The notes below the pieces were generated by a model. The model saw nothing but the letters and a program-made list of their open reading frames with translations. It was not told the origin of the DNA and ran no database searches. A stretch of DNA of 64,000 nt from NCBI RefSeq assembly GCF_002917105.1, contig NZ_PQFZ01000002.1, forward strand, positions 124,001 to 188,000, read 5' to 3'. This document shows, one piece after another, positions 1-64,000 of this stretch; position 1 is the first letter of the stretch, and every line of letters starts with the position of its first letter. A program made the translations under genes and the position numbers. This DNA comes from Allobosea psychrotolerans (lineage in GTDB: Bacteria; Pseudomonadota; Alphaproteobacteria; Rhizobiales; Beijerinckiaceae).

Positions 1-54
1 CGACAGGATCGTCGCTCCCAGCAGGAGCGCAAGGATGGTCTCGAAGACGAGCAT
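1..54 (-). CDS. Na+/H+ antiporter (CPA1-type), N-terminal fragment cut by window edge
   Basis: The minus strand from 54 reads 18 codons (MLVFETILALLLGATILS) and runs off the left edge. The pattern F-E-T-I-L-A-L-L-L-G-A-T matches the first transmembrane helix of CPA1 sodium/proton antiporters as I remember them. An AGGAAAAG ribosome-binding sequence lies about 9 bases upstream of the ATG, and an in-frame TAG precedes it, so the start is well placed. Only the first helix is visible, so the family assignment is tentative. A second, complete antiporter of this class lies at 50022-51653. Confidence 0.5.
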   Translation of the reverse strand, partial: MLVFETILALLLGATILS

Positions 55-156
55 GAGGCGATGATCTTTTCCTAGGCGCTGCGGCGGGCATCACAGTTTC
101 CGTGCCCGTTGCCGTGGGCGCCTGATCCGTCGATCCGGCGCCTGCCTTCTTGCCGA

Positions 157-1161
157 TCAGGGCTCCAGGGAGTGTGGCAACAGAATATCGTCTGGCATCG
201 TGCCGCCCCAGAGCGCGGTGAGCTGCTCGACGACCTTGGCTCCGAAATCGGGGTAGGGAATATGGACCGAGGTCAGCCAGGGCGCGATCCAGGCGTTGAG
301 CGGATTGGCGTCGATGCCGATGAGGAGGCAGGTTTCGGGAATGGCGACGCCGCGCTCGACGGCCAGTCTGTAGGCGCCATAGGCCATCATGTCGCTGACG
401 CAGAGCAGGCCTTTCGGCCAGCCCCCAGCGCTCGCCGCGACAAGGGCCCGCGCAGCGTCATAGCCGACCTGAAGATGCGACAATCCGGGCGCCGAAGCAC
501 GCCGGATGCGGTCGGCCTCGACACCGCGCACGATCAGCCGCTCGACGAAACCGGCGACGCGCGCGGCTGTCGATGACGAGCCCTGCGCGGGAAAGATCAC
601 GGCTGGTTCGGTGATCGAGCGCGCCAGGCAATAATCGGCGGCAGCCGCGCCCGCGGCGTGGTTGTCGATGCCGACATAGGCGCCGCCCTCGGGATTGCGG
701 CGACTGACGAAGACGATCGGCTCCCCGCGTGCGAGCGCGTCGCTGAGCGCCGGGCTCGTGACGGCGCTCACCAGGACATAGCCCTGCACAAGCTGCGAGC
801 GCATGGCCTGCAGATATTCGTCCTGCAGGTCGGCGCGGTCATGCGTGTCGCAGAGGATCATGACATAGCCGGCCGCGCGCAGCGCCGCTTCCGTCGATAC
901 GGCGATTGCGGCCATGGCCGGGTTGTCGAGATTGGGAGCGAGCATCGCGACGACGCGGCTCTGGCGCCGGCGCAGCGCACGCCCGACATGGTTGGGCTGG
1001 TAGCCGAGCGCGACGACGGCCGCCTGGACGCGCATCACCGTCTGAGCCGAGGCCCGCCGCGTCTCGCCATTCACGATCCGGGATACGGTGGCAACCGAAA
1101 CCCCCGCCTCGGCGGCAACCGTAGCAAGCGAAACCTGGGCGGCGGACACGGGTCTTTGCAT
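157..1161 (-). CDS. LacI family transcriptional regulator
   Basis: A 334-residue LacI/GalR repressor. The N-terminal helix-turn-helix reads VSLATVAAEAGVSVATVSRIVNG, and a hinge with YQPNHVGRALR follows. The rest is a periplasmic-binding-protein-like effector domain starting at VVAMLAPNLDNP. The ATG at 1161 has GGAG six bases upstream; a TTG nine bases earlier would add three residues. The gene is divergent from a sugar ABC importer and a GH31 glycosidase, and a perfect LacI-type palindrome lies in the gap at 1293-1306. It is therefore probably the local repressor, relieved by the imported sugar or a derivative. The ligand cannot be read from sequence. Confidence 0.93.
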   Translation of the reverse strand: MQRPVSAAQVSLATVAAEAGVSVATVSRIVNGETRRASAQTVMRVQAAVVALGYQPNHVGRALRRRQSRVVAMLAPNLDNPAMAAIAVSTEAALRAAGYVMILCDTHDRADLQDEYLQAMRSQLVQGYVLVSAVTSPALSDALARGEPIVFVSRRNPEGGAYVGIDNHAAGAAAADYCLARSITEPAVIFPAQGSSSTAARVAGFVERLIVRGVEADRIRRASAPGLSHLQVGYDAARALVAASAGGWPKGLLCVSDMMAYGAYRLAVERGVAIPETCLLIGIDANPLNAWIAPWLTSVHIPYPDFGAKVVEQLTALWGGTMPDDILLPHSLEP

Positions 1162-1281
1162 CGGCTCCAATCGATTCCCAGGTTCCAGTCGATTTCATGC
1201 CGGCGAAATGCGCCGAAACGAGCATGTGCCAGCCTCGCAGCATCATCGAGACCTGCCCTTCAATGCCTCGCCACGTCGCCG

Positions 1282-1310
1282 TTGACAAGTTCGGCAAACG
1301 TTTGCCTAAT
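1282..1310 (+). promoter_or_regulatory. Predicted sigma-70 promoter of the sugar importer operon
   Basis: A perfect -35 hexamer TTGACA (1282-1287) is followed 17 bases later by CCTAAT (1305-1310, four of six matches to TATAAT). The next gene starts at 1364 with TGGAG five bases before its ATG. The LacI palindrome at 1293-1306 fills the spacer, the standard position for repression by blocking polymerase. Confidence 0.6.
1293..1306. promoter_or_regulatory. LacI-family operator palindrome
   Basis: GGCAAACGTTTGCC is a perfect 14-base palindrome with the central CG and AACGTT core typical of LacI/GalR operators. It lies inside the predicted promoter between the divergent LacI gene and the importer. 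A related palindrome with the same AAACGTTT core occurs beside the second LacI gene at 62770. Confidence 0.8.
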
Positions 1311-1363
1311 ACAGGCAAGGCATCCAGCTGAGATGCCAGGAACGATCCCGGGATGGAGCGCAG

Positions 1364-2644
<1,281 letters not shown>

Positions 2645-2648
2645 CCCG

Positions 2649-3656
2649 GTGACGCCTCCGCTTTCCCTCCGCCGCAGCGCCGCACGCTGGCTCGGCCTGT
2701 TCGTCGCGGCGCTGATGCGGCTGATCGACTGGCCGATGCGGGGGCTGCAGCGGCTCCTCGGCGAGCGCCGGATGGCCTATGTCTTCCTGCTGCCGAACCT
2801 GGTCTTCTTCTCGCTCTTCGTCTTCCTGCCGCTCATCATCAACGTCGTCTTCTCGGTGACGGGCGGGGCGGCCCTGTTCCCGTCGGAGCGGCCCTATGTC
2901 GGGGGCGGACAGTACGCCTATCTCTTCGACTGCGACAGCTTCCTCGACCCCGGCTCGTGCCGCGAGGACCATTTCTGGCGCGGCGTCGCCAATACGCTGC
3001 GCTTCACGACCTTCCAGGTCGTCGCCATGGTGCTGTTCTCGCTGGTCACCGCCGTGGTGCTCAACATGCGCATCCGCGGCCGCGGTTTCTTTCGCGCCGT
3101 CTATTTCTTCCCGGTCCTGCTCTCGCCCGTCGTGGTGGCGCTGATCTGGAAGTGGATCCTGCAGCGTGACGGCCTGCTCAATGCCGGCCTCACCGCGCTC
3201 GGCGGCCAGAAGATCCTGTTCTTCATCGATCCGGGCTGGGCGATGTTCTGGGCCATCTTCGTCTCGATCTGGGCGCATATGGGCTTCTACACGCTGATCC
3301 TGCTCGCCGGGCTCCAGGCGATTCCCGCCGATCTCTACGAGGCGGCGGAAATGGATGCGACGCCGCGCTGGCGCGCCTTCTGGCGCATCACCTTGCCGCT
3401 GCTCTGGCCCAATCTCGTCGTCGTCATCGTGCTGGCGCTGATCCGCGGCGTGCAAACCTTCGACGAGGTCTTCGTGCTGACCGGGGGCGGGCCGGGCACG
3501 GCGACGCTGATGGTCGTGCAGTACATCTACGAGACGGCGTTCTCCAACCAGGTGCAGAATTTCGGGCTGGCCGCGGCGGCCTCGGTTGTGCTCGGCATCG
3601 TGCTGTTCGGGCTGACGCTGGCGCAGCTGGCGGCGAGCCGCAGGAGATCGGCATGA
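2649..3656 (+). CDS. Sugar ABC transporter permease (MalF-type)
   Basis: A 335-residue inner-membrane permease. I take the GTG at 2649, four bases after the binding-protein stop; the longer reading frame would overlap that gene by about 100 bases. Hydrophobic segments include MAYVFLLPNLVFFSLFVFLPLIINVVFSV and RAVYFFPVLLSPVVVALIWKW. The cytoplasmic EAA loop that contacts the ATPase is EAAEMDATPRWRAFWRITLPLL. The loop after the first main helix carries an insert with two cysteines (DCDSFLDPGSC) that could form a periplasmic disulfide. It pairs with the next gene as a heterodimer. Confidence 0.9.
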   Translation: MTPPLSLRRSAARWLGLFVAALMRLIDWPMRGLQRLLGERRMAYVFLLPNLVFFSLFVFLPLIINVVFSVTGGAALFPSERPYVGGGQYAYLFDCDSFLDPGSCREDHFWRGVANTLRFTTFQVVAMVLFSLVTAVVLNMRIRGRGFFRAVYFFPVLLSPVVVALIWKWILQRDGLLNAGLTALGGQKILFFIDPGWAMFWAIFVSIWAHMGFYTLILLAGLQAIPADLYEAAEMDATPRWRAFWRITLPLLWPNLVVVIVLALIRGVQTFDEVFVLTGGGPGTATLMVVQYIYETAFSNQVQNFGLAAAASVVLGIVLFGLTLAQLAASRRRSA

Positions 3657-4705
3657 ATCGCGTCGCGCGCCTCCTGCTGGTCCGGCGCAAATCCGGGCGC
3701 TGGCATTGGACCGATATCGCCGCCTACAGCTATCTGGCGCTCGGCGTCGTGCTGATGTTCGGCCCCGTGCTCTGGCTCGTGCTGTCCTCGTTCAAGACGC
3801 AGGCCGGCCTGCTGGAGTTCCCGCCCTCGCTGCTGCCGATGTCGCAGCGCGAGGTCATGGTACAGGGCTTTCCGCAGCCTTTGCCGCTCTTCAGCGCGAC
3901 GCTTGATGACGGCTCGACGAGGGTTCTGGCCCAGGTCCGGCGCATCGGCATCGTCGCGCAGATGGTCGATCCGGAGAACCCGGCCCAGCAGTTCCGGATA
4001 CCGATCGACAAGCGCACGCCGGTGCGTGAATTCAAGCTGGCGACAGAGAACTATACCGAACCGCTCGAACGCTTCGCCTTCACGCGCTTCCTCGGCAATT
4101 CGGTCTTCGTCACGGTGGTGGCGACGCTGATCACGCTGCTGATCAACTCGATGGCCGCCTATGCCCTCTCGATCTACGAGTTCAAGGGCAAGAACGCCGC
4201 GATGCTGATGGTGGTCGGCACGCTGATGATCCCGATCACCATCATCCTGGTGCCGGTCTATCTGGTGATCACCAAGCTCGGCCTGGTCAATTCGCTCTGG
4301 GCAGTGATCCTGCCCGGCGCCGCGACGCCGACCGGCGTCTTCCTCCTGCGGCAATACATGCTGACCCTGCCGCGCGACCTGATCGAAGCCGCGCGCATGG
4401 ACAAGGCCTCGGAATGGCAGATCTATTGGCGCATCGTGATGCCGCTCGCCATGCCGGCGCTCGCCGTGCTCGCGATCTTCTCGATCATGTGGCGCTGGAA
4501 CGAGTTCCTCTGGCCGCTCGCGGTCCTGACCAAGACCGAGGTCCATACGCTGCAGATCGGCCTCAACGCCTTCCAGGGCGAGCTGCAGACGCAATGGCAC
4601 TATCTGCTCGCCATGACGGTGGCGACGCTGGCGCCTGTCGCGCTGGTCTTCGTCTTCCTGCAGCGCTTCATCACCACCGGCATCGCCAATACGGGAATGA
4701 AATGA
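3653..4705 (+). CDS. Sugar ABC transporter permease (MalG-type) with enlarged periplasmic loop
   Basis: A 350-residue permease whose ATG overlaps the previous stop by four bases. The EAA loop is [24 protein letters not shown]. MalG-type permeases are usually about 270-300 residues. The extra length sits between the first helix ([18 protein letters not shown]) and the second, a hydrophilic stretch of roughly 80 residues (about 55-135) that would face the periplasm. That loop could contact the binding protein or the substrate. The rest looks like a normal carbohydrate permease. Confidence 0.9.
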
Positions 4706-4721
4706 CCGGAACGGGTTCTCC

Positions 4722-5804
4722 ATGGCTGAACTGACGCTCAGCGGCATCACCAAATCCTTCGGCGCGACAACTGTGATCCATGCCGTCGACCTGCAGGTCG
4801 CGGATGGCGAATTCGTCGTCTTCGTCGGCCCGTCCGGCTGCGGCAAGTCGACCTTGCTGCGCATCATCGCCGGGCTGGAGGAGGTCACGACGGGGTCGAT
4901 CGCGATCGATGGCGTCGACGTTACCGGGCGGCCGGCCTCCGAGCGCGGGCTCGCGATGGTGTTCCAATCCTATGCGCTCTATCCGCATATGAGCGTCTAC
5001 AAGAACATGGCCTTTGCGCTCGAGAATATGGGCCTGAAGGCGCCCGAGATCGACGCCAGGGTGCGCCGCGCCGCGACCATGCTGCGCCTGAGCGACTATC
5101 TCGACCGAAAGCCCAAGGCGCTCTCGGGCGGGCAGCGCCAGCGCGTCGCCATCGGCCGCGCCATCGTGCGCGACCCGAAAATCTTCCTGTTCGACGAGCC
5201 CTTGTCGAATCTCGACGCCGAATTGCGCGTCGCCACGCGCAAGGAACTCGCCGGCCTGCATGCCGAACTCGGCGGCACGATGATTTATGTCACCCATGAT
5301 CAGGTCGAGGCGATGACGCTGGCCGATCGTATCGTCGTGCTCCAGGGCGGGCGCATCGAGCAGATCGGCACCCCGCTCGAACTCTACAACAGGCCCGACA
5401 ACCTCTTCGTTGCCGGCTTCATCGGCTCGCCGCGCATGAACCTGCTGCCGGCGCGCGCAGCAGGGCAAGGGGCCGTCGCGCTGGGCGAGGCAGGACAAGA
5501 GGTGGATCTGGGCCGCGAAACCGCGCTCACGGCTGGAACCTCAGTCACGCTGGGCATCAGGCCGGAGCACATCGCTCTTGCGGGGGAGGGCGAGGCGGGT
5601 CTCGCCATGACGGTCGATCTCGTCGAACGGCTCGGCGGTGAAAGCTATCTCTACGGCTCCGCTCCCGGGCTGCCGCAGATCACCGTGCGGTTGGACGGGC
5701 AGACCAGCCATGGCCGGGGCGACCGCGTCGCCCTGCGTTTCGCGCCGGCGCATCTGCATCTGTTCGACGCGGCCGGCAAGGCCCTGCGGCCCGACCGCGC
5801 CTGA
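4722..5804 (+). CDS. Sugar ABC transporter ATP-binding protein (MalK/UgpC-type)
   Basis: A 360-residue ATPase with Walker [10 protein letters not shown] (36-44), Q-loop [10 protein letters not shown], signature LSGGQRQR (from about 134), Walker B IFLFDEP (D158, catalytic E159) and an H-loop in YVTHDQ. The C-terminal 120 residues form the TOBE-type regulatory domain of the MalK group (GIRPEH). It would power the importer formed by the two permeases upstream. Confidence 0.94.
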
Positions 5805-5863
5805 CACCGCCGGCAAACCCTCATTCTCGCAACCGCTCGTATCTGTCCTGCTGGAGCCCCGTG

Positions 5864-8149
5864 ATGAAAGCCCTGACGCAAGGCCGCTATATCGGCCGCG
5901 ATGGAGAAGCCGCCCTGTTCGATGTCGGACTCGGCAACACCATCGCCGTTCGCATTCTCGAAGGCGACATCGGCAGGGTCACATTGAAGCCGCAGGACGG
6001 CTATCGGCTCGACCGCGGCTGGTCGATCGCGCCCGGTGGGCTGGAGCCGTCCTATGAAGGGCGCCTGCGTGACGATCTGTCCGGCTTCGCGAACCTACAG
6101 GCGAACGTCCGCGAAAGCGAAGGCAGGGTGGAGCTCTCGGCCGGTGGCCTTTCCGCCGAGATCACGCTCGAGCCCTTCGGCATCGCCTGGCGCCGCAAGG
6201 GCGAGGAGACCCCCTTCCTGCGCGACCGGCCGACCCAGGCCTATCTCGCCTCGCCTCGCACCGGCGCCGTCGCGCATTACATGACGCGCGATTATCACGA
6301 GCGGCACTATGGCCTCGGCGACAAGGCCGGCCCGCTCGACCGCACCGGCCGGCGCTTCGCCATCGACGCCGTCGACCCTTGCGGCTTCGACGCCGAGCTC
6401 AGCGACCCGCTCTACAAGATGCTGCCGTTCTTCATCGTCGATGGTCCGCAGGGCGCCCATGGCGTGTTCTACGACAACCTCGCCACCGGCTCGGTCGATC
6501 TCGGCTGCGCGCTCGACAATTATCACGGCCTGTTCCGCTCCTGGCGCGGCGACGACGGCGACCTCGATTATTACGTCCTGGCCGGCCCGACCGTGCCGGC
6601 GGTGACGCGCCGCTTCTCCTGGCTCACCGGCGGGCAGGCCTTTGCGCCGCGCTGGTCCTTCGGCTTCGGCGTGACCTCCATGGCGATCGCCGATGCGCCT
6701 GATGCCGATGCCCGCATCAGCGATTTCATCGGCAAATGCGAGACACATCGCATTCCCTGCGACAGCTTCCATTTCGGCTCGGGCTATACGCAGATCGGCC
6801 ATCGTCGCTACGCCTTCAACTGGAACCGCGACAAATTCCCCGATCCCGCCGCGACGATGGCGCGGCTGAAACAGGCGGGCCTGCAGCCGGTCGCCAATCT
6901 GAAGCCCTGCCTGCTTGACGACCATCCGCGGCTCCAGCAGGCCCTGGACCAGGGCATCCTGGTGAAGGACGGCAAGACCGGGGAGCCGGCGGTGGCGCAG
7001 TTCTGGGATGGGCTGGGCTTCCACATCGACTTCACCAATCCGGCCGGCCGGGGCTGGTGGCGCAACGGCATCGAGACCGCGCTGCTCGACTACGGCTTCA
7101 CCACCGTCTGGAACGACAACAACGAATACGAGATCTGGGATGAGGACGCGCTCTGCCATGGCGATGGCCGCCCGTTCCGGCAGGCCCTGGCGCGCCCGGC
7201 TCATGCGCTGCTGATGACCAAGCTGTCCTACGAGGCGCAAGCCGCGCGCGAGCCCGGCAAGCGGCAATACGCGGTGACGCGCGGCGGCGGCGCCGGCATT
7301 GCCCGCTACAGCCAGACCTGGTCCGGCGACAACGAGACCGCCTGGAAGACGCTGCGCTACAACCTCACCCAGGGGCTCAATATGAGCCTGTCGGGCCTAT
7401 TCAGCATCGGCCATGACGTCGGCGGCTTCCACGGGCCCACGCCCGGTCCCGAGCTCTTCGTGCGCTTCAACGAGTTCTGCGCGCTCTGGCCGCGCATGGT
7501 GATGAACTCCTGGAACGATGACGGCGTCGTCAACCTGCCCTGGATGTATCCGCAGGTGATCCCGCAGGTGCGCGAGGCGATCGGCTTGCGCTACCGGCTG
7601 ATGCCTTATCTCTATACCCAGATGTGGCGCGCCAGTCGCGACAATGAGCCCGCCGTGCGCCCGCTCTTCTACGATTTCCCCGACGATCCGGCGGTGCGCG
7701 GCATCGATGACGCCTTCATGCTCGGGCCCGACATCCTGGTCGCGCCGGTGCTGGAGGAGGGCGCGACACAACGCGAGGTCAACCTGCCCAGCCATGCCAG
7801 CGGCTGGTACGACTGGCACACCGGCCAGCATTACCGCGGTGGCGGCGTGGTCAGCGTCGAAGCGCCTCTCGGGCGCCTGCCACTCTTCATCCGTGCCGGA
7901 GCCATCGTCCCGGTGGGCGATGCCGAGCGGTTGAGCCCGGTGCGGGAGCTGCTTGCCTTCGGCGCGGATAAGGATGCGCGCGGCGAGCTTTACGAGGATG
8001 ATGGCGAGACCACCGGCTGGCGCGACGGCAGCGGCCTGCTCAGGAGCTTCTCGATCAAGGACGGCGTGCTCTCGGTCCGCAGCGAAGGCCGGTATCGTCC
8101 CGGCCTCGACACGATCCCGCTGCGGAGCATCGGCAAGGCACAGCCTTAG
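5864..8149 (+). CDS. Glycoside hydrolase family 31 protein (alpha-glucosidase/xylosidase type)
   Basis: A 761-residue cytoplasmic GH31 enzyme with no signal peptide. The nucleophile motif reads W-N-D-N-N-E (Asp about residue 418; family form W-x-D-M-N-E), and the acid/base Asp lies in TWSGDNET near residue 489. The ATG at 5864 has CTGGAG eight bases upstream; the GTG at 5861 is an alternative start. As last gene of the importer operon it probably hydrolyses the imported alpha-glycoside. Substrate specificity (glucoside, xyloside or sulfoquinovoside) is not readable. The Asn in place of the usual Met in the motif is a mild oddity. Confidence 0.9.
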   Translation: MKALTQGRYIGRDGEAALFDVGLGNTIAVRILEGDIGRVTLKPQDGYRLDRGWSIAPGGLEPSYEGRLRDDLSGFANLQANVRESEGRVELSAGGLSAEITLEPFGIAWRRKGEETPFLRDRPTQAYLASPRTGAVAHYMTRDYHERHYGLGDKAGPLDRTGRRFAIDAVDPCGFDAELSDPLYKMLPFFIVDGPQGAHGVFYDNLATGSVDLGCALDNYHGLFRSWRGDDGDLDYYVLAGPTVPAVTRRFSWLTGGQAFAPRWSFGFGVTSMAIADAPDADARISDFIGKCETHRIPCDSFHFGSGYTQIGHRRYAFNWNRDKFPDPAATMARLKQAGLQPVANLKPCLLDDHPRLQQALDQGILVKDGKTGEPAVAQFWDGLGFHIDFTNPAGRGWWRNGIETALLDYGFTTVWNDNNEYEIWDEDALCHGDGRPFRQALARPAHALLMTKLSYEAQAAREPGKRQYAVTRGGGAGIARYSQTWSGDNETAWKTLRYNLTQGLNMSLSGLFSIGHDVGGFHGPTPGPELFVRFNEFCALWPRMVMNSWNDDGVVNLPWMYPQVIPQVREAIGLRYRLMPYLYTQMWRASRDNEPAVRPLFYDFPDDPAVRGIDDAFMLGPDILVAPVLEEGATQREVNLPSHASGWYDWHTGQHYRGGGVVSVEAPLGRLPLFIRAGAIVPVGDAERLSPVRELLAFGADKDARGELYEDDGETTGWRDGSGLLRSFSIKDGVLSVRSEGRYRPGLDTIPLRSIGKAQP

Positions 8150-8218
8150 AGCATTTTCGAGCGAGGTGGACACCGGTTCGCGTGAAGAAAATGCGATAAA
8201 ACAAAGAGTTAGAGCATT
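8147..8218. repeat. Dispersed intergenic palindromic repeat, copy 1
   Basis: Directly at the GH31 stop, GCATTTTC (8151-8158) pairs with GAAAATGC (8187-8194). The 15-mer CAAAGAGTTAGAGCA at 8202-8216 recurs exactly at 49278-49292, and the GAGCATTTTCGAGCGA sequence has a near copy at 56356. This is a REP-like or terminator-like intergenic element. Confidence 0.7.
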
Positions 8219-8268
8219 CACGCGATTCGGAAAAGCGCGGAAAGGCGCTAGGCTGCTTGCGCCATTGC

Positions 8269-8287
8269 TATAACCCTGCGGAATAAT
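8269..8287. promoter_or_regulatory. Candidate LysR-binding box upstream of binding-protein gene
   Basis: TATAACCCTGCGGAATAAT lies about 85 bases before the gene at 8371. A near copy, ATAACCCTGGAGAATA, lies at 12201-12216 in the LysR/flavoprotein divergent region. In both places the flank is GCGCCATTGC on the left and CGACTT-TGAC/GGAC about 20 bases to the right. The shared block suggests one regulator, probably the LysR protein at 11280-12197. Confidence 0.5.
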
Positions 8288-8370
8288 CCATCCCCGATTT
8301 CGACTTGGACAGCTTGGGATAGTCGCCCCCACTATTCCGTCCAAATAACGGAAAACGAGGGGATCGAACG

Positions 8371-9918
8371 ATGAAGCCGTCAGTTCTGGGGCTCGCGAGC
8401 CTGATATTGGCCGCCTGCCTGCCGGTCGCGGGCTCGGCCCAGGAAAGCCTGCTGCGTGTCGCCGGGGATGGCGATGTCTCGACGCTCGACGCCCATCGCG
8501 CCAGCGCCACCAGCGACAAGACGCTGGTCGGCTGGATCTATAACGGCCTCGTCCGTTTCAAGCCGGGCAGCGCCGACCCGAAGGATATCGAACCTGATCT
8601 CGCCGAACGCTGGGACACCTCCGCCGACGGAAAGACCTGGACCTTCCATCTGCGCCAGGGCGTAAAGTTCCAGGGTGACTGGGGCACGCTCAGCGCCGAC
8701 GACGTCGTCTATTCCCTGCAACGCTCGGCCGATCCCAAACGCTCGACCTTTTCCTCGGATTTCTCGGCAGTCGAGAGGGTGGAGAAGGTCGACGATCTCA
8801 CCGTCCGCATCACGCTGAAATATGCCGATGTCAATTTCCTCGGCCGCGTCTCCAACTATCACGGCGGCAATATCGTCAGCCGCAAGGCGGCGGAGGAACT
8901 GGGCGACAAATTCGGCAGCAAGCCCGTCGGCACCGGCCCCTTCGCCTTCGTCGAGCAGGTGACGCAGCAATATGTGAAGCTCACGGCTCATCCCGGCTAT
9001 TTCCGCGGCAAGCCGAAGATCGACACGATCATGGTGCGCGTGATCCCTTCCGACAGCGCCCGCGAACTCGCCTTCACCTCCGGCGAAATCGACCTGATGT
9101 ATGGCAAGCGCGAGCAGCGCTGGGTCGATGCCGCCCGCCGCCGGCCCGGCTTCAATGTCGAGATCTTCCGGCCCGGCGAGTTCCGACTCCTGCACATCAA
9201 CCAGAGCATGCCGCCGCTCGACGATATCCGCGTGCGCCGCGCCATCGCGGCCGCGATCAATGTCGACGACCTCGTGCGCTATGTCGGCAAGGATGTCGGT
9301 CCCAAGGGCTGCTCCGTCGTTCCGCCGGGCTATCTCGGGGAAGACTGCTCGGTCCGCTACAGCTTCGATCTCGCCAAGGCGAAGGCGCTGCTGGCCGAGG
9401 CCGGGCACAAGGACGGCATCACGCTCAAGGCCATCGTCTCAAACATCTCGGCGCAGCAGCCCTTCATGGAGATCATGCAGGCGCAGCTCGCCAAGGCCGG
9501 GATCAAGCTTGAGATGCAGGTCGTCGACCACCCGACCTATCAGAGCCAGACCCGCAAGGATCTGAGCGCTCTCGTCTTCTACGGCGCAGCGCGCTTCCCG
9601 ATAGCCGACACCTATCTCAGCGAGTTCTTCCATTCGCGCGCCACTGTGGGCACGCCGACCGCCGCGACGAATTTCTCGCATTGCGCCGTCGCCGACAAGG
9701 AGATCGAACAGGCCCGTACTGCGCCTGACGCCGAAGCCCAGAAAGCTCTCTGGAAAGAGGCGCAGCGCAAGATCATGGACAATGTCTGCGCCATCCCCCT
9801 GTTCGAGCTGCGTCAGGTCTGGGCCCGCAGCGACCGGCTCGATTTCGGCTACGAGCTGAAGGGCGCGCTGAACCTCGCGCCGCCGATCACCGAGGCCACC
9901 ACGCTGAAGCCGCGCTGA
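8371..9918 (+). CDS. ABC transporter substrate-binding protein (family 5, peptide/opine/nickel type)
   Basis: A 515-residue periplasmic binding protein. The signal peptide MKPSVLGLASLILAACLPVAGSAQ precedes the SBP_bac_5 opening ESLLRVAGDGDVSTLDAHRA. Typical blocks follow: LAERWDTSADGKTWTFHLRQGVKFQ and VRRAIAAAINVDDLV. GAGGGG lies nine bases before the ATG. The matching DppB/DppC-like permeases are at 16245-18055 in the same direction, with oxidoreductases between. The ligand is unknown; the downstream enzymes suggest an amino-acid derivative or opine. Confidence 0.92.
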   Translation: MKPSVLGLASLILAACLPVAGSAQESLLRVAGDGDVSTLDAHRASATSDKTLVGWIYNGLVRFKPGSADPKDIEPDLAERWDTSADGKTWTFHLRQGVKFQGDWGTLSADDVVYSLQRSADPKRSTFSSDFSAVERVEKVDDLTVRITLKYADVNFLGRVSNYHGGNIVSRKAAEELGDKFGSKPVGTGPFAFVEQVTQQYVKLTAHPGYFRGKPKIDTIMVRVIPSDSARELAFTSGEIDLMYGKREQRWVDAARRRPGFNVEIFRPGEFRLLHINQSMPPLDDIRVRRAIAAAINVDDLVRYVGKDVGPKGCSVVPPGYLGEDCSVRYSFDLAKAKALLAEAGHKDGITLKAIVSNISAQQPFMEIMQAQLAKAGIKLEMQVVDHPTYQSQTRKDLSALVFYGAARFPIADTYLSEFFHSRATVGTPTAATNFSHCAVADKEIEQARTAPDAEAQKALWKEAQRKIMDNVCAIPLFELRQVWARSDRLDFGYELKGALNLAPPITEATTLKPR

Positions 9919-9949
9919 GAGCGGCTGCAGTGACGGATGGGCACTTGCC

Positions 9950-11293
9950 ATGACGATATCGCGCCAGCTCGCGGACTACGTCGCCACTGCCGGCAGGCAA
10001 CTGCTGACGGATGATCTGCGCGAGGCCGCTTGCCGCAGTGTCCTCGACCTCGTCACTGCGGCCGCCGCCGGGATCGCCGCGCCCGGACCGCGAGCGGTTC
10101 GCCAGGTGGCGCGGATGACGATGGCGGGCGGGGCGCTTCCGGTCTGGTTCTCCGGGCAGACGGCCGGCCTCGCCGGAGCGGTCTGGTGCAACGCCTCCTC
10201 CGCGGCCGCGCTCGATCTCGATGACGGTCACCGCTTGGCGCGCGGCCATCCCGGTGCGGCCGTCATCCCTGCGGCCTTCGCCGCCGCGCAGGAGATGGAC
10301 ACGACGACAGAGGAGCTGCTGCAGGCGATCGTCATCGGCTACGAGGTTGGCGTCGCAGTCGGGGCCGCGCGGCGCTTCTATGCCAATACCGGCATGTGGT
10401 CGGGCTATGGCGTCGTCTCGGCGCTCGGATGCCTCAGGCGCACGCCCCCGGAACAGCTGGCCCATGCCTTCGCCATCGCCGGCATGAGCGCTCCCAACCA
10501 GCTCCATGCCGGATTCGGGCCGGCCTTTCGCGCGCAGGAAGGCAGCGACGTCAAGGAAGGCATAGCCTGGTCGAGCCTGACGGCAGTGAATGCGCTCCTG
10601 CTCGCCGAGGCCGGCCATACCGGGCCGCTCGGCCTGCTCGACAATGCGGAGCATTTCCGCCTGGACGGACTGGCCGGCGACCTCGGCGGCCAGGGCTATG
10701 TCGCCCGCAGCTACATCAAGTTCCATGCCTGCTGCCGGCATGTCCATGCGCCAGTCGAAGCGTTGCTCGGCCTGCTCGCCCGGAACCGTATCGATCCGCA
10801 AGCGATCGAAGGGATCAAGGTCGCGACCTATAGCGGAGCCCTGCGCCTCGCCAATCGGCCGCGTCCGCAGGGCTTCACCGATATCCAGTTCTCTATTCCC
10901 TATTGCCTCGGCCTGGTCGCGGTAGACGGACCGGACGCCTTGCTGCCGCTGACGGAAGCCGCCCTCGACCGGCCCGACATCGTCGCCCTCGCGGAGAAGG
11001 TCTCACTGCGCCTCGATCCCGAGCTCGACGCCCGTTTTCCGGCCGAGACGCTGTCGCACGTCACCATCCGCGCCGGCGGACGCGAATTCGTCTCGCCCGT
11101 CACCGCGCCGCGCGGCGAGGCATCCGCGCCGCCGTCATGGCGCGATCTCGAAGACAAGCTCCGGAAAGCCTGCCGCTTCGTCGCGACGCCTGCACAGCAG
11201 GAGCAGTTGCTCGCCGCATCCAGCCGGTTGCGAGCTGGCGACCATGCTCCGCTGCTGGATGCCTTCGCGACGATCCGGCTCAGCCCGGGGTGA
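9950..11293 (+). CDS. MmgE/PrpD family protein
   Basis: A 447-residue protein of the MmgE/PrpD family (2-methylcitrate dehydratase/cis-aconitate decarboxylase fold). Recognisable features are the N-terminal helical opening ADYVATAGRQLL, the conserved DDGHRLARGHPGAAVIPAAFA block at about residue 90, and the KFHACCRHVHAPVEALL block near 260, which corresponds to the conserved K-x-x-x-C-x-x-x-H-x-x-x-D/E region. Some members dehydrate or decarboxylate; others have no assigned reaction. It starts 31 bases after the binding protein. Its 3' end overlaps the convergent LysR gene by 14 bases. Confidence 0.88.
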   Translation: MTISRQLADYVATAGRQLLTDDLREAACRSVLDLVTAAAAGIAAPGPRAVRQVARMTMAGGALPVWFSGQTAGLAGAVWCNASSAAALDLDDGHRLARGHPGAAVIPAAFAAAQEMDTTTEELLQAIVIGYEVGVAVGAARRFYANTGMWSGYGVVSALGCLRRTPPEQLAHAFAIAGMSAPNQLHAGFGPAFRAQEGSDVKEGIAWSSLTAVNALLLAEAGHTGPLGLLDNAEHFRLDGLAGDLGGQGYVARSYIKFHACCRHVHAPVEALLGLLARNRIDPQAIEGIKVATYSGALRLANRPRPQGFTDIQFSIPYCLGLVAVDGPDALLPLTEAALDRPDIVALAEKVSLRLDPELDARFPAETLSHVTIRAGGREFVSPVTAPRGEASAPPSWRDLEDKLRKACRFVATPAQQEQLLAASSRLRAGDHAPLLDAFATIRLSPG

Positions 11294-12197
11294 GGATCGT
11301 TCGCGAAATCTCGGCCGCGGCTTCGCGTGCGCCGTCCAGGAAGGCATCGACGAGCCGGGCGTTGCGGCTGTCGCGGATGCGGCAGAGCTGGAAGTCGAGC
11401 TGAACGGCCGGCTCGAAACCTCGTATCGCCACCTTGCCCCGCAAGCCCCCGACGGCCGATGGATGAACCAGCGATACCCCGATACCGGCGGCCACGAACT
11501 CGCATAGCGTCGGTGAAATGCTCACGACCATGACGATCTCGGGGGCTACTCCGTGAGCGTCGAAAACCTGCCCGATGCGCCGGCTCGTAAAACTCTCCGG
11601 ATCGAATGAGATGAAGGCGGTTCCGTCGAGATCGCGAGGCGTGATCACGCTCTTTTCCGTCAAGGGGTGGTCCAGCGGCAGGATGCAGACGAGTGGATGA
11701 GCCATCAGCGGCTCGGAGACGATGTAGGGGTTGTCGATCGGTGAGACGGTGAATCCGACGTCGAGCTTTCGGGTCACGAGCCCGTCGGCGATCCATTGCG
11801 AGCTGCGCGACTGCACCGAGCAGAACACACCCGGCTGACGGGCGAGAAAGCGCGTGGTCGCCTCCCTTATGAAGGCGCCGGAGAGCGCCGGCATGACGCC
11901 GATCAGCAGGCGGCTCTGCTCGTCGCGGCGGATCGCCTCGACCGCGTTCTCGACCTGGCGCACGCCGGCGAAGATCCGGTCGATCTCCTCATAGAGCCGC
12001 ATCCCGCGCCGGGTCAGCACGAGCCTTCCCTTCACGCGGTCGAATAGCTGGAGAGCCGTGTCCTCCTCCAGATGGGCGATCAGCTTGCTCATGGCAGGCT
12101 GCGAGATGTTCATCATCTCGGCTGCGCGGCTGACCGTGCCGTATTCGATCACGGCCTTGAAGGCCTCGACCTGTCGAAGATTGAGCCGTCGCGCCAT
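11280..12197 (-). CDS. LysR family transcriptional regulator
   Basis: A 305-residue LysR regulator. The winged helix spans the first 65 residues (LRQVEAFKAVIEYGTVSRAAEMMNISQPAMSKLIAHLEEDTALQLFDRVKGRLVLTRRG), followed by a substrate-binding effector domain. I take the ATG at 12197; an upstream in-frame ATG at 12278 would add 27 residues that do not look like LysR. It lies inside the binding-protein/oxidoreductase locus and is divergent from the flavoprotein at 12290. The shared box at 8269 and 12201 suggests it controls both transcription units. Confidence 0.93.
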   Translation of the reverse strand: MARRLNLRQVEAFKAVIEYGTVSRAAEMMNISQPAMSKLIAHLEEDTALQLFDRVKGRLVLTRRGMRLYEEIDRIFAGVRQVENAVEAIRRDEQSRLLIGVMPALSGAFIREATTRFLARQPGVFCSVQSRSSQWIADGLVTRKLDVGFTVSPIDNPYIVSEPLMAHPLVCILPLDHPLTEKSVITPRDLDGTAFISFDPESFTSRRIGQVFDAHGVAPEIVMVVSISPTLCEFVAAGIGVSLVHPSAVGGLRGKVAIRGFEPAVQLDFQLCRIRDSRNARLVDAFLDGAREAAAEISRTILTPG

Positions 12198-12200
12198 TGC

Positions 12201-12216
12201 ATAACCCTGGAGAATA
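12201..12216. promoter_or_regulatory. Candidate LysR-binding box in divergent region
   Basis: ATAACCCTGGAGAATA lies directly upstream of the LysR start codon and about 75 bases before the flavoprotein at 12290. It matches the box at 8270-8285 at most positions. Overlap with the LysR ribosome-binding region would fit autoregulation. Confidence 0.5.
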
Positions 12217-12289
12217 GCATCGAGAGAAAAACGACTTTGACGAAATACAATAAGGCTTCCTAACGTCAAAGCCGGCAAGGGAAATTCAC

Positions 12290-13408
12290 ATGCGGCCGGA
12301 CATCATCGTCATCGGAGGGGGCACGGTCGGCGCGGCGATCGCGTATGGCCTGGCGAAGCAGCGGCAGCAGGTTCTTCTGCTCGACGGCGATGATGGCGAT
12401 TTCCGCGCGGCCCGCGCGAATTTCGGGCTCGTCTGGCTGCAGGGCAAGGGGCTCGGCATGCCGGCCTATCAGGCCCTGACCCGTGACAGCATCGCCTTGT
12501 GGCGCGGCTTCACCAACGAAATCGAGGCCGAGACGCAGATCGACCTCGCCTATGAGCAGAATGGCGGCCTCGCTTTCTGCCTGGGCGAAGAGGGCTTCGA
12601 GCAGCGACGGCACGACCTGATGCGTCTGCACAACCAGCGCGGCGAGGGCGCACCGGATTGGGAGATGCTCGATCGTTCGGCGCTGCAGCGCTTGCTGCCG
12701 AAGGTCACCCTCGGCCCCAATGTGACGGGGGCGAGCTTCGGCCGACATGATGGACACGCCAATCCGCTGCGGCTGCTGGCGGCTCTGCACGGAGCGCTCC
12801 CCCGCCATGGCGGCAGCATCCGCCATCGGGCGCGCGTCGAGCGGATCGAGCCGATGGGTCGCGATTTTCGCCTGATCCTCGACGGCGAGACATTGGTCGC
12901 GCCGCGCATCGTCATCGCGGCCGGGCTCGGCTCCCCAGCATTGGCCCGGCAGGTCGGGCTCGAGGTGCCCCTGCGCCCCGAACGTGGACAGGTGCTCGTG
13001 ACCGAACGGCTCGAGCCGTTCCTGCCGCTGCCGGCAAGCGGGCTGCGACAGACCGGCGAAGGCACGGTGATGATCGGCGCGACCAAGGATCGCCCGGGCT
13101 TCGATGTTTCGACGACGGCTGAAGCGGCTGCCGGGCTGAGCCGCAAGACCGTCGAGATCGTCCCGGCTTTGGCTCAGGTCCGCCTCGTCAGGCAATGGGC
13201 CGGCCTCAGGATCATGACGCCCGACGGCCATCCGATCTATGCGCAGTCGCAGAGCCATCCCGGCGCCTTCGTCGCGCTCTGCCATTCCGGCGTGACGCTC
13301 GCGGCCTTCCATGCCGAGACGCTGGCGGGAGCCATCGCCGCCGGCGTTCTGCCCGAAAACCTTTCTCCCTTTCACCAGAGACGCTTCGATGTTCCGCAAG
13401 CTGCATGA
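12290..13408 (+). CDS. FAD-dependent oxidoreductase (DAO family; HcnC/opine-oxidase B-like)
   Basis: A 372-residue flavoprotein of the D-amino-acid oxidase superfamily. The FAD dinucleotide-binding motif is IIVIGGGTVGAAIAYGLAK (residues 5-23), and the C-terminal FAD site ends in GHPIYAQ...HSGVTLA. With the [2Fe-2S] protein and second flavoprotein that follow, it resembles the beta subunit of heteromeric HCN synthase, opine oxidase or D-hydroxyproline dehydrogenase. It would oxidise a secondary or D-amine at the membrane. The substrate is not known. AAGGGA lies upstream of the ATG. Confidence 0.85.
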   Translation: MRPDIIVIGGGTVGAAIAYGLAKQRQQVLLLDGDDGDFRAARANFGLVWLQGKGLGMPAYQALTRDSIALWRGFTNEIEAETQIDLAYEQNGGLAFCLGEEGFEQRRHDLMRLHNQRGEGAPDWEMLDRSALQRLLPKVTLGPNVTGASFGRHDGHANPLRLLAALHGALPRHGGSIRHRARVERIEPMGRDFRLILDGETLVAPRIVIAAGLGSPALARQVGLEVPLRPERGQVLVTERLEPFLPLPASGLRQTGEGTVMIGATKDRPGFDVSTTAEAAAGLSRKTVEIVPALAQVRLVRQWAGLRIMTPDGHPIYAQSQSHPGAFVALCHSGVTLAAFHAETLAGAIAAGVLPENLSPFHQRRFDVPQAA

Positions 13409-13685
13409 TCCAGGGGCGCAAGCTGTCACGATCTTCATCGACGGGCGTCCCGTGCCCGCCGAGCTCGGCGAAAGCGTCGCCGCGGTGCTGCTGCGCCAGC
13501 CCGAAGCCTGGTGCCGCACGACGCCGGTCTCGGAGAGTCCGCGCGCGCCCTATTGCATGATGGGCGTTTGTTTCGAATGCCTCGTCGAGGTCGACGGCCT
13601 GGCCTCCGTGCAGGCTTGCCTGACCCCGGTCCGAACCGGCATGCGTATCGCCCGTCAGCAGGGCCCCAGGAGCCTGTCGGCATGA
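13389..13685 (+). CDS. (2Fe-2S)-binding protein, small subunit of heteromeric dehydrogenase
   Basis: A 98-residue ferredoxin-like subunit; the ATG at 13389 lies inside the end of the previous gene (20-base overlap). Cysteines CMMGVCFEC (C-x4-C-x2-C) and a later C in QACLTP give a plant-type [2Fe-2S] site as found in HcnA and the N-terminus of sarcosine oxidase alpha. The fold opening VTIFIDGRPVPAELGESVAAVLL is typical. It would carry electrons between the two flavoproteins on either side. Confidence 0.87.
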   Translation: MFRKLHDPGAQAVTIFIDGRPVPAELGESVAAVLLRQPEAWCRTTPVSESPRAPYCMMGVCFECLVEVDGLASVQACLTPVRTGMRIARQQGPRSLSA

Positions 13686-15121
13686 GCGCGAACGAGACCG
13701 ATCTCCTGATCGTCGGCGCGGGTCCCGCCGGCATGGCCGCCGCCGTCACCGCCCGCCGCCAAGGCCTCTCCGTGCGTGTCCTCGACGATCAGCCGGCGCC
13801 CGGCGGCCAGATCTGGCGCGCGATAGAGACTGTAGCCGAGACGCCGCGCATCGCGCGGCTTGGCGAGTCATACCGGACTGGAGCGGATCGGGCCTCCGCC
13901 TTCCGTGCCTGCGGCGCGCTCTACGAGCCGGAAAGCCAGCTCTGGCAGATCGAGCCCGGTTTTCGCGCCTTCCTGACCCGGCAAGGCAGGGCGCGCAGCG
14001 TGACCGCGAAGGCGGTCATCCTCGCCACCGGCGCACAGGAGCGCCCAGTGCCGTTTCCCGGCTGGACGCTGCCGGGCGTGCTCACGGTCGGCGCAGCGCA
14101 GATTTTGCTGAAGACGGCCGATTCCGTGCCGACGAGCCCCGTCTGGATCGCTGGCTGCGGGCCTCTGCCATTGCTCTACATGACGCAGCTGCTGGCGGCA
14201 GGCGGCCGGATCGCCGGCTTCCTCGATACGACCCCGCGCGGGCGCATCGGCGCGGCTTTGCGCCATCTGCCGCAAGGCCTCGGCCGCCTCGCCGATCTCG
14301 CCAAGGGCCTGTCCTGGTCGTTCGCGCTCAAGCGGGCCGGGTTTCCGATCATCCGCCATGTCACGGAGCTTCGCGCCGAGGGGGAAGGGCGCCTCGAAAG
14401 CCTGCATTACCGGACGCAGGACGGTCGCGAAGGCGAGGTGGCCGCCGAGGTGCTGCTCGTCCATGAGGGTGTGGTGCCGAATATCCACGCTCCGCTCGCG
14501 CTCGGCTGCGCAGTGAGCTGGCATGCCGGCCAGCACTGCTATGTCCCTGAGTTGGACAGCTGGGGCGAGACATCCCAAGCGAATGTCTTCGTCGCGGGCG
14601 ACGGCGCTGGCATCGGCGGCGTCGAAGCGGCCGAACCGCGCGGGCGGATCGCCGCACTGCGCGTCGCTGCCCGACTCGGGAAACTCGGCGAAGGTGAAGC
14701 CGAATCCACCGCCCGGCCGGAGCGGGGCAGGCTCTCCCGCGCGCTCGCCTTGCGGCCATTCCTCGATGCGCTCTATGCGCCGCGTCCACAGGTCTTCGCC
14801 CCGGCCGACGAGACGCTCGTCTGCCGCTGCGAGGAGGTCACGGCCGGCGAATTGCGCGCCCGCGCCGTGCAGGGGCGACCTGGCCCCAACCAGATCAAGG
14901 CCTTCACCCGCGCCGGCATGGGCCCCTGCCAGGGCCGGCAATGCGGCTACACCATGGCCCATATCGTCGCGGCCGCGCAGAACCGGCCGGTCGAGAAAAT
15001 CGGTTTCTATCGTATCCGCCCACCGCTGAAGCCGGTGACGCTTGGCGAGTTGGCAAGTCTTGGCGAGTTGGCAAGTCTTGGCGAATTGGCGAGCCTCGAC
15101 GAGCGGGAGCCGGCGGCATGA
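13682..15121 (+). CDS. FAD/NAD(P)-dependent oxidoreductase with C-terminal [2Fe-2S] domain (HcnB/opine-oxidase A-like)
   Basis: A 479-residue pyridine-nucleotide-disulfide-type flavoprotein. The N-terminal FAD motif is LLIVGAGPAGMAAAVTARRQG, and a second nucleotide motif is near residue 160 (VWIAGCGPLPLL). A BFD-like iron-sulfur domain near 380-430 has CRCEEVT and CQGRQC cysteines. It starts by an ATGA overlap with the [2Fe-2S] subunit. Near the C-terminus, an 18-base tandem repeat encodes GELASL three times (15041-15094), which is not expected for the family. It is the alpha subunit of the dehydrogenase set. Confidence 0.87.
   Translation: MSANETDLLIVGAGPAGMAAAVTARRQGLSVRVLDDQPAPGGQIWRAIETVAETPRIARLGESYRTGADRASAFRACGALYEPESQLWQIEPGFRAFLTRQGRARSVTAKAVILATGAQERPVPFPGWTLPGVLTVGAAQILLKTADSVPTSPVWIAGCGPLPLLYMTQLLAAGGRIAGFLDTTPRGRIGAALRHLPQGLGRLADLAKGLSWSFALKRAGFPIIRHVTELRAEGEGRLESLHYRTQDGREGEVAAEVLLVHEGVVPNIHAPLALGCAVSWHAGQHCYVPELDSWGETSQANVFVAGDGAGIGGVEAAEPRGRIAALRVAARLGKLGEGEAESTARPERGRLSRALALRPFLDALYAPRPQVFAPADETLVCRCEEVTAGELRARAVQGRPGPNQIKAFTRAGMGPCQGRQCGYTMAHIVAAAQNRPVEKIGFYRIRPPLKPVTLGELASLGELASLGELASLDEREPAA
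15041..15094 (+). repeat. In-frame 18-bp tandem repeat (three units)
   Basis: Two identical units of CTTGGCGAGTTGGCAAGT (15041-15058, 15059-15076) are followed by a third with three changes (15077-15094). They encode (L)GELAS repeats at the extreme C-terminus of the flavoprotein, so length changes keep the frame. Confidence 0.9.
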
Positions 15122-16248
15122 GCGCTGAGGCATTCGACGTCGCGGTCGTGGGCGGCGGCTTGCACGGCCTGTCGGCGGCGCTGCATTTGGCCCGCACCGG
15201 CCGGCGCGTGACGGTGATCGAGCGGCGCTGGACCGGGCGGCACGCCTCCGGCGCCACCGCAGCCGGCGTGCGCACGCTCGGCCGCGACATCGCCGAGATC
15301 CCGATCTCGCTCGAAGCGATGGCGATGTGGCACAGGATCGCGGACATCGTCGGCGACCCTTGCGGCTTTCATGCCCATGGCCAGCTTCGCGTCGCGGAAA
15401 CTGGGGAGCACATGCCGGCCCTGCTCCAGCGCGAGGCGAAAATCCGCTCGCTGGGCTATGCGCATGAGGAGATCATCGACGCTGCCGAGCTGCGCCGCCT
15501 CGTGCCGGCCTTGAGCCCGCATTGCGTCGGCGCGCTGGTGGCGCGGCGCGACGGCGCCGCCGATCCGCATCGCACCATTCTCGCCTTCCGCCGCGCCTGT
15601 GAGGCGGAGAACGTCGCCATCGTCGAGGACTGCGGGCTCGAGGCGGTCGACCGGCAGGGAGACGACTGGCTGCTCGTTTGCGGCCAGCGCCGCTTCCGCG
15701 CGCCCGTCGTCGTCAATGCGGCCGGGGCCTGGGCCGCCCGGCTCGCGGCCCTGTTCGGCGACGAGATCGCGCTTGGCGTCAGGGCCTCGATGATGATCGT
15801 GACGGAGCGCCTCGCGCCGCTGCTCGCCCCTGTCGTCAGCGTCGTCGGCCGGGCGCTCTCCTTCAAGCAATCGGACCAGGGCACTCTGGTGATCGGCGGA
15901 GGCTTGCAGGGCGCGGCCGACCTCGACCGGGAGCGCAGCAGCGTCGACTTCACCGAGCTCGCCAAGGGAGCACGGGCCGCCAGCGACCTCTTCCCGGCGG
16001 TGCGTGGGGTGCGCATCGCCCGCTGCTGGACCGGAATCGAAGCGCAGACGCATGATCATCTGCCGGTCATCGGCGCCTCGCCGAACGCGCCCGGCCTGTT
16101 CCATGCCTTCGGTTTCTCCGGGCACGGCTTTCAGCTCGTCCCGGTCGTCGGCGCGATCCTGACGGATCTCGTCGTTGAGGGAACGACGCGGCGCGAGATC
16201 GCCGCCTTCGCGCCGCGGCGCCTGATGCAGGAAAGGGTCGCGGCATGA
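15118..16248 (+). CDS. FAD-dependent oxidoreductase (DAO family; sarcosine oxidase beta/hydroxyproline dehydrogenase-like)
   Basis: A 376-residue second DAO-family flavoprotein. It overlaps the previous stop by four bases (ATGA). The FAD motif is VAVVGGGLHGLSAALHLARTGRRVTVIER; the C-terminal segment RCWTGIEAQTHDHLPVIGAS...HAFGFSGHGFQLVPVVGAIL is typical of sarcosine oxidase/dehydrogenase beta. Two beta-like subunits flank one alpha/gamma pair. One electron-transfer core may therefore serve two substrates, or the two may act in sequence on one compound (inference). Confidence 0.85.
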   Translation: MSAEAFDVAVVGGGLHGLSAALHLARTGRRVTVIERRWTGRHASGATAAGVRTLGRDIAEIPISLEAMAMWHRIADIVGDPCGFHAHGQLRVAETGEHMPALLQREAKIRSLGYAHEEIIDAAELRRLVPALSPHCVGALVARRDGAADPHRTILAFRRACEAENVAIVEDCGLEAVDRQGDDWLLVCGQRRFRAPVVVNAAGAWAARLAALFGDEIALGVRASMMIVTERLAPLLAPVVSVVGRALSFKQSDQGTLVIGGGLQGAADLDRERSSVDFTELAKGARAASDLFPAVRGVRIARCWTGIEAQTHDHLPVIGASPNAPGLFHAFGFSGHGFQLVPVVGAILTDLVVEGTTRREIAAFAPRRLMQERVAA

Positions 16249-17189
16249 TGAGCTATGTCTTCAGGCGCGTGCTTCTCGCCGTGCCGACGCTGTTCCTGAT
16301 GCTGACGGCGATCTTCGTGCTGGTCCGGCTCTTGCCCGGCGACGCCGCCTCCGTGATCCTCGGCGACCAGGCGAGCGCCGCCTCGCTCGCCGCCCTCCGC
16401 GAAAAGCTCGGGCTCGACCAGCCGGTCCATGCCCAGTATCTCGCCTTCCTCGGCAAGGTGCTGACGGGCGATCTCGGCCAGTCCTTGAGCAGCGGCCGCA
16501 GCGTCATCCAGGAGGTGCTGCTGGTGCTGCCCTCGACGATCGAGCTCACCATTGCAGCGGTCGCGATCGGCCTCGTCTTCGGCCTGCCGCTCGGCGTCGC
16601 CGCCGCGCTCAGCCGAAATGGCTGGGTCGACTATGTCTCGCGCGTCGTCTCGCTGGTCGGTCTGTCCTTCCCGGCCTTCGTCTCCGGCATCCTGATGCTG
16701 ATCGTCTTCTCGATCCAGCTCGGCTGGTTCCCGGTGCTGGGCAACACCAGCGGCGCCGGCAGCCTGGTTGAGCGGCTGCGGGCGCTCGCACTGCCGGCGC
16801 TCAATCTCGGCATCATCATGACGGCCTATGTGATGCGCGTGACCCGCGCCGCGATGCTCGGCGTCCTGACCGAGGACTATATCCGCACCGCCCGCGCCAA
16901 GGGGGTGGGCCCGGGCCAGCTCGTCGTGACGCATGCCCTGCGCAACAGCCTGATTCCGATCATCACGGTGGTCGGGCTCTATTTCGGCACGCTGATCGGC
17001 AATTCGGTGCTGACCGAGATCATCTTCAACCGCCCGGGCCTGGGCAAGCTGATCATCGGCGCACTCAACGCCCGCGACTACACGCTGCTACAGGGGCTGA
17101 TGATCATCTTCGCCATCTGCGTGATCATCGTGAACACATTGACCGACCTGGCCTACGGCCTCGTCGATCCGAGGGTGAAATACACATGA
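16245..17189 (+). CDS. ABC transporter permease (DppB-type)
   Basis: A 314-residue permease of the dipeptide/nickel/opine class. It begins with the classic MMSYVFRRVLLAVPTLFLMLTAIFVLVRLLPGD. The coupling loop reads YIRTARAKGVGPGQLVVTHALRNSLIPIITVVG. It overlaps the flavoprotein by four bases, placing it in the same transcript. Its partner is the next gene, and the presumed binding protein is at 8371. No ATPase of this class is present nearby. Confidence 0.92.
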   Translation: MMSYVFRRVLLAVPTLFLMLTAIFVLVRLLPGDAASVILGDQASAASLAALREKLGLDQPVHAQYLAFLGKVLTGDLGQSLSSGRSVIQEVLLVLPSTIELTIAAVAIGLVFGLPLGVAAALSRNGWVDYVSRVVSLVGLSFPAFVSGILMLIVFSIQLGWFPVLGNTSGAGSLVERLRALALPALNLGIIMTAYVMRVTRAAMLGVLTEDYIRTARAKGVGPGQLVVTHALRNSLIPIITVVGLYFGTLIGNSVLTEIIFNRPGLGKLIIGALNARDYTLLQGLMIIFAICVIIVNTLTDLAYGLVDPRVKYT

Positions 17190-18055
17190 GCGCAGTTGCC
17201 ACCACGACCGTCGACATCCGGCCGGGCGGCCTCTGGCTCGCCTTCACCCAGAACAAACTCGCCTGGGTCGGCCTCGTCCTGCTCATGCTCATCGTCTTCG
17301 TCGCGGTCTTCGCGCCCTGGCTCGCCCCCTATGATCCTCTGGAGCAGAACATCGTTGTACGGCTCGAGCCGCCCTCGGCGGAATTCTGGCTCGGCACCGA
17401 CAGCTACGGCCGCGACGTGTTTTCGCGATTGCTCTACGGCGCACGGATTTCGCTTTTCGTCGGGTTCGTCGCCATCCTGATCGCCATGCTGGTCGGCACG
17501 ACGATCGGCGTGCTGGCCGGCTATATCGGCGGCGTGTTCGACCAGATCGTCATGGGCTTCCTCGACGTGCTGCTCGCTTTCCCGACGCTGCTGCTCGGCC
17601 TGATGATCGCTGCGATGCTCGGAGCGAGCCTGGAGAACCTGATCATCGCAATCGCAGTGACGGAGGTCGCCCCCTTCGCCCGCGTCGCACGCGCGCCGAC
17701 GATGACGCTGCGCCAGCGCGATTTCGTCGAGGCGAGCCGCTCCTATGGCTGCGGCCCGTTCCGCATCATGACGCGCCATATCCTGCCCAACATGATCTCG
17801 GACGTGGTGGTGATGAGCTCGCTCTGGCTCGCTTCCGCGATCCGTACCGAAGCTTCGCTGAGCTTCATCGGCCTCGGCGTGCCGCCGCCGGCGGCGACCT
17901 GGGGCGGCATGATCCGCGAGGGCTTCGAGAACATCCTCGATGCCTGGTGGCTTGCCGTTTTCCCCAGTCTCGCAATCCTGGTGACGGTGCTTGCGCTCAA
18001 CCTCCTCGGCGATGCTCTGCGCGACGCATCCGATCCGCGCAGCCGCTCAAGGTGA
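17186..18055 (+). CDS. ABC transporter permease (DppC-type)
   Basis: A 289-residue partner permease. The N-terminal OppC-like helix is followed by LAPYDPLEQNIVVRLEPPSAEFWLGTDSYGRDVFSRLLYGARISL. The coupling loop is FVEASRSYGCGPFRIMTRHILPNMISDVVVM. It is the last gene of the locus and overlaps the convergent monooxygenase gene by nine bases at its 3' end. The DppD/DppF-type ATPases that normally follow are absent here. Confidence 0.92.
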   Translation: MSAVATTTVDIRPGGLWLAFTQNKLAWVGLVLLMLIVFVAVFAPWLAPYDPLEQNIVVRLEPPSAEFWLGTDSYGRDVFSRLLYGARISLFVGFVAILIAMLVGTTIGVLAGYIGGVFDQIVMGFLDVLLAFPTLLLGLMIAAMLGASLENLIIAIAVTEVAPFARVARAPTMTLRQRDFVEASRSYGCGPFRIMTRHILPNMISDVVVMSSLWLASAIRTEASLSFIGLGVPPPAATWGGMIREGFENILDAWWLAVFPSLAILVTVLALNLLGDALRDASDPRSRSR

Positions 18056-19381
18056 GAACAGCCGCCCATTCGAACGCACCGTGTCAAGGCGAGCGTCTGT
18101 GTGCATCTGACTGCGCCAGTTCACCATGGAATTCGGCACCTCGACATCGAACTGGCGCCGGCCGAGCAGCGCATTGGCAATCACCGCGCCGCGCCAAGCC
18201 ATCAGGCTGAGCTGAGGTTCGGCAATGCCATGGCTGATGAGGCCCGCATTCAGGGCGAAGATCCGGTTCGCGTTTGGGCCATCCCAGGCGATGGCGAAAT
18301 CCGCGTCAGGCACGGGGCGGCCCGTTCGGTCGATGACGATGCGCCCAGTCAGCGGGGCGAGACAGTCGGGCAGCTCGTAGCGGTAGCCGGTCGCGAGAAT
18401 GACGATCTCCGCATGGCCGATCTCCATCATCCCGTCCATGCCGTTGCGCATGATGAGCTGGTAGGCGCCCTCTCTCGGCTCGGCGTTGACGACGTCGCGA
18501 TGCGGCAGGAGCTCGACCTTCGGTCCGGCTGGCTCCAGATGCCGCAGAACGTAGAGACGGCGATAGATGGCGGTGAGTGTCTCGCTCGACACCCCGTCAC
18601 CGGCGAGCTTCTCGCGCTCGACGGTGGCGTGGCGACGCGGCTCCGGGAGATCGCGGAAGCTTGCGACGTAAGGCGGTGTGAAGAGCTCGTTGGTGAAGGG
18701 CGTCTCGTCGAGCGGCAGGAAATTGGGGCGCTGGCTGATCCAGGCGACATGGCTTGGCGCATTGTCTGTCTGGTTCAGCAAGTGCAACAGGATTTCGGCG
18801 CCGCTCTGGCCACCGCCGATGACCGCCACGCGCTTGCCGGCGCAGGCCCCCAGCCGGAACCGCGCCTGCGAGGAATGGAAATGGTCATCCTCCCGCAGCC
18901 GGCCGGCGAAGGCTGGCAAGACCGGCTTCAGCCCGACACCGAGCGCGATGTTGCGGGCGCGCTGTTCCCGGTTGCCGCTGCGCAGGACGACATTGCGGCC
19001 ATCGAAATCGACCTCGTCGATCCCGGCGCCAAAACGCAGGGTCGGCAGCCCCTCCGCCGCCCAGCTGAGATATTGCGCGAATTCGCGCCGGGGAATCGCG
19101 GCGAAATCCGCGTTCATGAAATCGTAGAAGCGCTTCTTCGCCACCAGGAAGGAGAGGAAGGTCCAGGGGCTCGACGGATGGGTGGCGCTCACCAGATCCT
19201 TGAGGAAGGAGGTCTGCAGCGTCACGTCCGGCAGCATCATGCCCGGGTGCCAGTCGAACGCGTTGCGGCGCTCGAAGAACAGCGCCTCGACCCCTTCGAC
19301 CGCGTCGAGATGCGCCGCGAGGCTGAGGTTGAACGGCCCGATGCCGATGCCGGCCAGGTCGAGCGGGTGGTTTGTCATCAT
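18047..19381 (-). CDS. iucD: L-lysine N6-monooxygenase (aerobactin biosynthesis, IucD)
   Basis: A 444-residue NADPH/FAD-dependent N-hydroxylating monooxygenase, the length of E. coli IucD (445 as recalled). FAD motif GIGIGPFN (about 11-18), NADPH motif VIGGGQSGAEILL (about 195), and the family ATGY motif (ILATGYRYELPD) are present. WHPGMMLPDVTLQTSFLKDLVSATHPSSP and the ending GIAEPQLSLMAWRGAVIANALLG follow IucD closely. It hydroxylates the side-chain amine of lysine, the first step of hydroxamate formation. It is fourth in the coupled iucABCD order; RhbE (diaminopropane hydroxylase) is the closest alternative. Confidence 0.9.
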   Translation of the reverse strand: MMTNHPLDLAGIGIGPFNLSLAAHLDAVEGVEALFFERRNAFDWHPGMMLPDVTLQTSFLKDLVSATHPSSPWTFLSFLVAKKRFYDFMNADFAAIPRREFAQYLSWAAEGLPTLRFGAGIDEVDFDGRNVVLRSGNREQRARNIALGVGLKPVLPAFAGRLREDDHFHSSQARFRLGACAGKRVAVIGGGQSGAEILLHLLNQTDNAPSHVAWISQRPNFLPLDETPFTNELFTPPYVASFRDLPEPRRHATVEREKLAGDGVSSETLTAIYRRLYVLRHLEPAGPKVELLPHRDVVNAEPREGAYQLIMRNGMDGMMEIGHAEIVILATGYRYELPDCLAPLTGRIVIDRTGRPVPDADFAIAWDGPNANRIFALNAGLISHGIAEPQLSLMAWRGAVIANALLGRRQFDVEVPNSMVNWRSQMHTDARLDTVRSNGRLFSP

Positions 19382-21219
19382 GGCTGGGCTCCGACGAGAC
19401 TGCGCGGCTGCTCCGTTTCGGAGCGCTCGGCGAGATGAAGGGGGTTGTTGAGATTGGTGCCGAGGCTGGGGACCGGACGGCGATTGGCGTCGCCATAGCC
19501 GATGGCCAGCCGCACCCGGTTGATGCAGATGCGTGGCACCTTGGCGGTGAACAGGTCGAACAGGGCGAAGCGCTCGGTCAGTTCGGGATGAGCCGCCTGA
19601 TAGCGCCGCAGGCAGCGGGCGAGACAGGCATAGAAGCGCAGCTCCGGAAAACGGTCATGCGTCTCCAGCGCATCCGAGAGGAAGCGCAGGACGCTGGTGA
19701 AGTGGCCGGTCTGGAGATGCTGCTGCAGATGGGCGGCGGGCCGGCGCTGCAGAACCGCCTTGATCTCCGGAGCGAGATCGTCCGCCTCCGGGAAATCCTG
19801 GTCGACGAGGTCGGCGTCGCCCTGCAGGTCCTTCAGCGCGACACCGCAGGGCGTGAACCGCTCCAGCACCAGCGTGACGTTCTGGCCATGGGCGATGAAG
19901 CCGACGCCATAGCGGCATAGGAAGTGGTAGAGCGGCACGGCGACCGCGTCGAAGAAGCGCTCTAGCCAGGCCTCGTGCGACAGGCCGGAGCGAACGATCA
20001 GCGCGCTCACGATCGGTCGCCCCGCCGGGGTCAGCTTGGTGAGCGCGCCCAGCATTATGGCGTTCTGGCCGGGCTCCAGACGGGTCTCGACGGATTCGCG
20101 CCAGATCGCGCCGAGCATCTCGCGGAACTGGTAGGGCACGCCCTCGATCCGCTCGTAGAGCGGGTGCGGATAGAAGGCGCCGGCCGGCTCGCGCAGCACT
20201 GTGGCTGGAGCGAGCGCCGGGTCGGTCGCCGCCTTCTCCGCGAGCCAGGCCGAGAAGACCGGCCCGATCGCCATGTACTTCCCCGGCACGCCGCGCCAGG
20301 CCGAGGTGTTGAGGATGCTGAGCGAGAGCTTGAGGTGCAGCGCGCTGGGAACACTGGCATTGGCGAGCGTCCGCAAGGATTGCTGCGGCAGGTAGCCGCT
20401 GCCGAAAGAGCCGAGCGGCAGGAGCCGGCCGGCCGCGATCTCGCCGGCAAATTGCAGCGCGACCATATTGTCCCACTGCCAGGGATGCACGGGCAGGAGC
20501 AGGAAGCGCGGGCGGTCCAGCCCGAGTCGTCGGCAGGCTTCCAGGCAAGCTTCCTCGAGCCGACGCCGCTCAGCGGAATCGAGCGAGGCGGCGAGGAGGT
20601 CCTCCTCCGAAATCGAGGGATCATGCGAGAGCTGGCAGGCATCGCGTGCGGCCGCCACCCAGAAGAGCTGCAGCTCGGCCTGGAATTCCGGCGCATAGGC
20701 CTCGGCATCGCCGAGCCCCCAGCCGATGCGCCCCTTGGCGGCGGGCGCCTTCGGATGCCCCTCGAGATAGTGCTGCAGCCGATGGTCGGGCAGGGCGATC
20801 AGCTCGTCCTCGCCGATCGCGGCGTTGATGGCCGCCACCCTGGCATCCGAGGACAAGGTGCTCGACAATTCCCGGATGTAGATGGCGAGCGTGTCGGGCT
20901 CGATCTCCAGCACAGCCCTGGCATCGATCATGAAGCCGGCGACATCGTCCGCCGGGGCCGCGAGCGCGCCGTCATGACGCGACAGGCTCCGGGGCTCGAT
21001 TGCGAGATTGCCCCAGATGCGCCGCTTCGCCTTGAAGCGGTAGCTCACCGTCTCGCCGAGCCGCAGCGTCCAGAGCTCGTGCTGCTGATCCAGCGGTTCG
21101 GGCTTCAGGCCTTCTTCGAAGCTAAGCTCGCTGATCGCGCGGGCGATGAGGGCCTGGTTGAGCTCGCGCCACAACCGGGCCTCGACCGGCCGACCGCCGG
21201 GGAGGGGGCCGAGGCTCAT
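19378..21219 (-). CDS. iucC: Aerobactin synthase IucC (IucA/IucC family NIS synthetase)
   Basis: A 613-residue NRPS-independent siderophore synthetase. Family blocks include GHPKAPAAKGRIGW (GHPxxxxxKGR), FLLLPVHPWQW and LPLGSFGSGYLPQQSLRTLANAS, with FIAHGQNVTLVLERFTPCGVALKDLQGD in the C-terminal ferric-reductase-like FhuF region. In aerobactin synthesis IucC attaches the second N6-acetyl-N6-hydroxylysine to the citryl intermediate, using ATP. It overlaps its neighbours by four bases on each side. The RhbF-like role in rhizobactin is the alternative, but the iucA-B-C-D order and absent rhbAB favour IucC. Confidence 0.9.
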   Translation of the reverse strand: MSLGPLPGGRPVEARLWRELNQALIARAISELSFEEGLKPEPLDQQHELWTLRLGETVSYRFKAKRRIWGNLAIEPRSLSRHDGALAAPADDVAGFMIDARAVLEIEPDTLAIYIRELSSTLSSDARVAAINAAIGEDELIALPDHRLQHYLEGHPKAPAAKGRIGWGLGDAEAYAPEFQAELQLFWVAAARDACQLSHDPSISEEDLLAASLDSAERRRLEEACLEACRRLGLDRPRFLLLPVHPWQWDNMVALQFAGEIAAGRLLPLGSFGSGYLPQQSLRTLANASVPSALHLKLSLSILNTSAWRGVPGKYMAIGPVFSAWLAEKAATDPALAPATVLREPAGAFYPHPLYERIEGVPYQFREMLGAIWRESVETRLEPGQNAIMLGALTKLTPAGRPIVSALIVRSGLSHEAWLERFFDAVAVPLYHFLCRYGVGFIAHGQNVTLVLERFTPCGVALKDLQGDADLVDQDFPEADDLAPEIKAVLQRRPAAHLQQHLQTGHFTSVLRFLSDALETHDRFPELRFYACLARCLRRYQAAHPELTERFALFDLFTAKVPRICINRVRLAIGYGDANRRPVPSLGTNLNNPLHLAERSETEQPRSLVGAQP

Positions 21220-22301
21220 AGCGCGATCTCCCGAAAGAAGCGCTCGCGCTCGCAGCAGACGAGCGCCGCGCGCTTATGCGGGAAGTCGAACTCCTTGACC
21301 TTCTCATAGGCGACGTCGGCACAATAGCTCAGCATCTTATGATGCGAGGCGCGAGGCTCGCCGACGATGCGCTGGGTGCGCGGCTCGTCGAGGAAGAGGT
21401 AATGCGTGAGCGAGCGGAACCAGGCCAGCGTCTTGGCGCGGCCGAGATGACGCGGATTGCCGATCAGGCCGTGCCAGCCCCTGTCGAAATCCTCCACCTC
21501 GTAATGCGGGCCGAGCCGGTCTTCCCTGGCCCAGTAGAACTCGAAATAGCCGACCGGCTCGTCGTCGAAGCTGCCGATCACGCCGAAGAGATGCGGATCC
21601 GCCTCCTGCTCGGCGAGATAGCGATCGAGCTCCTCGCGCGATTGCGCCAGCTCCCAGAAGAAGGCGACGCGCGGCTGGTTCATCCAGTGATGGAACAGGT
21701 CGAGGTCGCGGCGGCGGTCGATGGTGCGCAGCGAGAGCGTCATGCCCAGATGCGGCACCCAGCGGCGGTAGATCAGCCCGTTCGGCTGCGCCGGCCGCAG
21801 CACCGGCAGGCGGTCCGCCGGCCCGAGCGCGGAGCGGATCGCCGGATAGGCCGCATGCGCGCCGGCCTGCCGCCAGAGCAGCGGCAGCTGCTGGAAGACG
21901 CTGCGGGTGATCACCGCGCAGTCCACGCCGTCCGCCGTCCGATCGGTCTCGACGCAGAGCCCCACGATCGCGGGTTTGCGGGCATAGCCGGTAAGCTCCA
22001 GCCGCGACAGCGACGGGGCGCTCTGGAAAGCCGCTTCGATCAGGGCTGCGAGCGCATCCGCATCGGCGGGATGGTCGCCGTCGGGCCTGGTCACGTCGAG
22101 GCGGCCGCTCGCGGCGGCCACCGCAACCGTGAGCCGTGCCTCGATCCCGCTCTCCGTGCCTCCGGTGAACAGCACGCCGTCAGCGCTGTCGCTGGCCTCG
22201 ATGACGAGCGCGGTCTCGCCGCGTGCCGGGAAGTGCCGGCTGGTCGCCCGCTTCGTCAACGGGGTCACGGCGGCGGTGTCGATCCTGGGAGCGATCGTCA
22301 T
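21216..22301 (-). CDS. iucB: N6-hydroxylysine O-acetyltransferase family protein (IucB)
   Basis: A 361-residue GNAT-type acetyltransferase. The C-terminal half carries the siderophore-acetyltransferase signature: YRRWVPHLGMTLSLR, FHHWMNQPRVAFFWE, GYFEFYWAREDRLGPHY, FDRGWHGLIG and HYLFLDEPRTQRIVGEPRA, ending KVKEFDFPHKRAALV. It acetylates N6-hydroxylysine with acetyl-CoA. E. coli IucB is about 315 residues, so the N-terminal region is longer here. The ATG at 22301 overlaps the iucA stop (ATGA); the open frame continuing upstream is a shadow of iucA. Confidence 0.9.
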   Translation of the reverse strand: MTIAPRIDTAAVTPLTKRATSRHFPARGETALVIEASDSADGVLFTGGTESGIEARLTVAVAAASGRLDVTRPDGDHPADADALAALIEAAFQSAPSLSRLELTGYARKPAIVGLCVETDRTADGVDCAVITRSVFQQLPLLWRQAGAHAAYPAIRSALGPADRLPVLRPAQPNGLIYRRWVPHLGMTLSLRTIDRRRDLDLFHHWMNQPRVAFFWELAQSREELDRYLAEQEADPHLFGVIGSFDDEPVGYFEFYWAREDRLGPHYEVEDFDRGWHGLIGNPRHLGRAKTLAWFRSLTHYLFLDEPRTQRIVGEPRASHHKMLSYCADVAYEKVKEFDFPHKRAALVCCERERFFREIAL

Positions 22302-24091
22302 GACCGCGCTCCCGCGATCGGATTGGGCAGCTCGACATATCCGGCGAGCGGGTCCGTCACATCGGTGTTCTCGTTGATGTTGCGGAAACAGATCATGAAA
22401 TTCCCCTTGCTGAGGAGGGTTGGCGAGGTGAGGAGGTAGTCGAGGCAGGTCCTGTCGCGCAGCGGCTGCGCGGCGAGCGCCGCCAGCGCAGCGCGCAGCG
22501 CTGCGAGCAGGCGCGCCTCGCTGGCGAGACCGGCAAGCGCGAGCGCGCCGATGACCGAGAAGACGCTGTTCACGATGAGGTAGTAGCCGGCGAGCCTGGC
22601 CGCATAGGCGCTGTCGAAGACATGCCCGGCTTCGAGCCGCACATCCGGCGCCTGCGCCGCGAGCTCCGGCAGGAATTCGCGGACATAGCCGGTGCCCTGG
22701 CAGTCGCGGAAATGCAGCGTGACGGGCCAGCCATCGTCCAGGCCGACGACGATGTTCTGCTGATGCGCGCCGAAGAGCAGGCCGTGATCCGCCTGGATGC
22801 CGAGCAGGGGGAGAGCGACGTTGTGCAGGAAGCGCTCGAACCAGGCCAGCGCGGTTGCGGCAGGGGCACTGCCCTGGCGCACCGCGATGCGCCCGATGGT
22901 GGTCGAGAGCGCGCTGCTGCGCCCATCCGGGCCAATCTCGCAAAGCGACGCCAGCACCGCCGCGCGGCCATGTTGGCGATCGCCGCTGAACGGATTGTCG
23001 CGGAAGACGACGATGGTCGAGCGCAGCGGCGCACCGGTCTCGTCGCGCAAAGCGAGATAGCCAGGCTCGCCCATGACCCGGAAGCTCGGAAACCGCGCGG
23101 CGATCCGCTGCCCGACCGGTCCCGCCAGGAGCTTGTCGATCTCGAGCCCGCGCTCGCATTCATAGGGCTCGATGATGCGCTGCGAATTGGTCAAGCGCAG
23201 GTTCAGCGACATCTTCAGCATCCAGGCGGCATGTGGCGCATGGATGCTGCGCAGGGACGAGGTGGCGTGCCAGTTCGAGCCGGCGGGCCCGAGTGGGCGG
23301 ATGTCGCCTGTCGTCATCAGGCGCGTGATCGCGGGATCGAGTATGAGCTGCGAAGCCTGCCAAGGATGCATCGGCAGCAGCACCCGCCCGTCTTCCACCT
23401 GCCGGCGAATGGCCGGCTCCATAGCGGGATCGTCGATGGCGAGGCTGGCGGCCATCTCCGAGGCAGCCTGTCCGCGCGAGCTGCCCTGGAGCACGATCTG
23501 CGGTGCGACAGACCACCAGTGCAGCGCGAAGCCCCGGCCGTATTCGGGCGAGAAGCGCCGCGTATCCTCCAGCGTGAACTGGTCGCGGCTGCGTGGCGTC
23601 GGATGCACATTGTGGCCGAAGCGCAGGGCCTGCTCGGCCTCGATGAAGCTCGGGTCGCGCTCGGCGAAAACCGCCTCGCCGAGGCAGGGATGGCGCAAGG
23701 TGTCTTCGATCGTGGCGAGGCTGTCGAGCGCGCGACGCAGGAAGACGAGCCCTCTTATGTCGGAGTCCGCGCCCGCGATCTCAGGTTCTGCCGTGATCAG
23801 GTTCAACAGCTCGGGGAAGGGGACGACACGCATCGCGCCGTCCGGCCCGACTTCATAGAAGGGTGGGCGCAGACCATGGGCGCCGACCCGAGAGAGATGA
23901 GTGAGCGCGACATGGATCTCGCGCCCGGCCAGCGGCAGCTTGAGAACCTGGCGCGGAGGGGAATCCGCAGCGGATACGCCATCCCCGTTGCCGATGGACC
24001 AGCCTTGCCATTCCCGCATCAGGCTCAGGAGAAGTGCACGCGCCGAAATGCGGCTGGCGAGCTCCAGGGTTTTGGGCTTGGCTTCGATCAT
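22298..24091 (-). CDS. iucA: IucA/IucC family NIS synthetase IucA (aerobactin)
   Basis: A 597-residue siderophore synthetase, first gene of the iucABCD transcript. Family motifs: GHNVHPTPRSRDQF, VLLPMHPWQASQLIL, TSSLRSIHAPHAAWMLKMSLNLRLTNSQR, and the C-terminal CLDYLLTSPTLLSKGNF and NINENTDVTDPLAGYVELPNPI, which track the end of E. coli IucA well. IucA adenylates citrate and joins the first N6-acetyl-N6-hydroxylysine. GAAGGT lies eight bases before the ATG. An Irr-box-like site lies 55 bases upstream in the divergent promoter region. Confidence 0.92.
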   Translation of the reverse strand: MIEAKPKTLELASRISARALLLSLMREWQGWSIGNGDGVSAADSPPRQVLKLPLAGREIHVALTHLSRVGAHGLRPPFYEVGPDGAMRVVPFPELLNLITAEPEIAGADSDIRGLVFLRRALDSLATIEDTLRHPCLGEAVFAERDPSFIEAEQALRFGHNVHPTPRSRDQFTLEDTRRFSPEYGRGFALHWWSVAPQIVLQGSSRGQAASEMAASLAIDDPAMEPAIRRQVEDGRVLLPMHPWQASQLILDPAITRLMTTGDIRPLGPAGSNWHATSSLRSIHAPHAAWMLKMSLNLRLTNSQRIIEPYECERGLEIDKLLAGPVGQRIAARFPSFRVMGEPGYLALRDETGAPLRSTIVVFRDNPFSGDRQHGRAAVLASLCEIGPDGRSSALSTTIGRIAVRQGSAPAATALAWFERFLHNVALPLLGIQADHGLLFGAHQQNIVVGLDDGWPVTLHFRDCQGTGYVREFLPELAAQAPDVRLEAGHVFDSAYAARLAGYYLIVNSVFSVIGALALAGLASEARLLAALRAALAALAAQPLRDRTCLDYLLTSPTLLSKGNFMICFRNINENTDVTDPLAGYVELPNPIAGARS

Positions 24092-24145
24092 GGTTCGACC
24101 TTCATTGTCGAGGTATTCGACTTGATATTGTTGATAAACTCTCAG

Positions 24146-24162
24146 ATTAGAATCAATCTATA
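24146..24162. promoter_or_regulatory. Candidate iron-control (Irr/ICE-like) box
   Basis: ATTAGAATCAATCTATA in the AT-rich gap between iucA and the MFS gene matches 11 of 14 arm positions of the rhizobial Irr consensus TTTAGAA-N3-TTCTAAA as I remember it. It contains the inverted repeat AGATT-N6-AATCT. Its central position would let one site control both divergent units by iron. Confidence 0.5.
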
Positions 24163-24238
24163 TTGTATATTTTGTTTTGACATCGAAGGAATTGCATGTA
24201 TCGGCGCGATTTGAATTGGTTGTTTCGAGGGAATTGCA

Positions 24239-25414
24239 ATGGCGACCAAGGATGTGACTCGACTCTCGCTCATGGCGGCGACCGTCGGCTTCGGCCAGTC
24301 GGCACTGCTGGCGCTGGTGCCGATCATCTCGGGGGCGACCGGGCTCGATGCGCCGGCGATCGGAGCGATTGGTTTCCTCGGCGCGCTCGCCTTCCTTGCC
24401 GCCGCACCGGCCTGGGGCTACCGCGAAGGCGGGCTGCGCAGCCGCTTCCGGCTGCTGGCCTGGCTGATGGTCGGAGCGCAGTTCGTGTTCCTGGGCGTGC
24501 TGAGCGCCGGGTCGATGTCCGCCATGCTCGCCTTCGCGCTGCTGGCCGGTTCTCGCATCGTCTACAGCGCCGCGGCCGCAGGCGTGATGCCGCAGGCGCA
24601 GGCCGCGATCGTTCGGATGAGCAGCCCGGAAAAGCGCCATGCCGCCTTGGCGCGATTGAGCGCCGGGCTGTCCGTTGGCCGTGTGCTCGGTCCGCTCGTC
24701 ACCTTGCCCGGTGCGGCGGGCCTGCTGCCGGCGCTTGCGGTCATGACGGTCATGCCACTCGCCTTGCTGGCCAGCCCGGACATCGTGCCCGCCGAGCGGC
24801 AGGTGGCGCAGCAAGTGGAGCGGGCCCGCCGTCGGTGGGATGTGGCGCGCGCCGTCTTGCCCTTGCTGGGGGTCGGCTTCGCCCTGACGCTCGGCCTCGG
24901 TCAGATTCAGATCACGCTCGGCCTCTTCCTGCAGGCACGCTTCGGACTGGACGCACATGCCGCCGCCCGCTGGAGCGGCGTGACCTTCATGCTGGTCGCT
25001 GTGGCGATGATCGTGGTGCAGCTTGCCCTGGTGCCGCGCCTCAGAGGCGGACTCCTGCGTAGCCTGCGTATCGGCCTGGTCGTCTTCTCTCTCGGCAGCG
25101 CCGCAGCAGGCTTTGCCCCTTCGGTGTTGGTCGTCATGCTCGGCGCCATGATTGCGGGCGGCGGCATTGCGCTTGCGACACCCTCCTACACGGCCTGGCT
25201 CGTCGGCCGGATCGCGCAGCGGGAGCAGGCGGCTGCCGCGGGCTGGCTCGCCAGCGTGCATGTGCTGGGGCAGGGCGGGGGCGCACTGAGTGGTGGGCTC
25301 GCCTTCGCGCTCTCGCCGCTCGCGCCCTTCCTGATCTGCGCGGGGCTCGGAGCGGCGATCGCCCTGGCGCTCCCCTATATCGAACCGCCACGCGATCATC
25401 GCGAGGCCCGATAA
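24239..25414 (+). CDS. MFS transporter, probable siderophore exporter
   Basis: A 391-residue major facilitator protein with about 12 hydrophobic segments. A first-half loop contains GYREGGLRSRFR, the equivalent of the MFS motif A region. GAGGG lies eight bases before the ATG. It is divergent from iucABCD across a 147-base AT-rich gap with an Irr-like box. MFS genes beside aerobactin operons (ShiF group) are thought to serve siderophore export, so export of the aerobactin-like product is the likely role; this is inferred from position. Confidence 0.82.
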   Translation: MATKDVTRLSLMAATVGFGQSALLALVPIISGATGLDAPAIGAIGFLGALAFLAAAPAWGYREGGLRSRFRLLAWLMVGAQFVFLGVLSAGSMSAMLAFALLAGSRIVYSAAAAGVMPQAQAAIVRMSSPEKRHAALARLSAGLSVGRVLGPLVTLPGAAGLLPALAVMTVMPLALLASPDIVPAERQVAQQVERARRRWDVARAVLPLLGVGFALTLGLGQIQITLGLFLQARFGLDAHAAARWSGVTFMLVAVAMIVVQLALVPRLRGGLLRSLRIGLVVFSLGSAAAGFAPSVLVVMLGAMIAGGGIALATPSYTAWLVGRIAQREQAAAAGWLASVHVLGQGGGALSGGLAFALSPLAPFLICAGLGAAIALALPYIEPPRDHREAR

Positions 25415-25710
25415 GTTCGCGCGCCGGCGGCAGCCCCCGCCTCGCTGGAACACGCTAATGCAAAAAGGCAATGATGAATTGCGGGGGAAGGCATATCGCG
25501 TCCAAACTTCTCTTAAATTCGACGGAGTCACTGGTCGTTGCGCGGATTAGTTTCAGATATTTAGATGTTTATACTTTTAGGTATTCGCCAGTTTTAAATT
25601 AGAATAAACAGGAAATGGCTACATATTTGACTTCTGCGGCCTTCGTAACAATTGAATTCTGTAGCTTTTGTTTGCATGCTGGTGGAATTGAATTCTTGGA
25701 CTGGTGCGAA
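25415..25710. other. AT-rich leader region before AraC regulator
   Basis: About 295 bases with much lower GC than the neighbours, between the MFS gene and the AraC regulator. An ATTAGAATAAAC half-site resembling one arm of the Irr box lies at about 25598-25609. No convincing gene was seen; an in-frame ATG at 25615 could extend the AraC protein by 32 residues of unusual composition. Confidence 0.45.
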
Positions 25711-26745
25711 ATGCCTAGCGGACTGAAACGCAGTGCTCAGGAGGCGGCTCCTGTGTCCGGGCGAGGGCGGCGCTCTGCCCTAGTGCAGGAGCCTGGCCCG
25801 CTCTGGCTTCTCTCCAGTGAGATGCCCCAATCAGAGATCGACCTTCATCTCGGGGCGAGGGCGGAGCGGCGTTTCGTTTTCGATGGGGCGAGCCCGGCTC
25901 CGTTCGGTGCCAGAGCCATGCTGCGGCTGGAGCCCGATATCGGCCTGATGTCGCTCTTCGCGCCGAGAACGGCAGTTTCATTGCCCGTGCGAGATCTGTG
26001 CGCGGAGGGCAAGGCTCTGCTGCTGCGCCCGGCCGATGGCGCGCTGATCGTGACCTGCGGCGCGCGCCGGGCTGTGGTCGGCGGCCGCGAGGCCATTCTC
26101 CTGATGGCGCCTCCTCAGGCGACGCTGCTGCCGATGCAGATCTCGCGTCTCGATTGCCTGACCATCCCGACTGGCGCGGTCAGCGAGCGGGCGCGCCTCC
26201 TGGCGCAAGAGCTGCGCGTCTTCGGGGCCGGCGACGACGCCTTGCAGATGCTCGGCAACTATGGCGCGGCGTTGTTGCGCGGGATGATACCGATCAGGAC
26301 GCCGGAGCTGCACGAGCTCGCCAGGCATTTCATGTTCGATCTCGTCAACATCATGTCGCCCGAGAGCCTGCCGGGCCGCGAGCCTCGGCATCGCCGCGAC
26401 GAGCGGATGAACGCGATCAAATCCGATATCGAAGCGAGGCTCGAGGACCGCAGGCTGACCGCACGCGAGATCGCCGACCGGCACGGCATCAGCTTGCGCT
26501 ATCTCCAGAAGCTGTTCGAGGACGAAGGAACGACCTTCTCGGAATTCGTGCTGCAGCGCAGGCTGGACAGGGCCTTGCGCCTTCTGCAGTCGGCCGGCTC
26601 CTGGGAGACCAGCATCACCGAGATCGCCTTCGGCGTCGGCTTCGGCGACCTCTCCTATTTCAACCGCACCTTCCGGCGCCGCTTCGGCGCCGCGCCGCGC
26701 GACATCAGGGCAAACCAGCGCGCCATCGTCGCGGTGCAGGCTTAG
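25711..26745 (+). CDS. AraC family transcriptional regulator
   Basis: A 344-residue regulator. The C-terminal 100 residues hold two helix-turn-helix motifs (LTAREIADRHGISLRYLQKLFEDEGTTFSEFV and SITEIAFGVGFGDLSYFNRTFRRRFGAAPRDIR). The N-terminal region has the look of an AraC-binding-like sensor domain. The start is uncertain: 25615 is also in frame, but the extra residues are encoded by AT-rich DNA unlike the rest. It sits between the siderophore synthesis and uptake genes, where AraC activators often respond to the ferric siderophore, so it may activate the receptor operon. Confidence 0.88.
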   Translation: MPSGLKRSAQEAAPVSGRGRRSALVQEPGPLWLLSSEMPQSEIDLHLGARAERRFVFDGASPAPFGARAMLRLEPDIGLMSLFAPRTAVSLPVRDLCAEGKALLLRPADGALIVTCGARRAVVGGREAILLMAPPQATLLPMQISRLDCLTIPTGAVSERARLLAQELRVFGAGDDALQMLGNYGAALLRGMIPIRTPELHELARHFMFDLVNIMSPESLPGREPRHRRDERMNAIKSDIEARLEDRRLTAREIADRHGISLRYLQKLFEDEGTTFSEFVLQRRLDRALRLLQSAGSWETSITEIAFGVGFGDLSYFNRTFRRRFGAAPRDIRANQRAIVAVQA

Positions 26746-26758
26746 AGCCTACTCAGGA

Positions 26759-28018
26759 TCAAGAAGCCCCGGCGCCGGCGCTTTTCGACTGCCGCCACAG
26801 CATCAGCATGCGCAGCGTGGCCAGGACGGCGAAGGCCGACAGCGCGGTTGCGACCGCGAAAAGCCAGCCATAGCCGAGCGCGTCGGCGAGCTTGCCGGCG
26901 AGCATCGAGCCGACGAGATAGACGAGCAGCTGTGCGCAGGCGAGGATCGTGAAATCCGTGCCGGGCTGGTCGGAGGTCGTCACCGCCATGAACAGCGAAT
27001 AGAGCGCGACGATCTCCATATAGCGGATCAGCGTCTGGAAGCCGGCCGCGCCGAACAGGGGCCAGGAGCCGGTGACGACGCCGATCGCATGACAGGTGAA
27101 GAGAAGGAAGCACAAGGTCCTCATGCCGCCGAGCAGGCCCAGCACGAAGGAGAGGCCGCGTCGCTTCACCAGCCAGGCGGCGATGAAGGAGCCCGCAAGA
27201 CCCGCCGTGGTCGCCGAGAGGCCGGAGAGATAGCCGATCTGGTCGAGCGGGATGCCGGCATCGACGAGATAGGGGCCCTCCATCGCCTTCACCAGGCCCT
27301 CGCTCGCCCGGTAAATCAGCGCGATCCAGAGGATTCGACGGGCCTCCGGACGGCGCAGGAAGGCGCGCAGTGAAGGCTTCTGCAGCGCCGGCGCTGCGGC
27401 GTCGCTCTCGCGCATCAGCGCGGCGGCTGCCAGCGGCAGCAGCGACACGGCCGCGATGACGAGAAGCATGCCGGTCCAGCCGATGCGGTGATAGAGCACG
27501 AGGCCGAGCGTGCCGCCGATGACGACGCCGAAGGCGATCGCGCCGCCCTGGATCGCATTGCCCATCGCACGGTCGGCCTCCGGCAGGTATTTCGCGGCAT
27601 AGCCGTCCGTGGCGATGTCCTGCGTCGAGACCAGCAGCGAGGCGATGAAGCCGACCGCCACAATGCCGACGATGTTCGTGGGGCCGATCGGGATCAGGGC
27701 GAGGATGGCGAGGATCGTCGCGCTCTGCGTTATCAGCACCCAGCCGGCCCGGTGCGCCCGCGCGAAGGGCCTGACGCGATCGACCCAGGGCGCCCAGAAC
27801 AGCTTGAGGACGAGCGGCAGCAGCAGGATGCTCATATAGCCGATCGCGGTTCGCGACACGCCGGCTTCGCGCAGGATCGGCGGGATCGCCGCGACGAAGA
27901 GATAGGACGGGATCGACTGGGCGAGATAGAGCCCGGCGAGGACCCCGAACAGGCGATAGCGCCCGATGGGCTCGCGCCCATTAAGGCCGGCGGCGCTCGC
28001 CGGAGAAGTCACGGTCAC
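26759..28018 (-). CDS. RhtX/FptX-like MFS siderophore transporter
   Basis: A 419-residue MFS permease with about 12 hydrophobic segments. Characteristic stretches are LYLAQSIPSYLFVAAIPPILRE, LKLFWAPWVDRVRP and STQDIATDGYAAKYL, as in the RhtX/FptX and AmpG-like group that carry siderophores across the inner membrane without an ABC system. The GTG at 28018 overlaps the previous stop (GTGA), so I reject the 45-residue longer frame. It is last in the receptor operon and is the predicted inner-membrane step of ferric-siderophore uptake. Confidence 0.85.
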   Translation of the reverse strand: MTVTSPASAAGLNGREPIGRYRLFGVLAGLYLAQSIPSYLFVAAIPPILREAGVSRTAIGYMSILLLPLVLKLFWAPWVDRVRPFARAHRAGWVLITQSATILAILALIPIGPTNIVGIVAVGFIASLLVSTQDIATDGYAAKYLPEADRAMGNAIQGGAIAFGVVIGGTLGLVLYHRIGWTGMLLVIAAVSLLPLAAAALMRESDAAAPALQKPSLRAFLRRPEARRILWIALIYRASEGLVKAMEGPYLVDAGIPLDQIGYLSGLSATTAGLAGSFIAAWLVKRRGLSFVLGLLGGMRTLCFLLFTCHAIGVVTGSWPLFGAAGFQTLIRYMEIVALYSLFMAVTTSDQPGTDFTILACAQLLVYLVGSMLAGKLADALGYGWLFAVATALSAFAVLATLRMLMLWRQSKSAGAGAS

Positions 28019-28389
28019 GGCACGGCCGTCTGATGCTGGAGCAGGAAGGCCAGGCCGGCCTCCTCCTCGCGCTCCGCGATGATCGGGAAGGGCCAGAGCC
28101 GGCGGAATATCTCTGCCGTCTTCTCGTCGGCGTCGGGCCGGATAATGGCGCAAGCCTGGCAGAACTGGCTCAGGCGCGCCTTCGTCGCCTTGAACCAGAG
28201 CGCCTGCTCGCGCTCGCCAGCCTGTGAAAGCGCCCGCCTGCCGCCGAAGACCGTCAGCAGGACATAGGGCTCCGCGCGCTCGCCGATCCTGGCGAGCGCG
28301 TCGAGATAGTCGCGCTCGTCGCTGTCGAGATAGGGCGGCAGATAACGCAACGTCAGGATCGCGTCGGCACCGATGTCGAGGCTGACCAT
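28015..28389 (-). CDS. Small hypothetical protein in siderophore uptake operon
   Basis: A 124-residue protein between the TonB receptor and the MFS permease, six bases after the receptor stop and overlapping the permease start by four. It has no signal peptide or membrane segment. The pattern LDIGADAILTLRY...YVLLTVFGGR...LWFKATKARLSQFCQACAIIRPD...PFPIIAEREEEAGLAFL resembles the alternating strand-helix layout of STAS/SpoIIAA-like small proteins, but this is a weak impression. I do not recognise a family with confidence. Its coupling implies a role linked to ferric-siderophore uptake. Confidence 0.7.
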   Translation of the reverse strand: MVSLDIGADAILTLRYLPPYLDSDERDYLDALARIGERAEPYVLLTVFGGRRALSQAGEREQALWFKATKARLSQFCQACAIIRPDADEKTAEIFRRLWPFPIIAEREEEAGLAFLLQHQTAVP

Positions 28390-28395
28390 GATGCG

Positions 28396-30621
28396 TCAGA
28401 AAGTCTTGCGGAAGCCGACCGTCACTGTGCGACCCCAGGCATAATTGGCGAGGTTGCGCACCGAGGTCGCCGTCGGGTTCTGATAGGCCCGGTCGAACAG
28501 GTTGTTGACCGAGACATAAGCCTCGCCCTCCCAGATCGGTGCGGTGAAGGCGGCGTTCATCGTCACGGCGCCCTTCAGCTTGTAGCGGGTGCCCGTGAGG
28601 TCGATGGCGACGTCGCGGTCCGAGAAGCCTTCGCCCTCGAGGCGCAGCTGCATGCCGTTCACGAAACGATAGCTGCCATAGAGCATGCCGCGCCAGGGCG
28701 AGCCGATGCGGTTGTTGGGCAGATAGCTGTCGAGCTTGCCATCCTTGTTCGTGTCGTAGCGGCCCTCGCGATATGACACGACCGAGCCCATGGTGAACTG
28801 CTCGGTGAAGGCGTAATCCGCCGTCGCCTCCGCGCCCCAGATGCGCTCCTTCTGCTGCGAGAGCGTGTTGGTGGCGGCATCGAAGGTCACGCCGTCGTCC
28901 GAGGTGCTGATATAGCCGGTCAGCGATCCCTTGAAGGCGCCGTAGCTGCCGCGCACCCCGAGCTCGTAGTTGTTGACGATCTGCGCCTCGGGCGCGATCG
29001 AGGCATAGCTGATCGTGCGGCGGCTGGCCGGCAGGCAGTTGATGTTGGCCAGGGTGCAGGCATAAGCGGTCGAGAGACCGGCGCGCCGGGTGAAGGCGCC
29101 GACATCGGGCAGCGCGAAGCCCTGCGACCAGCCACCGAAGACTTCGCTCGTGTCCGACAGCTTGACTGTCGCGCCGAGATTGCCGGTCAGCGCCGAATAG
29201 TCGAAATTGCCACCCGTCACATTGAGGGCGGGCAGGACGAAGCTCTGATAGCCGAGCGCGTTGTTGGCGGCCACGGCCGCATAGGCCGCCGGGCGGACAT
29301 AATCGCTGACCGACAGCGCGAAATGCTCATAGCGCAAGCCACCGCGCAGCACGATCCGCTCCCCGATCGGGATCTGCAACTGGCCGAAGCCCGCAGTGGT
29401 CGTCTGCTTCAATGGCGTGAAGACGTCCTGGCCGTTGGTCAGCGTCTGCCAGGTGCGGTCCTGGATCAGGTCGCCGCCCCAGGTCAGCTTAGCGCCAGGC
29501 AGGAGCCGGTCGAGCGAGGTGTCGATCGTGACGTTGACGCCGCCGCGCTGGGAGTAGAGCGTCGTCTGGTTGTCCGGGCTCGTCGGCGAGAGCGGGTTGA
29601 AGGAGTAGTAGACCTGCGTGTTGTAAGGGTATGCAAAGGTTGAATAATTGAAGCGCTTCTTGATGTCGTTGTAGTAGCCGAGCACGCTCAGGCTGCCGAG
29701 CGCGAAATCCTTGTCGGTGTAGCGCAGCGAGAGTGACTTGGTGTCCTCGATGACGTTCTGGCCGGGATAAAGCCGCGTCCGGTCCGGGCGGGCGTAGGGA
29801 GCGGCATAGTTCGTCAGATATTTGGGATCCTGGTCGAAGGCGATCAGCGAGCCGTTGATCTCGATGCGCTTGCTCGTGTCGAAGTCATAGCCGAGCTTGG
29901 CCAGCAGGTTGCCCGCCTTGTAGCGGTCGCCGCCGCCCTGGCCGAGCAGTCCGTCCGAGGGCAATTCGCGGCCGGCGCCGTCATAGGTGCGGCCGGCGCC
30001 ACGTCCGCTGGCCGTGACCAGGTAATCGAAGCCGTTGGGGACCTTGCCGGAAACCGTGACGGAGGCCTCCGGAGCGAGCGAGCGGCCGATATTCTGCGTG
30101 AAGGCGCGCATCGCGGTGTTGACCGTGACGGTCGGCTTGCCCTCCGCCGCCTTCTTGGTAATGAAATTGACCGTGCCGCCGGTCGCGCCGGCGCCATAGA
30201 GGCTCGAAGCACCGGCCACGACTTCGATGCGCTCGACCGAGTTGAGATCGATCATCGACAGGATGCGCGAGACGTCGCGCAGCGGCGTGGTCATCGGTAC
30301 GCCGTCGACCAGCACGAGCAGGTCGCGCCCGCGATAGTTTTCCGAGGCGCTGGACACCGTTTGCGTGGACATCGAATAGCCCGGCACCAGCTTGCCGAGG
30401 GCAGCGGCGGCGCTCGGGCTGAATTTGAGCTGCTCCTCGATCTGGGCCCGGTCCAGGACCTGGACCGATTGCGGTGTCTCCGCGGTGCTGCGCTCGGTAC
30501 GTGCCGCCGTGACGGTGATCGTGTCGAGATTGATGACGGGGATCGGATTGGCCTGGCCGAAGGCGGCGGTGGCCGCTGACAGGGCGGCGAGGCTTACCGT
30601 GAACGAAAGGAGCTTTGTCAT
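28396..30621 (-). CDS. TonB-dependent siderophore receptor (IutA/RhtA-like)
   Basis: A roughly 741-residue outer-membrane receptor. The signal peptide MTKLLSFTVSLAALSAATAAFGQ is followed by a TonB-box-like segment (DTITVTAARTERS), the plug domain with GRDLLVLVDGVPMTTPLRD and VERIEVVAGASSLYGAGATGGTVNFITKK, and a barrel ending in aromatic TVGFRKTF. Plug and late barrel blocks (GFALPDVGAF, VNNYELGVRG) resemble the aerobactin receptor IutA. A TTG at 30636 is an alternative start. It heads the uptake operon with the small protein and the MFS permease. Confidence 0.92.
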   Translation of the reverse strand: MTKLLSFTVSLAALSAATAAFGQANPIPVINLDTITVTAARTERSTAETPQSVQVLDRAQIEEQLKFSPSAAAALGKLVPGYSMSTQTVSSASENYRGRDLLVLVDGVPMTTPLRDVSRILSMIDLNSVERIEVVAGASSLYGAGATGGTVNFITKKAAEGKPTVTVNTAMRAFTQNIGRSLAPEASVTVSGKVPNGFDYLVTASGRGAGRTYDGAGRELPSDGLLGQGGGDRYKAGNLLAKLGYDFDTSKRIEINGSLIAFDQDPKYLTNYAAPYARPDRTRLYPGQNVIEDTKSLSLRYTDKDFALGSLSVLGYYNDIKKRFNYSTFAYPYNTQVYYSFNPLSPTSPDNQTTLYSQRGGVNVTIDTSLDRLLPGAKLTWGGDLIQDRTWQTLTNGQDVFTPLKQTTTAGFGQLQIPIGERIVLRGGLRYEHFALSVSDYVRPAAYAAVAANNALGYQSFVLPALNVTGGNFDYSALTGNLGATVKLSDTSEVFGGWSQGFALPDVGAFTRRAGLSTAYACTLANINCLPASRRTISYASIAPEAQIVNNYELGVRGSYGAFKGSLTGYISTSDDGVTFDAATNTLSQQKERIWGAEATADYAFTEQFTMGSVVSYREGRYDTNKDGKLDSYLPNNRIGSPWRGMLYGSYRFVNGMQLRLEGEGFSDRDVAIDLTGTRYKLKGAVTMNAAFTAPIWEGEAYVSVNNLFDRAYQNPTATSVRNLANYAWGRTVTVGFRKTF

Positions 30622-30705
30622 CGTGGTGCCCGTCAATCTCTTCTAGAAAGCCGCTGGGAGCGGAAAGCAAAGTCGGAGTCATTCTCCGGATGGAGGCCTT
30701 GTCTT

Positions 30706-30728
30706 CAGTTTTGAATCAAAATAAACTG
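30706..30728. promoter_or_regulatory. Palindrome upstream of the TonB receptor, possible iron operator
   Basis: CAGTTT and AAACTG enclose TTTTGAATCAAAA, itself a 13-base palindrome, about 85 bases upstream of the receptor start. Position and AT-rich symmetry fit a regulatory site (Irr, RirA or the AraC protein). It does not match the Irr consensus well. Confidence 0.35.
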
Positions 30729-30980
30729 CATGGAGTCTTCTTCTGTTTCTGCATTCCCGTCATATTCCCTAACGGCTCTCTATGGTGTCCGCAGGCGATA
30801 GACTTGGACTTGAGCGAACGCCGAATGGGACAGAAGCGAACGGGCACGCCGGCGCAGACCGATGTGTCGTCGCTGCAACGCGGCTGCTCTGTGCATTAAC
30901 GGCCTGTCCGGCCCATCGGCTTGTTTCGTCGAAAGAGGGGGAGGGCCGCGCAATCCTGCGCAATTCCGGCCGCCGCCGTG

Positions 30981-32165
<1,185 letters not shown>

Positions 32166-32246
32166 CAGCTCCAGGGGCTTGGCTCTATACGCTTGCTCCG
32201 GTGGAATGGATTTGCGCCTTGGGCGTTTCGAAGCGGCACCCGGACG

Positions 32247-32276
32247 TGAACCGGGGCGGCGTGCCCTGCGTATCTG
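32247..32276 (+). promoter_or_regulatory. Candidate ECF11-type promoter for DUF2177 gene
   Basis: TGAACC (32247-32252), 18 bases, then TATCTG (32271-32276), preceded by GCG. The same spacing and similar hexamers (TGATCC-N18-TATCTC) lie upstream of the sigma gene at 35830-35806. Predicted transcript start is near 32283, leaving a short leader with GGAGG at 32290 before the ATG at 32300. Confidence 0.65.
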
Positions 32277-32299
32277 CAGGCACAGCCCCGGAGGTCATC

Positions 32300-32713
32300 A
32301 TGCGCTTCGTCGTCGGTTACATCGCGTTTCTCGTCGCCTTCGGCATCTGCGATGCCATCTGGCTCGGCACGATGACGGCCAAGCTCTACAGGCCTGCGCT
32401 GGGCGACCTGATCGTCGAGCAGGTGCGCTACTGGCCAGCAGCGTTGTTCTATTTCGGCTTTCCGCTCGGTGTACTGCATTTCGCGATCATGCCCGCTCTG
32501 CGGGATGAAAACGCCGGCGCGGCTCTGGTGAATGGTGCCCTGATCGGCTTGTTCGCCTATGCGACTTATGACCTGACGAACTACGCCACTCTGCGCCCCT
32601 GGACGCTGACGATCACTGTCGCAGACATGGTCTACGGCACCGTCGCCGTCGGCTTCTGCAGCTGGATCGCCTATGAGATCGTGCGCCGCGCCAGCGGTTG
32701 GGGCTGGGTCTGA
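32300..32713 (+). CDS. DUF2177 family membrane protein
   Basis: A 137-residue integral membrane protein with about four hydrophobic segments. It begins MRFVVGYIAFLVAFGICDAIWLGTM and carries the conserved YDLTNYATLRPWTL block. DUF2177 proteins are often encoded beside ECF11 sigma/ChrR genes; their biochemical role is unknown. GGAGG is six bases from the ATG. It is convergent with the sigma operon and has the same promoter pattern, so it should belong to the same regulon. Confidence 0.87.
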   Translation: MRFVVGYIAFLVAFGICDAIWLGTMTAKLYRPALGDLIVEQVRYWPAALFYFGFPLGVLHFAIMPALRDENAGAALVNGALIGLFAYATYDLTNYATLRPWTLTITVADMVYGTVAVGFCSWIAYEIVRRASGWGWV

Positions 32714-32738
32714 TCGTTCGATCTCCTCGGCGGAGCCA

Positions 32739-33761
32739 TCAAGCGGGCCGCAGCCGATAGTGATTGACGCCCCAGGGTTCGCCGCCGGCATGACCGAACA
32801 ACCCGCTCGTGGCCAGAAAAAACAGGCGCCAGCGGCGCCGCCACAGCGCCGCGTCCTCGCCATAGACCTCGCTCAGGATCGGGTCGATTCTCGGCAGGTT
32901 GTGGTCGAAGTTCGACAGCCAATCCTCGGCCGTGCGCCGGTAGTGCTCGCCGCTCCAGCGCCATTCCGCCTCGACGGCGAAGATATCGGGAAACTGATGC
33001 GCCAGGGCCGCGCTCGGCATGATGCCGCCTGTAAAGAAATGTTGCGCAATCCAGTCGCCGCCATCGCCGCTGTCGAAACGGTAACAGCCCCGCACATGCG
33101 CGAAGACATGGATGAACAGCCTCCCGTCCGGCTTGAGCCAACCGTGGACGCGGCCGAGAAGCGCGCGCCAATTCGCCATATGCTCGAACATCTCGACCGA
33201 GACGACGCGGTCGAAACGCTCATCCGCTGTGAAATCGTTCATGTCGGCGGTGACGATGCGGAGGTTGCTGAGCCCGTATTGGCGCGCCCGTTCCTCGATG
33301 AAGGCGCGTTGCGAAGCGGAATTGGAAACCGAGACGATCCGCGCTGCCGGGTAGCGCTTCGCCATCCATAGCGACAGCGAACCCCAGCCGCAGCCGAGCT
33401 CGAGGATATCCTGACCATCGGCGAGCAACGCGTGCTCCGCCGTCAGCACAAGCGCCGTCTCTTCCGCCGTCGCGAGACTATCGCTGGAATTGGCGTAGTA
33501 GCAGGAGGAATATCTGCGCTGCGGTCCAAGCACCTGGTCGAAGAAGGCGGCCGGGACCTCATAGTGCTGGGCGTTGGCGATATCGGTATGGATTGCGATC
33601 GGAAACTCCGCCATCTCGCGGGCGAAGGCGGCGGCATCGGCGGATTGCGCGGCCAGGGACTGCCCCGTGCGACCGACCAGAGAGGCAATCACCATGCGGC
33701 TGATGGCGTCGGGCAGGGGCAGGCCTTCGCCCCAGTTCGAGAGCCTCTGCATGATGGTCAT
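32739..33761 (-). CDS. SAM-dependent methyltransferase, CFA-synthase-like (UfaM-type context)
   Basis: A 340-residue class I methyltransferase. The SAM motif is ILELGCGWGSLSLWMA (about residue 118), followed by YPAARIVSVSNSASQRAFIEE and VVSVEMFEHMANW. The HYEVPAAFF and RYSSCYY blocks are those of cyclopropane-fatty-acid-synthase relatives that act on phospholipid acyl chains. It is last in the sigma-ChrR-DUF1295-methyltransferase operon and overlaps DUF1295 by four bases. In Rhodobacter, related genes of the RpoE/ChrR response participate in furan fatty acid formation, a plausible role here. Confidence 0.86.
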   Translation of the reverse strand: MTIMQRLSNWGEGLPLPDAISRMVIASLVGRTGQSLAAQSADAAAFAREMAEFPIAIHTDIANAQHYEVPAAFFDQVLGPQRRYSSCYYANSSDSLATAEETALVLTAEHALLADGQDILELGCGWGSLSLWMAKRYPAARIVSVSNSASQRAFIEERARQYGLSNLRIVTADMNDFTADERFDRVVSVEMFEHMANWRALLGRVHGWLKPDGRLFIHVFAHVRGCYRFDSGDGGDWIAQHFFTGGIMPSAALAHQFPDIFAVEAEWRWSGEHYRRTAEDWLSNFDHNLPRIDPILSEVYGEDAALWRRRWRLFFLATSGLFGHAGGEPWGVNHYRLRPA

Positions 33762-34561
33762 GGCGTTGCTCCTTTCGGCGGCTTCGGGATCAGCGCGCTG
33801 GTTCGATTCTGGTACGCCCGATAAGCGGCGCCGTGCTTGGCGAGCAGGTGCTCCTCAAGCGGGGGGATACCTGAGATACGGGTGAGCAGCAGCGTGATGC
33901 AGGCAGGCGCCAATAGGGCGAGCCAGCCCCAGGGATAGGACATTCCGGGTGCTGCTATCGCGTAGGAGCACCAGAGCACGCATTCGAAGAAGTAGTTCGG
34001 ATGACGTGACCAGCGCCATAATCCGCGATCGCAGACGCCGCTGGTTCCCAACCGGGCGAAAGCACGCAGTTGCCCATCCGCAACGGCACCGCCTGCGAGG
34101 CCGGCGACGAAGACGCAGACACCGACGAGATCCTGCCAGCCCAGCAAAGGCGCCGGGTTATGCGCCGCCAGAACGATCCCCAGCGCCAGCGGAATGCTGA
34201 CCAGCGCCTGCATCTGAAGCAGGCGAACCATCTGTCGAGGCGCCTGGCTACCCCAGTCGCGCTTGAGCTTCGCGTAGCGCGGATCCTCGGTGATATTGCT
34301 CGTACGCCGCGCGATGTGCAGGCCGAGCCTCAGCGCCCAGGCGAGTGCAAGCCCGGCCACCAGCAAACGTCGCGACATCGGCCCGGCGCCAAAGGGCAAC
34401 AATGCGCCGGCGAAGCCGGTCGCACCGAGCCCAACGGTCCAGATCACATCGATCCAGCCGGAATTGCCGGTGCGGCGCTCGATCAGCGCTGCCAGCAGCA
34501 TGAAGGCAGACATCGCCACGCCCGTGAGAACGGCGGCCATGGCGAAGGAAGCGACGGTCAC
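33758..34561 (-). CDS. DUF1295 family membrane protein (steroid 5-alpha-reductase-like)
   Basis: A 267-residue membrane protein with 6-7 hydrophobic segments. The signature of the steroid-reductase/isoprenylcysteine-methyltransferase-like fold is CDRGLWRWSRHPNYFFECVLWCSY, and the C-terminal block is GIPPLEEHLLAKHGAAYRAYQNRTSALIP. DUF1295 proteins may reduce lipid double bonds, but this is not established. It overlaps both ChrR (upstream) and the methyltransferase (downstream) by four bases, so it is co-translated in the stress operon. Confidence 0.86.
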   Translation of the reverse strand: MTVASFAMAAVLTGVAMSAFMLLAALIERRTGNSGWIDVIWTVGLGATGFAGALLPFGAGPMSRRLLVAGLALAWALRLGLHIARRTSNITEDPRYAKLKRDWGSQAPRQMVRLLQMQALVSIPLALGIVLAAHNPAPLLGWQDLVGVCVFVAGLAGGAVADGQLRAFARLGTSGVCDRGLWRWSRHPNYFFECVLWCSYAIAAPGMSYPWGWLALLAPACITLLLTRISGIPPLEEHLLAKHGAAYRAYQNRTSALIPKPPKGATP

Positions 34562-35184
34562 AGCCGCACCAGTGGTTGCAACAGCCGTCCGAGCCAGCCT
34601 TGGAGCAGCACATTCCCGGTCATGGCGACGATGCAGGTGCAGCCCTCGATCGGGTCGACACGCGGCGTGTGATCGCTATCGGAATCGGCTTCGTCGAAAT
34701 CCCCGGCCGCATAGCGCCCGTATTCATGCTCATAGGCCCCGGACAGGATCGTGGTCCATTCGAGACCGCTATGCTTGTGGTGCGGCAATGCGATGCCTGG
34801 CCCGGCGCGCAGCATGAATACGCGTGCTTCCGCGCCGGGAACCTCGATGCGCCGCAGGGCGATCCGGATTCCGATCGGCCGCCACGGGCCCAAGGCGTAG
34901 GGACGCAGAACCCCGGGCAATCCCGGTTCGCCCCCTGGCGAAGCCCTATCGACGCCTAGCTTGTCGGGCTCGACCAGCCGCGAATGGGGCGGCCCCGCAT
35001 CCATCGAGACGGGCTCGATTGCGTCGAGGAGCGCACCCTGCACGGCCTGCAGTTCCTGTACGCGCCGCCAGCTCACGTGATCCATCTCGACATGAGCCGC
35101 GACGACCACCGCGAGACCTTCGTCGAGTTGCCCCGCGGCGAAGGACGCCAGCATTTCGTCGGACGGACGATGCGCGACGCTCAT
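34558..35184 (-). CDS. chrR: ChrR-type anti-sigma factor lacking both zinc-ligand cysteines of the anti-sigma domain
   Basis: A 208-residue ChrR-family protein. The N-terminal anti-sigma domain opens HRPSDEMLASFAAGQLDEG. In Rhodobacter ChrR the zinc ligands are H6, H31, C35 and C38; here H5 and H31 remain but the cysteine positions hold D35 and S38 (HVEMDHVSW). The C-terminal cupin keeps its metal residues (H136, H138, E142, H172 in PHHKHSGLEW and SDHTP). It is coupled to the sigma gene by ATGA and should hold it inactive until singlet oxygen or a similar stress. Confidence 0.88.
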   Translation of the reverse strand: MSVAHRPSDEMLASFAAGQLDEGLAVVVAAHVEMDHVSWRRVQELQAVQGALLDAIEPVSMDAGPPHSRLVEPDKLGVDRASPGGEPGLPGVLRPYALGPWRPIGIRIALRRIEVPGAEARVFMLRAGPGIALPHHKHSGLEWTTILSGAYEHEYGRYAAGDFDEADSDSDHTPRVDPIEGCTCIVAMTGNVLLQGWLGRLLQPLVRL

Positions 35185-35723
35185 CGCAGATCCTCCAGCT
35201 TGCCGCGCAGATGCGACAGGGCCAATCGCAGCCGCGACTTCACCGTCCCGAGCGGAATGGCGAGACGGTGAGCGACGTCCTGGTGGCTGAAGCCTTCGAG
35301 GAACGCCAGTTCGACGACGCGATATTGATCCGCTGAGAGCTGCGTCATTGCCGCCCGCACCCGCACATCACGTTCCGCTCCGGAGAGTGTCTCGTCGGGA
35401 CGTTCAGGTCTTTCTTCATCCAGAATCTCGTAAACTTGGGACAATCGCGACCGTGTCTCCCGGCGAGCGATGTCGATGCGCAAATTTCGCGCTATTGTCG
35501 CGATCCAGGTCGATGCGCTGGCTTTGGCAGGGTCAAACAACGCCGCCTTGCGCCAGACGGCCAGCAAGGTTTCCTGCGCGACCTCCTCCGCCAGCTCGGC
35601 AGGCGTTCCGCCACGCATGAGCAGGCCCTTCACGCGTGGCGCGAAATGGTCGAAAAGAGCGGCGAATGCGGCCCGGTCACCCGAGCGCGCGATCGCAGCA
35701 ATTAGTGAGTTGGGGTCGAACAA
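35181..35723 (-). CDS. rpoE: ECF (RpoE/ECF11-like) RNA polymerase sigma factor
   Basis: A sigma factor of about 180 residues: region 2 DRAAFAALFDHFAPRVKGLLMRGG...QETLLAVWRKAALFDPAKASASTWIATIARNLRID and region 4 LSADQYRVVELAFLEGFSHQDVAHRLAIPLGTVKSRLRLALSHLR. I prefer a TTG at 35723: it gives the usual family length and follows AAGGAGG (35743-35737), although the 13-base gap is long. The ATGs at 35801 and 35768 are also in frame, but 35801 coincides with the predicted transcript start. First gene of the sigma-ChrR operon, with an autoregulatory promoter. Confidence 0.9.
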   Translation of the reverse strand: MFDPNSLIAAIARSGDRAAFAALFDHFAPRVKGLLMRGGTPAELAEEVAQETLLAVWRKAALFDPAKASASTWIATIARNLRIDIARRETRSRLSQVYEILDEERPERPDETLSGAERDVRVRAAMTQLSADQYRVVELAFLEGFSHQDVAHRLAIPLGTVKSRLRLALSHLRGKLEDLR

Positions 35724-35805
35724 GACGACGAACCGACCTCCTTGCGCAGCGGCTCCCGCCTTGCGCATGCCATCGACAGTCAGGGCGAGTGCGGCAACCA
35801 TGGTT

Positions 35806-35835
35806 GAGATACGCCTGGCCCAGGGCGCTGGATCA
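35806..35835 (-). promoter_or_regulatory. Candidate ECF11 autoregulatory promoter of sigma-ChrR operon
   Basis: Reading leftward: TGATCC (35835-35830), 18 bases, TATCTC (35811-35806), with GCG before the -10. The -35 matches the TGATCC I recall for Rhodobacter RpoE targets. The predicted start of transcription is about 35799. Confidence 0.7.
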
Positions 35836-35868
35836 CTGGTTGGCCAGCCAAGACAATACTCGGTCGCA

Positions 35869-36237
35869 TTACTGAACGGCCTTCCAGGCCACGTCCCGAC
35901 AGATCAGCCGCCCGACGATGCAACCGCGCGTGGTCAAGCCCCCGGCGGCCGTCGTGATCGTCATCGCATAGCTCCAGTCTCGCTTGGGATCGTAGGCGTT
36001 CCCCGAGAAGCTTCCGTCGGCCTGGCGCGCCAGGGTCATGATCAGCTTATCGCCAACGGCCTCACCTGTGCTGGTGTCGCCGATCCAGAGATTGGTCGCA
36101 CAGATTTTGTCGCCGCATGGCGCGATGCGCACACGCGCATTGCCATCGTCGCGCAGCCAAGTGCCATCGAGATCTCTGGCGGCCGCGCTCGCCACAGACA
36201 ATGATGAAAAGGTGAGGGCGAGCAGAAGGCGGCTCAT
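35869..36237 (-). CDS. DUF2147 family exported protein
   Basis: A 122-residue secreted protein: signal peptide MSRLLLALTFSSLSVASAAA, then DLDGTWLRDDGNARVRIAPCGDKICATNLWI and AYDPKRDWSYAMTITTAAGGLTTRGCIVGRLICRDVAWKAV. This is the DUF2147 lipocalin-like pattern, including the paired cysteines. AGGA lies eight bases before the ATG. It lies directly upstream of the sigma operon in the same direction. Function unknown; a weak ECF-type promoter is visible at 36295-36266. Confidence 0.85.
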   Translation of the reverse strand: MSRLLLALTFSSLSVASAAARDLDGTWLRDDGNARVRIAPCGDKICATNLWIGDTSTGEAVGDKLIMTLARQADGSFSGNAYDPKRDWSYAMTITTAAGGLTTRGCIVGRLICRDVAWKAVQ

Positions 36238-36265
36238 GGCGATGTCCTTTTCCGCGAATGCCTCT

Positions 36266-36295
36266 CTTCTACGCTCAGCCACCCTGATCGGTTTC
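36266..36295 (-). promoter_or_regulatory. Weak candidate ECF11 promoter for DUF2147 gene
   Basis: Leftward: GAAACC (36295-36290), 18 bases, TAGAAG (36271-36266), preceded by GCG. It keeps the exact spacing of the stronger copies but matches the -35 in only four of six positions. Confidence 0.35.
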
Positions 36296-36868
36296 ATCGG
36301 AGTGCGAAATCGTGCCGAGGCGGCCGGCGAAGAGCCAGCCGATCAACACGGTCAGGGATGCGGCGCTTAAAAAATTCAGGCGCTGCAGGGCGGCGTATTC
36401 ACCCGGGTCGTAGAGGTGAAGCGGCGCGCCCAGAAGCGCAGACGGCTGCAGATAGACGATGAAGGCCAGCGCCGCGAAGCCCAATGCAAAGGCGCATTCG
36501 CGACGTCGAAACAGCAGCAGCGCCAGCATCAGGCACGAAAACAGGAAAACCTCGACCCCTGAGCCCGGGCCGAAAGCAACGCGGCAGAGCAGGGTGTTGC
36601 CGATGCCGGCGACGAGCAGCAGCGCACGTCCGAAAAGCGAACTGCGCCGCATCGCGGCCGGAACGGCGGCAAAGAGGGGCGTCGACAGAAAGGTGACGTA
36701 GGACGGCGAGATGACCGGCGAGACCGCCCAATAGATATACAGCGGATAGAAGGGCTGGTTCGAGACGATAACGAGCGCGACGGCGTTGGCGATCGCGGCG
36801 CGCGGATCGGGATGCGCGGCATAGGCACCGATCGCCGTGATCACCTGCTTCAGAGCTGTCCTCGACAT
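36275..36868 (-). CDS. Hypothetical membrane protein (about 197 aa)
   Basis: A 197-residue protein with about six hydrophobic segments (for example IANAVALVIVSNQPFYPLYIYWAV, FGRALLLVAGIGNTLLCRVAF, CAFALGFAALAFIVYLQPSALLG). GGAGGG lies eight bases before the ATG at 36868, so the 33 extra residues of the longer frame are rejected. I do not recognise the family; the layout recalls the membrane sensor part of some cyclases but no catalytic domain follows. It is divergent from the flavin oxidoreductase and has a weak ECF-like promoter. Confidence 0.7.
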   Translation of the reverse strand: MSRTALKQVITAIGAYAAHPDPRAAIANAVALVIVSNQPFYPLYIYWAVSPVISPSYVTFLSTPLFAAVPAAMRRSSLFGRALLLVAGIGNTLLCRVAFGPGSGVEVFLFSCLMLALLLFRRRECAFALGFAALAFIVYLQPSALLGAPLHLYDPGEYAALQRLNFLSAASLTVLIGWLFAGRLGTISHSDETDQGG

Positions 36869-36903
36869 AGCCGATCCCTCCCGGGTGTCCGCACCTGTTT
36901 TGC

Positions 36904-36933
36904 TGCCTACGCACCAGATCCGGCCATGGGTCA
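36904..36933 (-). promoter_or_regulatory. Weak candidate ECF11 promoter for membrane protein gene
   Basis: Leftward: TGACCC (36933-36928), 18 bases, TAGGCA (36909-36904), with GCG before the -10. The -35 matches TGATCC in five of six positions; the -10 is poor. Predicted leader is about 29 bases with GGAGGG. Confidence 0.4.
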
Positions 36934-36965
36934 CCGGGCCGGTGTGTTTTTCGGCGCCCTGCGGC

Positions 36966-36995
36966 AAATCCAGACCGGCACGTGCTGCGTATACC
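36966..36995 (+). promoter_or_regulatory. Candidate ECF11 promoter of flavin oxidoreductase operon
   Basis: AAATCC (36966-36971), 18 bases, TATACC (36990-36995), with GCG before the -10. Start of transcription would be near 37002, which supports the ATG at 37021 over the upstream in-frame ATG at 36982. Confidence 0.5.
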
Positions 36996-37020
36996 CGTCA
37001 TGAAAAACGGAGAGGCGGGG

Positions 37021-38358
37021 ATGGAAAGGACACAGGCCCAGTCAAAGAGGATCGCGGTGATCGGCGCCGGCATCTCCGGCCTCTCCTGCGCGTGGCTGCT
37101 CGGACAGGCGCATGACGTCGTGCTGTTTGAGGCGGCTCCTCGCCTTGGCGGCCACGCCAACACGGTTCACATCACCCGACATGGCAGCGAGACTGCGGTC
37201 GATACCGGTTTCATCGTCTATAACGAGGCGACCTATCCCAATTTCATAGCTTTGATGGCGCATCTTCGCGTCGCGACACAGCCCACCGAGATGTCCTTCG
37301 CCGTCTCCCTCGATGGCGGCCGGCTCGAATACAGCGGCACCGGCATAACCGGCTTGTTCGCCCAGCGGCGCAACCTGGTCAGCCCGCGCTTCTGGGCGAT
37401 GCTGCAGGACGTTGGTCGCTTCTACCGAAACGCTTCGAGAGATGTGCGGACAGGCGAGGCGGGGGAGATTTCGCTCGGCGATTATCTTGCCGCAGGCGGA
37501 TATGGCGCCGCCTTCCGCGACGATCATCTCCTCCCGATGGCCGCGGCGATCTGGTCGGCACCCTGTTCCGAGATCCTGTCCTACCCCGCTGCGGCATTTC
37601 TTCGCTTCCACCATAATCATGGGCTGCTGCAGTTCACCGACCGCCCGGTGTGGCGCACCGTGACCGGCGGCAGCGCCGTCTATGTCGAGAGGTTGCGCAG
37701 CGCCTTTTCGGGGCAGGTCAGGATCGGCTCGCCAGTGCGACAGGTTCGGCGAGCGCCCAACGAGGTCGTGGTCCAGGGTGACGGCTGGAGCGAGCGCTTC
37801 GACGAGGTGGTCTTTGCCGCTCATGCCGACCAGACGCTCGCGATGCTGGCCGATCCCGGCACGGAGGAGACGGAGACGCTCGGCGCCTTCCGCTACAGTC
37901 GCAACCGCGTGGTGCTGCATGACGATGCGGCCCTGATGCCTCGGCGCCGGCGAGCCTGGGCGAGTTGGAACCATATCGGCGAGCGCAGCCGGCCCGAAGC
38001 TGCCTGTGCCGTCACCTACTGGATGAACCGGCTCCAAGGCTTGCCGGAAGAGCGGCCGCTCTTCGTCACGCTCAACCCGCCGGACGGGCTGCGCGAGGCC
38101 ACCATCCTCCATGAGGAATCATACGAGCATCCGCTGTTCGATGCCGCGGCGCTCGACGCGCAGGCGCGGCTGTGGTCGCTGCAGGGCGCGCGGCGCAGCT
38201 GGTTCTGCGGCGCCTATTTCGGATCGGGCTTCCACGAGGACGGGCTGCAAGCCGGGCTCGCGGTCGCCGAGGCGCTCGGAGGCCGCCGCCGGCCCTGGCA
38301 TGTCCCCCACGAATCGGGACGCATCCCGCTGCCCGAGCAAAGGGAGCAGGCGGCGTGA
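37021..38358 (+). CDS. FAD-dependent amine oxidoreductase-type protein of ECF11 regulon
   Basis: A 445-residue NAD(P)/FAD-binding protein of the amine-oxidase superfamily. It starts RIAVIGAGISGLSCAWLLGQAHDVVLFEAAPRLGGHANTVHI (dinucleotide fold plus GG motif) and contains DTGFIVYNEATYPNF. It ends GAYFGSGFHEDGLQAGLAVAEALGG. GGAGAGG precedes the ATG. In many alphaproteobacteria this protein is encoded with DUF1365 and CFA-type methyltransferases, as here; in Rhodobacter a related protein is implicated in fatty-acid desaturation for furan fatty acids. It heads a three-gene overlapping operon. Confidence 0.88.
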   Translation: MERTQAQSKRIAVIGAGISGLSCAWLLGQAHDVVLFEAAPRLGGHANTVHITRHGSETAVDTGFIVYNEATYPNFIALMAHLRVATQPTEMSFAVSLDGGRLEYSGTGITGLFAQRRNLVSPRFWAMLQDVGRFYRNASRDVRTGEAGEISLGDYLAAGGYGAAFRDDHLLPMAAAIWSAPCSEILSYPAAAFLRFHHNHGLLQFTDRPVWRTVTGGSAVYVERLRSAFSGQVRIGSPVRQVRRAPNEVVVQGDGWSERFDEVVFAAHADQTLAMLADPGTEETETLGAFRYSRNRVVLHDDAALMPRRRRAWASWNHIGERSRPEAACAVTYWMNRLQGLPEERPLFVTLNPPDGLREATILHEESYEHPLFDAAALDAQARLWSLQGARRSWFCGAYFGSGFHEDGLQAGLAVAEALGGRRRPWHVPHESGRIPLPEQREQAA

Positions 38359-39158
38359 GCTGGAACTCCGCGCTCTATGTCGGGCGAGTGCGACACCATC
38401 GGTTTCGGCCGAAGCCGCATGCCTTGGCCTATCGCGTCTTCTGGATGCTGCTTGACCTCGACGAAATCGGTCCGCTCGCCGCAAATCTGAGCAGCTTTTC
38501 GCGCAATCGCTTCAATCTCTATGCCTTTCGCGACACCGACTATGGCGACCGCAGCGGGCGGCCTCTGCGGGCGCAGATCGGCGAGGCTCTGGCCAGCGCG
38601 GATATCGCTTGGGACGAAGGCTCCATCCGCCTGCTGACCATGCCGCGCATCCTCGGCTACGCCTTCAACCCATTCAACGCCTATTTCTGCTATCGGCGCG
38701 ACGGCAGCCTCTGCGCCACCGTCTACGAGGTACACAACACCTTCGGCGAGACCCACAGCTACGTCGCGCCGGCGCCCGCCACGGGAGAGCCGCTGCGGCA
38801 GGAGGCCCGCAAGGTCTTCCACGTCTCGCCCTTCATGGGGCTGGCGATGCGCTACGCCTTCCAGGTCGTGCCCCCTGGGGACCATGTCTCGATCGCGATC
38901 GACGGTCACGACGCCGCAGGGCGCCTGATCTCCGCGACGATGAGCGGCAAACGCGCGGAGATGAGCGACGCAACGCTGCTGCGGCTGCTGGCGACCCATC
39001 CGCTGCTGACGCTGAAAGTCACCGCCGCCATCCACTGGCACGCGCTGCGGCTGCTGGCGAAACGCATTCCGTGGCGGCGGCATCCTGCGCCGCCGGAGCG
39101 CCCATTCAGCCCTGGCAGCGCCGTGGCGCCGCATGCGAAAGGATCGATTCAGCCATGA
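38355..39158 (+). CDS. DUF1365 domain-containing protein
   Basis: A 267-residue DUF1365 protein starting with GTG at 38355 (GTGA overlap with the previous gene). Family blocks: ALYVGRVRHHRFRPKPHALAYRVFWMLLDLDE, TMPRILGYAFNPFNAYFCYRRDG, VYEVHNTFGETHSYV, KVFHVSPFMGLAMRYAF. The molecular role is not established; the gene is almost always next to the amine oxidoreductase and a cyclopropane-synthase-type methyltransferase. The 61 residues upstream in the open frame belong to the shadow of the preceding gene. Confidence 0.88.
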   Translation: MSWNSALYVGRVRHHRFRPKPHALAYRVFWMLLDLDEIGPLAANLSSFSRNRFNLYAFRDTDYGDRSGRPLRAQIGEALASADIAWDEGSIRLLTMPRILGYAFNPFNAYFCYRRDGSLCATVYEVHNTFGETHSYVAPAPATGEPLRQEARKVFHVSPFMGLAMRYAFQVVPPGDHVSIAIDGHDAAGRLISATMSGKRAEMSDATLLRLLATHPLLTLKVTAAIHWHALRLLAKRIPWRRHPAPPERPFSPGSAVAPHAKGSIQP

Positions 39159-40390
39159 GCCAACAGGAGACCGAACGGCATCTCCCGATGACCGAGCCGT
39201 CGCTCGCGCTGCCGCGCGGCATCGGCCTCTCGCGCTGGTTCCTGCGCCGCTTGCTCTCGCGCATCGCCATTGGCCGCCTGACCGTCGTCACGCCAGAGGG
39301 CGAGCGCCTCCACAGCGGGAACGCTGCGCCAGGCCCCCAGGCCACGCTGATCCTGAAAAATTGGCGCGCGATGCGGCGCGTGCTGCTCGACGGCGATATC
39401 GGGTTGGCCGAAGCCTATCGGGACGGCGAGCTGGACACACCCGATCTCACGGCACTGATTGAACTCGGCGCGCGCAATGACGCGACGCTGCGCCGGCTGG
39501 TCTCGGGGGCGTGGCCAGTGCGCCTGTACAATCGTTTTCGGCACATGCTGAACGCCAATACCCGCGCGGGCAGTCGCCGCAACATCATGGCCCATTACGA
39601 CCTCGGCAATGATTTCTACGGCCAGTGGCTCGACGCCAGCATGATGTACTCCTCGGCACTCTACGAAACGCCGACAGAGACGCTGGAGGCGGCGCAGCAG
39701 CGCAGGCTCGACAGGATCGTTGCCATGCTGGGCCTTTCGGGCGGCGAACATGTCCTCGAGATTGGTTGCGGCTGGGGAGCCCTGGCCGAACGGCTGGCCC
39801 GCGAAGGCTGCCGCGTGACCGCAATCACCCTCTCGCCGGCGCAGCTGGAGACAGCGCGGCAGCGCATCGCCAAGGCCGGTCTGGCCGAGCGCGTCAGTCT
39901 GCACCTGCAGGATTATCGCGACATCTCCGGCCAATTCGACCGCATCGTTTCGATCGAGATGATCGAGGCGGTTGGCCATGCCTATTGGCCGTCCTATTTC
40001 GCGACGCTGCAGCGTTCGCTGCGGCCCGGCGGTTGTGCCGTGCTGCAAGCGATCACGATCGACGACACTGTGTTCGAGGCCTACCGGCAGGGCACCGATT
40101 TCATCCAGCGTTACATCTTTCCCGGCGGCTGCCTGCCATCGGTCCCGGCATTGGCACACCAGGCCGAAGGAGCGGGCCTTACCGTGGTCGAGCAACTCGA
40201 CTTCGGCGAGAGCTACGCCTTGACCCTGAACGAGTGGCGCCGGCGCTTCCTGGAACGCTGGACGACCGTCGCGCAACTCGGCTTCGACGAGCCGTTTCGC
40301 AGGCTGTGGGAATACTATCTCTGCTACTGCGAAGCTGGCTTCCGGGCACAGACCATCGACGTCAGCCTGATCGCGCTGCGCGGTCGCTGA
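39155..40390 (+). CDS. Cyclopropane-fatty-acyl-phospholipid synthase family methyltransferase
   Basis: A 411-residue CFA synthase relative that transfers a methylene or methyl group from SAM to unsaturated phospholipid acyl chains. Typical blocks: RNIMAHYDLGNDFYGQWLDASMMYSSALYE, SAM motif VLEIGCGWGALAERLA, FDRIVSIEMIEAVGHAYWPSYFATL and DFIQRYIFPGGCLPS. It overlaps DUF1365 by ATGA and ends the operon. With the second methyltransferase at 32739 it makes lipid modification the likely output of the sigma-ChrR response. Confidence 0.92.
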   Translation: MSQQETERHLPMTEPSLALPRGIGLSRWFLRRLLSRIAIGRLTVVTPEGERLHSGNAAPGPQATLILKNWRAMRRVLLDGDIGLAEAYRDGELDTPDLTALIELGARNDATLRRLVSGAWPVRLYNRFRHMLNANTRAGSRRNIMAHYDLGNDFYGQWLDASMMYSSALYETPTETLEAAQQRRLDRIVAMLGLSGGEHVLEIGCGWGALAERLAREGCRVTAITLSPAQLETARQRIAKAGLAERVSLHLQDYRDISGQFDRIVSIEMIEAVGHAYWPSYFATLQRSLRPGGCAVLQAITIDDTVFEAYRQGTDFIQRYIFPGGCLPSVPALAHQAEGAGLTVVEQLDFGESYALTLNEWRRRFLERWTTVAQLGFDEPFRRLWEYYLCYCEAGFRAQTIDVSLIALRGR

Positions 40391-40506
40391 CTTGCAGGCA
40401 AGGGCGACCGCGATCAAGCGGGCAGGGCGCCTGGATCGGGACATTGTCATCGAGAAGCCGGGTGTTACGACACTGGCGCGAATTTTCCGCCGCTGCGCCG
40501 CTTGTG

Positions 40507-40845
40507 TCACTTCGTCGGCTGAGAGCGTGCGGTGAGCTTGTTGCCGTCCGGATCACGAAAATCGGCGACGACGGCTCCGTTCGGGCGCTCGCTGGGCGGG
40601 CTCTCGATCGCCGTCCCACCATGCGCGGTGCCGGGCTCGTGCCATGCGAGAACATGGTCATGGCTCGCAGCGGCGATGCCGATCGTGCCACCATTGGCCG
40701 CGGTCGCTGGATTGCCGTCGATCGACGTCGTGATCATCAGCCGGCCGCCCTTGCGAGCATAGATCAGCCTTCCTCTGGCATCGATTTCATCATGGGGCTG
40801 CAAAACGCGATCATCACCAAGATTTCGCGAGCTCGCATGTGACGG
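40507..40845 (-). pseudogene. VOC family (glyoxalase-like) protein, N-terminally truncated
   Basis: The minus strand encodes the C-terminal two thirds of a small VOC protein: ARGRLIYARKGGRLMITTSIDGNPATAANGGTIGIAAAS, then AWHEPGTAHGGTAIESPP and the terminal FRDPDGNKLTA. Family members are about 125 residues and start with a strand-helix unit (HIxLGANDL...FY); that part cannot be found upstream in any frame. An ATG at 40803 could still yield 98 residues. The gene is most likely a relic. Confidence 0.6.
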
Positions 40846-41329
40846 GCGTGGTCTCGGATATCGGCATCGAGCTGGGAAGCTGTTTTATTGGAACAGGACA
40901 ATCGGCCCCCGCTTACGGTCGCGCCCTGATCGATCGCGCGAAACTACGCTTGCTTGGGGGCGCTGCTTGGCTCCTTCTTCGCCGGTGGGAGTAGTCGGCG
41001 CCCTCGGCTTCGATCACATAGGCTTCTCGGCATGACGGTTCCGCTGGCGATCCTCCTACTGCTGCTTGAGGGAGTCCCGATGGCAGCAGATGCGATCGCC
41101 AGACGCCGCGTGACGTCCGCAACAGGCGTTCTGCCCCAGTGACCGGTAGCAGCTCCCGATCCGCTTGCCGGAATGTGTCAGGACCTGATCGCCGCAGTCA
41201 TCTGGTTTGGCGCTCCGACCTCAGGACCGTTATCCTGATGCTAAGTAGTGATGCCTTAGACATCACCACTAACGCCGGATGTAGGTTGTGGGCGTCTGAG
41301 CGGGGAAGCCTTGGTAACGGGACTAGGCG
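40846..41329. other. Intergenic stretch, no gene recognised
   Basis: About 480 bases between the VOC relic and the spermidine-synthase-like gene. Short open frames on both strands show no family pattern. The only structure seen is a hairpin at 41244-41270: AGTAGTGATG and CATCACCACT with a 7-base loop and one mismatch, 60 bases before the next start. Confidence 0.4.
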
Positions 41330-42043
41330 ATGCGGACGTTGGGATATTTCGAGGGAGCATACGGGACGATCTGCATCATAGAGGACAAGGTGACCGGAGC
41401 CCGTCGCTACTACGAAGGCAACGCATTCCAGAGCCACGCCCTGCCGAGTGGCGAAAGCTGCTTTACCTATATCCACCTGATGAGCAGCTTTCTTCGGCAG
41501 GCAACGAACGTGCTGTTGCTCGGATGCGCCGGAGGCACGCTTGCGACCATGCTGTATCGGCAGGGAAAGGCGGTCACGCTCGTCGACCACAATCCGATCA
41601 GCTTCAAGCTCGCGCAGGAATATTTCTGGATGCCACGCGGGATTCGATGCATCGAGGCAGATTTCAAAGATTTTCTCGGGATGACGTCCGAGCGCTTCGA
41701 CGGCATTGCAATCGACGTTGGGGGCACGGACTTTCGGTTCGGGGATGAGTTCGGTCGCCAGACCTGTCAGGCCTTGCGCGCTACGCTGACGCAGTCCGGG
41801 CGAATTGCCATGAACCTTCTTGTCGAGCACGATCTGGACCCACTACCCGATGAGATCACCGCTGACCTTGCGGGATCGGATCTGAATGCCTGGATCATCG
41901 ATGAAGCCTTTGGAGAACCGGAGCGCAATGCTGTCATCGCATGCGCGCCGGAACGGCGACTGGAGCTGGGGCAGGACACCTTTCCACCAGTTATCGCCGC
42001 TGAGTTCCTGAGCTGGTCCGTCCGGCGCCCACGGCTCTGGTAG
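41330..42043 (+). CDS. Spermidine synthase-like protein (SAM-fold)
   Basis: A 237-residue protein with the spermidine synthase/methyltransferase fold: FEGAYGTICIIEDKVTGARRYYEGN, YIHLMSSFL, then VLLLGCAGGTLATMLYRQGKAVTLVDHNPISFKLA (nucleotide-binding motif), followed by FDGIAIDVGG in place of the catalytic D-x-x-D loop of true spermidine synthases. Many such proteins lack polyamine activity. It ends 17 bases before the convergent stop of the HyfI-like gene. Substrate not assigned. Confidence 0.75.
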   Translation: MRTLGYFEGAYGTICIIEDKVTGARRYYEGNAFQSHALPSGESCFTYIHLMSSFLRQATNVLLLGCAGGTLATMLYRQGKAVTLVDHNPISFKLAQEYFWMPRGIRCIEADFKDFLGMTSERFDGIAIDVGGTDFRFGDEFGRQTCQALRATLTQSGRIAMNLLVEHDLDPLPDEITADLAGSDLNAWIIDEAFGEPERNAVIACAPERRLELGQDTFPPVIAAEFLSWSVRRPRLW

Positions 42044-42059
42044 CTGCGAGATTGCGGGG

Positions 42060-42590
42060 TCACAGCGGGCCCCGGGCTCTGCCGTTCGCCATGAGCGCGA
42101 GCAGCCCCTTGAGCAAGGCAGTCGGGGTCGGAGGGCAGCCGGGGATATACAGGTCGACCGGAACGACCGCAGCGACACCGCCGAGGCATGCATAGCCTCC
42201 GGCGAAAAGGCCGCCATCGTAGGCGCAGGCTCCCGCGGCCACGACCCATTTGGGTGCTGGAATCGCCTGATAGGTCCTCAGGAGCGCTTCGCTCATGTTC
42301 CTGGTGACAGGTCCTGTCACGAGCAAGACATCGGCATGCCGCGGGGAGGCAACAAACCTCAATCCGAAGCGCTCCAAGTCGTAGAACGCGTTGCTGAGAG
42401 CATGGATCTCAAGTTCGCAGCCATTGCACGACCCGGCATCGACTTCGCGGATGGACAGGCTGCGTCCAAGCTTGGCGCGTGCGGCATGGTCGAGCTGAAT
42501 GGCGAGTGCCGAAATCTCGGCGTCGGCTTCGCCAGGAGCAGGCTCGGTGAGTGGCGCTTTCGCAAGGCTCTCGAACAAGATCTTCCGCAT
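42060..42590 (-). CDS. HyfI/NuoB-like iron-sulfur subunit of Ehr-type complex
   Basis: A 176-residue NuoB/hydrogenase small-subunit homologue. Four cysteines of the proximal [4Fe-4S] (N2) cluster are visible: C55 and C58 (SCNGCELEI), C122 (AAGACAYDGG) and C152 (PGCPPTP). It would pass electrons between the large subunit and its unknown partner on the cytoplasmic face. It is last in the six-gene operon, nine bases after the large-subunit stop. No ferredoxin-like HyfA or HyfH subunit is encoded with it. Confidence 0.88.
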   Translation of the reverse strand: MRKILFESLAKAPLTEPAPGEADAEISALAIQLDHAARAKLGRSLSIREVDAGSCNGCELEIHALSNAFYDLERFGLRFVASPRHADVLLVTGPVTRNMSEALLRTYQAIPAPKWVVAAGACAYDGGLFAGGYACLGGVAAVVPVDLYIPGCPPTPTALLKGLLALMANGRARGPL

Positions 42591-42599
42591 GGCGTGGAC

Positions 42600-44117
42600 C
42601 TAGAGGTCATGCCCCGAATAGGAGCAGTTGAACGATTTGTTGCAGAGGGGAAAGTCGGCGACGATATTGCCCTCGATCGCGGCCTCCAGCAGCGGCCACT
42701 GGAACCAGGACGGATCACGCAGGTGGCAGCGATCGACGCATCCATCCGCTCCGAGGCGGACCCAGGCGAGAACATCGCCGCGGAATCCTTCGACCAGCGC
42801 CAAACCCTCCGCGGGCTTGCCGGTCGCCCCCACCGGTGCACGCAGAGGGCCGTCCGTCGGCATGGCATCTAGAATCTGTTCGATCAGCGCGAGGCTCTGC
42901 TGGACCTCCTGGATGCGGATCCAGACCCGCGCGTTGACATCGCCTTCACTGCGCACGGGGATCTCGAAACGTAAACTGTCATAGGGCGCATAGGCGAGGT
43001 TGCGTCGAACATCGAAGTTGCGCCCCGATGCCCTGCCGACATAGCCTCCGCAGCCATACTGCCGCGCCAGCGTCGGATTCAGGATGCCGGTTCCGACCGT
43101 CCTGTCCTGAAGCGAGGCGGTATTATCATAAAGCTCAACCAGCGCCGGAAAGGCCTTACCGGCGATATCGGCCAATTCACGGATCAGTCCGGCCCCTTCC
43201 GGAGTGAGATCCCCCGCGACGCCACCCGGCATGATGCAATCCATCATCAGGCGATGCCCGAAGCAGGCGGCAGCGGCCCGCAGCACGCGCTCGCGCAGAA
43301 CGCTGGTATGGGCGTGCAGGAGCGCGAAGGCGGCATCGTTGCAGATCGCGCCGATATCCCCGAAATGATTGGCGAGGCGTTCGAGCTCGGCCATCAGGGC
43401 CCGCAGCCAGAGGGCGCGCGGGGGCACGTCGATGGCAAGCGCCGCCTCGACGGCCCGGGCGAATGCGAAGGCATAGGCGACCGTGCTGTCGCCCGAGGTT
43501 CGTCCGGCGAGGCGCGCGGCCTGTTCGATGGACGCGCCGGCCATCAGCGACTCGACGCCCTTGTGGGCGTAGCCCAGCCGCTCCTCGAGCCGCACGACCG
43601 TTTCGCCATTGGCGGTGAAGCGAAAATGGCCCGGCTCGATGATGCCCGCATGCACGGGGCCGACCGGAATCTGGTGCAGGCCCTCGCCCTCCGCGCCGAG
43701 GAATGGATAGCTCGTGGGCTCCCCGGCTGCTTCGGCATGGCGAGCCAACGGGTTGCGCAGTCCCCAGCGGCCGTGATCAAGCCAAGGCCGCGGGTCAGGC
43801 AGCTCCGCAAGTTCGATCCCGAACAGATCCCGGAGCGTGCGTTCCAGGCGCAGGGCCGGAGGATGAACCCGGCTCACCGAGGGGATCGGTCCCTCGCCGG
43901 TCAGCGCCGTGGCAACGATGACACCGCCCTCTCTCTCGTCGAGAAGCGCCATGTGAACCGCATCGGCATCTCCCCAGAGTCCAAGAAGGGTGCTCTCTCC
44001 CTGGGAAAGCCGCGAGATCAAAGTCTGCCAAAGCGAAGCACTCACCACGACCCGAGGGTATGATCGATGCGCCTCGATCACGCGACCGGTTGCAATTGTG
44101 TCTGAGAGGGTCGGCAT
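42600..44117 (-). CDS. HyfG-like large subunit lacking first NiFe cysteine pair
   Basis: A 505-residue fusion of a NuoC-like N-terminal part (residues 1-130) and a NuoD/hydrogenase-large-subunit part (PVGPVHAGIIEPGHFRF, RLEERLGYAHKGVESLM). In HycE/HyfG the first NiFe pair is R-V-C-G-I-C; here the segment reads R-T-S-G-D-S, so both ligands are Ser (S208, S211). The C-terminus has FPLCNKSFNCSYSGHDL, a C-x5-C instead of DPCxxC. It should therefore not bind a NiFe centre. This is the hallmark of energy-converting-hydrogenase-related complexes. Confidence 0.88.
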   Translation of the reverse strand: MPTLSDTIATGRVIEAHRSYPRVVVSASLWQTLISRLSQGESTLLGLWGDADAVHMALLDEREGGVIVATALTGEGPIPSVSRVHPPALRLERTLRDLFGIELAELPDPRPWLDHGRWGLRNPLARHAEAAGEPTSYPFLGAEGEGLHQIPVGPVHAGIIEPGHFRFTANGETVVRLEERLGYAHKGVESLMAGASIEQAARLAGRTSGDSTVAYAFAFARAVEAALAIDVPPRALWLRALMAELERLANHFGDIGAICNDAAFALLHAHTSVLRERVLRAAAACFGHRLMMDCIMPGGVAGDLTPEGAGLIRELADIAGKAFPALVELYDNTASLQDRTVGTGILNPTLARQYGCGGYVGRASGRNFDVRRNLAYAPYDSLRFEIPVRSEGDVNARVWIRIQEVQQSLALIEQILDAMPTDGPLRAPVGATGKPAEGLALVEGFRGDVLAWVRLGADGCVDRCHLRDPSWFQWPLLEAAIEGNIVADFPLCNKSFNCSYSGHDL

Positions 44118-44132
44118 CGCTTACGTCCTCCC

Positions 44133-45581
44133 TTACCCGAGCAGGCCTGCAACGTGCCGAAACCAGGAGACGAGTGGTGGCGGCAGATAGATGCCCGCCA
44201 TCAGGACCAGAGCGAGATGTCCGATCATCGGAAGATAGGACGCCTGCACCGGTTCGCTGCTGCCGGTAGGCTCGCCGAAGGCCAGCCCATGGACCCGCAG
44301 CATGAGCGCTCCGAATGCGACGAGCAGGCCGAGGACCAACGGCAGCGCCAACAGAGGCGCGCGGGCGAAGGTCGAGCTGACCACCAGGAATTCGCTCATG
44401 AAGATTCCGAGCGGCGGCATGCCGGCGATGGCAACCACACCCACGACGAGGCCCCACCCCAGGACTGGATGGCTGACCGTCAAGCCGTGGAGGTCGGCAA
44501 TCTTCTGCGTGCCCTTGGCCTGGGCGATATGGCCGACCGCAAAAAAGATCGCCGACTTTGTCAGGCTGTGCATCGTCATGTGCAGAAGGCCCGCGAAATT
44601 GGCCAGCGGTCCCCCCATGCCGAATGCGAAGACAATGATGCCCATATGCTCGATCGACGAATAGGCGAACATCCGTTTGATGTCGCGGCGGCGGTAGAGC
44701 ATGAACCCGGCGAAGACGAGCGAGAGCAGGCCCAGCGTCACCATCAACGGCCCGGGCGTCAGCGCCGCGGGATTGGCGGCCAGCAGCAGCTTGAAGCGCA
44801 GGACGGCGTAGAGCGCGACATTGAGCAGCAGGCCCGACAGCACGGCCGAGATTGGCGTCGGGCCTTCGGCATGGGCATCCGGCAACCAGGCGTGCAACGG
44901 TGCCAAGCCCACCTTCGTGCCGTAGCCGAGCAACAGGAAAACGAAGGCGAGGTTGAGTAGCGCGGGATCGAAGCTGGAGACGCGCTGGATCAGCACAGTC
45001 CAGACCATGCCGTCCAAGCCTTCGCCGACCACCGGCCGGGCAGCCATATAGACCAGAATCGTCCCGAAGAGCGCGAGCGCGATGCCGACGCTGCCGAGGA
45101 TGAAGTATTTCCACGCCGCCTCGATTGCGGCGTCGGTGCGGTAGATGCCGACCATGATCACTGTAGTGAGCGTCGCCATCTCGATCGCCACCCACATCAG
45201 CCCGATGTTATTGGCCACCAGCGCCAGGTTCATGGCGAACAGCAGGGCCTGGTACATGGCGTGGTAGAAGCGCAGATGGGCCGGAGTCAGCCGCTCCGTC
45301 TCCAGCTCGTGGGCGATGTAGCTGGCGCTGAAGACGCTGGTGGTGAAGCCGATGAAGGTGTTGAGGACCACGAAGACGATATTGAGATCGTCGACCAGGA
45401 TGTAGGGTCCCGGCTCAGGCTTCGACGCGAACAGCGACAGCGCCGCTAGGAAGGTCAGGAAGGCCGAGAGGACGTTGAGCCGCGCCGAGAGACGGTAGTT
45501 CGGCAACGATGCCAACAAGACACTCGTCGCGGCGGGAACGGCCAGGATCAAGGTGATGCCGTCGACCGGAAGCGGGTTCAT
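44133..45581 (-). CDS. HyfF-like proton-pumping membrane subunit
   Basis: A 482-residue antiporter-type (NuoL/M/N, MrpD) subunit with about 14 hydrophobic segments. Conserved channel residues are visible in WVAIEMATLTTVIMVGIYR (glutamate of TM5), KVGLAPLHAWLPDAHAEGPTPISAVLSG (lysine and TM7-8 loop) and MFAYSSIEHMGIIVFAFGMGG. It would conduct protons or sodium ions. It overlaps HyfE by four bases. Confidence 0.9.
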   Translation of the reverse strand: MNPLPVDGITLILAVPAATSVLLASLPNYRLSARLNVLSAFLTFLAALSLFASKPEPGPYILVDDLNIVFVVLNTFIGFTTSVFSASYIAHELETERLTPAHLRFYHAMYQALLFAMNLALVANNIGLMWVAIEMATLTTVIMVGIYRTDAAIEAAWKYFILGSVGIALALFGTILVYMAARPVVGEGLDGMVWTVLIQRVSSFDPALLNLAFVFLLLGYGTKVGLAPLHAWLPDAHAEGPTPISAVLSGLLLNVALYAVLRFKLLLAANPAALTPGPLMVTLGLLSLVFAGFMLYRRRDIKRMFAYSSIEHMGIIVFAFGMGGPLANFAGLLHMTMHSLTKSAIFFAVGHIAQAKGTQKIADLHGLTVSHPVLGWGLVVGVVAIAGMPPLGIFMSEFLVVSSTFARAPLLALPLVLGLLVAFGALMLRVHGLAFGEPTGSSEPVQASYLPMIGHLALVLMAGIYLPPPLVSWFRHVAGLLG

Positions 45582-46240
45582 CGCTGGTCCCCGCGGAAGC
45601 GGTCGAGCGCGTGGACATCGACGGTGTCGAACCGCTCGCGGATGCGAAACAGGAAGATGCCGATCACGATGAAGGCGACGAGAACCGAAAAGGCCACGCT
45701 GATCTCGACCACGAGCGGCATGCCCTTTGCGCCCGTCGCAGCCAGGATCAAGCCATTTTCCAGAGACATGAAGCCGACGACCTGACTGACCGCGTTGCGG
45801 CGTGTCACCATCATCAGCAGGCCCAGCAAGACGACGGAGAGGGCAAAGGCCAAATCCTCCCGCGCGAGCGGGTCGGCGTCAGCCGTCACTTTCAACATGA
45901 CCACCATGGACAGGGCGACAAGCCCAATGCCCGCCAGCATGGTGGGGCCGATGCTGACGACGTTCTCGATCTCGCGATGGATGCCGAGCCGGGCGATGAT
46001 CCGATGCAGCGCGACCGGAATCACGATCGCCTTGACGACCAGCGCGATCACGGCCGTGATGTAGAGATGCGGGGCGCCCTGGACCCACGCCTGCCACGCA
46101 ACCGACATGGCGAGCACCGTCGCCTGCAGGGCAAACACGTTGAGAAGCGCGTAGAGCCGATCCTGGTACAGCAGCATCAGGCTGACGAGCACCAATCCGC
46201 CGGCGAGCAAATGGGCGATATCGAAGGCCAGGTTGCCCAT
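45578..46240 (-). CDS. HyfE-like membrane subunit
   Basis: A 220-residue hydrogenase-4 component E homologue with about seven hydrophobic segments (MGNLAFDIAHLLAGGLVLVSLMLLYQDRLYALLNVFALQA, then FMSLENGLILAATGAKGMPLVVEISVAFSVLVAFIVIGIFLFRI). HyfE is a NuoK/MrpC-like ion-path subunit. The start directly follows the HyfC stop, and the end overlaps HyfF by four bases. Confidence 0.88.
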   Translation of the reverse strand: MGNLAFDIAHLLAGGLVLVSLMLLYQDRLYALLNVFALQATVLAMSVAWQAWVQGAPHLYITAVIALVVKAIVIPVALHRIIARLGIHREIENVVSIGPTMLAGIGLVALSMVVMLKVTADADPLAREDLAFALSVVLLGLLMMVTRRNAVSQVVGFMSLENGLILAATGAKGMPLVVEISVAFSVLVAFIVIGIFLFRIRERFDTVDVHALDRFRGDQR

Positions 46241-47197
46241 CTATAGGCTCCGCGACACGAAGAGCAGCAAGGTGCCGAGAAGTCCGAGCATGAGGGCGGC
46301 TCCCAGGAAGTCCGGCACGCGGAAAACGCGCATCTTCGCCACGGTGGTTTCGAACAGGGCGAGCAGAAAGCCGCCGGCGGCGAGCTTGGCGATATAGACC
46401 GCAACGGCCGCGACCTGGGCCGCGGCACCTGCGCCGGGCAGCGCCAGCCCCCAAGGCAGGAACACGCAGCCGATCAGCGAGATGTAGAGCAGGAGCTTCA
46501 GCGACGCCGCGAGTTCGATCATCGCGAGGTGCCGTCCGGAATATTCCAGCACCATCGCCTCGTGAACCATGGTGAGTTCGAGATGCGTCGCCGGATTGTC
46601 GATCGGGATGCGGGCGTTTTCGGCGATCGCCACCATCACGAGCGCGACGAGCGCAAGCGCAAGCGAAACCCTCACCCCAACCGACGAGGACAGCATGAAG
46701 CTCGCGACATTCGAGAGCTGGGTCGATCCGGCGAGGAGCGCGAGCGTGAACACGATCATGATCATCGCGGGTTCGGCCAGCGTTGCGATCATGACCTCCC
46801 GGCTCGACCCGATGCCGCCAAAGCTCGTGCCGACATCCATCCCGGCGAGGGCCAAAAAGAACCGCGCGCTGCCGAGCAGGGCGATGATCGCGATCAGATC
46901 CGCGGACCAGCTGAACAGAAGGCTGGTGGCGAAGGTCGGCACCAACGCTGCCGCCACCCAAGTCGTCGCAAAGATCAGGTAGGGGATCACCCGAAACAAC
47001 CAGGAAGCAGTGTCCGCAAGGATCACCTCCTTGCGTAGGAGCCGCAAGAGGTCCCGGTAAGGCTGCACGATCGACGCGCCGCGGCGGCGCAGCAGCTGCG
47101 CCTTCACTTTGCGGACAAAGCCGGTGAGCAGCGGCGCCAGCGTCAGCACCAGGAGCATCTGTGCACCCTGGATGGCGAGATCCGAGATCACGACCAT
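46241..47197 (-). CDS. HyfC/NuoH-like membrane subunit
   Basis: A 318-residue NuoH-type subunit that anchors the soluble arm to the membrane. Recognisable stretches are RRGASIVQPYRDLLRLLRKE (quinone-cavity loop equivalent), AENARIPIDNPATHLELTMVHEAMVLEYSGRHLAM and several hydrophobic helices. I take the ATG at 47197, which overlaps HyfB by 10 bases; the much longer open frame is a shadow of HyfB. Confidence 0.9.
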   Translation of the reverse strand: MVVISDLAIQGAQMLLVLTLAPLLTGFVRKVKAQLLRRRGASIVQPYRDLLRLLRKEVILADTASWLFRVIPYLIFATTWVAAALVPTFATSLLFSWSADLIAIIALLGSARFFLALAGMDVGTSFGGIGSSREVMIATLAEPAMIMIVFTLALLAGSTQLSNVASFMLSSSVGVRVSLALALVALVMVAIAENARIPIDNPATHLELTMVHEAMVLEYSGRHLAMIELAASLKLLLYISLIGCVFLPWGLALPGAGAAAQVAAVAVYIAKLAAGGFLLALFETTVAKMRVFRVPDFLGAALMLGLLGTLLLFVSRSL

Positions 47198-49200
47198 AGC
47201 GCCAGCACCAGCAGGAGGAAGACGAGGGCGGAGAAGACCAGGCTCAGATATTGGCGAATGGTCAGGAACTGGAGCCGGTTGAGCCGCTCGGCCGCGACGG
47301 AGACAGAGTTGGTGATGGGGGTATAGATGAGCTCCCAGGCGAGATCGCGCAGATCGACCTGGAACCGTGCCGGACCGAGGTTTCCGGGCGGAGGCATCTC
47401 GACACGCTCCCGGGCTTGAAAGGCATAGCCGCCGAAGACACGTCGAATCGGTTGGGCGAAGCTGCTCGCGGTATACTGCGTCGCCGGGCTCGATTGCGGG
47501 AAGCCGCAATCCCATGCCGGTGCGCGTCGCAAGGCATGCGACGCTAGACGGTGGATGACGTAAGCCGCAAGCGAGGCCGATGCCGCGATGAAGCAGAAGA
47601 CGAGGAGGCCGTTATACGAGCTACGACTTTCGGCGACCGGTATGATCGAAAGCCAGCTCATACCGGCCTGCTCAGGCATCCGGCTGCCGACGAGGCTCTG
47701 TGCCACGGGCGCGATGGCATCGATCACGAAACCAGGCAGGATGCCGGCGAGAATGCACAACCCTGCAAGGATGACCATCGCGCTGAGCGACCAACGATCG
47801 ACCTCCGCAGCCCTCTCTGCTGCCGGGCTGCGGGGCCGGCCGAGAAAGACGATCCCGAAGACCCGAACGAAGCAGGCCGCGGCGAGCGCGGCCGACAGAG
47901 CCAGCAGCGCACCGACGGCGGGAACGAGCAGCTTCAGTCCCCATAGTGGAAGCTGCGGGCTCAGTAGAATGGCCTGGAAGGCAAGCCATTCGGAAGCGAA
48001 GCCGTTCAGGGGCGGCAGCGCCGAAATCGCGACGCACGCGACCAGCACCACGACGCTCGTGGTCGGCATGCGATGGATCAGCCCTCCAAGCCGCTCCATC
48101 TGACGCTCGCCGGTCGCAGTGAGCACGGCGCCAGCCCCAAAGAACAAAGCGCTCTTGAAGAGCGCGTGATTGAAGGCATGGAAGAGCGCCGCGGTCAGCG
48201 CCAAGGCGCTTGCTGCGGGCAGGCTGTTTGCACGGAATGCGAGTGCGAGGCCGAGTCCGACGAAGATCAGGCCGATATTCTCGATCGTGCTGTAGGCAAG
48301 CACGCGCTTGAGATCTGTCTCCATCAGCGCGTAGAGCACGCCGAGCACGGCGGTCCCACTACCGATGGCCAGAATCGGAAAACTCCACCACCAGGCCGTC
48401 GGGCCGAGCAGATCGAAGACGATCCGGATGAAGCCATAGACCGCGACCTTGGTCATCACCCCGCTCATCGACGCCGAGACATGGCTCGGCGCCGCCGGGT
48501 GGGCGAGAGGCAACCAGACATGGAGCGGCACGAGGCCAGCTTTCGATCCTGCGCCGAGCAAGGCGAGGCCGAGGACGAAACCTGCGAGGAGCGGCGAGAG
48601 CTGGTGCACGCGGATCGAGGCGAAGGCGTAGCCCCCCTCCGGCCCCGCCAGCAGACCGAAAGCGAGCAGCAGGGCGAGCGTGCCGAAACACGCCATCACG
48701 ATATAGACGTAACCGGCACGAATATTGTCGCGCTCGTGGTGATGCGCCATGACGAGCGCCCAGGAGGCGAGGGACATGAATTCCCAGGACAGGAGGAAAC
48801 TGAAGGCGTCATCCGCCAGAATGACGAGATTCATGCCGGCCAGGAACGCCGGAAAGAACGGTAGCACGCGTTGCGGCTCGTCCTCGTGCTGACCGTAGCC
48901 GACACCGTAGAGGCTCGCAGCCGCACCGCCGAGATTGATCACGACCAGGAAGAAGGCCGACAGCGCATCCATGCGGAAATGAGCGCCGATCCAGGGAAGG
49001 CCTAGAGGCAACACGATACTGGGCGGAACTCCAGTGCCTCCAACAAGCTGGAGCACCGCCGTGATCAACGCGACGGTGCTGGTGGCGGCAGTCGCGCCAT
49101 AGGTAAGACGCGACCCTTGCGACCAGTTGCCGGCGACGATGCCGAAACCCGCAATGCCCAGCAGAGCCGCCACGCACCACAGTCCGACGATCGCTACCAT
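47188..49200 (-). CDS. HyfB-like proton-pumping membrane subunit
   Basis: A 670-residue antiporter-type subunit, first gene of the operon, with about 14-16 hydrophobic segments. LLSWEFMSLASWALVMAHHHE supplies the conserved glutamate, KAGLVPLHVWLPLAHPAAPSHVSASMSGVMTKVAVYG the lysine/histidine region, and KRVLAYSTIENIGLIFVGLGLAL the second half. The C-terminal extension includes a large soluble part (APAWDCGFPQ, then EVIYTPITNSV-like residues) as in HyfB. With HyfF it would give the complex two pump modules. Confidence 0.9.
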   Translation of the reverse strand: MVAIVGLWCVAALLGIAGFGIVAGNWSQGSRLTYGATAATSTVALITAVLQLVGGTGVPPSIVLPLGLPWIGAHFRMDALSAFFLVVINLGGAAASLYGVGYGQHEDEPQRVLPFFPAFLAGMNLVILADDAFSFLLSWEFMSLASWALVMAHHHERDNIRAGYVYIVMACFGTLALLLAFGLLAGPEGGYAFASIRVHQLSPLLAGFVLGLALLGAGSKAGLVPLHVWLPLAHPAAPSHVSASMSGVMTKVAVYGFIRIVFDLLGPTAWWWSFPILAIGSGTAVLGVLYALMETDLKRVLAYSTIENIGLIFVGLGLALAFRANSLPAASALALTAALFHAFNHALFKSALFFGAGAVLTATGERQMERLGGLIHRMPTTSVVVLVACVAISALPPLNGFASEWLAFQAILLSPQLPLWGLKLLVPAVGALLALSAALAAACFVRVFGIVFLGRPRSPAAERAAEVDRWSLSAMVILAGLCILAGILPGFVIDAIAPVAQSLVGSRMPEQAGMSWLSIIPVAESRSSYNGLLVFCFIAASASLAAYVIHRLASHALRRAPAWDCGFPQSSPATQYTASSFAQPIRRVFGGYAFQARERVEMPPPGNLGPARFQVDLRDLAWELIYTPITNSVSVAAERLNRLQFLTIRQYLSLVFSALVFLLLVLALWS

Positions 49201-49223
49201 CGTGCTCGCTCCTAGAGCCGGAT

Positions 49224-49261
49224 GATGTCAGACGGGATCACAAGTGAACCTGTCTGACATC
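49224..49261. repeat. Perfect 10-bp inverted repeat upstream of Ehr operon
   Basis: GATGTCAGAC (49224-49233) pairs with GTCTGACATC (49252-49261); the inner 18 bases are also partly symmetric. It lies 24 bases upstream of the HyfB start, where it could be a REP-like unit or affect expression of the operon. Confidence 0.6.
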
Positions 49262-49277
49262 TGAATCCGTATCTCAT

Positions 49278-49338
49278 CAAAGAGTTAGAGCAGGATCGAT
49301 GCAAAAAGCCGGTTTCCACTTTTTCGCATCCTGCTCTA
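49278..49338. repeat. Dispersed intergenic palindromic repeat, copy 2
   Basis: A long imperfect hairpin: TAGAGCAGGATCGATGCAAA at 49286 pairs with TTTTTCGCATCCTGCTCTA ending at 49338. It begins with the 15-mer CAAAGAGTTAGAGCA found also at 8202. It abuts the stop of the XRE gene, so it may end that transcript. Confidence 0.7.
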
Positions 49339-49644
49339 GGCCGCTCTGGCCCCGGCTGTCTGGGGCATTTTTCGGGGCTGGTGCTCGACGCCGACGGCAG
49401 CTTCCTTGAGGCGAACGCCGCGCCCCTTGCCTTGACTGGGTATCCCTTCTCCGATCAGCTCGATTCCGGCGGTGTCCAACGCGCCGATCAGCTTCATCAG
49501 TGAGTCGACATTGCCCCGGATCACCCCGTCGCTTCCTTCCATGCGCTGGATCGTCGGCACAGAAAGCTGCGACAGCGCGGCAAGACCACGCTGGTCGATA
49601 CCAAGAAGGGCGCGTGCGGCCCGTAACTGCGCTCCGGTGATCAT
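49336..49644 (-). CDS. XRE family helix-turn-helix regulator
   Basis: A 102-residue Cro/CI-type protein. The HTH is MITGAQLRAARALLGIDQRGLAALSQLSVPTIQRMEGSDG, followed by RGNVDSLMKLIGALDTAGIELIGEG and a basic tail. The ATG at 49644 begins the usual MITGAQ start of this rhizobial family; the longer frame adds 50 residues without support. The regulated target is unknown. It lies alone between the Ehr operon and the antiporter. Confidence 0.87.
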   Translation of the reverse strand: MITGAQLRAARALLGIDQRGLAALSQLSVPTIQRMEGSDGVIRGNVDSLMKLIGALDTAGIELIGEGIPSQGKGRGVRLKEAAVGVEHQPRKMPQTAGARAA

Positions 49645-50021
49645 GGGCAGCCCATTGATTGCGACGCACCGAGTGTCGATGATGATTTGTACGCTTCGGA
49701 CGATATTGTTTCCAGCATGATATTCGACGCTTGAGATATCAAATTGCCGGCACGGCCAGCCAACGAGCCTCGTTGGTCGCAAGGAAGGTGTCATCCAGAC
49801 CCGAGCGCTCTACAGCTTTTATCGGAGGCGTATCGAAGCGCTGTCCGAGAAGGCGGAGCCGAAAGACATCTGGCCGCCGGATTTACGTGCTCTCCTGAGC
49901 GAGCTGAAGGATCACTTGTCCGAAATTGAGCCTGCGAGCGCCGGGCTCCTGTGCGAAGGGCTCTGCCAGCGGCTTGCACGAAGCGCTTCAAGTCACCGAT
50001 GCGCGCCGTTGCGCGCGGAAA
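49645..50021. other. Intergenic stretch with a coding-like but unrecognised plus-strand frame
   Basis: About 375 bases. On the plus strand from about 49720 a frame without a good start reads STLEISNCRHGQPTSLVGRK and later RALYSFYRRRIEALSEKAEP, then DIWPPDLRALLSELKDHLSE. Its composition is protein-like. I cannot name a family, so it may be a gene relic or chance. Confidence 0.3.
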
Positions 50022-51653
50022 TTACCCCGTGTAACGGGCTTCAAGCAGGTCAATTTCGCGGATGAACTTGCGTGCAGCTTCGCTATCCAGCTCGCGGTTA
50101 CGAGACAGCCGGTACAGCTCCGTACGTTCAGCGCGTAGGCCAGCGACCCGCAGCTTCCGCTCAATCGCCTCAATGCTTCGGCCAAGCGAAGCTGCCTCCG
50201 GGCTCTGCAATCGGCCATCGAGGCGTCGGCGATAGAGTTCCATGACGCGGGCAGAGGCGTCGGCGTAAAGGTCGGCATCCGAGCGCCCCGAAGACATGGC
50301 GTGTTGAGTTCGCTCGATGGCCTTGATCGCGGCTTCGGCGGCGGACGCTCGAGCGCGATCGACCTGGACCTGATCGAACGCCTCCGGCGGCAATTCAAGG
50401 TTACGCAGTAGGCTGGGGAGGCCGATGCTCGCAGCGACGAGCGAGACGAAGATGACGCCCGCCGCCAGGAAGATGGCCAGATCACGAGCAGGGAAAGCAG
50501 AGCCATCCGCGAGGGCAAGGGGCAACGTCAACACGCCGGCCAAGGTAATCGCACCGCGGACGCCTGCGAGCGACATGGCCGCGATCAAGCGCCAGCTCAC
50601 TGCCCGCAAAGGCTGCCCTTTTTGCTTGGCCCGGAAGAGCGTGAGCTTCAGCGATATCCAGACCCAGGCGAAGCGTAGCACCGCAAGCGCTCCGCTGATA
50701 ACCAGGACATAAATGGCCAGCCACCAAGGCTCACGATGGCCGGTCAGCTTCACAGTTTCGACCGCGCCAGCAAGAATGCCGGGCATCTGCTCGCCAAGCA
50801 GTACGAAGATAACTCCGTTGGCTGCGAACTGGACCATGTCCCAGACCGCAGCGCGCCGCACTCGGGTCACCGCCAGAGCCTGGCCCGTTTCCTCGACCAG
50901 GCTCATGGTCATGCCCGCCGCGACAGCCGCGAGGATACCGGAGCAATGGAAGTGCTCGGCCAGCAGATAGGCTCCAAATGGAATCAACAGGCTGATCAGG
51001 ATTTGGGAGCTTGTGTCCTCTCCCAGATGGGCTGTGACCCATTGCTTGCCCTTCGATATCGCCCAGGTGACGCAGATGCCGATGGCAATGCCCCCAAGTG
51101 CGACCCATAGGAACGTGACGAAGGCGGCCTGGATGGAGAAGGTCCCAGTGAGCATCGCGGCCACGGCGAAGCGCATGCAGACCAGCCCCGAGGCATCGTT
51201 CAACAGCGATTCTCCTTCGAGGATATGCATCAGCCGCTTGGGAATCGGGACACGAGCCGCGATTGCCGATACCGCGATGGGGTCGGTCGGGGACACTACG
51301 GCTGCCAGGGCGAAGGCGACCGGGAGCGGCATGGCGGGGACTAGCCAGCTGACCAGAAAACCGACGCCGACGACCGTGAAAAGGACAAGACCCAATGCCA
51401 GTTCGAGGACGACTGCCCGGTCCCGAACGATATGCTCTTTGGGGATACGCCAGCCATCGAGGAACAGCAGCGGCGGCAGGAAAAGAACGAAGAAGAGCTG
51501 GGGGTCTAGTACCACTGTCGGCACGACGGACAGCGCAACCAGGGCACCGAGCGCAATCTGGACCAACGGCAATGGCAGCGTCGTCAACCGCGCCAGCGAG
51601 CTGCTGATCACGACGGCCAGAAGCAGGAAAAGGATGGTCGCGACAGAGTCCAC
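50022..51653 (-). CDS. Na+/H+ antiporter (CPA1 family)
   Basis: A 543-residue sodium/proton exchanger with about 12 hydrophobic segments. Hallmarks: FFVLFLPPLLFLDGWRIP, AAVVSPTDPIAVSAIAARVPIPKRLMHILEGESLLNDASGLVCMRFA (the ND ion-binding pair and the SPTDP motif), and SLAGVRGAITLAGVLTLPLAL. A C-terminal cytoplasmic tail of about 120 residues is rich in charged helices and may sense pH. No partner gene is obvious. Confidence 0.92.
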   Translation of the reverse strand: MDSVATILFLLLAVVISSSLARLTTLPLPLVQIALGALVALSVVPTVVLDPQLFFVLFLPPLLFLDGWRIPKEHIVRDRAVVLELALGLVLFTVVGVGFLVSWLVPAMPLPVAFALAAVVSPTDPIAVSAIAARVPIPKRLMHILEGESLLNDASGLVCMRFAVAAMLTGTFSIQAAFVTFLWVALGGIAIGICVTWAISKGKQWVTAHLGEDTSSQILISLLIPFGAYLLAEHFHCSGILAAVAAGMTMSLVEETGQALAVTRVRRAAVWDMVQFAANGVIFVLLGEQMPGILAGAVETVKLTGHREPWWLAIYVLVISGALAVLRFAWVWISLKLTLFRAKQKGQPLRAVSWRLIAAMSLAGVRGAITLAGVLTLPLALADGSAFPARDLAIFLAAGVIFVSLVAASIGLPSLLRNLELPPEAFDQVQVDRARASAAEAAIKAIERTQHAMSSGRSDADLYADASARVMELYRRRLDGRLQSPEAASLGRSIEAIERKLRVAGLRAERTELYRLSRNRELDSEAARKFIREIDLLEARYTG

Positions 51654-52000
51654 ATGATCTCCGATTTATATGGGCGTGTCGCGCTTATGAGGCGAACCGC
51701 CGATCAAATGCAAAGTCGTTCCACGTGCTTTTTGCACACGGCCGAAGGCCCCGTCATGCCTCCCGATCAGGCCTCGAGCTTCCGGCGCGACAGGCCTGGA
51801 CGTCCTCATCGTTCTCGCCCAGCCATAGGGCTGCGGAGATGGGGTGTTGAAGCTCGGTTCCCGCAACCCGATGAGGCTGCCGGATATGTCGCACGGGCCA
51901 AAGAAGGGATCGTTTGTCGCGCTCAACACAATGATCGAGGGCGGCGGGGTTGCCGCTACGGGAATTGACCTTATCGAGGGGAGAAACTATTCGTCCGCAG
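51654..52000. other. No gene recognised
   Basis: About 350 bases between the antiporter start and a small zinc-ribbon gene. Short open frames on both strands have no family pattern. It marks the start of the decayed region. Confidence 0.4.
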
Positions 52001-52210
52001 ATGAATGCGATTTCGCCGTCACGGTTCGAGTGTTCAATTTGCGGGTCGCCGTCGGTCTTGCTCCCCGAGCCCTTGTCTAACGAAGCTCTCGTCAGATGTC
52101 GCGAATGCAAGAGGGATCTTGGAACGTGGCGGAGCTTTCGGGAGCGCATCGCAGCGACCTTGAGGATTTCCGGCCAGCCGGTATCGGCTGATCCATATCC
52201 TAGGGATTGA
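52001..52210 (+). CDS. Small zinc-ribbon protein (hypothetical)
   Basis: A 69-residue protein with two knuckles, C-S-I-C and C-R-E-C, in the order FECSICGSPSVLLPEPLSNEALVRCRECKRDLGTWRSFRERIAATL. This is the layout of small rhizobial zinc-ribbon proteins whose function is unknown. GAGGGGAG lies about 15 bases before the ATG at 52001. The coding pattern stands out in a region otherwise poor in genes. An upstream in-frame ATG at 51950 is possible. Confidence 0.5.
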   Translation: MNAISPSRFECSICGSPSVLLPEPLSNEALVRCRECKRDLGTWRSFRERIAATLRISGQPVSADPYPRD

Positions 52211-52499
52211 TCAGGTGCCGAGCTCCGTCTGAGCTTTGACGAAAAATGTCTCGGACTCGTGGAGTTCTTTCGTGCCGCCGTCGATCTTCCGCGAACCGGC
52301 AGCATCAAGCCAGCGATCTTGCCCTCGCAAACTGAATCGTTTGACGTTGGAGTGATGCTTCGATCTGACGGGCGGTCTGTGAACGTCAGACGTGTCGAGT
52401 GAAGCTGGCGGGGGGAGGGGCTCAAGATGCCCGCAGGCAGTCGGCGAAGTGCCGTCTGGTCGGATAGCCAATCAGTGGAATAAGAACTTGCCTCTGGCG

Positions 52500-52660
52500 T
52501 GCGGTCGGTTTCGTGGACTGGCAGTTGCGCCAATCCAACCTTCTTTTCGAACGCGACCGGGCTGAAATAACCAATGGGCGAGTGCCTTCGGATCGTGTCG
52601 TAGAACCGCTCGATGTAGTCGAACACGTCGGCCCCAGCGGTGTCGCGCGTCCAGCACCTT
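52500..52660 (-). pseudogene. IS3-family transposase C-terminal remnant
   Basis: The minus strand reads TRDTAGADVFDYIERFYDTIRRHSPIGYFSPVAFEKK, the conserved end of IS3-group transposases (VFDYIERFYNxxRRHSxxGYLSPxxFE). The upstream catalytic core and any terminal inverted repeats were not found. The open frame that continues leftward is not transposase. It shows that a mobile element once inserted in this decayed region. Confidence 0.75.
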
Positions 52661-53537
52661 GCCCTGATGCGTTCGGTTCTCCGCAGCCAGCTTCAATCCA
52701 TCGGCGATCATGAGAGCGCGATCATCCTGTGATATAACCGCCTCGGAAAGAAACCTTCCGTTAAATTTCCTACGATCAAAGAAGGCATCCACGAGCTAAT
52801 TGTCTACTGCAAGGCAAATCAGGGCTCGACGAGCATCAATGCCACCGATGTGCTTTTGAAAGCTGGGAAAGCACGCAACGCCAAATAAAACGCTCGTCCG
52901 TGCCTGACAGACATGGGCACGGACATCCTCCATGAATGATTCGACTGGATCTCTTCGCTGGTCTCATGCCCAGCCAGAATGCGAGCCACGCTAATTTGGC
53001 GCACGCTCATTTGGAACCTTCTGCGACAATTTTGAAATTGATCCACGTGACCACTGCACACGATCGTTTCCGGACGATGTAAAACTCTCTGCTGGACAAT
53101 CGGCTGACGCGATCAAGCCAAGAACATCGGCTTCTGCGCTACAGAAATAATGGCTGTTAATTGTAAGAATGCATCTGTTTCGCGCGCCTTGAGCATTCTA
53201 GCATCGTGCCTGTCAGATTCTCAGATTAGCTTCAACGGCGAGGGGCTCGCCAACCGCGCCGCCTTCCAAAGCCGATCGCTTCCCGGTGGATTTGACAAAA
53301 TGGGTTCGTTGGCCGATTCATGATTTCATGAACAGCGCATACCAGTTTGGTCGCGGCCGTCACCGGTCAGGGAACCTTATCGCGGGCCACTAGCCCCGGG
53401 TCTGCTGCGCTGCGCGCCTCGGACACGGGGTGCCGACCGCGTCATATCAACCTCCATCCACAGCGGATCTGAGCAGCGCAGACCGGGCATCGCCCCGGTC
53501 GGACGCGCGGCCGCAGCATTTTCAAGCGAGACTTTCC
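52661..53537. other. Gene-poor stretch, nothing recognised
   Basis: About 875 bases of mixed, partly lower-GC sequence between the IS3 relic and rnk. No frame gives a recognisable protein, and no tRNA or repeat was seen. Confidence 0.4.
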
Positions 53538-53963
53538 ATGAGCAGCCGTAGGAGGGGCAGGGCGCGCGCGCCTATTGTCGTGACCAGCGAGGACCATCAC
53601 AAGCTGAGCCGGATCGCTGCCGGCGCCATCAAAACCATGCCGGAGCTTTCGGCGGAACTTTCGGCTGAGCTGGATCGCGCACGCATTCTCCCCCCAGGCC
53701 GCAGCTCAAGTGGGCATGTCCGGGTTGGCAGTGAAGTCCGATTTCGCGACGAGACGGCTGGCAAGGAAACGACCGTCACACTGGTGTGGCCCGAAGACGC
53801 GGATATCGCCGCTAACAGGATATCGGTGATCACCCCAATTGGGGTCGCGCTGATCGGCATGGCAGGTGGACGGTCCATCGAATGGACGACGCGTTCGGGA
53901 GACGTCAAGCGGCTGACCGTAGTGACGCTCATCGATCCCATGGACGCGGTCTCACCGAATTGA
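53538..53963 (+). CDS. rnk: Nucleoside diphosphate kinase regulator (Rnk/GreA-C-terminal family)
   Basis: A 141-residue protein: basic N-terminus MSSRRRGRARAPIVVTSEDHHKLSRIA, a helical part with the doublet ELSAELSAEL, then the GreA/B-like C-terminal domain VRVGSEVRFRDETAGKETTVTLVWPEDADIAANRISVITPIGVALIGMAGGRSIEW. Rnk proteins bind RNA polymerase near the secondary channel. I use the ATG at 53538; the upstream 36 residues of the open frame are low-complexity. It is an intact gene inside a decayed neighbourhood. Confidence 0.85.
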   Translation: MSSRRRGRARAPIVVTSEDHHKLSRIAAGAIKTMPELSAELSAELDRARILPPGRSSSGHVRVGSEVRFRDETAGKETTVTLVWPEDADIAANRISVITPIGVALIGMAGGRSIEWTTRSGDVKRLTVVTLIDPMDAVSPN

Positions 53964-54032
53964 GCGAGACGACAAATCTCAGTCGTCGAAGTTCCCGACT
54001 TTTAGCCGGAAAACATACAGGAGTTTCGAAGA

Positions 54033-54292
54033 ATGAAGACATGGCCCGCATTCGGAGAGATCACCGGCCCGATCGTGATGATCGATTTTGGTTCGATCAG
54101 CCGCGGGACGTCGCCGCTGATCGAGCGGCATTTCACGTAAGACGCTCCCGACGACGCGAACCGTGCCTTGCTCGACGAGCGGGGCATTCGGTTCAATCAG
54201 GAGCCTGTGACGCGAGACAACTGCATGACGATGTTGGAACTGCTGCTCACCGCGGGTGGAGACCAGGGTTTTGCGTGAACTTGCTGCCATAA
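54033..54292 (+). pseudogene. Homospermidine synthase N-terminal remnant
   Basis: From the ATG at 54033 the frame reads MKTWPAFGEITGPIVMIDFG then SISRGTSPLIERHFT and a TAA. This is the start of homospermidine synthase (GPIVMIGFGSIGRGTLPLIERHF). After a frame change the pattern continues as LLDERGIRFNQEPVTRDN, MLELLLTAGGDQGF, and in a third frame GFCVNL. The dinucleotide-binding Gly is changed (DFGSISRG), the gene has at least two disruptions, and the remaining roughly 380 codons are gone. Confidence 0.75.
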
Positions 54293-54437
54293 GCGCCTGA
54301 CCCGCGTTCCAGCGGAGCTCAAGCAGCGCGGCGGAGCTTGTCAGGGCTGCACAGCTGCGCTGCGGCGCGCCTACAAGCGGCCGACCGGGCAGGGCCCTCG
54401 GCCGCAGGTAGCGTGTCAGGTTTTTGAGCATATCCGG

Positions 54438-54775
54438 CTATTGAGCCAATTCTTTGCCAAGGAAGTCGCGGAGTTCGGACGGCCCCGCTAGTGGCCTCGT
54501 CGTCAAACTTGCTCCAGTGCCCGTAGATCTGACGTAGCTCCTTGAAGACGGGAACGTTGAACGAGTGAAACACCCCGAAACAGGGTGAGCCTCAGATTCT
54601 TTCCGACATCCCTCTGGGCGATTGCCTCGCACGGGCTGCGAGGGTCCAATCGTCCTTGTCGCCGATCAGGATGAGCGTCGGGATGACCAGGCTCTCCGAA
54701 ACGATCTCGCATGGAGGGTAGTCGGCCGCCGCGGGTATTTCGCAGAGGCCCTTTGAGATTGCATCGCGATCCTAA
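54438..54775 (-). pseudogene. Dienelactone hydrolase family C-terminal remnant
   Basis: In three different minus-strand frames the segments appear in family order: SLVIPTLILIGDKDDWT (strand before the catalytic Asp), CEAIAQRDVGKNLRLTLFRG, then FHSFNVPVFKELRQIYGHWSKFDDEAT (catalytic His) and a terminal SELRDFLGKELAQ. These are the second half of a dienelactone hydrolase. The nucleophile half is missing and at least three shifts are needed. Confidence 0.75.
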
Positions 54776-54917
54776 GCGCCAGGAGGGACCGAAGAGATGA
54801 TTCGCATAAGACATATTATGGAACTTAAATTGATACCGAACCCTGGCGCGCTCAGGCTCAATTGCACAAGGCTTGCTCTTGGTAGCATCGATTTGCCAAT
54901 GGCTTGCCGAATGTTTC

Positions 54918-55568
54918 TCACCTGTTGTCTTTGACGACCGGCTTGGCGAACATGATGTCTCCCGCTGCGCCGTCGATGATGTGCGGCAGCATGGCTTTCC
55001 AGGATTCGATCATCTCGCGGTAGTAGCCGGGCTCCGGGCGCAGCACGGTCTGCACGCCCATGCCGCGCATCAGGCAGACGGTCAGATTGAGGATGATGCG
55101 CGCCTGGCGCGGCGCGCAGCGCTGCGGATCGCAGAACGCCAGCCAGATCTCGTCCAGCGCATCGTGGAAGCGCTTCACCACCGGGATCATGCGCTCGCGC
55201 AGGCCTGCGTCGTTGCGCGCCTCGGTGATCATCTCCAGCGACAGATAGAAGAAGCGGCCCGAAAACAGCCGCCACAGGAACTCGACGAAATCGCCGAGCG
55301 AGACCTTGCCGTCCTGCAGTTGACCGGCAACCGCCTTGATCTGCCTGGTGCCGTCCTCGAGCAAGGCCTCCATCGCGGCGAGCACGATATCGGCCCGCAT
55401 CGGGAAGTGATGCAGCAGCGCGCCGCGCGACACGCTGGCGCGGACGGCGATCTCCTGCGTGGTCGCGGCGTGGTAGCCGACCTCGAAAATCTCATCGAGC
55501 GTGGCCTGGATCAGCCTGTCCCGCGTCAGGACGCTGCGCAATTGCTGTTGTCTCGACGATTTCGCCAT
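54918..55568 (-). CDS. TetR family transcriptional regulator
   Basis: A 216-residue TetR-type repressor. The N-terminal HTH is TRDRLIQATLDEIFEVGYHAATTQEIAVRASVSRGALLHHFPMRADIVLAAMEALLED, followed by a helical ligand domain. The ATG at 55568 begins MAKSSRQQQLRS; an upstream ATG adds 12 residues. It is divergent from the isochorismatase gene, with a 34-base near-palindrome between, so it probably represses that gene and itself. Confidence 0.9.
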   Translation of the reverse strand: MAKSSRQQQLRSVLTRDRLIQATLDEIFEVGYHAATTQEIAVRASVSRGALLHHFPMRADIVLAAMEALLEDGTRQIKAVAGQLQDGKVSLGDFVEFLWRLFSGRFFYLSLEMITEARNDAGLRERMIPVVKRFHDALDEIWLAFCDPQRCAPRQARIILNLTVCLMRGMGVQTVLRPEPGYYREMIESWKAMLPHIIDGAAGDIMFAKPVVKDNR

Positions 55569-55630
55569 GACTCCATCCGACCATGATAACCGGCCGCGCA
55601 TCATGCGCCCAGCGACAGGATAGCGGGTTT

Positions 55631-55664
55631 CTCTAAAAAAACAATCTTGCTTGCTTTTTTAAAG
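55631..55664. promoter_or_regulatory. Candidate TetR operator
   Basis: A 34-base AT-rich near-palindrome between the TetR and isochorismatase genes (arms CTCTAAAAAAACAATC and GCTTTTTTAAAG). Comparing it with its reverse complement gives about 26 of 34 identical positions. Length and position fit a TetR dimer or paired-dimer site. Confidence 0.6.
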
Positions 55665-55713
55665 CAATGAAGGATAGCGCAGGACCACTGATCCCAGCCG
55701 ATGAAGGAGCGAT

Positions 55714-56352
55714 ATGATGTCGGATGATTATGCAAATCGCAGCTATGGCGAAATTCCCGTCGGCTTCGGCAAGAAGCCAGGCATCGTCGTCGTCGATTTC
55801 CAACTCGGCTTCACCGACCCGCAATACCCGCTCGGCGGCGCGCCTCTGGTGATGCGGGCGCTCGAGAACACAGAACGGCTGCTCAAGGTGGCGCGGCGCT
55901 ATAATGTGCCCGTCGCGGTCTGCAACACGGCCTATCTGAACGAGCGCGAGATGCCCTACTGGAAGATCACGGCGGTGCGCGAGACCTTCCGCCACGACCA
56001 CCCCAGCGCCGCGCTCGATCCGCGGATCCATGATCCGGCCTATGACCTCACGGTGTGCAAGAAGGGCCCGTCGATCTTCTTCAACACCGGCGTCAGCGAC
56101 TATTTCACCAAGGAGCGCGTCGACACGGTCATCGTCACCGGCTGCAACACCAGCGGCTGCATCCGCGCGACCTCGATCGACAGCTTCAGCTATCGCTATC
56201 GCACCATCGTGCCGGAGGATTGCGTCGGCGATATCGAGGAGCAGCCGCACAAGGACAATCTGCGCGATCTCGGCCGCCGCTATGTCGACGTATCGGATCT
56301 CGCAACCGTGCTGGCGCAGCTCGAGGACTGGCATCGGCAGAACGCCGATTAG
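55714..56352 (+). CDS. Isochorismatase family cysteine hydrolase (N-carbamoylsarcosine amidase-like)
   Basis: A 212-residue cysteine hydrolase. Catalytic triad: Asp in VVVDFQLGFTD, Lys in VCKKGPSIFF, Cys in VIVTGCNTSGCIRATSIDSFS, with the cis-peptide region before the Cys. The TGCNTSGC form is that of N-carbamoylsarcosine amidase and related amide hydrolases (including maleamate amidase), more than true isochorismatase. AAGGAG lies four bases before the first of two ATGs (55714, 55717). Under probable TetR control; substrate unknown. Confidence 0.87.
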   Translation: MMSDDYANRSYGEIPVGFGKKPGIVVVDFQLGFTDPQYPLGGAPLVMRALENTERLLKVARRYNVPVAVCNTAYLNEREMPYWKITAVRETFRHDHPSAALDPRIHDPAYDLTVCKKGPSIFFNTGVSDYFTKERVDTVIVTGCNTSGCIRATSIDSFSYRYRTIVPEDCVGDIEEQPHKDNLRDLGRRYVDVSDLATVLAQLEDWHRQNAD

Positions 56353-56356
56353 AACA

Positions 56357-56390
56357 TTTTCGAGCGAAGCGGACACGGCTCGCTCGAAAA
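56357..56390. repeat. Dispersed intergenic palindrome, copy 3 (bidirectional terminator-like)
   Basis: TTTTCGAGCGA (56357-56367) pairs perfectly with TCGCTCGAAAA (56380-56390), loop 12 bases, between two convergent genes. The left arm matches the repeat at 8154-8164. The A/T ends on both sides could give termination in both directions. Confidence 0.7.
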
Positions 56391-56404
56391 CGCTTTAAGG
56401 CGCC

Positions 56405-57211
56405 CTACCCGGCCTTCGACGTGACCGTCATGCCGTCGAAGGCGGGCACGATGTCCTGCGGCAGGCGCCGGGACAGCGCTGCATAGTCGAGATCGCTATG
56501 CAGATTGGTCAGGATCGTGCGGCGCGGCTTGAGTTCGGCGATGGTCGCCAGCGACTGCACCAGATTGAAATGGCTGGGATGCGGCGTCTCGCGCAGGCAA
56601 TCGAGGATCAGGATGTCGAGGCCGGCCATCGCCGCCTTGGCCTGAGCCGGCAGGAAGCTGACATCCGGGAGATAGGCCAGATCGCCGAAACGGAAACCGA
56701 GCGATTCATAGCCTGGGCCGTGCTCTACGGCGAAAGGCAGCGCCTCTAGGGGCCCCCCTGCTCCCTCGATCGTCAAGGCCGTGCCGACCCGCATCGGCCG
56801 CAGATCCAGGATCGGCGGATAGGTGCTGCCGGCCGGCGTCTCGAAGATGTAGCCGAAGCGCAGGGCAAGCGTCGCGGAAGTGCGCTCGTCGGCGTAGACC
56901 GGCAACCTGCGGCGCATATGCATGACCAGCGCCCGCATGTCGTCGATGCCATGGGTGTGGTCGGCATGGTCATGCGTGATCAGCACCGCATCGAGATGCA
57001 TCACGCCGGCGTCGATCAATTGCTCGCGCAGGTCGGGCGAGGTGTCGACGATCAGGCTGGTCGTTCCGTTCGGGCCCGCACTTTCGACCAGGATCGAGCA
57101 GCGCCGCCGCCGGTTCTTCGGCTCGGCGGGATCGCAGGCTCCCCAGCCGGAGCCGGGGCGCGGCACGCCGCCAGATGAGCCGCAGCCGAGTATGGTGACC
57201 GTCAGCGCCAT
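56405..57211 (-). CDS. MBL-fold metallo-hydrolase (PhnP/RNase Z-like)
   Basis: A 268-residue metallo-beta-lactamase-fold enzyme. The start MALTVTILGCGSSGGVPRPGSGWGACDPAEPKNRRRRCSILVES is that of the PhnP-like group conserved after tatD in alphaproteobacteria. The metal motif is ITHDHADHTHGIDD, with further ligands in VEHGPGYESLGFRF, LILDCLR and NLHSDLDY. Likely a phosphodiesterase, substrate unproven. It ends the holB-metG-tatD-MBL block. Confidence 0.9.
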   Translation of the reverse strand: MALTVTILGCGSSGGVPRPGSGWGACDPAEPKNRRRRCSILVESAGPNGTTSLIVDTSPDLREQLIDAGVMHLDAVLITHDHADHTHGIDDMRALVMHMRRRLPVYADERTSATLALRFGYIFETPAGSTYPPILDLRPMRVGTALTIEGAGGPLEALPFAVEHGPGYESLGFRFGDLAYLPDVSFLPAQAKAAMAGLDILILDCLRETPHPSHFNLVQSLATIAELKPRRTILTNLHSDLDYAALSRRLPQDIVPAFDGMTVTSKAG

Positions 57212-57224
57212 GCGAAGCGATGTC

Positions 57225-58037
57225 TCATGGGCGTTGGGCCAAAGGTTGGGCCAAGGGTGCGGCGTGGTCCATCTTCCAATAGCAACGGCGCGCATTGGCC
57301 GTGGTCAGGGCCGCGATCTCGTCGAAACCGACGCCGATCGCTTCACCCAGAACCTTCACTGTTTCAACGACGTAGGATGGTTCGTTGCGCTTGCCTCTGA
57401 ACGGAACGGGCGCAAGATAAGGCGCATCCGTCTCGACCAGGAGGCGGTCGCTCGGCACGAGGCGCGCGATCCGGCGCAGCTCCTCCGAGGTCTTGAAGGT
57501 CAGGATGCCGGAGAAGGACACGTAAAGCCCCATCTCGACCCCGGCCAGCGCCAGCGCCTCGCCGGCGGTGAAGCAATGCAGGATGGCAGGGAAGGCGCCC
57601 TTCCCCATCTCCTCGCGCAGGATCGCGATCATGTCGTCATCGGCCTGGCGGGCGTGGATGACGAGCGGCAGCTGCGTCATGCGCGCCGCGGCGATATGGG
57701 TGCGCAAGCCCTGAGCCTGCGCCTCGCGCGGGCTCTTGTCGTAATGATAGTCGAGCCCGGCCTCGCCGATGGCGACGCAACGCGGATGGCGCGACAGCGC
57801 AACCAATTGCTCCGCCGTGACGTCGAGTTCCTCATGCGCGCCATGGGGATGCGTGCCGACGCTGCACCAGACCGAGGGGAAGCGTTCGGCAATTGCCGCA
57901 TAGGCTGGAAAGCGCGCCACGCGGGTCGAGATCGTGACCATGCGGCCGACGCCGGCGGCCTCGGCGCGCGCGACGAAGGCGTCGAGTTCCTCGGTGAAAT
58001 CGGGAAAATCGAGATGGCAATGTGTATCGATCAGCAT
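57225..58037 (-). CDS. TatD family metal-dependent hydrolase
   Basis: A 270-residue TatD deoxyribonuclease-family protein. Metal residues appear in LIDTHCHLDFPDF (HxH), AIGEAGLDYHYD (Glu), LVIHARQADDD (His), ILHCFTAG (His) and LLVETDAPYLAP (Asp). TatD proteins have 3'-5' exonuclease activity used in DNA repair. It overlaps metG by one base and precedes the MBL gene, the usual alphaproteobacterial order. Confidence 0.93.
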   Translation of the reverse strand: MLIDTHCHLDFPDFTEELDAFVARAEAAGVGRMVTISTRVARFPAYAAIAERFPSVWCSVGTHPHGAHEELDVTAEQLVALSRHPRCVAIGEAGLDYHYDKSPREAQAQGLRTHIAAARMTQLPLVIHARQADDDMIAILREEMGKGAFPAILHCFTAGEALALAGVEMGLYVSFSGILTFKTSEELRRIARLVPSDRLLVETDAPYLAPVPFRGKRNEPSYVVETVKVLGEAIGVGFDEIAALTTANARRCYWKMDHAAPLAQPLAQRP

Positions 58038-59596
58038 CAGACGCCCTCGCCGGCCTCCGGCTCGACATAGCGCGGGAAGATGCCGCTCGGGGCCGGAAGC
58101 GCGGTCCCGACAGCCAGGCGGCCAGACTTGCCCAATGCGGCGAAGCTGCGGGCGTCAGCCGCAACGCCCAGCAGATCGAGCAGCTTGGCGCAGGCCTCGG
58201 GCATTACCGGCTGCACCAGGATCGCGACCTGCCGCAGCACCTCGGCCGTGACATAGAGCACGGTGTCGCGGCGCGCGGGATCGCTCTTGGTCAATCGCCA
58301 GGGTTCGTTCGCGGCGAAATAGCGGTTCGCCTCGGCAACCAGAGCCCAGAGCTCGGCCAGCAGGCTGTGCAGGGCAAAATCCTGCATGGCGTCACGGGCC
58401 TTGGCGAGCGCGCCATCGGCAAGCGCGAGCATAGCGCCGTCGCCCTCGGTCAGCGCGCCGCATTCAGGCACCCTGCCCTCGCAGTTCTTGGCGATCATCG
58501 AGAGCGAGCGTTGCGCCAGATTGCCAAGATCATTGGCGAGATCGGCGTTGATGCGTCCGACGATCGCCTCATGGCTGTAATTGCCGTCCTGGCCGAAGGA
58601 GACCTCGCGCAGGAAGAAGTAGCGCAGCTGGTCGACGCCATAGGCGTCAGCCAGCGTGAACGGGTCGACGACATTGCCCAGCGACTTCGACATCTTCTCG
58701 CCCTTGGAGAGCAGGAAGCCATGGCCGAAGACGCGCTTGGGCACCGGAAGACCGGCGGACATCAGCATGGCGGGCCAGTAGACGGCGTGGAAGCGCACGA
58801 TGTCCTTGCCGATGATGTGGACATCGGCCGGCCAGTAATGCCAGCGCGGATTGTTCTCGTCGGGGAAGCCGCAGCCGGTCAGGTAGTTGTTGAGGGCATC
58901 GACCCAGACATACATCACGTGGTTCGGCGCGCCTGGAACCGACAGCCCCCAGTCGAAGGTGGTGCGGCTGACCGAGAAATCCTCCAGCCCGCTCTTCACG
59001 AAGCTGACGACCTCGTTCTTGCGCGTCTCCGGCGAGATGAAGTTCGGGACCTCCTCATAGAGCTTCAGGAGACGGTCCTGATAGGCGCTGAGGCGAAAGA
59101 AATAGCTCTCCTCCTCGACCCATTCCACCGGGGTGCCTTGCCCGCCGAGCCGCGTTCCGTCGGGCTGCAGCGTGGTTTCCTTCTCGGCATAGAAGGCCTC
59201 GTCGCGAACCGAGTACCAGCCGGCATATTTGGCGAGGTAGATGTCGCCATTGGCTTCCAGGCGCCGCCAGAGCTCATGCGTCGAAGGCAGATGGTCTGCG
59301 TCCGTGGTGCGGATGAAGCGGTCGAAGGAACAGCCGAGGCGCTGCTCCATTTGCTTGAAGCGATCTGCGATCTGATCGACGTAAGCCTTTGGTGCAAGGT
59401 CATTTTGTGCCGCCGTGCGTTGCACCTTCTGGCCATGCTCGTCGGTGCCGGTCATGGCGAAGACGTCGTAGCCGTCGAGCCGCTTGAAGCGCGCGATCGC
59501 GTCCGACGCCACCATCTCATAGGCGTGGCCGATATGGGGCGGACCATTCGTGTAGTGAATGGCGGTCGTCAGATAGAATTTGGGCGCCGTGGCCAT
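58037..59596 (-). CDS. metG: Methionine--tRNA ligase
   Basis: A 519-residue class I aminoacyl-tRNA synthetase. The HIGH motif is in [12 protein letters not shown], and [13 protein letters not shown] is the KMSKS loop. The connective region lacks zinc-knuckle cysteines, as in the MetG group of about 510-520 residues. [16 protein letters not shown] and the methionine pocket [15 protein letters not shown] are typical. The ATG at 59596 gives [15 protein letters not shown]; the upstream 21 residues of the longer frame overlap holB's end region and are rejected. Confidence 0.96.
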
Positions 59597-59618
59597 AGTC
59601 CGGTCCGAAGGGTTCGCT

Positions 59619-60689
59619 TCACGCTGCGCGCGAGCGGGCAACCGCATCCGACAGATCATGAAACATCGTCATCACGAGAGGGCGGCGATCGAGGTTATAG
59701 GTGTCCACCTCTCGGGCCGCGCGTCCCAGCTTTTCCCATACCTCCGCCAGCGGTGCAAGGCGCGCCGGGCTCGCAGCCGCATGGGCATGGAGATGGTCGC
59801 CGAGCCAGCTCTGGATGGTGTCGATCATCACCGCGAAATCGCCCTCGCCCGCCTTGCCGGCGACGTCCTCGGCGAGCGCCAGCAAAGCCGTAAGGTCGAT
59901 GCCCGGAAGCGCATCGAGCCGGGCCCGCACGGCCTCGACCAGCGCCAGCGTCGTGGGGTCGACATAGGTGAGCGCGCGGCGCACCGAACCGTCGCTGAAG
60001 CTGGCCGCGCGCAACAGGGCCGATTCGTCGAAGGGATCGCCCATTCGCTCCAGCGCGATCCGACCAGCCTGCGCGATAGCCGCCTCGTCCAGAGCCTCGA
60101 AGGTCAGGAGCCGGCAGCGCGAGCGGATCGTCGGCAGCATACGGCCGGGCGCATGCGCCACGATCAGGAAGAGCGCGCGCGGCGGCGGCTCCTCCAGCAG
60201 CTTCAGCAAGGCATTGGCGGCGGAGCGGTCCATATCCTCGGCGGAATCGACGATGGCGACGCGCCAGCCACCTTCGGCCGCGCTCGAACCGAAGCGGTCG
60301 AGAACGCGACGCACGGAGTCGACCGGGATATTGCTGGTGTAGCCCTTGCCATCGGGCTTCTGCGTCCGGCGCAGCACATGCAGATCGGGATGCGACTGCG
60401 CCATGATGCGCCGGCTGGCGGGATCCTCTTCCGCCATGGCCAGCGAGGCGGCATCGGCCGCGCGCCGGGCCGGGTCGCCGGCCGCCAGCATGAAACGCGC
60501 GGCGCGATAGGCGAAGCTCGCCTTGCCGATGCCCTCCGGCCCGCCGAGCAGCCAGGCATGGTGCATCCGGCCCGAGCGCAACGCTTCGAGAAAATCCTGC
60601 TCCTGCCTGCCATGCCCGACGAGCGCCAGCGTCTCGCGCGGATGCGGGGCATTCGGCAGCCGGTCGGGTTCGTCGCTCGTCGCGCGCAT
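59619..60689 (-). CDS. holB: DNA polymerase III subunit delta'
   Basis: A 356-residue clamp-loader subunit. The modified Walker A is [16 protein letters not shown], and the sensor/lid parts read [48 protein letters not shown] and [11 protein letters not shown] (SRC motif). The AAA+ core is followed by a helical C-terminal domain. It is the first gene of the block; tmk, its usual upstream neighbour, is not there. Only 22 bases separate it from metG. Confidence 0.93.
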
Positions 60690-60839
60690 CGGGCGTCCTG
60701 TGGCAATGGCAGGCGTTGGTGGAGCACAATCCCGCCCAGGACGGCAAGCGTTTCCGGCACTGTGGAAACGTCAGCCACCGCGATCGATGGGCCCAACACC
60801 TGGGATGGCAGCCTCGGGCCGACGAGGCCGGAACGACTG

Positions 60840-62552
60840 CTAAGGCGCCTCATCGGGCGGACGGACCATGAAGTCGAAATCGCAGCCTTCATCGGCCTGC
60901 AGCACCGTTTGCTGGAACAAGCGCGCATAGCCGCGCTTGGGCATCGCCGGCGCAGGCGAGGTCCTCAGCAGGGCTCTGCGGCGCTCGAATTCGCCGTCGT
61001 CGATCAGGAGATCGATGCGGCGGCCGGCCAGGTCGAGACGGATCATGTCGCCGCTCTCGACCAGGGCAAGCGGCCCGCCGACGGCCGATTCCGGCGTGAT
61101 ATGCAGCACGATCGTGCCGAAGGCCGTGCCGCTCATGCGGGCGTCGGAAATCCGCACCATATCCTTGACGCCCTGGCGGCCGAGCTTCTTCGGGATCGGC
61201 AGATAGCCGGCCTCGGGCATGCCGGGCGCGCCTTTCGGCCCGGTATTGCGCAACACGAGGACGTCGTCCGCCCCGACATCGAGCTCGGGATCGTCGATGC
61301 GGGCAGCCATGTCCTCGACCGAATCGAACACCACCGCCCGGCCGGTATGCTGGAGCAGCCGCGCCGACGCCGCCGCCTGCTTGATGATGGCGCCGCCCGG
61401 GGCGAGATTGCCATAGAGCACGGCCATCGAGCCTTCTGCCTTGATCGGGGCCGAGCGCGGCCGGATCACGTCCTGCCCCGGGACATCCTCGGCCCTGGCG
61501 ACGATATCGCGCAATGTCCCGCCTGCGACCGTGCCGGCATCGAGGTCGATCAGCTCGCCGAGCTGGGCGAGCAGCTTGGGCACGCCGCCGGCATGGTGGA
61601 AATGCTCCATATAGTGGGCGCCCGAGGGCTTGAGATCGACCAGGACCGGCACCTTGCGCCCGATCTCGTCGAGCATGTCGAGGTCGTAGCGATGCGGCGT
61701 GCGGTTGGCGATCGCGGTCAGATGGATGATGCCGTTGGTCGAGCCGCCGATCGCCTGCATCACGACCGTTGCATTGCGGAAGGCCTGCGGCGTCAGCAAT
61801 TCGCTGGGCCGCGGACCGCCATCGACCGCCATGCGGGCGGCCGCCGCGCCGCTGGCTTCCGCCAGGCGGATGCGCTCGGCATGGGGCGCGGGAATCGTCG
61901 CGCTCATCGGTAGGGACAGGCCAAGCGTCTCGGTGATGCAGGCCATGGTTGAAGCCGTGCCCATCACCATGCAGGTGCCGACGGAAGGCGCCAGACGGCT
62001 GTTCACGGTCTCGATCTCGGCCTCGTCGATCTCGCCGGCGCGATGGGCGCTCCACAGGCGCCGGCAGTCGGTGCAGGCGCCCAGCACCTCGCCCTTGTGG
62101 TGGCCGACCACCATAGGCCCGACCGGGACCACGACGGTGGGCAGGTCGACGCTCGCGGCCGCCATGATCTGCGCCGGCAATGTCTTGTCGCAGCCGCCGA
62201 TCACGACGATCGCGTCCATCGGCTGGGCACGGATCATCTCCTCGGTGTCCATCGCCATCAGATTGCGCAGGAACATCGAGGTCGGATGGGCGAAGCTCTC
62301 ATGGATCGAGATGGTCGGGAACACCATCGGCATCGCGCCCGACAGCATGACGCCGCGCTTCACCGCCTCGATCAGGGCCGGCGCATTGCCATGGCAGGGA
62401 TTGTAGTCGCTGTAGGTGTTGGTGATGCCGACGATCGGACGATCCAGCGCATCGTCGGAATAGCCCATCGCCTTGATGAAGGCCTTGCGCAGGAACAGCG
62501 CAAACCCCTCGTCGCCATAGCTCGTCAGTCCCTTGCGCAGGCCTTTGGCCAT
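60840..62552 (-). CDS. IlvD/Edd family dehydratase (dihydroxy-acid or sugar-acid dehydratase)
   Basis: A 570-residue Fe-S dehydratase. Cluster cysteines are visible in SDYNPCHGNAPAL, VIGGCDKTLPAQIM and GACTDCRRLW / GTCMVMGTASTM. The C-terminal DARMSGTAFGTIVLHITPESAVGGPLALVESGDMI block is the family signature. Divergence from a LacI regulator and a nearby secreted protein suggests an aldonic acid dehydratase (for example arabonate/xylonate) over the branched-chain amino acid enzyme IlvD. The ATG at 62552 has GAGGAA ahead of it. Confidence 0.9.
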   Translation of the reverse strand: MAKGLRKGLTSYGDEGFALFLRKAFIKAMGYSDDALDRPIVGITNTYSDYNPCHGNAPALIEAVKRGVMLSGAMPMVFPTISIHESFAHPTSMFLRNLMAMDTEEMIRAQPMDAIVVIGGCDKTLPAQIMAAASVDLPTVVVPVGPMVVGHHKGEVLGACTDCRRLWSAHRAGEIDEAEIETVNSRLAPSVGTCMVMGTASTMACITETLGLSLPMSATIPAPHAERIRLAEASGAAAARMAVDGGPRPSELLTPQAFRNATVVMQAIGGSTNGIIHLTAIANRTPHRYDLDMLDEIGRKVPVLVDLKPSGAHYMEHFHHAGGVPKLLAQLGELIDLDAGTVAGGTLRDIVARAEDVPGQDVIRPRSAPIKAEGSMAVLYGNLAPGGAIIKQAAASARLLQHTGRAVVFDSVEDMAARIDDPELDVGADDVLVLRNTGPKGAPGMPEAGYLPIPKKLGRQGVKDMVRISDARMSGTAFGTIVLHITPESAVGGPLALVESGDMIRLDLAGRRIDLLIDDGEFERRRALLRTSPAPAMPKRGYARLFQQTVLQADEGCDFDFMVRPPDEAP

Positions 62553-62866
62553 TATCGTTCCTCCCAGGGCCGAGACCGGCCAAGCCATGATGCAGCATAG
62601 ACCGACCGCGTTCGATTCCTCGATGAGCAGGAAGCCGGGCGGGGTGTCGTCAGGATCATGGGCAAGCGAGCGAGCGGAGATGGACGGCCCGGCACCGGCC
62701 GCCTGCCCGAGCGACACGGCTCGCTCGCCGCACGCCCCGCAGCGTCAGGCAAGGCTTCGGCAGCCTCTTCCAAAACGTTTCGGATGACATTATCGTGCCG
62801 CGCAGGCTGAGGTCGGGATCCGTCGCTCCCAGCCCAAGACTCTTGGCCAGTGAACAGAGGCGATCG
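62553..62866. other. Divergent control region between dehydratase and LacI genes
   Basis: A 314-base gap without a gene. It contains the LacI-type palindrome at 62770-62783, roughly 85 bases before the LacI start and 220 before the dehydratase. No other structure was identified. Confidence 0.5.
62770..62783. promoter_or_regulatory. LacI-family operator palindrome (second)
   Basis: CCAAAACGTTTCGG is symmetric at 12 of 14 positions around a central CG and shares the AAACGTTT core with the operator at 1293. It lies between the dehydratase and the LacI gene and is the likely site for that regulator. Confidence 0.7.
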
Positions 62867-63874
62867 ATGAGTTCATTGCGCGAATTGGCGCAGATGCTGG
62901 GTTTGTCGATCACGACCGTGTCTCGGGCGCTCGACGGCTATGGCGACGTCGCTGTCGCCACGCGCGAGCGCGTCCTCGCCGCCGCCGAGACGACCGGCTA
63001 CCGGCCCAATTCCGCGGCCAGGCGGCTGCGGCGCGGACTGACCGAGATCGTCACCATGGTGCTCCCGGCCGAGCCCGGCCATTTCAACGAACCGCTCTAT
63101 ATCGAGTTGCTGAGATCGACCGGCGAGCGGCTCGCCCAGCAGGGCTACGATCTGACGCTGATCGCCGCCCTGCCCGGCCCCGACGAACTCAAGACCTATC
63201 GCCGCCTCATCGAAGGCCGCCGCACCGACGCGATCATCGTCGTCCGCACCCGGCGCGAGGATGCGCGCCTGCGCTATCTCACCGATATCGGCTTCCCCTT
63301 CGTCGCGATGGGGCGCAGCGATTTCGCCGAGCCCTATGCCTATGTCGACGGTGACGGCGAAGCCGCCTTCCATGACGCTGCATTGCGCTTGACCGGTCTC
63401 GGCCATCGCAGGATCGGCCATCTCGCCGCGCCGTCGGCCTTCACCTTCGCGCATCTGCGCCGCAGCGGTTTCGCCCGCGCCATGCGCGACACAGGGCTTC
63501 CCGGCGAGATCATCGAGGACAGCGCGACCGAGGCCGGCGGCTATCGCGCCGCGGGCGTCATGCTGGCGCAGGCGCAGCCGCCGAGCGCCCTGCTCTGCGC
63601 CACCGACAGCATGGCGCTGGGCGCAATGCGCGCCGTGCGCGAGCGGGGTCTCGTGGCCGGGCGCGACATCGCGATCATCGGCCACGACAACATCCCGGCA
63701 GCCGCGTTCTCCGACCCGGCGCTCGCGACCATGGAATTGCCGATCGCCGCGACGGGCCGCCGCCTCGCCGAAATGGCGCTGGCGCGCATCGGCGGCGCCG
63801 ATCCGCGCGACATGACCGAGATCAACCCGGTCGAATTCATCCCACGCGCCTCCCTCGGGGAGGCGCGCGGCTGA
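62867..63874 (+). CDS. LacI family transcriptional regulator (second)
   Basis: A 335-residue LacI/GalR regulator. The HTH is SLRELAQMLGLSITTVSRALDGYGDVAVATRERVLAAAETTGYRPNSAARRLRRG, followed by the effector domain (ACATDSMALGAMRAVRERGLVAGRDIAIIGHDNIPAAAF is its signature end). The ATG at 62867 follows AGAGG; the 24 upstream residues of the longer frame are unsupported. It is divergent from the dehydratase and followed by a gene with a signal peptide, probably an ABC binding protein, so it likely controls a sugar-acid catabolic locus. Confidence 0.93.
   Translation: MSSLRELAQMLGLSITTVSRALDGYGDVAVATRERVLAAAETTGYRPNSAARRLRRGLTEIVTMVLPAEPGHFNEPLYIELLRSTGERLAQQGYDLTLIAALPGPDELKTYRRLIEGRRTDAIIVVRTRREDARLRYLTDIGFPFVAMGRSDFAEPYAYVDGDGEAAFHDAALRLTGLGHRRIGHLAAPSAFTFAHLRRSGFARAMRDTGLPGEIIEDSATEAGGYRAAGVMLAQAQPPSALLCATDSMALGAMRAVRERGLVAGRDIAIIGHDNIPAAAFSDPALATMELPIAATGRRLAEMALARIGGADPRDMTEINPVEFIPRASLGEARG
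63845..63867 (+). terminator. Strong hairpin at the end of the LacI gene
   Basis: CGCGCCTCCC (63845-63854) pairs perfectly with GGGAGGCGCG (63858-63867) around a 3-base loop. It lies inside the last codons, just before the stop at 63874. No T tract follows, so it may attenuate instead of terminating. Confidence 0.4.
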
Positions 63875-63951
63875 CCCATCACGGAAGGCGCGGGCCTCTC
63901 GCAGCCGCCGCTTCCGACGCCAATCAAAGCAAGCGAGCCAGGGAGGAAGCC

Positions 63952-64000
63952 ATGAAGACACTCAACCAGCTGGCGCTCGCCGCCATGACGGCAGGAGCCA
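63952..64000 (+). CDS. Secreted protein, 5' end only (probable ABC binding protein)
   Basis: From the ATG at 63952 the frame reads MKTLNQLALAAMTAGA and leaves the window. It has the lysine and hydrophobic core of a signal peptide, and GGGAGGAAGC lies directly upstream as a strong ribosome-binding site. Its position after a LacI regulator suggests a sugar-binding protein, but the mature part is not visible. Confidence 0.6.
   Translation, partial: MKTLNQLALAAMTAGA

What the first reader, a model, noticed from the sequence alone, without database searches (positions are those of the whole stretch)
42060..49200. Six-gene Hyf-like membrane complex that cannot be a NiFe hydrogenase
Gene order HyfB-C-E-F-G-I with two pump subunits, a NuoH-like anchor, a NuoB-like Fe-S subunit (four cluster Cys kept) and a fused NuoC/NuoD large subunit. 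In the large subunit the first NiFe cysteine pair (R-V-C-G-I-C in HycE/HyfG) is R-T-S-G-D-S (S208, S211), and the C-terminal pair is C-x5-C instead of DPCxxC. HyfA, HyfH, maturation genes and formate dehydrogenase are absent. This fits the Ehr (energy-converting hydrogenase-related) group, whose electron donor and function are unknown.
Basis: partly seen in the sequence, partly recalled or inferred. Interest (0 to 1): 0.8.

Follow-up and report, generated by a model that had tools for sequence, protein, structure and literature searches.

The report
Hydrogenase-like ion pump lacking its metal
A soil bacterium carries a six-gene membrane machine built like a hydrogen-making enzyme, but the metal-holding cysteines of its reaction site are gone and other residues, conserved in its relatives, sit in their place, so it probably drives ion pumping with a reaction not yet identified.

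Summary
Six tight minus-strand genes (HyfB-C-E-F-G-I type, 42060-49200) encode a complex-I-superfamily complex whose large subunit cannot hold NiFe. The genome lacks HypD. HyfA and maturation genes were found in 0 of 92 loci of the clade, HyfH-like once. The clade is widespread (53 of 397 genomes of the order). The old NiFe pocket is conserved in a new form: S-G-D-S, N-D, N-K-S-F-N, with the canopy Asp kept in hydrogenases and complex I replaced by Asn in 90 of 90. Pump residues, cluster cysteines and coupling loops are kept; dN/dS is 0.00-0.28. It is an Ehr-type (energy-converting hydrogenase-related) complex under purifying selection, not a relic. Most likely it is a redox-driven proton (or Na+) pump with unknown donor and substrate; membership in Ehr rests on composition and site loss, as no published Ehr sequence could be aligned. 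In passing: a second NiFe-less Hyf-like complex in relatives lies directly behind a fluoride riboswitch in three of three loci examined.

The parts
47188..49200 (-). HyfB-like pump subunit (670 aa); pump residues E140, K220, K251, K349, E404; loop W563-D-C565-G (47503-47514), taken as the ND3-type coupling loop
   Evidence: NCBIfam 'hydrogenase 4 subunit B' over cut-off
46241..47197 (-). HyfC/NuoH-like membrane anchor; TMH5-6 loop with a 3-residue insertion T-M-V-H-E-A-M (46553-46573)
   Evidence: these loop positions are conserved in 79-81 of 81
45578..46240 (-). HyfE-like membrane subunit (220 aa)
   Evidence: NCBIfam 'hydrogenase 4 membrane subunit' E 1.7e-24, below cut-off
44133..45581 (-). 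HyfF-like pump subunit (482 aa); E134, K223, E397 kept; N254 at the NuoM K265 position, as in E. coli HyfF
   Evidence: NCBIfam 'hydrogenase 4 subunit F' over cut-off
42600..44117 (-). HyfG-like fused NuoC/NuoD large subunit (505 aa) without NiFe ligands
   Evidence: nearest fold 7z0s_E (HycE), TMq 0.82
43485..43496 (-). G residues S208-G-D-S211 at the first NiFe CxxC motif
42612..42644 (-). G residues C492-N-K-S-F-N-C498-S499-Y-S-G502: second NiFe motif replaced; canopy Asp replaced by N497
42060..42590 (-). HyfI/NuoB-like [4Fe-4S] subunit (176 aa), hydrogenase-type CxxC plus two further Cys
49336..49644 (-). small XRE-type helix-turn-helix regulator (102 aa from the likely start; the ORF extends to 49794), same strand, 135 nt upstream of hyfB
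   Evidence: (HTH matches below cut-off); same-strand homologue upstream of B in 38 of 75 loci with room

Best explanation
It is an Ehr-type complex: a complex-I-superfamily, redox-driven ion pump that no longer handles hydrogen. Shown by sequence: (1) a complete six-subunit core (B, F pumps; C anchor; E; G+I peripheral arm); (2) the four cysteines of one [4Fe-4S] cluster in I; (3) loss of all four NiFe ligands in G; (4) a new, nearly invariant set of polar residues in their place; (5) conserved coupling loops and pump residues; (6) purifying selection. Inferred: a soluble one-electron donor (ferredoxin, flavodoxin or a dehydrogenase) docks directly on the I/G face, since no HyfA or HyfH is encoded. 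The electron passes through the single cluster to a substrate or cofactor bound in the rebuilt pocket (S208, D210, S211, N260, D261, R446, K494, N497, with E161 on the beta1-beta2 loop). Reduction shifts the three coupling loops and drives proton (possibly Na+) export through F and B. I favour a small polar substrate or non-nickel cofactor over quinone. A small XRE regulator probably switches the operon on under a particular stress or redox state.
For: All NiFe ligands replaced. Pocket conserved across 92 large subunits (two lack the C-terminus): S208 90/92, G209 and D210 92/92, S211 86/92, N260-D261 92/92, C492 89/90, N493-K494 90/90, N497 90/90, C498 86/90, G502 90/90. Cluster Cys 86/86; B and F pump Glu/Lys kept in every sequence with the position present (74-89 sequences). 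B loop W, C, G 77/77; C loop T-M-V-H-E-A-M 79-81 of 81; G loop Glu161 92/92. dN/dS 0.00-0.28 for six genes in seven pairs. The [SA]-G-D-[ST]-T and N-K-S-x-N signatures also occur in four of four distant NiFe-less relatives from beta-, gamma- and actinobacterial plasmids. HyfA, HycI, HypA, HypC and FdhF queries hit 0 of 92 loci, HyfH once (weak, about 10 kb away); E. coli HyfA and HyfH did find the Azospirillum lipoferum FHL locus, whereas the HycI, HypA, HypC and FdhF queries came from that locus itself. No HypD in own genome.
Against: No donor, acceptor or pumped ion is identified, and no neighbour gene is conserved apart from the XRE regulator and a rarer methyltransferase-like gene. The AlphaFold model of G alone is unreliable exactly in the pocket loops (137-186, 483-487 and 490-505 below pLDDT 50), so a cavity could not be shown. 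With only one cluster, direct docking of a donor is unproven. Few genomes of the own genus keep it (2 of 67), so it is dispensable.
Confidence: 0.6

Rival explanations
1. A quinone-reducing mini complex I: the pocket takes quinone as in NuoD, the donor being ferredoxin or flavodoxin.
For: D261 matches an Asp of E. coli NuoCD (D325 in the sequence used), and HyfG has Phe there. N250 (85 of 92) resembles the canopy Asn of NDUFS2 named in the FHL paper (passages). The NiFe site is held to have become the quinone pocket in complex I.
Against: The position of E. coli NuoCD Y273 (the quinone-site Tyr, as I recall) is Gly209 in 92 of 92. The beta1-beta2 loop is of hydrogenase type with Glu161, not the His-bearing loop of complex I. 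The canopy Asp kept in E. coli NuoCD is Asn in 90 of 90.
Confidence: 0.2
2. A cation/proton antiporter: B, C, E and F act alone for pH or Na+ homeostasis and the G/I arm is structural or a redox sensor.
For: Pump subunits are related to Mrp subunits. An NhaP-type Na+/H+ exchanger lies next door. A sister NiFe-less complex sits behind fluoride riboswitches in three loci.
Against: Cluster cysteines (86/86) and pocket residues are as conserved as the pump residues. The exchanger gene was found in 1 of 92 related loci, that of the same-genus carrier. The fluoride complexes are a different family and, in L043, carry ferredoxin domains.
Confidence: 0.12
3. A decaying relic of a formate hydrogenlyase under relaxed selection, as a 2026 paper supposes for Geobacter Ehr (PMC13194489, passages).
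For: No known activity; only 2 of 67 same-genus genomes carry it.
Against: Six intact ORFs, dN/dS 0.00-0.28 in seven pairs, new residues fixed across distant relatives.
Confidence: 0.03
4. A cryptic hydrogenase with an unusual NiFe or other H2 site.
For: HycE is the nearest solved relative by sequence and fold.
Against: All four ligands lost; no HypD in own genome and in 20 of 40 tested carriers; no HycI-type peptidase found in 92 loci.
Confidence: 0.03

Closest known systems
Ehr, energy-converting (Ech-)hydrogenase-related complexes (Geobacter EhrA-1/A-2/B/C/L/S; also reported in comammox Nitrospira, ammonia-oxidising archaea, Margulisbacteria)
   Same: Same kinds of subunits by name, NiFe ligands lost (passages)
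   Different: Published Ehr sequences could not be aligned here. The C-x5-C and the frequent upstream XRE regulator are features of this mostly alphaproteobacterial clade
E. coli hydrogenase-4 (Hyf) and FHL-1 (Hyc)
   Same: Subunits B, C, E, F, G, I homologous; HycE is the nearest solved structure
   Different: Lacks HyfA, D, H, J, NiFe ligands and FDH at the locus, HypD in the genome
Rv0082-Rv0087 'Hyc' cluster of Mycobacterium tuberculosis
   Same: Six genes of the same annotated kinds (passages of PMC6901956); the relative L130 from Rhodococcus has the order I-B-C-E-F-G, which I recall for the mycobacterial cluster
   Different: Described there as a putative [NiFe]-hydrogenase complex under Rv0081; its NiFe motif was not examined here
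MBS (Mbx) sulfane sulfur reductase of Pyrococcus
   Same: Superfamily member that does not make H2, with antiporter-like subunits
   Different: MBS keeps two of four Cys in MbsL and has a three-Cys catalytic cluster plus MbsN (passages); here all four are lost and the cluster motif is the four-Cys hydrogenase type
Respiratory complex I (NuoB/C/D/H/L/M/N)
   Same: Fold, cluster position, pump residues, coupling loops
   Different: No NADH module or NuoI in the operon, no quinone Tyr or His loop, canopy Asp changed to Asn

Membership tests
Ehr complexes | Large subunit lacks the NiFe cysteine ligands | tested here: met
   S208, S211, S499, G502
Ehr complexes | Six/seven-subunit set with two NuoL/M-like subunits, NuoH-, HyfE-like, L and S | tested here: met
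   compared only with subunit names in passages of PMC7894505 and PMC13194489
Ehr complexes | Groups with published Ehr proteins in a tree | not tested
   No published Ehr sequence was retrievable; it groups with other NiFe-less complexes from plasmids, apart from HyfG
Ehr complexes | Ion translocation coupled to a redox reaction | not testable with these tools
   Conserved residues only
Group 4 NiFe hydrogenase (Hyf/FHL) | Two cysteine pairs binding NiFe | tested here: not met
Group 4 NiFe hydrogenase (Hyf/FHL) | Hyp maturation in the genome | tested here: not met
   No HypD match in own genome; 4 of 14 control genomes rang; other Hyp proteins not searched genome-wide
Group 4 NiFe hydrogenase (Hyf/FHL) | HyfA/HyfH electron-transfer subunits in the operon | tested here: not met
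   E. coli HyfA and HyfH found the Azospirillum lipoferum FHL locus used as control
MBS sulfane sulfur reductase | Proximal cluster held by three Cys, shortened motif; two large-subunit Cys kept | tested here: not met
   searches compared with passages of PMC7684303
Respiratory complex I quinone site | Tyr and beta1-beta2 His of NuoD | tested here: not met
   G209 92/92; hydrogenase-type loop with E161 92/92
Respiratory complex I quinone site | Asp at the NuoCD D325 position | tested here: met
   D261 92/92

The most novel reading that the evidence does not exclude
The old NiFe pocket has become the active site of a new kind of energy-conserving reaction. A small polar molecule or a non-nickel cofactor, held by S-G-D-S, N-D and N-K-S-F-N with an Asn in place of the canopy Asp, is turned over by a one-cluster mini complex I and drives ion pumping in soil Alphaproteobacteria. 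A separate NiFe-less lineage, with another pocket, has been recruited to fluoride resistance.
Probability: 0.3. Interest if true: 0.85.

Novelty: new member of a known kind. Interest (0 to 1): 0.52.

Why it matters
Ehr complexes are named in scattered papers, but their function is described as unknown or never investigated (passages), and one recent paper calls the Geobacter one non-functional. This clade shows strong selection on a rebuilt pocket and is present in named Rhizobium, Ensifer, Mesorhizobium, Bradyrhizobium and Azospirillum strains, including Rhizobium johnstonii 3841. The open question of what an Ehr does could therefore be attacked by deletion and purification in ordinary laboratory soil bacteria. 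It would also show how the hydrogenase site of the complex I superfamily was turned to other chemistry besides quinone.

Tried and rejected
Idea: a complex-I-like His-Asp pair (H185-D261). Rejected: the proton-donating His of complex I sits in the beta1-beta2 loop (passages), which here is of hydrogenase type.

Idea: formate dehydrogenase partner, as suggested in print for other Ehr (PMC6349859; and PMC7894505, where Geobacter Ehr subunits were more abundant on formate than in the hydrogen-containing conditions; passages). Here Fdh-alpha over cut-off is in 34 of 40 carriers and 34 of 40 non-carriers: no association, which does not exclude a partner encoded elsewhere. Idea: N-ATPase partner, because Methylovirgula pHY1 has an ATPase operon beside it: AtpR over cut-off in 6 of 40 carriers against 3 of 40 non-carriers (Fisher p 0.48), and its atpD and subunit-A genes hit no other locus held. 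Idea: nitrogen fixation. nifH over cut-off in 18 of 40 carriers against 6 of 40 (Fisher p 0.007), but not corrected for kinship, and the window genome has none over cut-off. HypD: 20 of 40 against 12 of 40 (p 0.11). I chose the 80 genomes by hand (40 of 59 carriers known, thinned by genus; 40 non-carriers).

Fluoride regulation of the window operon: no riboswitch in the window or in three relatives. AlphaFold of G gave no usable pocket. Expression of the Rhizobium orthologue: nothing in the main texts of two papers searched with guessed locus-tag prefixes and product names. The sigma-70-type promoter scan found none, 1.1 being expected by chance. Horizontal transfer into this genus: the tree puts the window gene with other members of its family (SH-aLRT 93, under its mark of 95, quick method) and G+C is unremarkable, so sporadic retention is as likely.

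Rows dropped: the residue counts leave out the sister locus L043 and hits of 45% identity or less; for subunit B this left 77 rows, as short contigs gave only hits to its paralogue F. L041 and L111 carry identical G sequences, so loci are not all independent. The HyfD query hits 89 of 93 records through its paralogues B and F, so HyfD absence rests on gene order, not on that search.
Full report
WHAT IS THERE. Six intact ORFs lie head to tail on the minus strand between 49200 and 42060. Pfam names them as two Proton_antipo_M subunits, an NADHdh (NuoH) subunit, a NuoK-like subunit below cut-off, a fused Complex1_30kDa/49kDa subunit and a NuoB-like subunit. NCBIfam puts B and F over its cut-offs for hydrogenase 4 subunits B and F, while no model reaches its cut-off for G. 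The window lies in a 6.4-Mb draft genome of 57 contigs rated 100% complete. One 286-base match of 89% to a Bosea plasmid suggests the genus Bosea; this is an inference.

THE NIFE SITE. A profile of the large subunit matches HycE of the E. coli FHL structure best (7z0s, 523 bits). In that alignment, and in the one with HyfG, S208 and S211 fall on the first cysteine pair and S499 and G502 on the second. It is a trait of this clade (89 of 90 and 86 of 90). The distant Cupriavidus, Paraburkholderia and Rhodococcus relatives have neither Cys and Methylocalor has only the first. The genome has no HypD match, and its only NiFeSe_Hases match, below the cut-off, is this gene.

A REBUILT POCKET. Across 92 large subunits (window plus 91 loci; two lack the C-terminus) the site has its own conserved residues: S208 90/92, G209 and D210 92/92, S211 86/92, N260-D261 92/92, N493-K494 90/90, N497 90/90, G502 90/90. 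The FHL structure paper calls the canopy Asp (HycE D529) strictly conserved across hydrogenases and complex I (PMC9474812, passages). Here it is N497 in 90 of 90, and Asn too in four of four distant NiFe-less relatives checked (Cupriavidus, Paraburkholderia, Methylocalor, Rhodococcus plasmids). Those four also keep [SA]-G-D-[ST]-T and N-K-S-x-N. The canopy Arg (R446) and the beta1-beta2 loop Glu (E161) are kept; the quinone Tyr and His loop of complex I are not. I made no literature search for this signature by name, so I do not claim that it is unreported.

THE MACHINERY AROUND IT. The four cluster cysteines of I are invariant (86/86) and of the hydrogenase spacing, so the MBS mechanism with a three-cysteine catalytic cluster (PMC7684303, passages) does not fit. 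Pump residues of B and F are kept, except that F has Asn at the NuoM K265 position, as E. coli HyfF does. The three loops said to link the redox site to the membrane arm have counterparts: W-D-C-G in B (W, C, G 77/77; assigned by alignment to HyfB), the Glu161 loop in G, and in C a T-M-V-H-E-A-M loop with a three-residue insertion against NuoH and HyfC (79-81 of 81). Seven pairs of relatives give dN/dS of 0.00 to 0.28 for the six genes. This contradicts, for this clade, the view that Ehr genes drift under relaxed selection (PMC13194489, passages).

DISTRIBUTION AND NEIGHBOURS. In 200 relatives, 13 carry the large subunit at 56% identity or more, among them 2 of 67 of the same genus. In 397 genomes of the order, 53 carry the C subunit at E of 1e-60 or better (21 of 141 genera). 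The order B-C-E-F-G-I is the same wherever the six were found at their own places, the sister locus L043 excepted. A quick tree puts the window copy with other members of its family (SH-aLRT 93) and shows some beta- and gammaproteobacterial copies nested inside the clade. Of 75 loci with room upstream, 38 have a same-strand XRE gene within 1.2 kb. In Rhizobium johnstonii 3841 a helix-turn-helix gene overlaps hyfB by four bases. A methyltransferase-like gene hits 9 of 92 loci, six at 47-97% identity and three at 34%. Beyond these, clustering of called ORFs showed only antisense artefacts, a generic ABC-ATPase family (17 loci) and families in 8 loci or fewer. HyfA, HycI, HypA, HypC and FdhF queries hit 0 of 92 loci and HyfH one (L050, weak). 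Some loci are short, the FdhF query was a fragment, and only the HyfA and HyfH controls were independent of the control locus.

CO-OCCURRENCE. In 40 carriers and 40 non-carriers that I picked: HypD 20 and 12, nifH over cut-off 18 and 6, Fdh-alpha over cut-off 34 and 34, AtpR over cut-off 6 and 3 (tests for HypD, nifH and AtpR). Half of the tested carriers thus live without HypD. Only nifH differs (p 0.007), uncorrected for kinship, and the window genome has no nifH over cut-off. No partner stands out. Papers on other Ehr suggest a link with formate dehydrogenase (passages); my counts neither show nor exclude it.

STRUCTURE. AlphaFold2 on 32 sequences gave mean pLDDT 82, but residues 137-186, 483-487 and 490-505, which hold the pocket loops, are below 50; they probably fold only against I and C. 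The nearest solved fold is HycE (TMq 0.82).

A SISTER SYSTEM. The weak homologue in same-genus genome G042 (L043) is a second NiFe-less six-gene complex with another pocket (R-V-S-A-V-G; A-S-F-G-L-T) and an I subunit fused to ferredoxin domains. A fluoride riboswitch (RF01734) lies directly upstream of its first gene; CrcB, DUF190, an enolase-Usp fusion, a CLC channel and three more fluoride riboswitches surround it. The one carrier among 397 genomes of the order (L134; five riboswitches, CrcB, DUF190, a CLC homologue and the Usp part, no enolase hit) and Caballeronia SBC1 (L135; three riboswitches, CLC and HIT homologues, no CrcB hit) also have a riboswitch directly upstream of the complex. 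Fluoride-riboswitch control of FHL-like genes is, as I recall, already reported in general; I saw no such paper here. The window operon has no such riboswitch. The case suggests that NiFe-less Hyf complexes can serve in ion stress.

VERDICT. An Ehr-type complex by composition and site loss, not yet by a tree with published Ehr. The most likely mechanism is a redox-driven ion pump with an unidentified donor and a rebuilt reduction site (0.6 for the whole statement; quinone reductase 0.2; antiporter 0.12). Papers were seen only as listings or passages, as cited.

Noticed in passing
L043 (G042:C3:2342000-2360000), 5229-12747; also L134 and L135: A second, distinct NiFe-less Hyf-like complex with a ferredoxin-fused small subunit lies directly behind a fluoride riboswitch in three of three loci examined; CrcB, DUF190 and an enolase-Usp fusion adjoin it in L043, part of this set in the other two.
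   Followed up: partly
window 41330-42043 (+): A spermidine-synthase/methyltransferase-like gene converges on the operon end; hits in 9 of 92 related loci, three of them at only 34% identity; NCBIfam match to polyamine aminopropyltransferase far below cut-off.
   Followed up: partly
window 49200-49336: Between the XRE gene and hyfB lies a palindromic element seen by eye in the output; I recall similar intergenic repeats in Rhizobiales. It may separate the two genes' transcription here.
   Followed up: no
L132 (Methylovirgula sp. HY1 plasmid pHY1): The operon sits beside an F0F1 ATPase operon that looks N-type to me, and a fae gene; two ATPase genes and fae gave no hit in the other loci held.
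   Followed up: partly
window 50022-51653 (-): NhaP-type Na+/H+ exchanger upstream of the operon; among 92 related loci found only in that of the same-genus carrier.
   Followed up: partly
L126, L059, L058, L046: A DUF4365 protein gene follows hyfI directly in three Rhizobium/Ensifer loci (L126 and L059 are the same plasmid).
   Followed up: no
plasmid records H4, H21, H22, H36: Public annotation calls the G subunit 'hydrogenase expression protein HypE' (H21, H22) or 'nickel-dependent hydrogenase large subunit' (H4, H36), both misleading.
   Followed up: no
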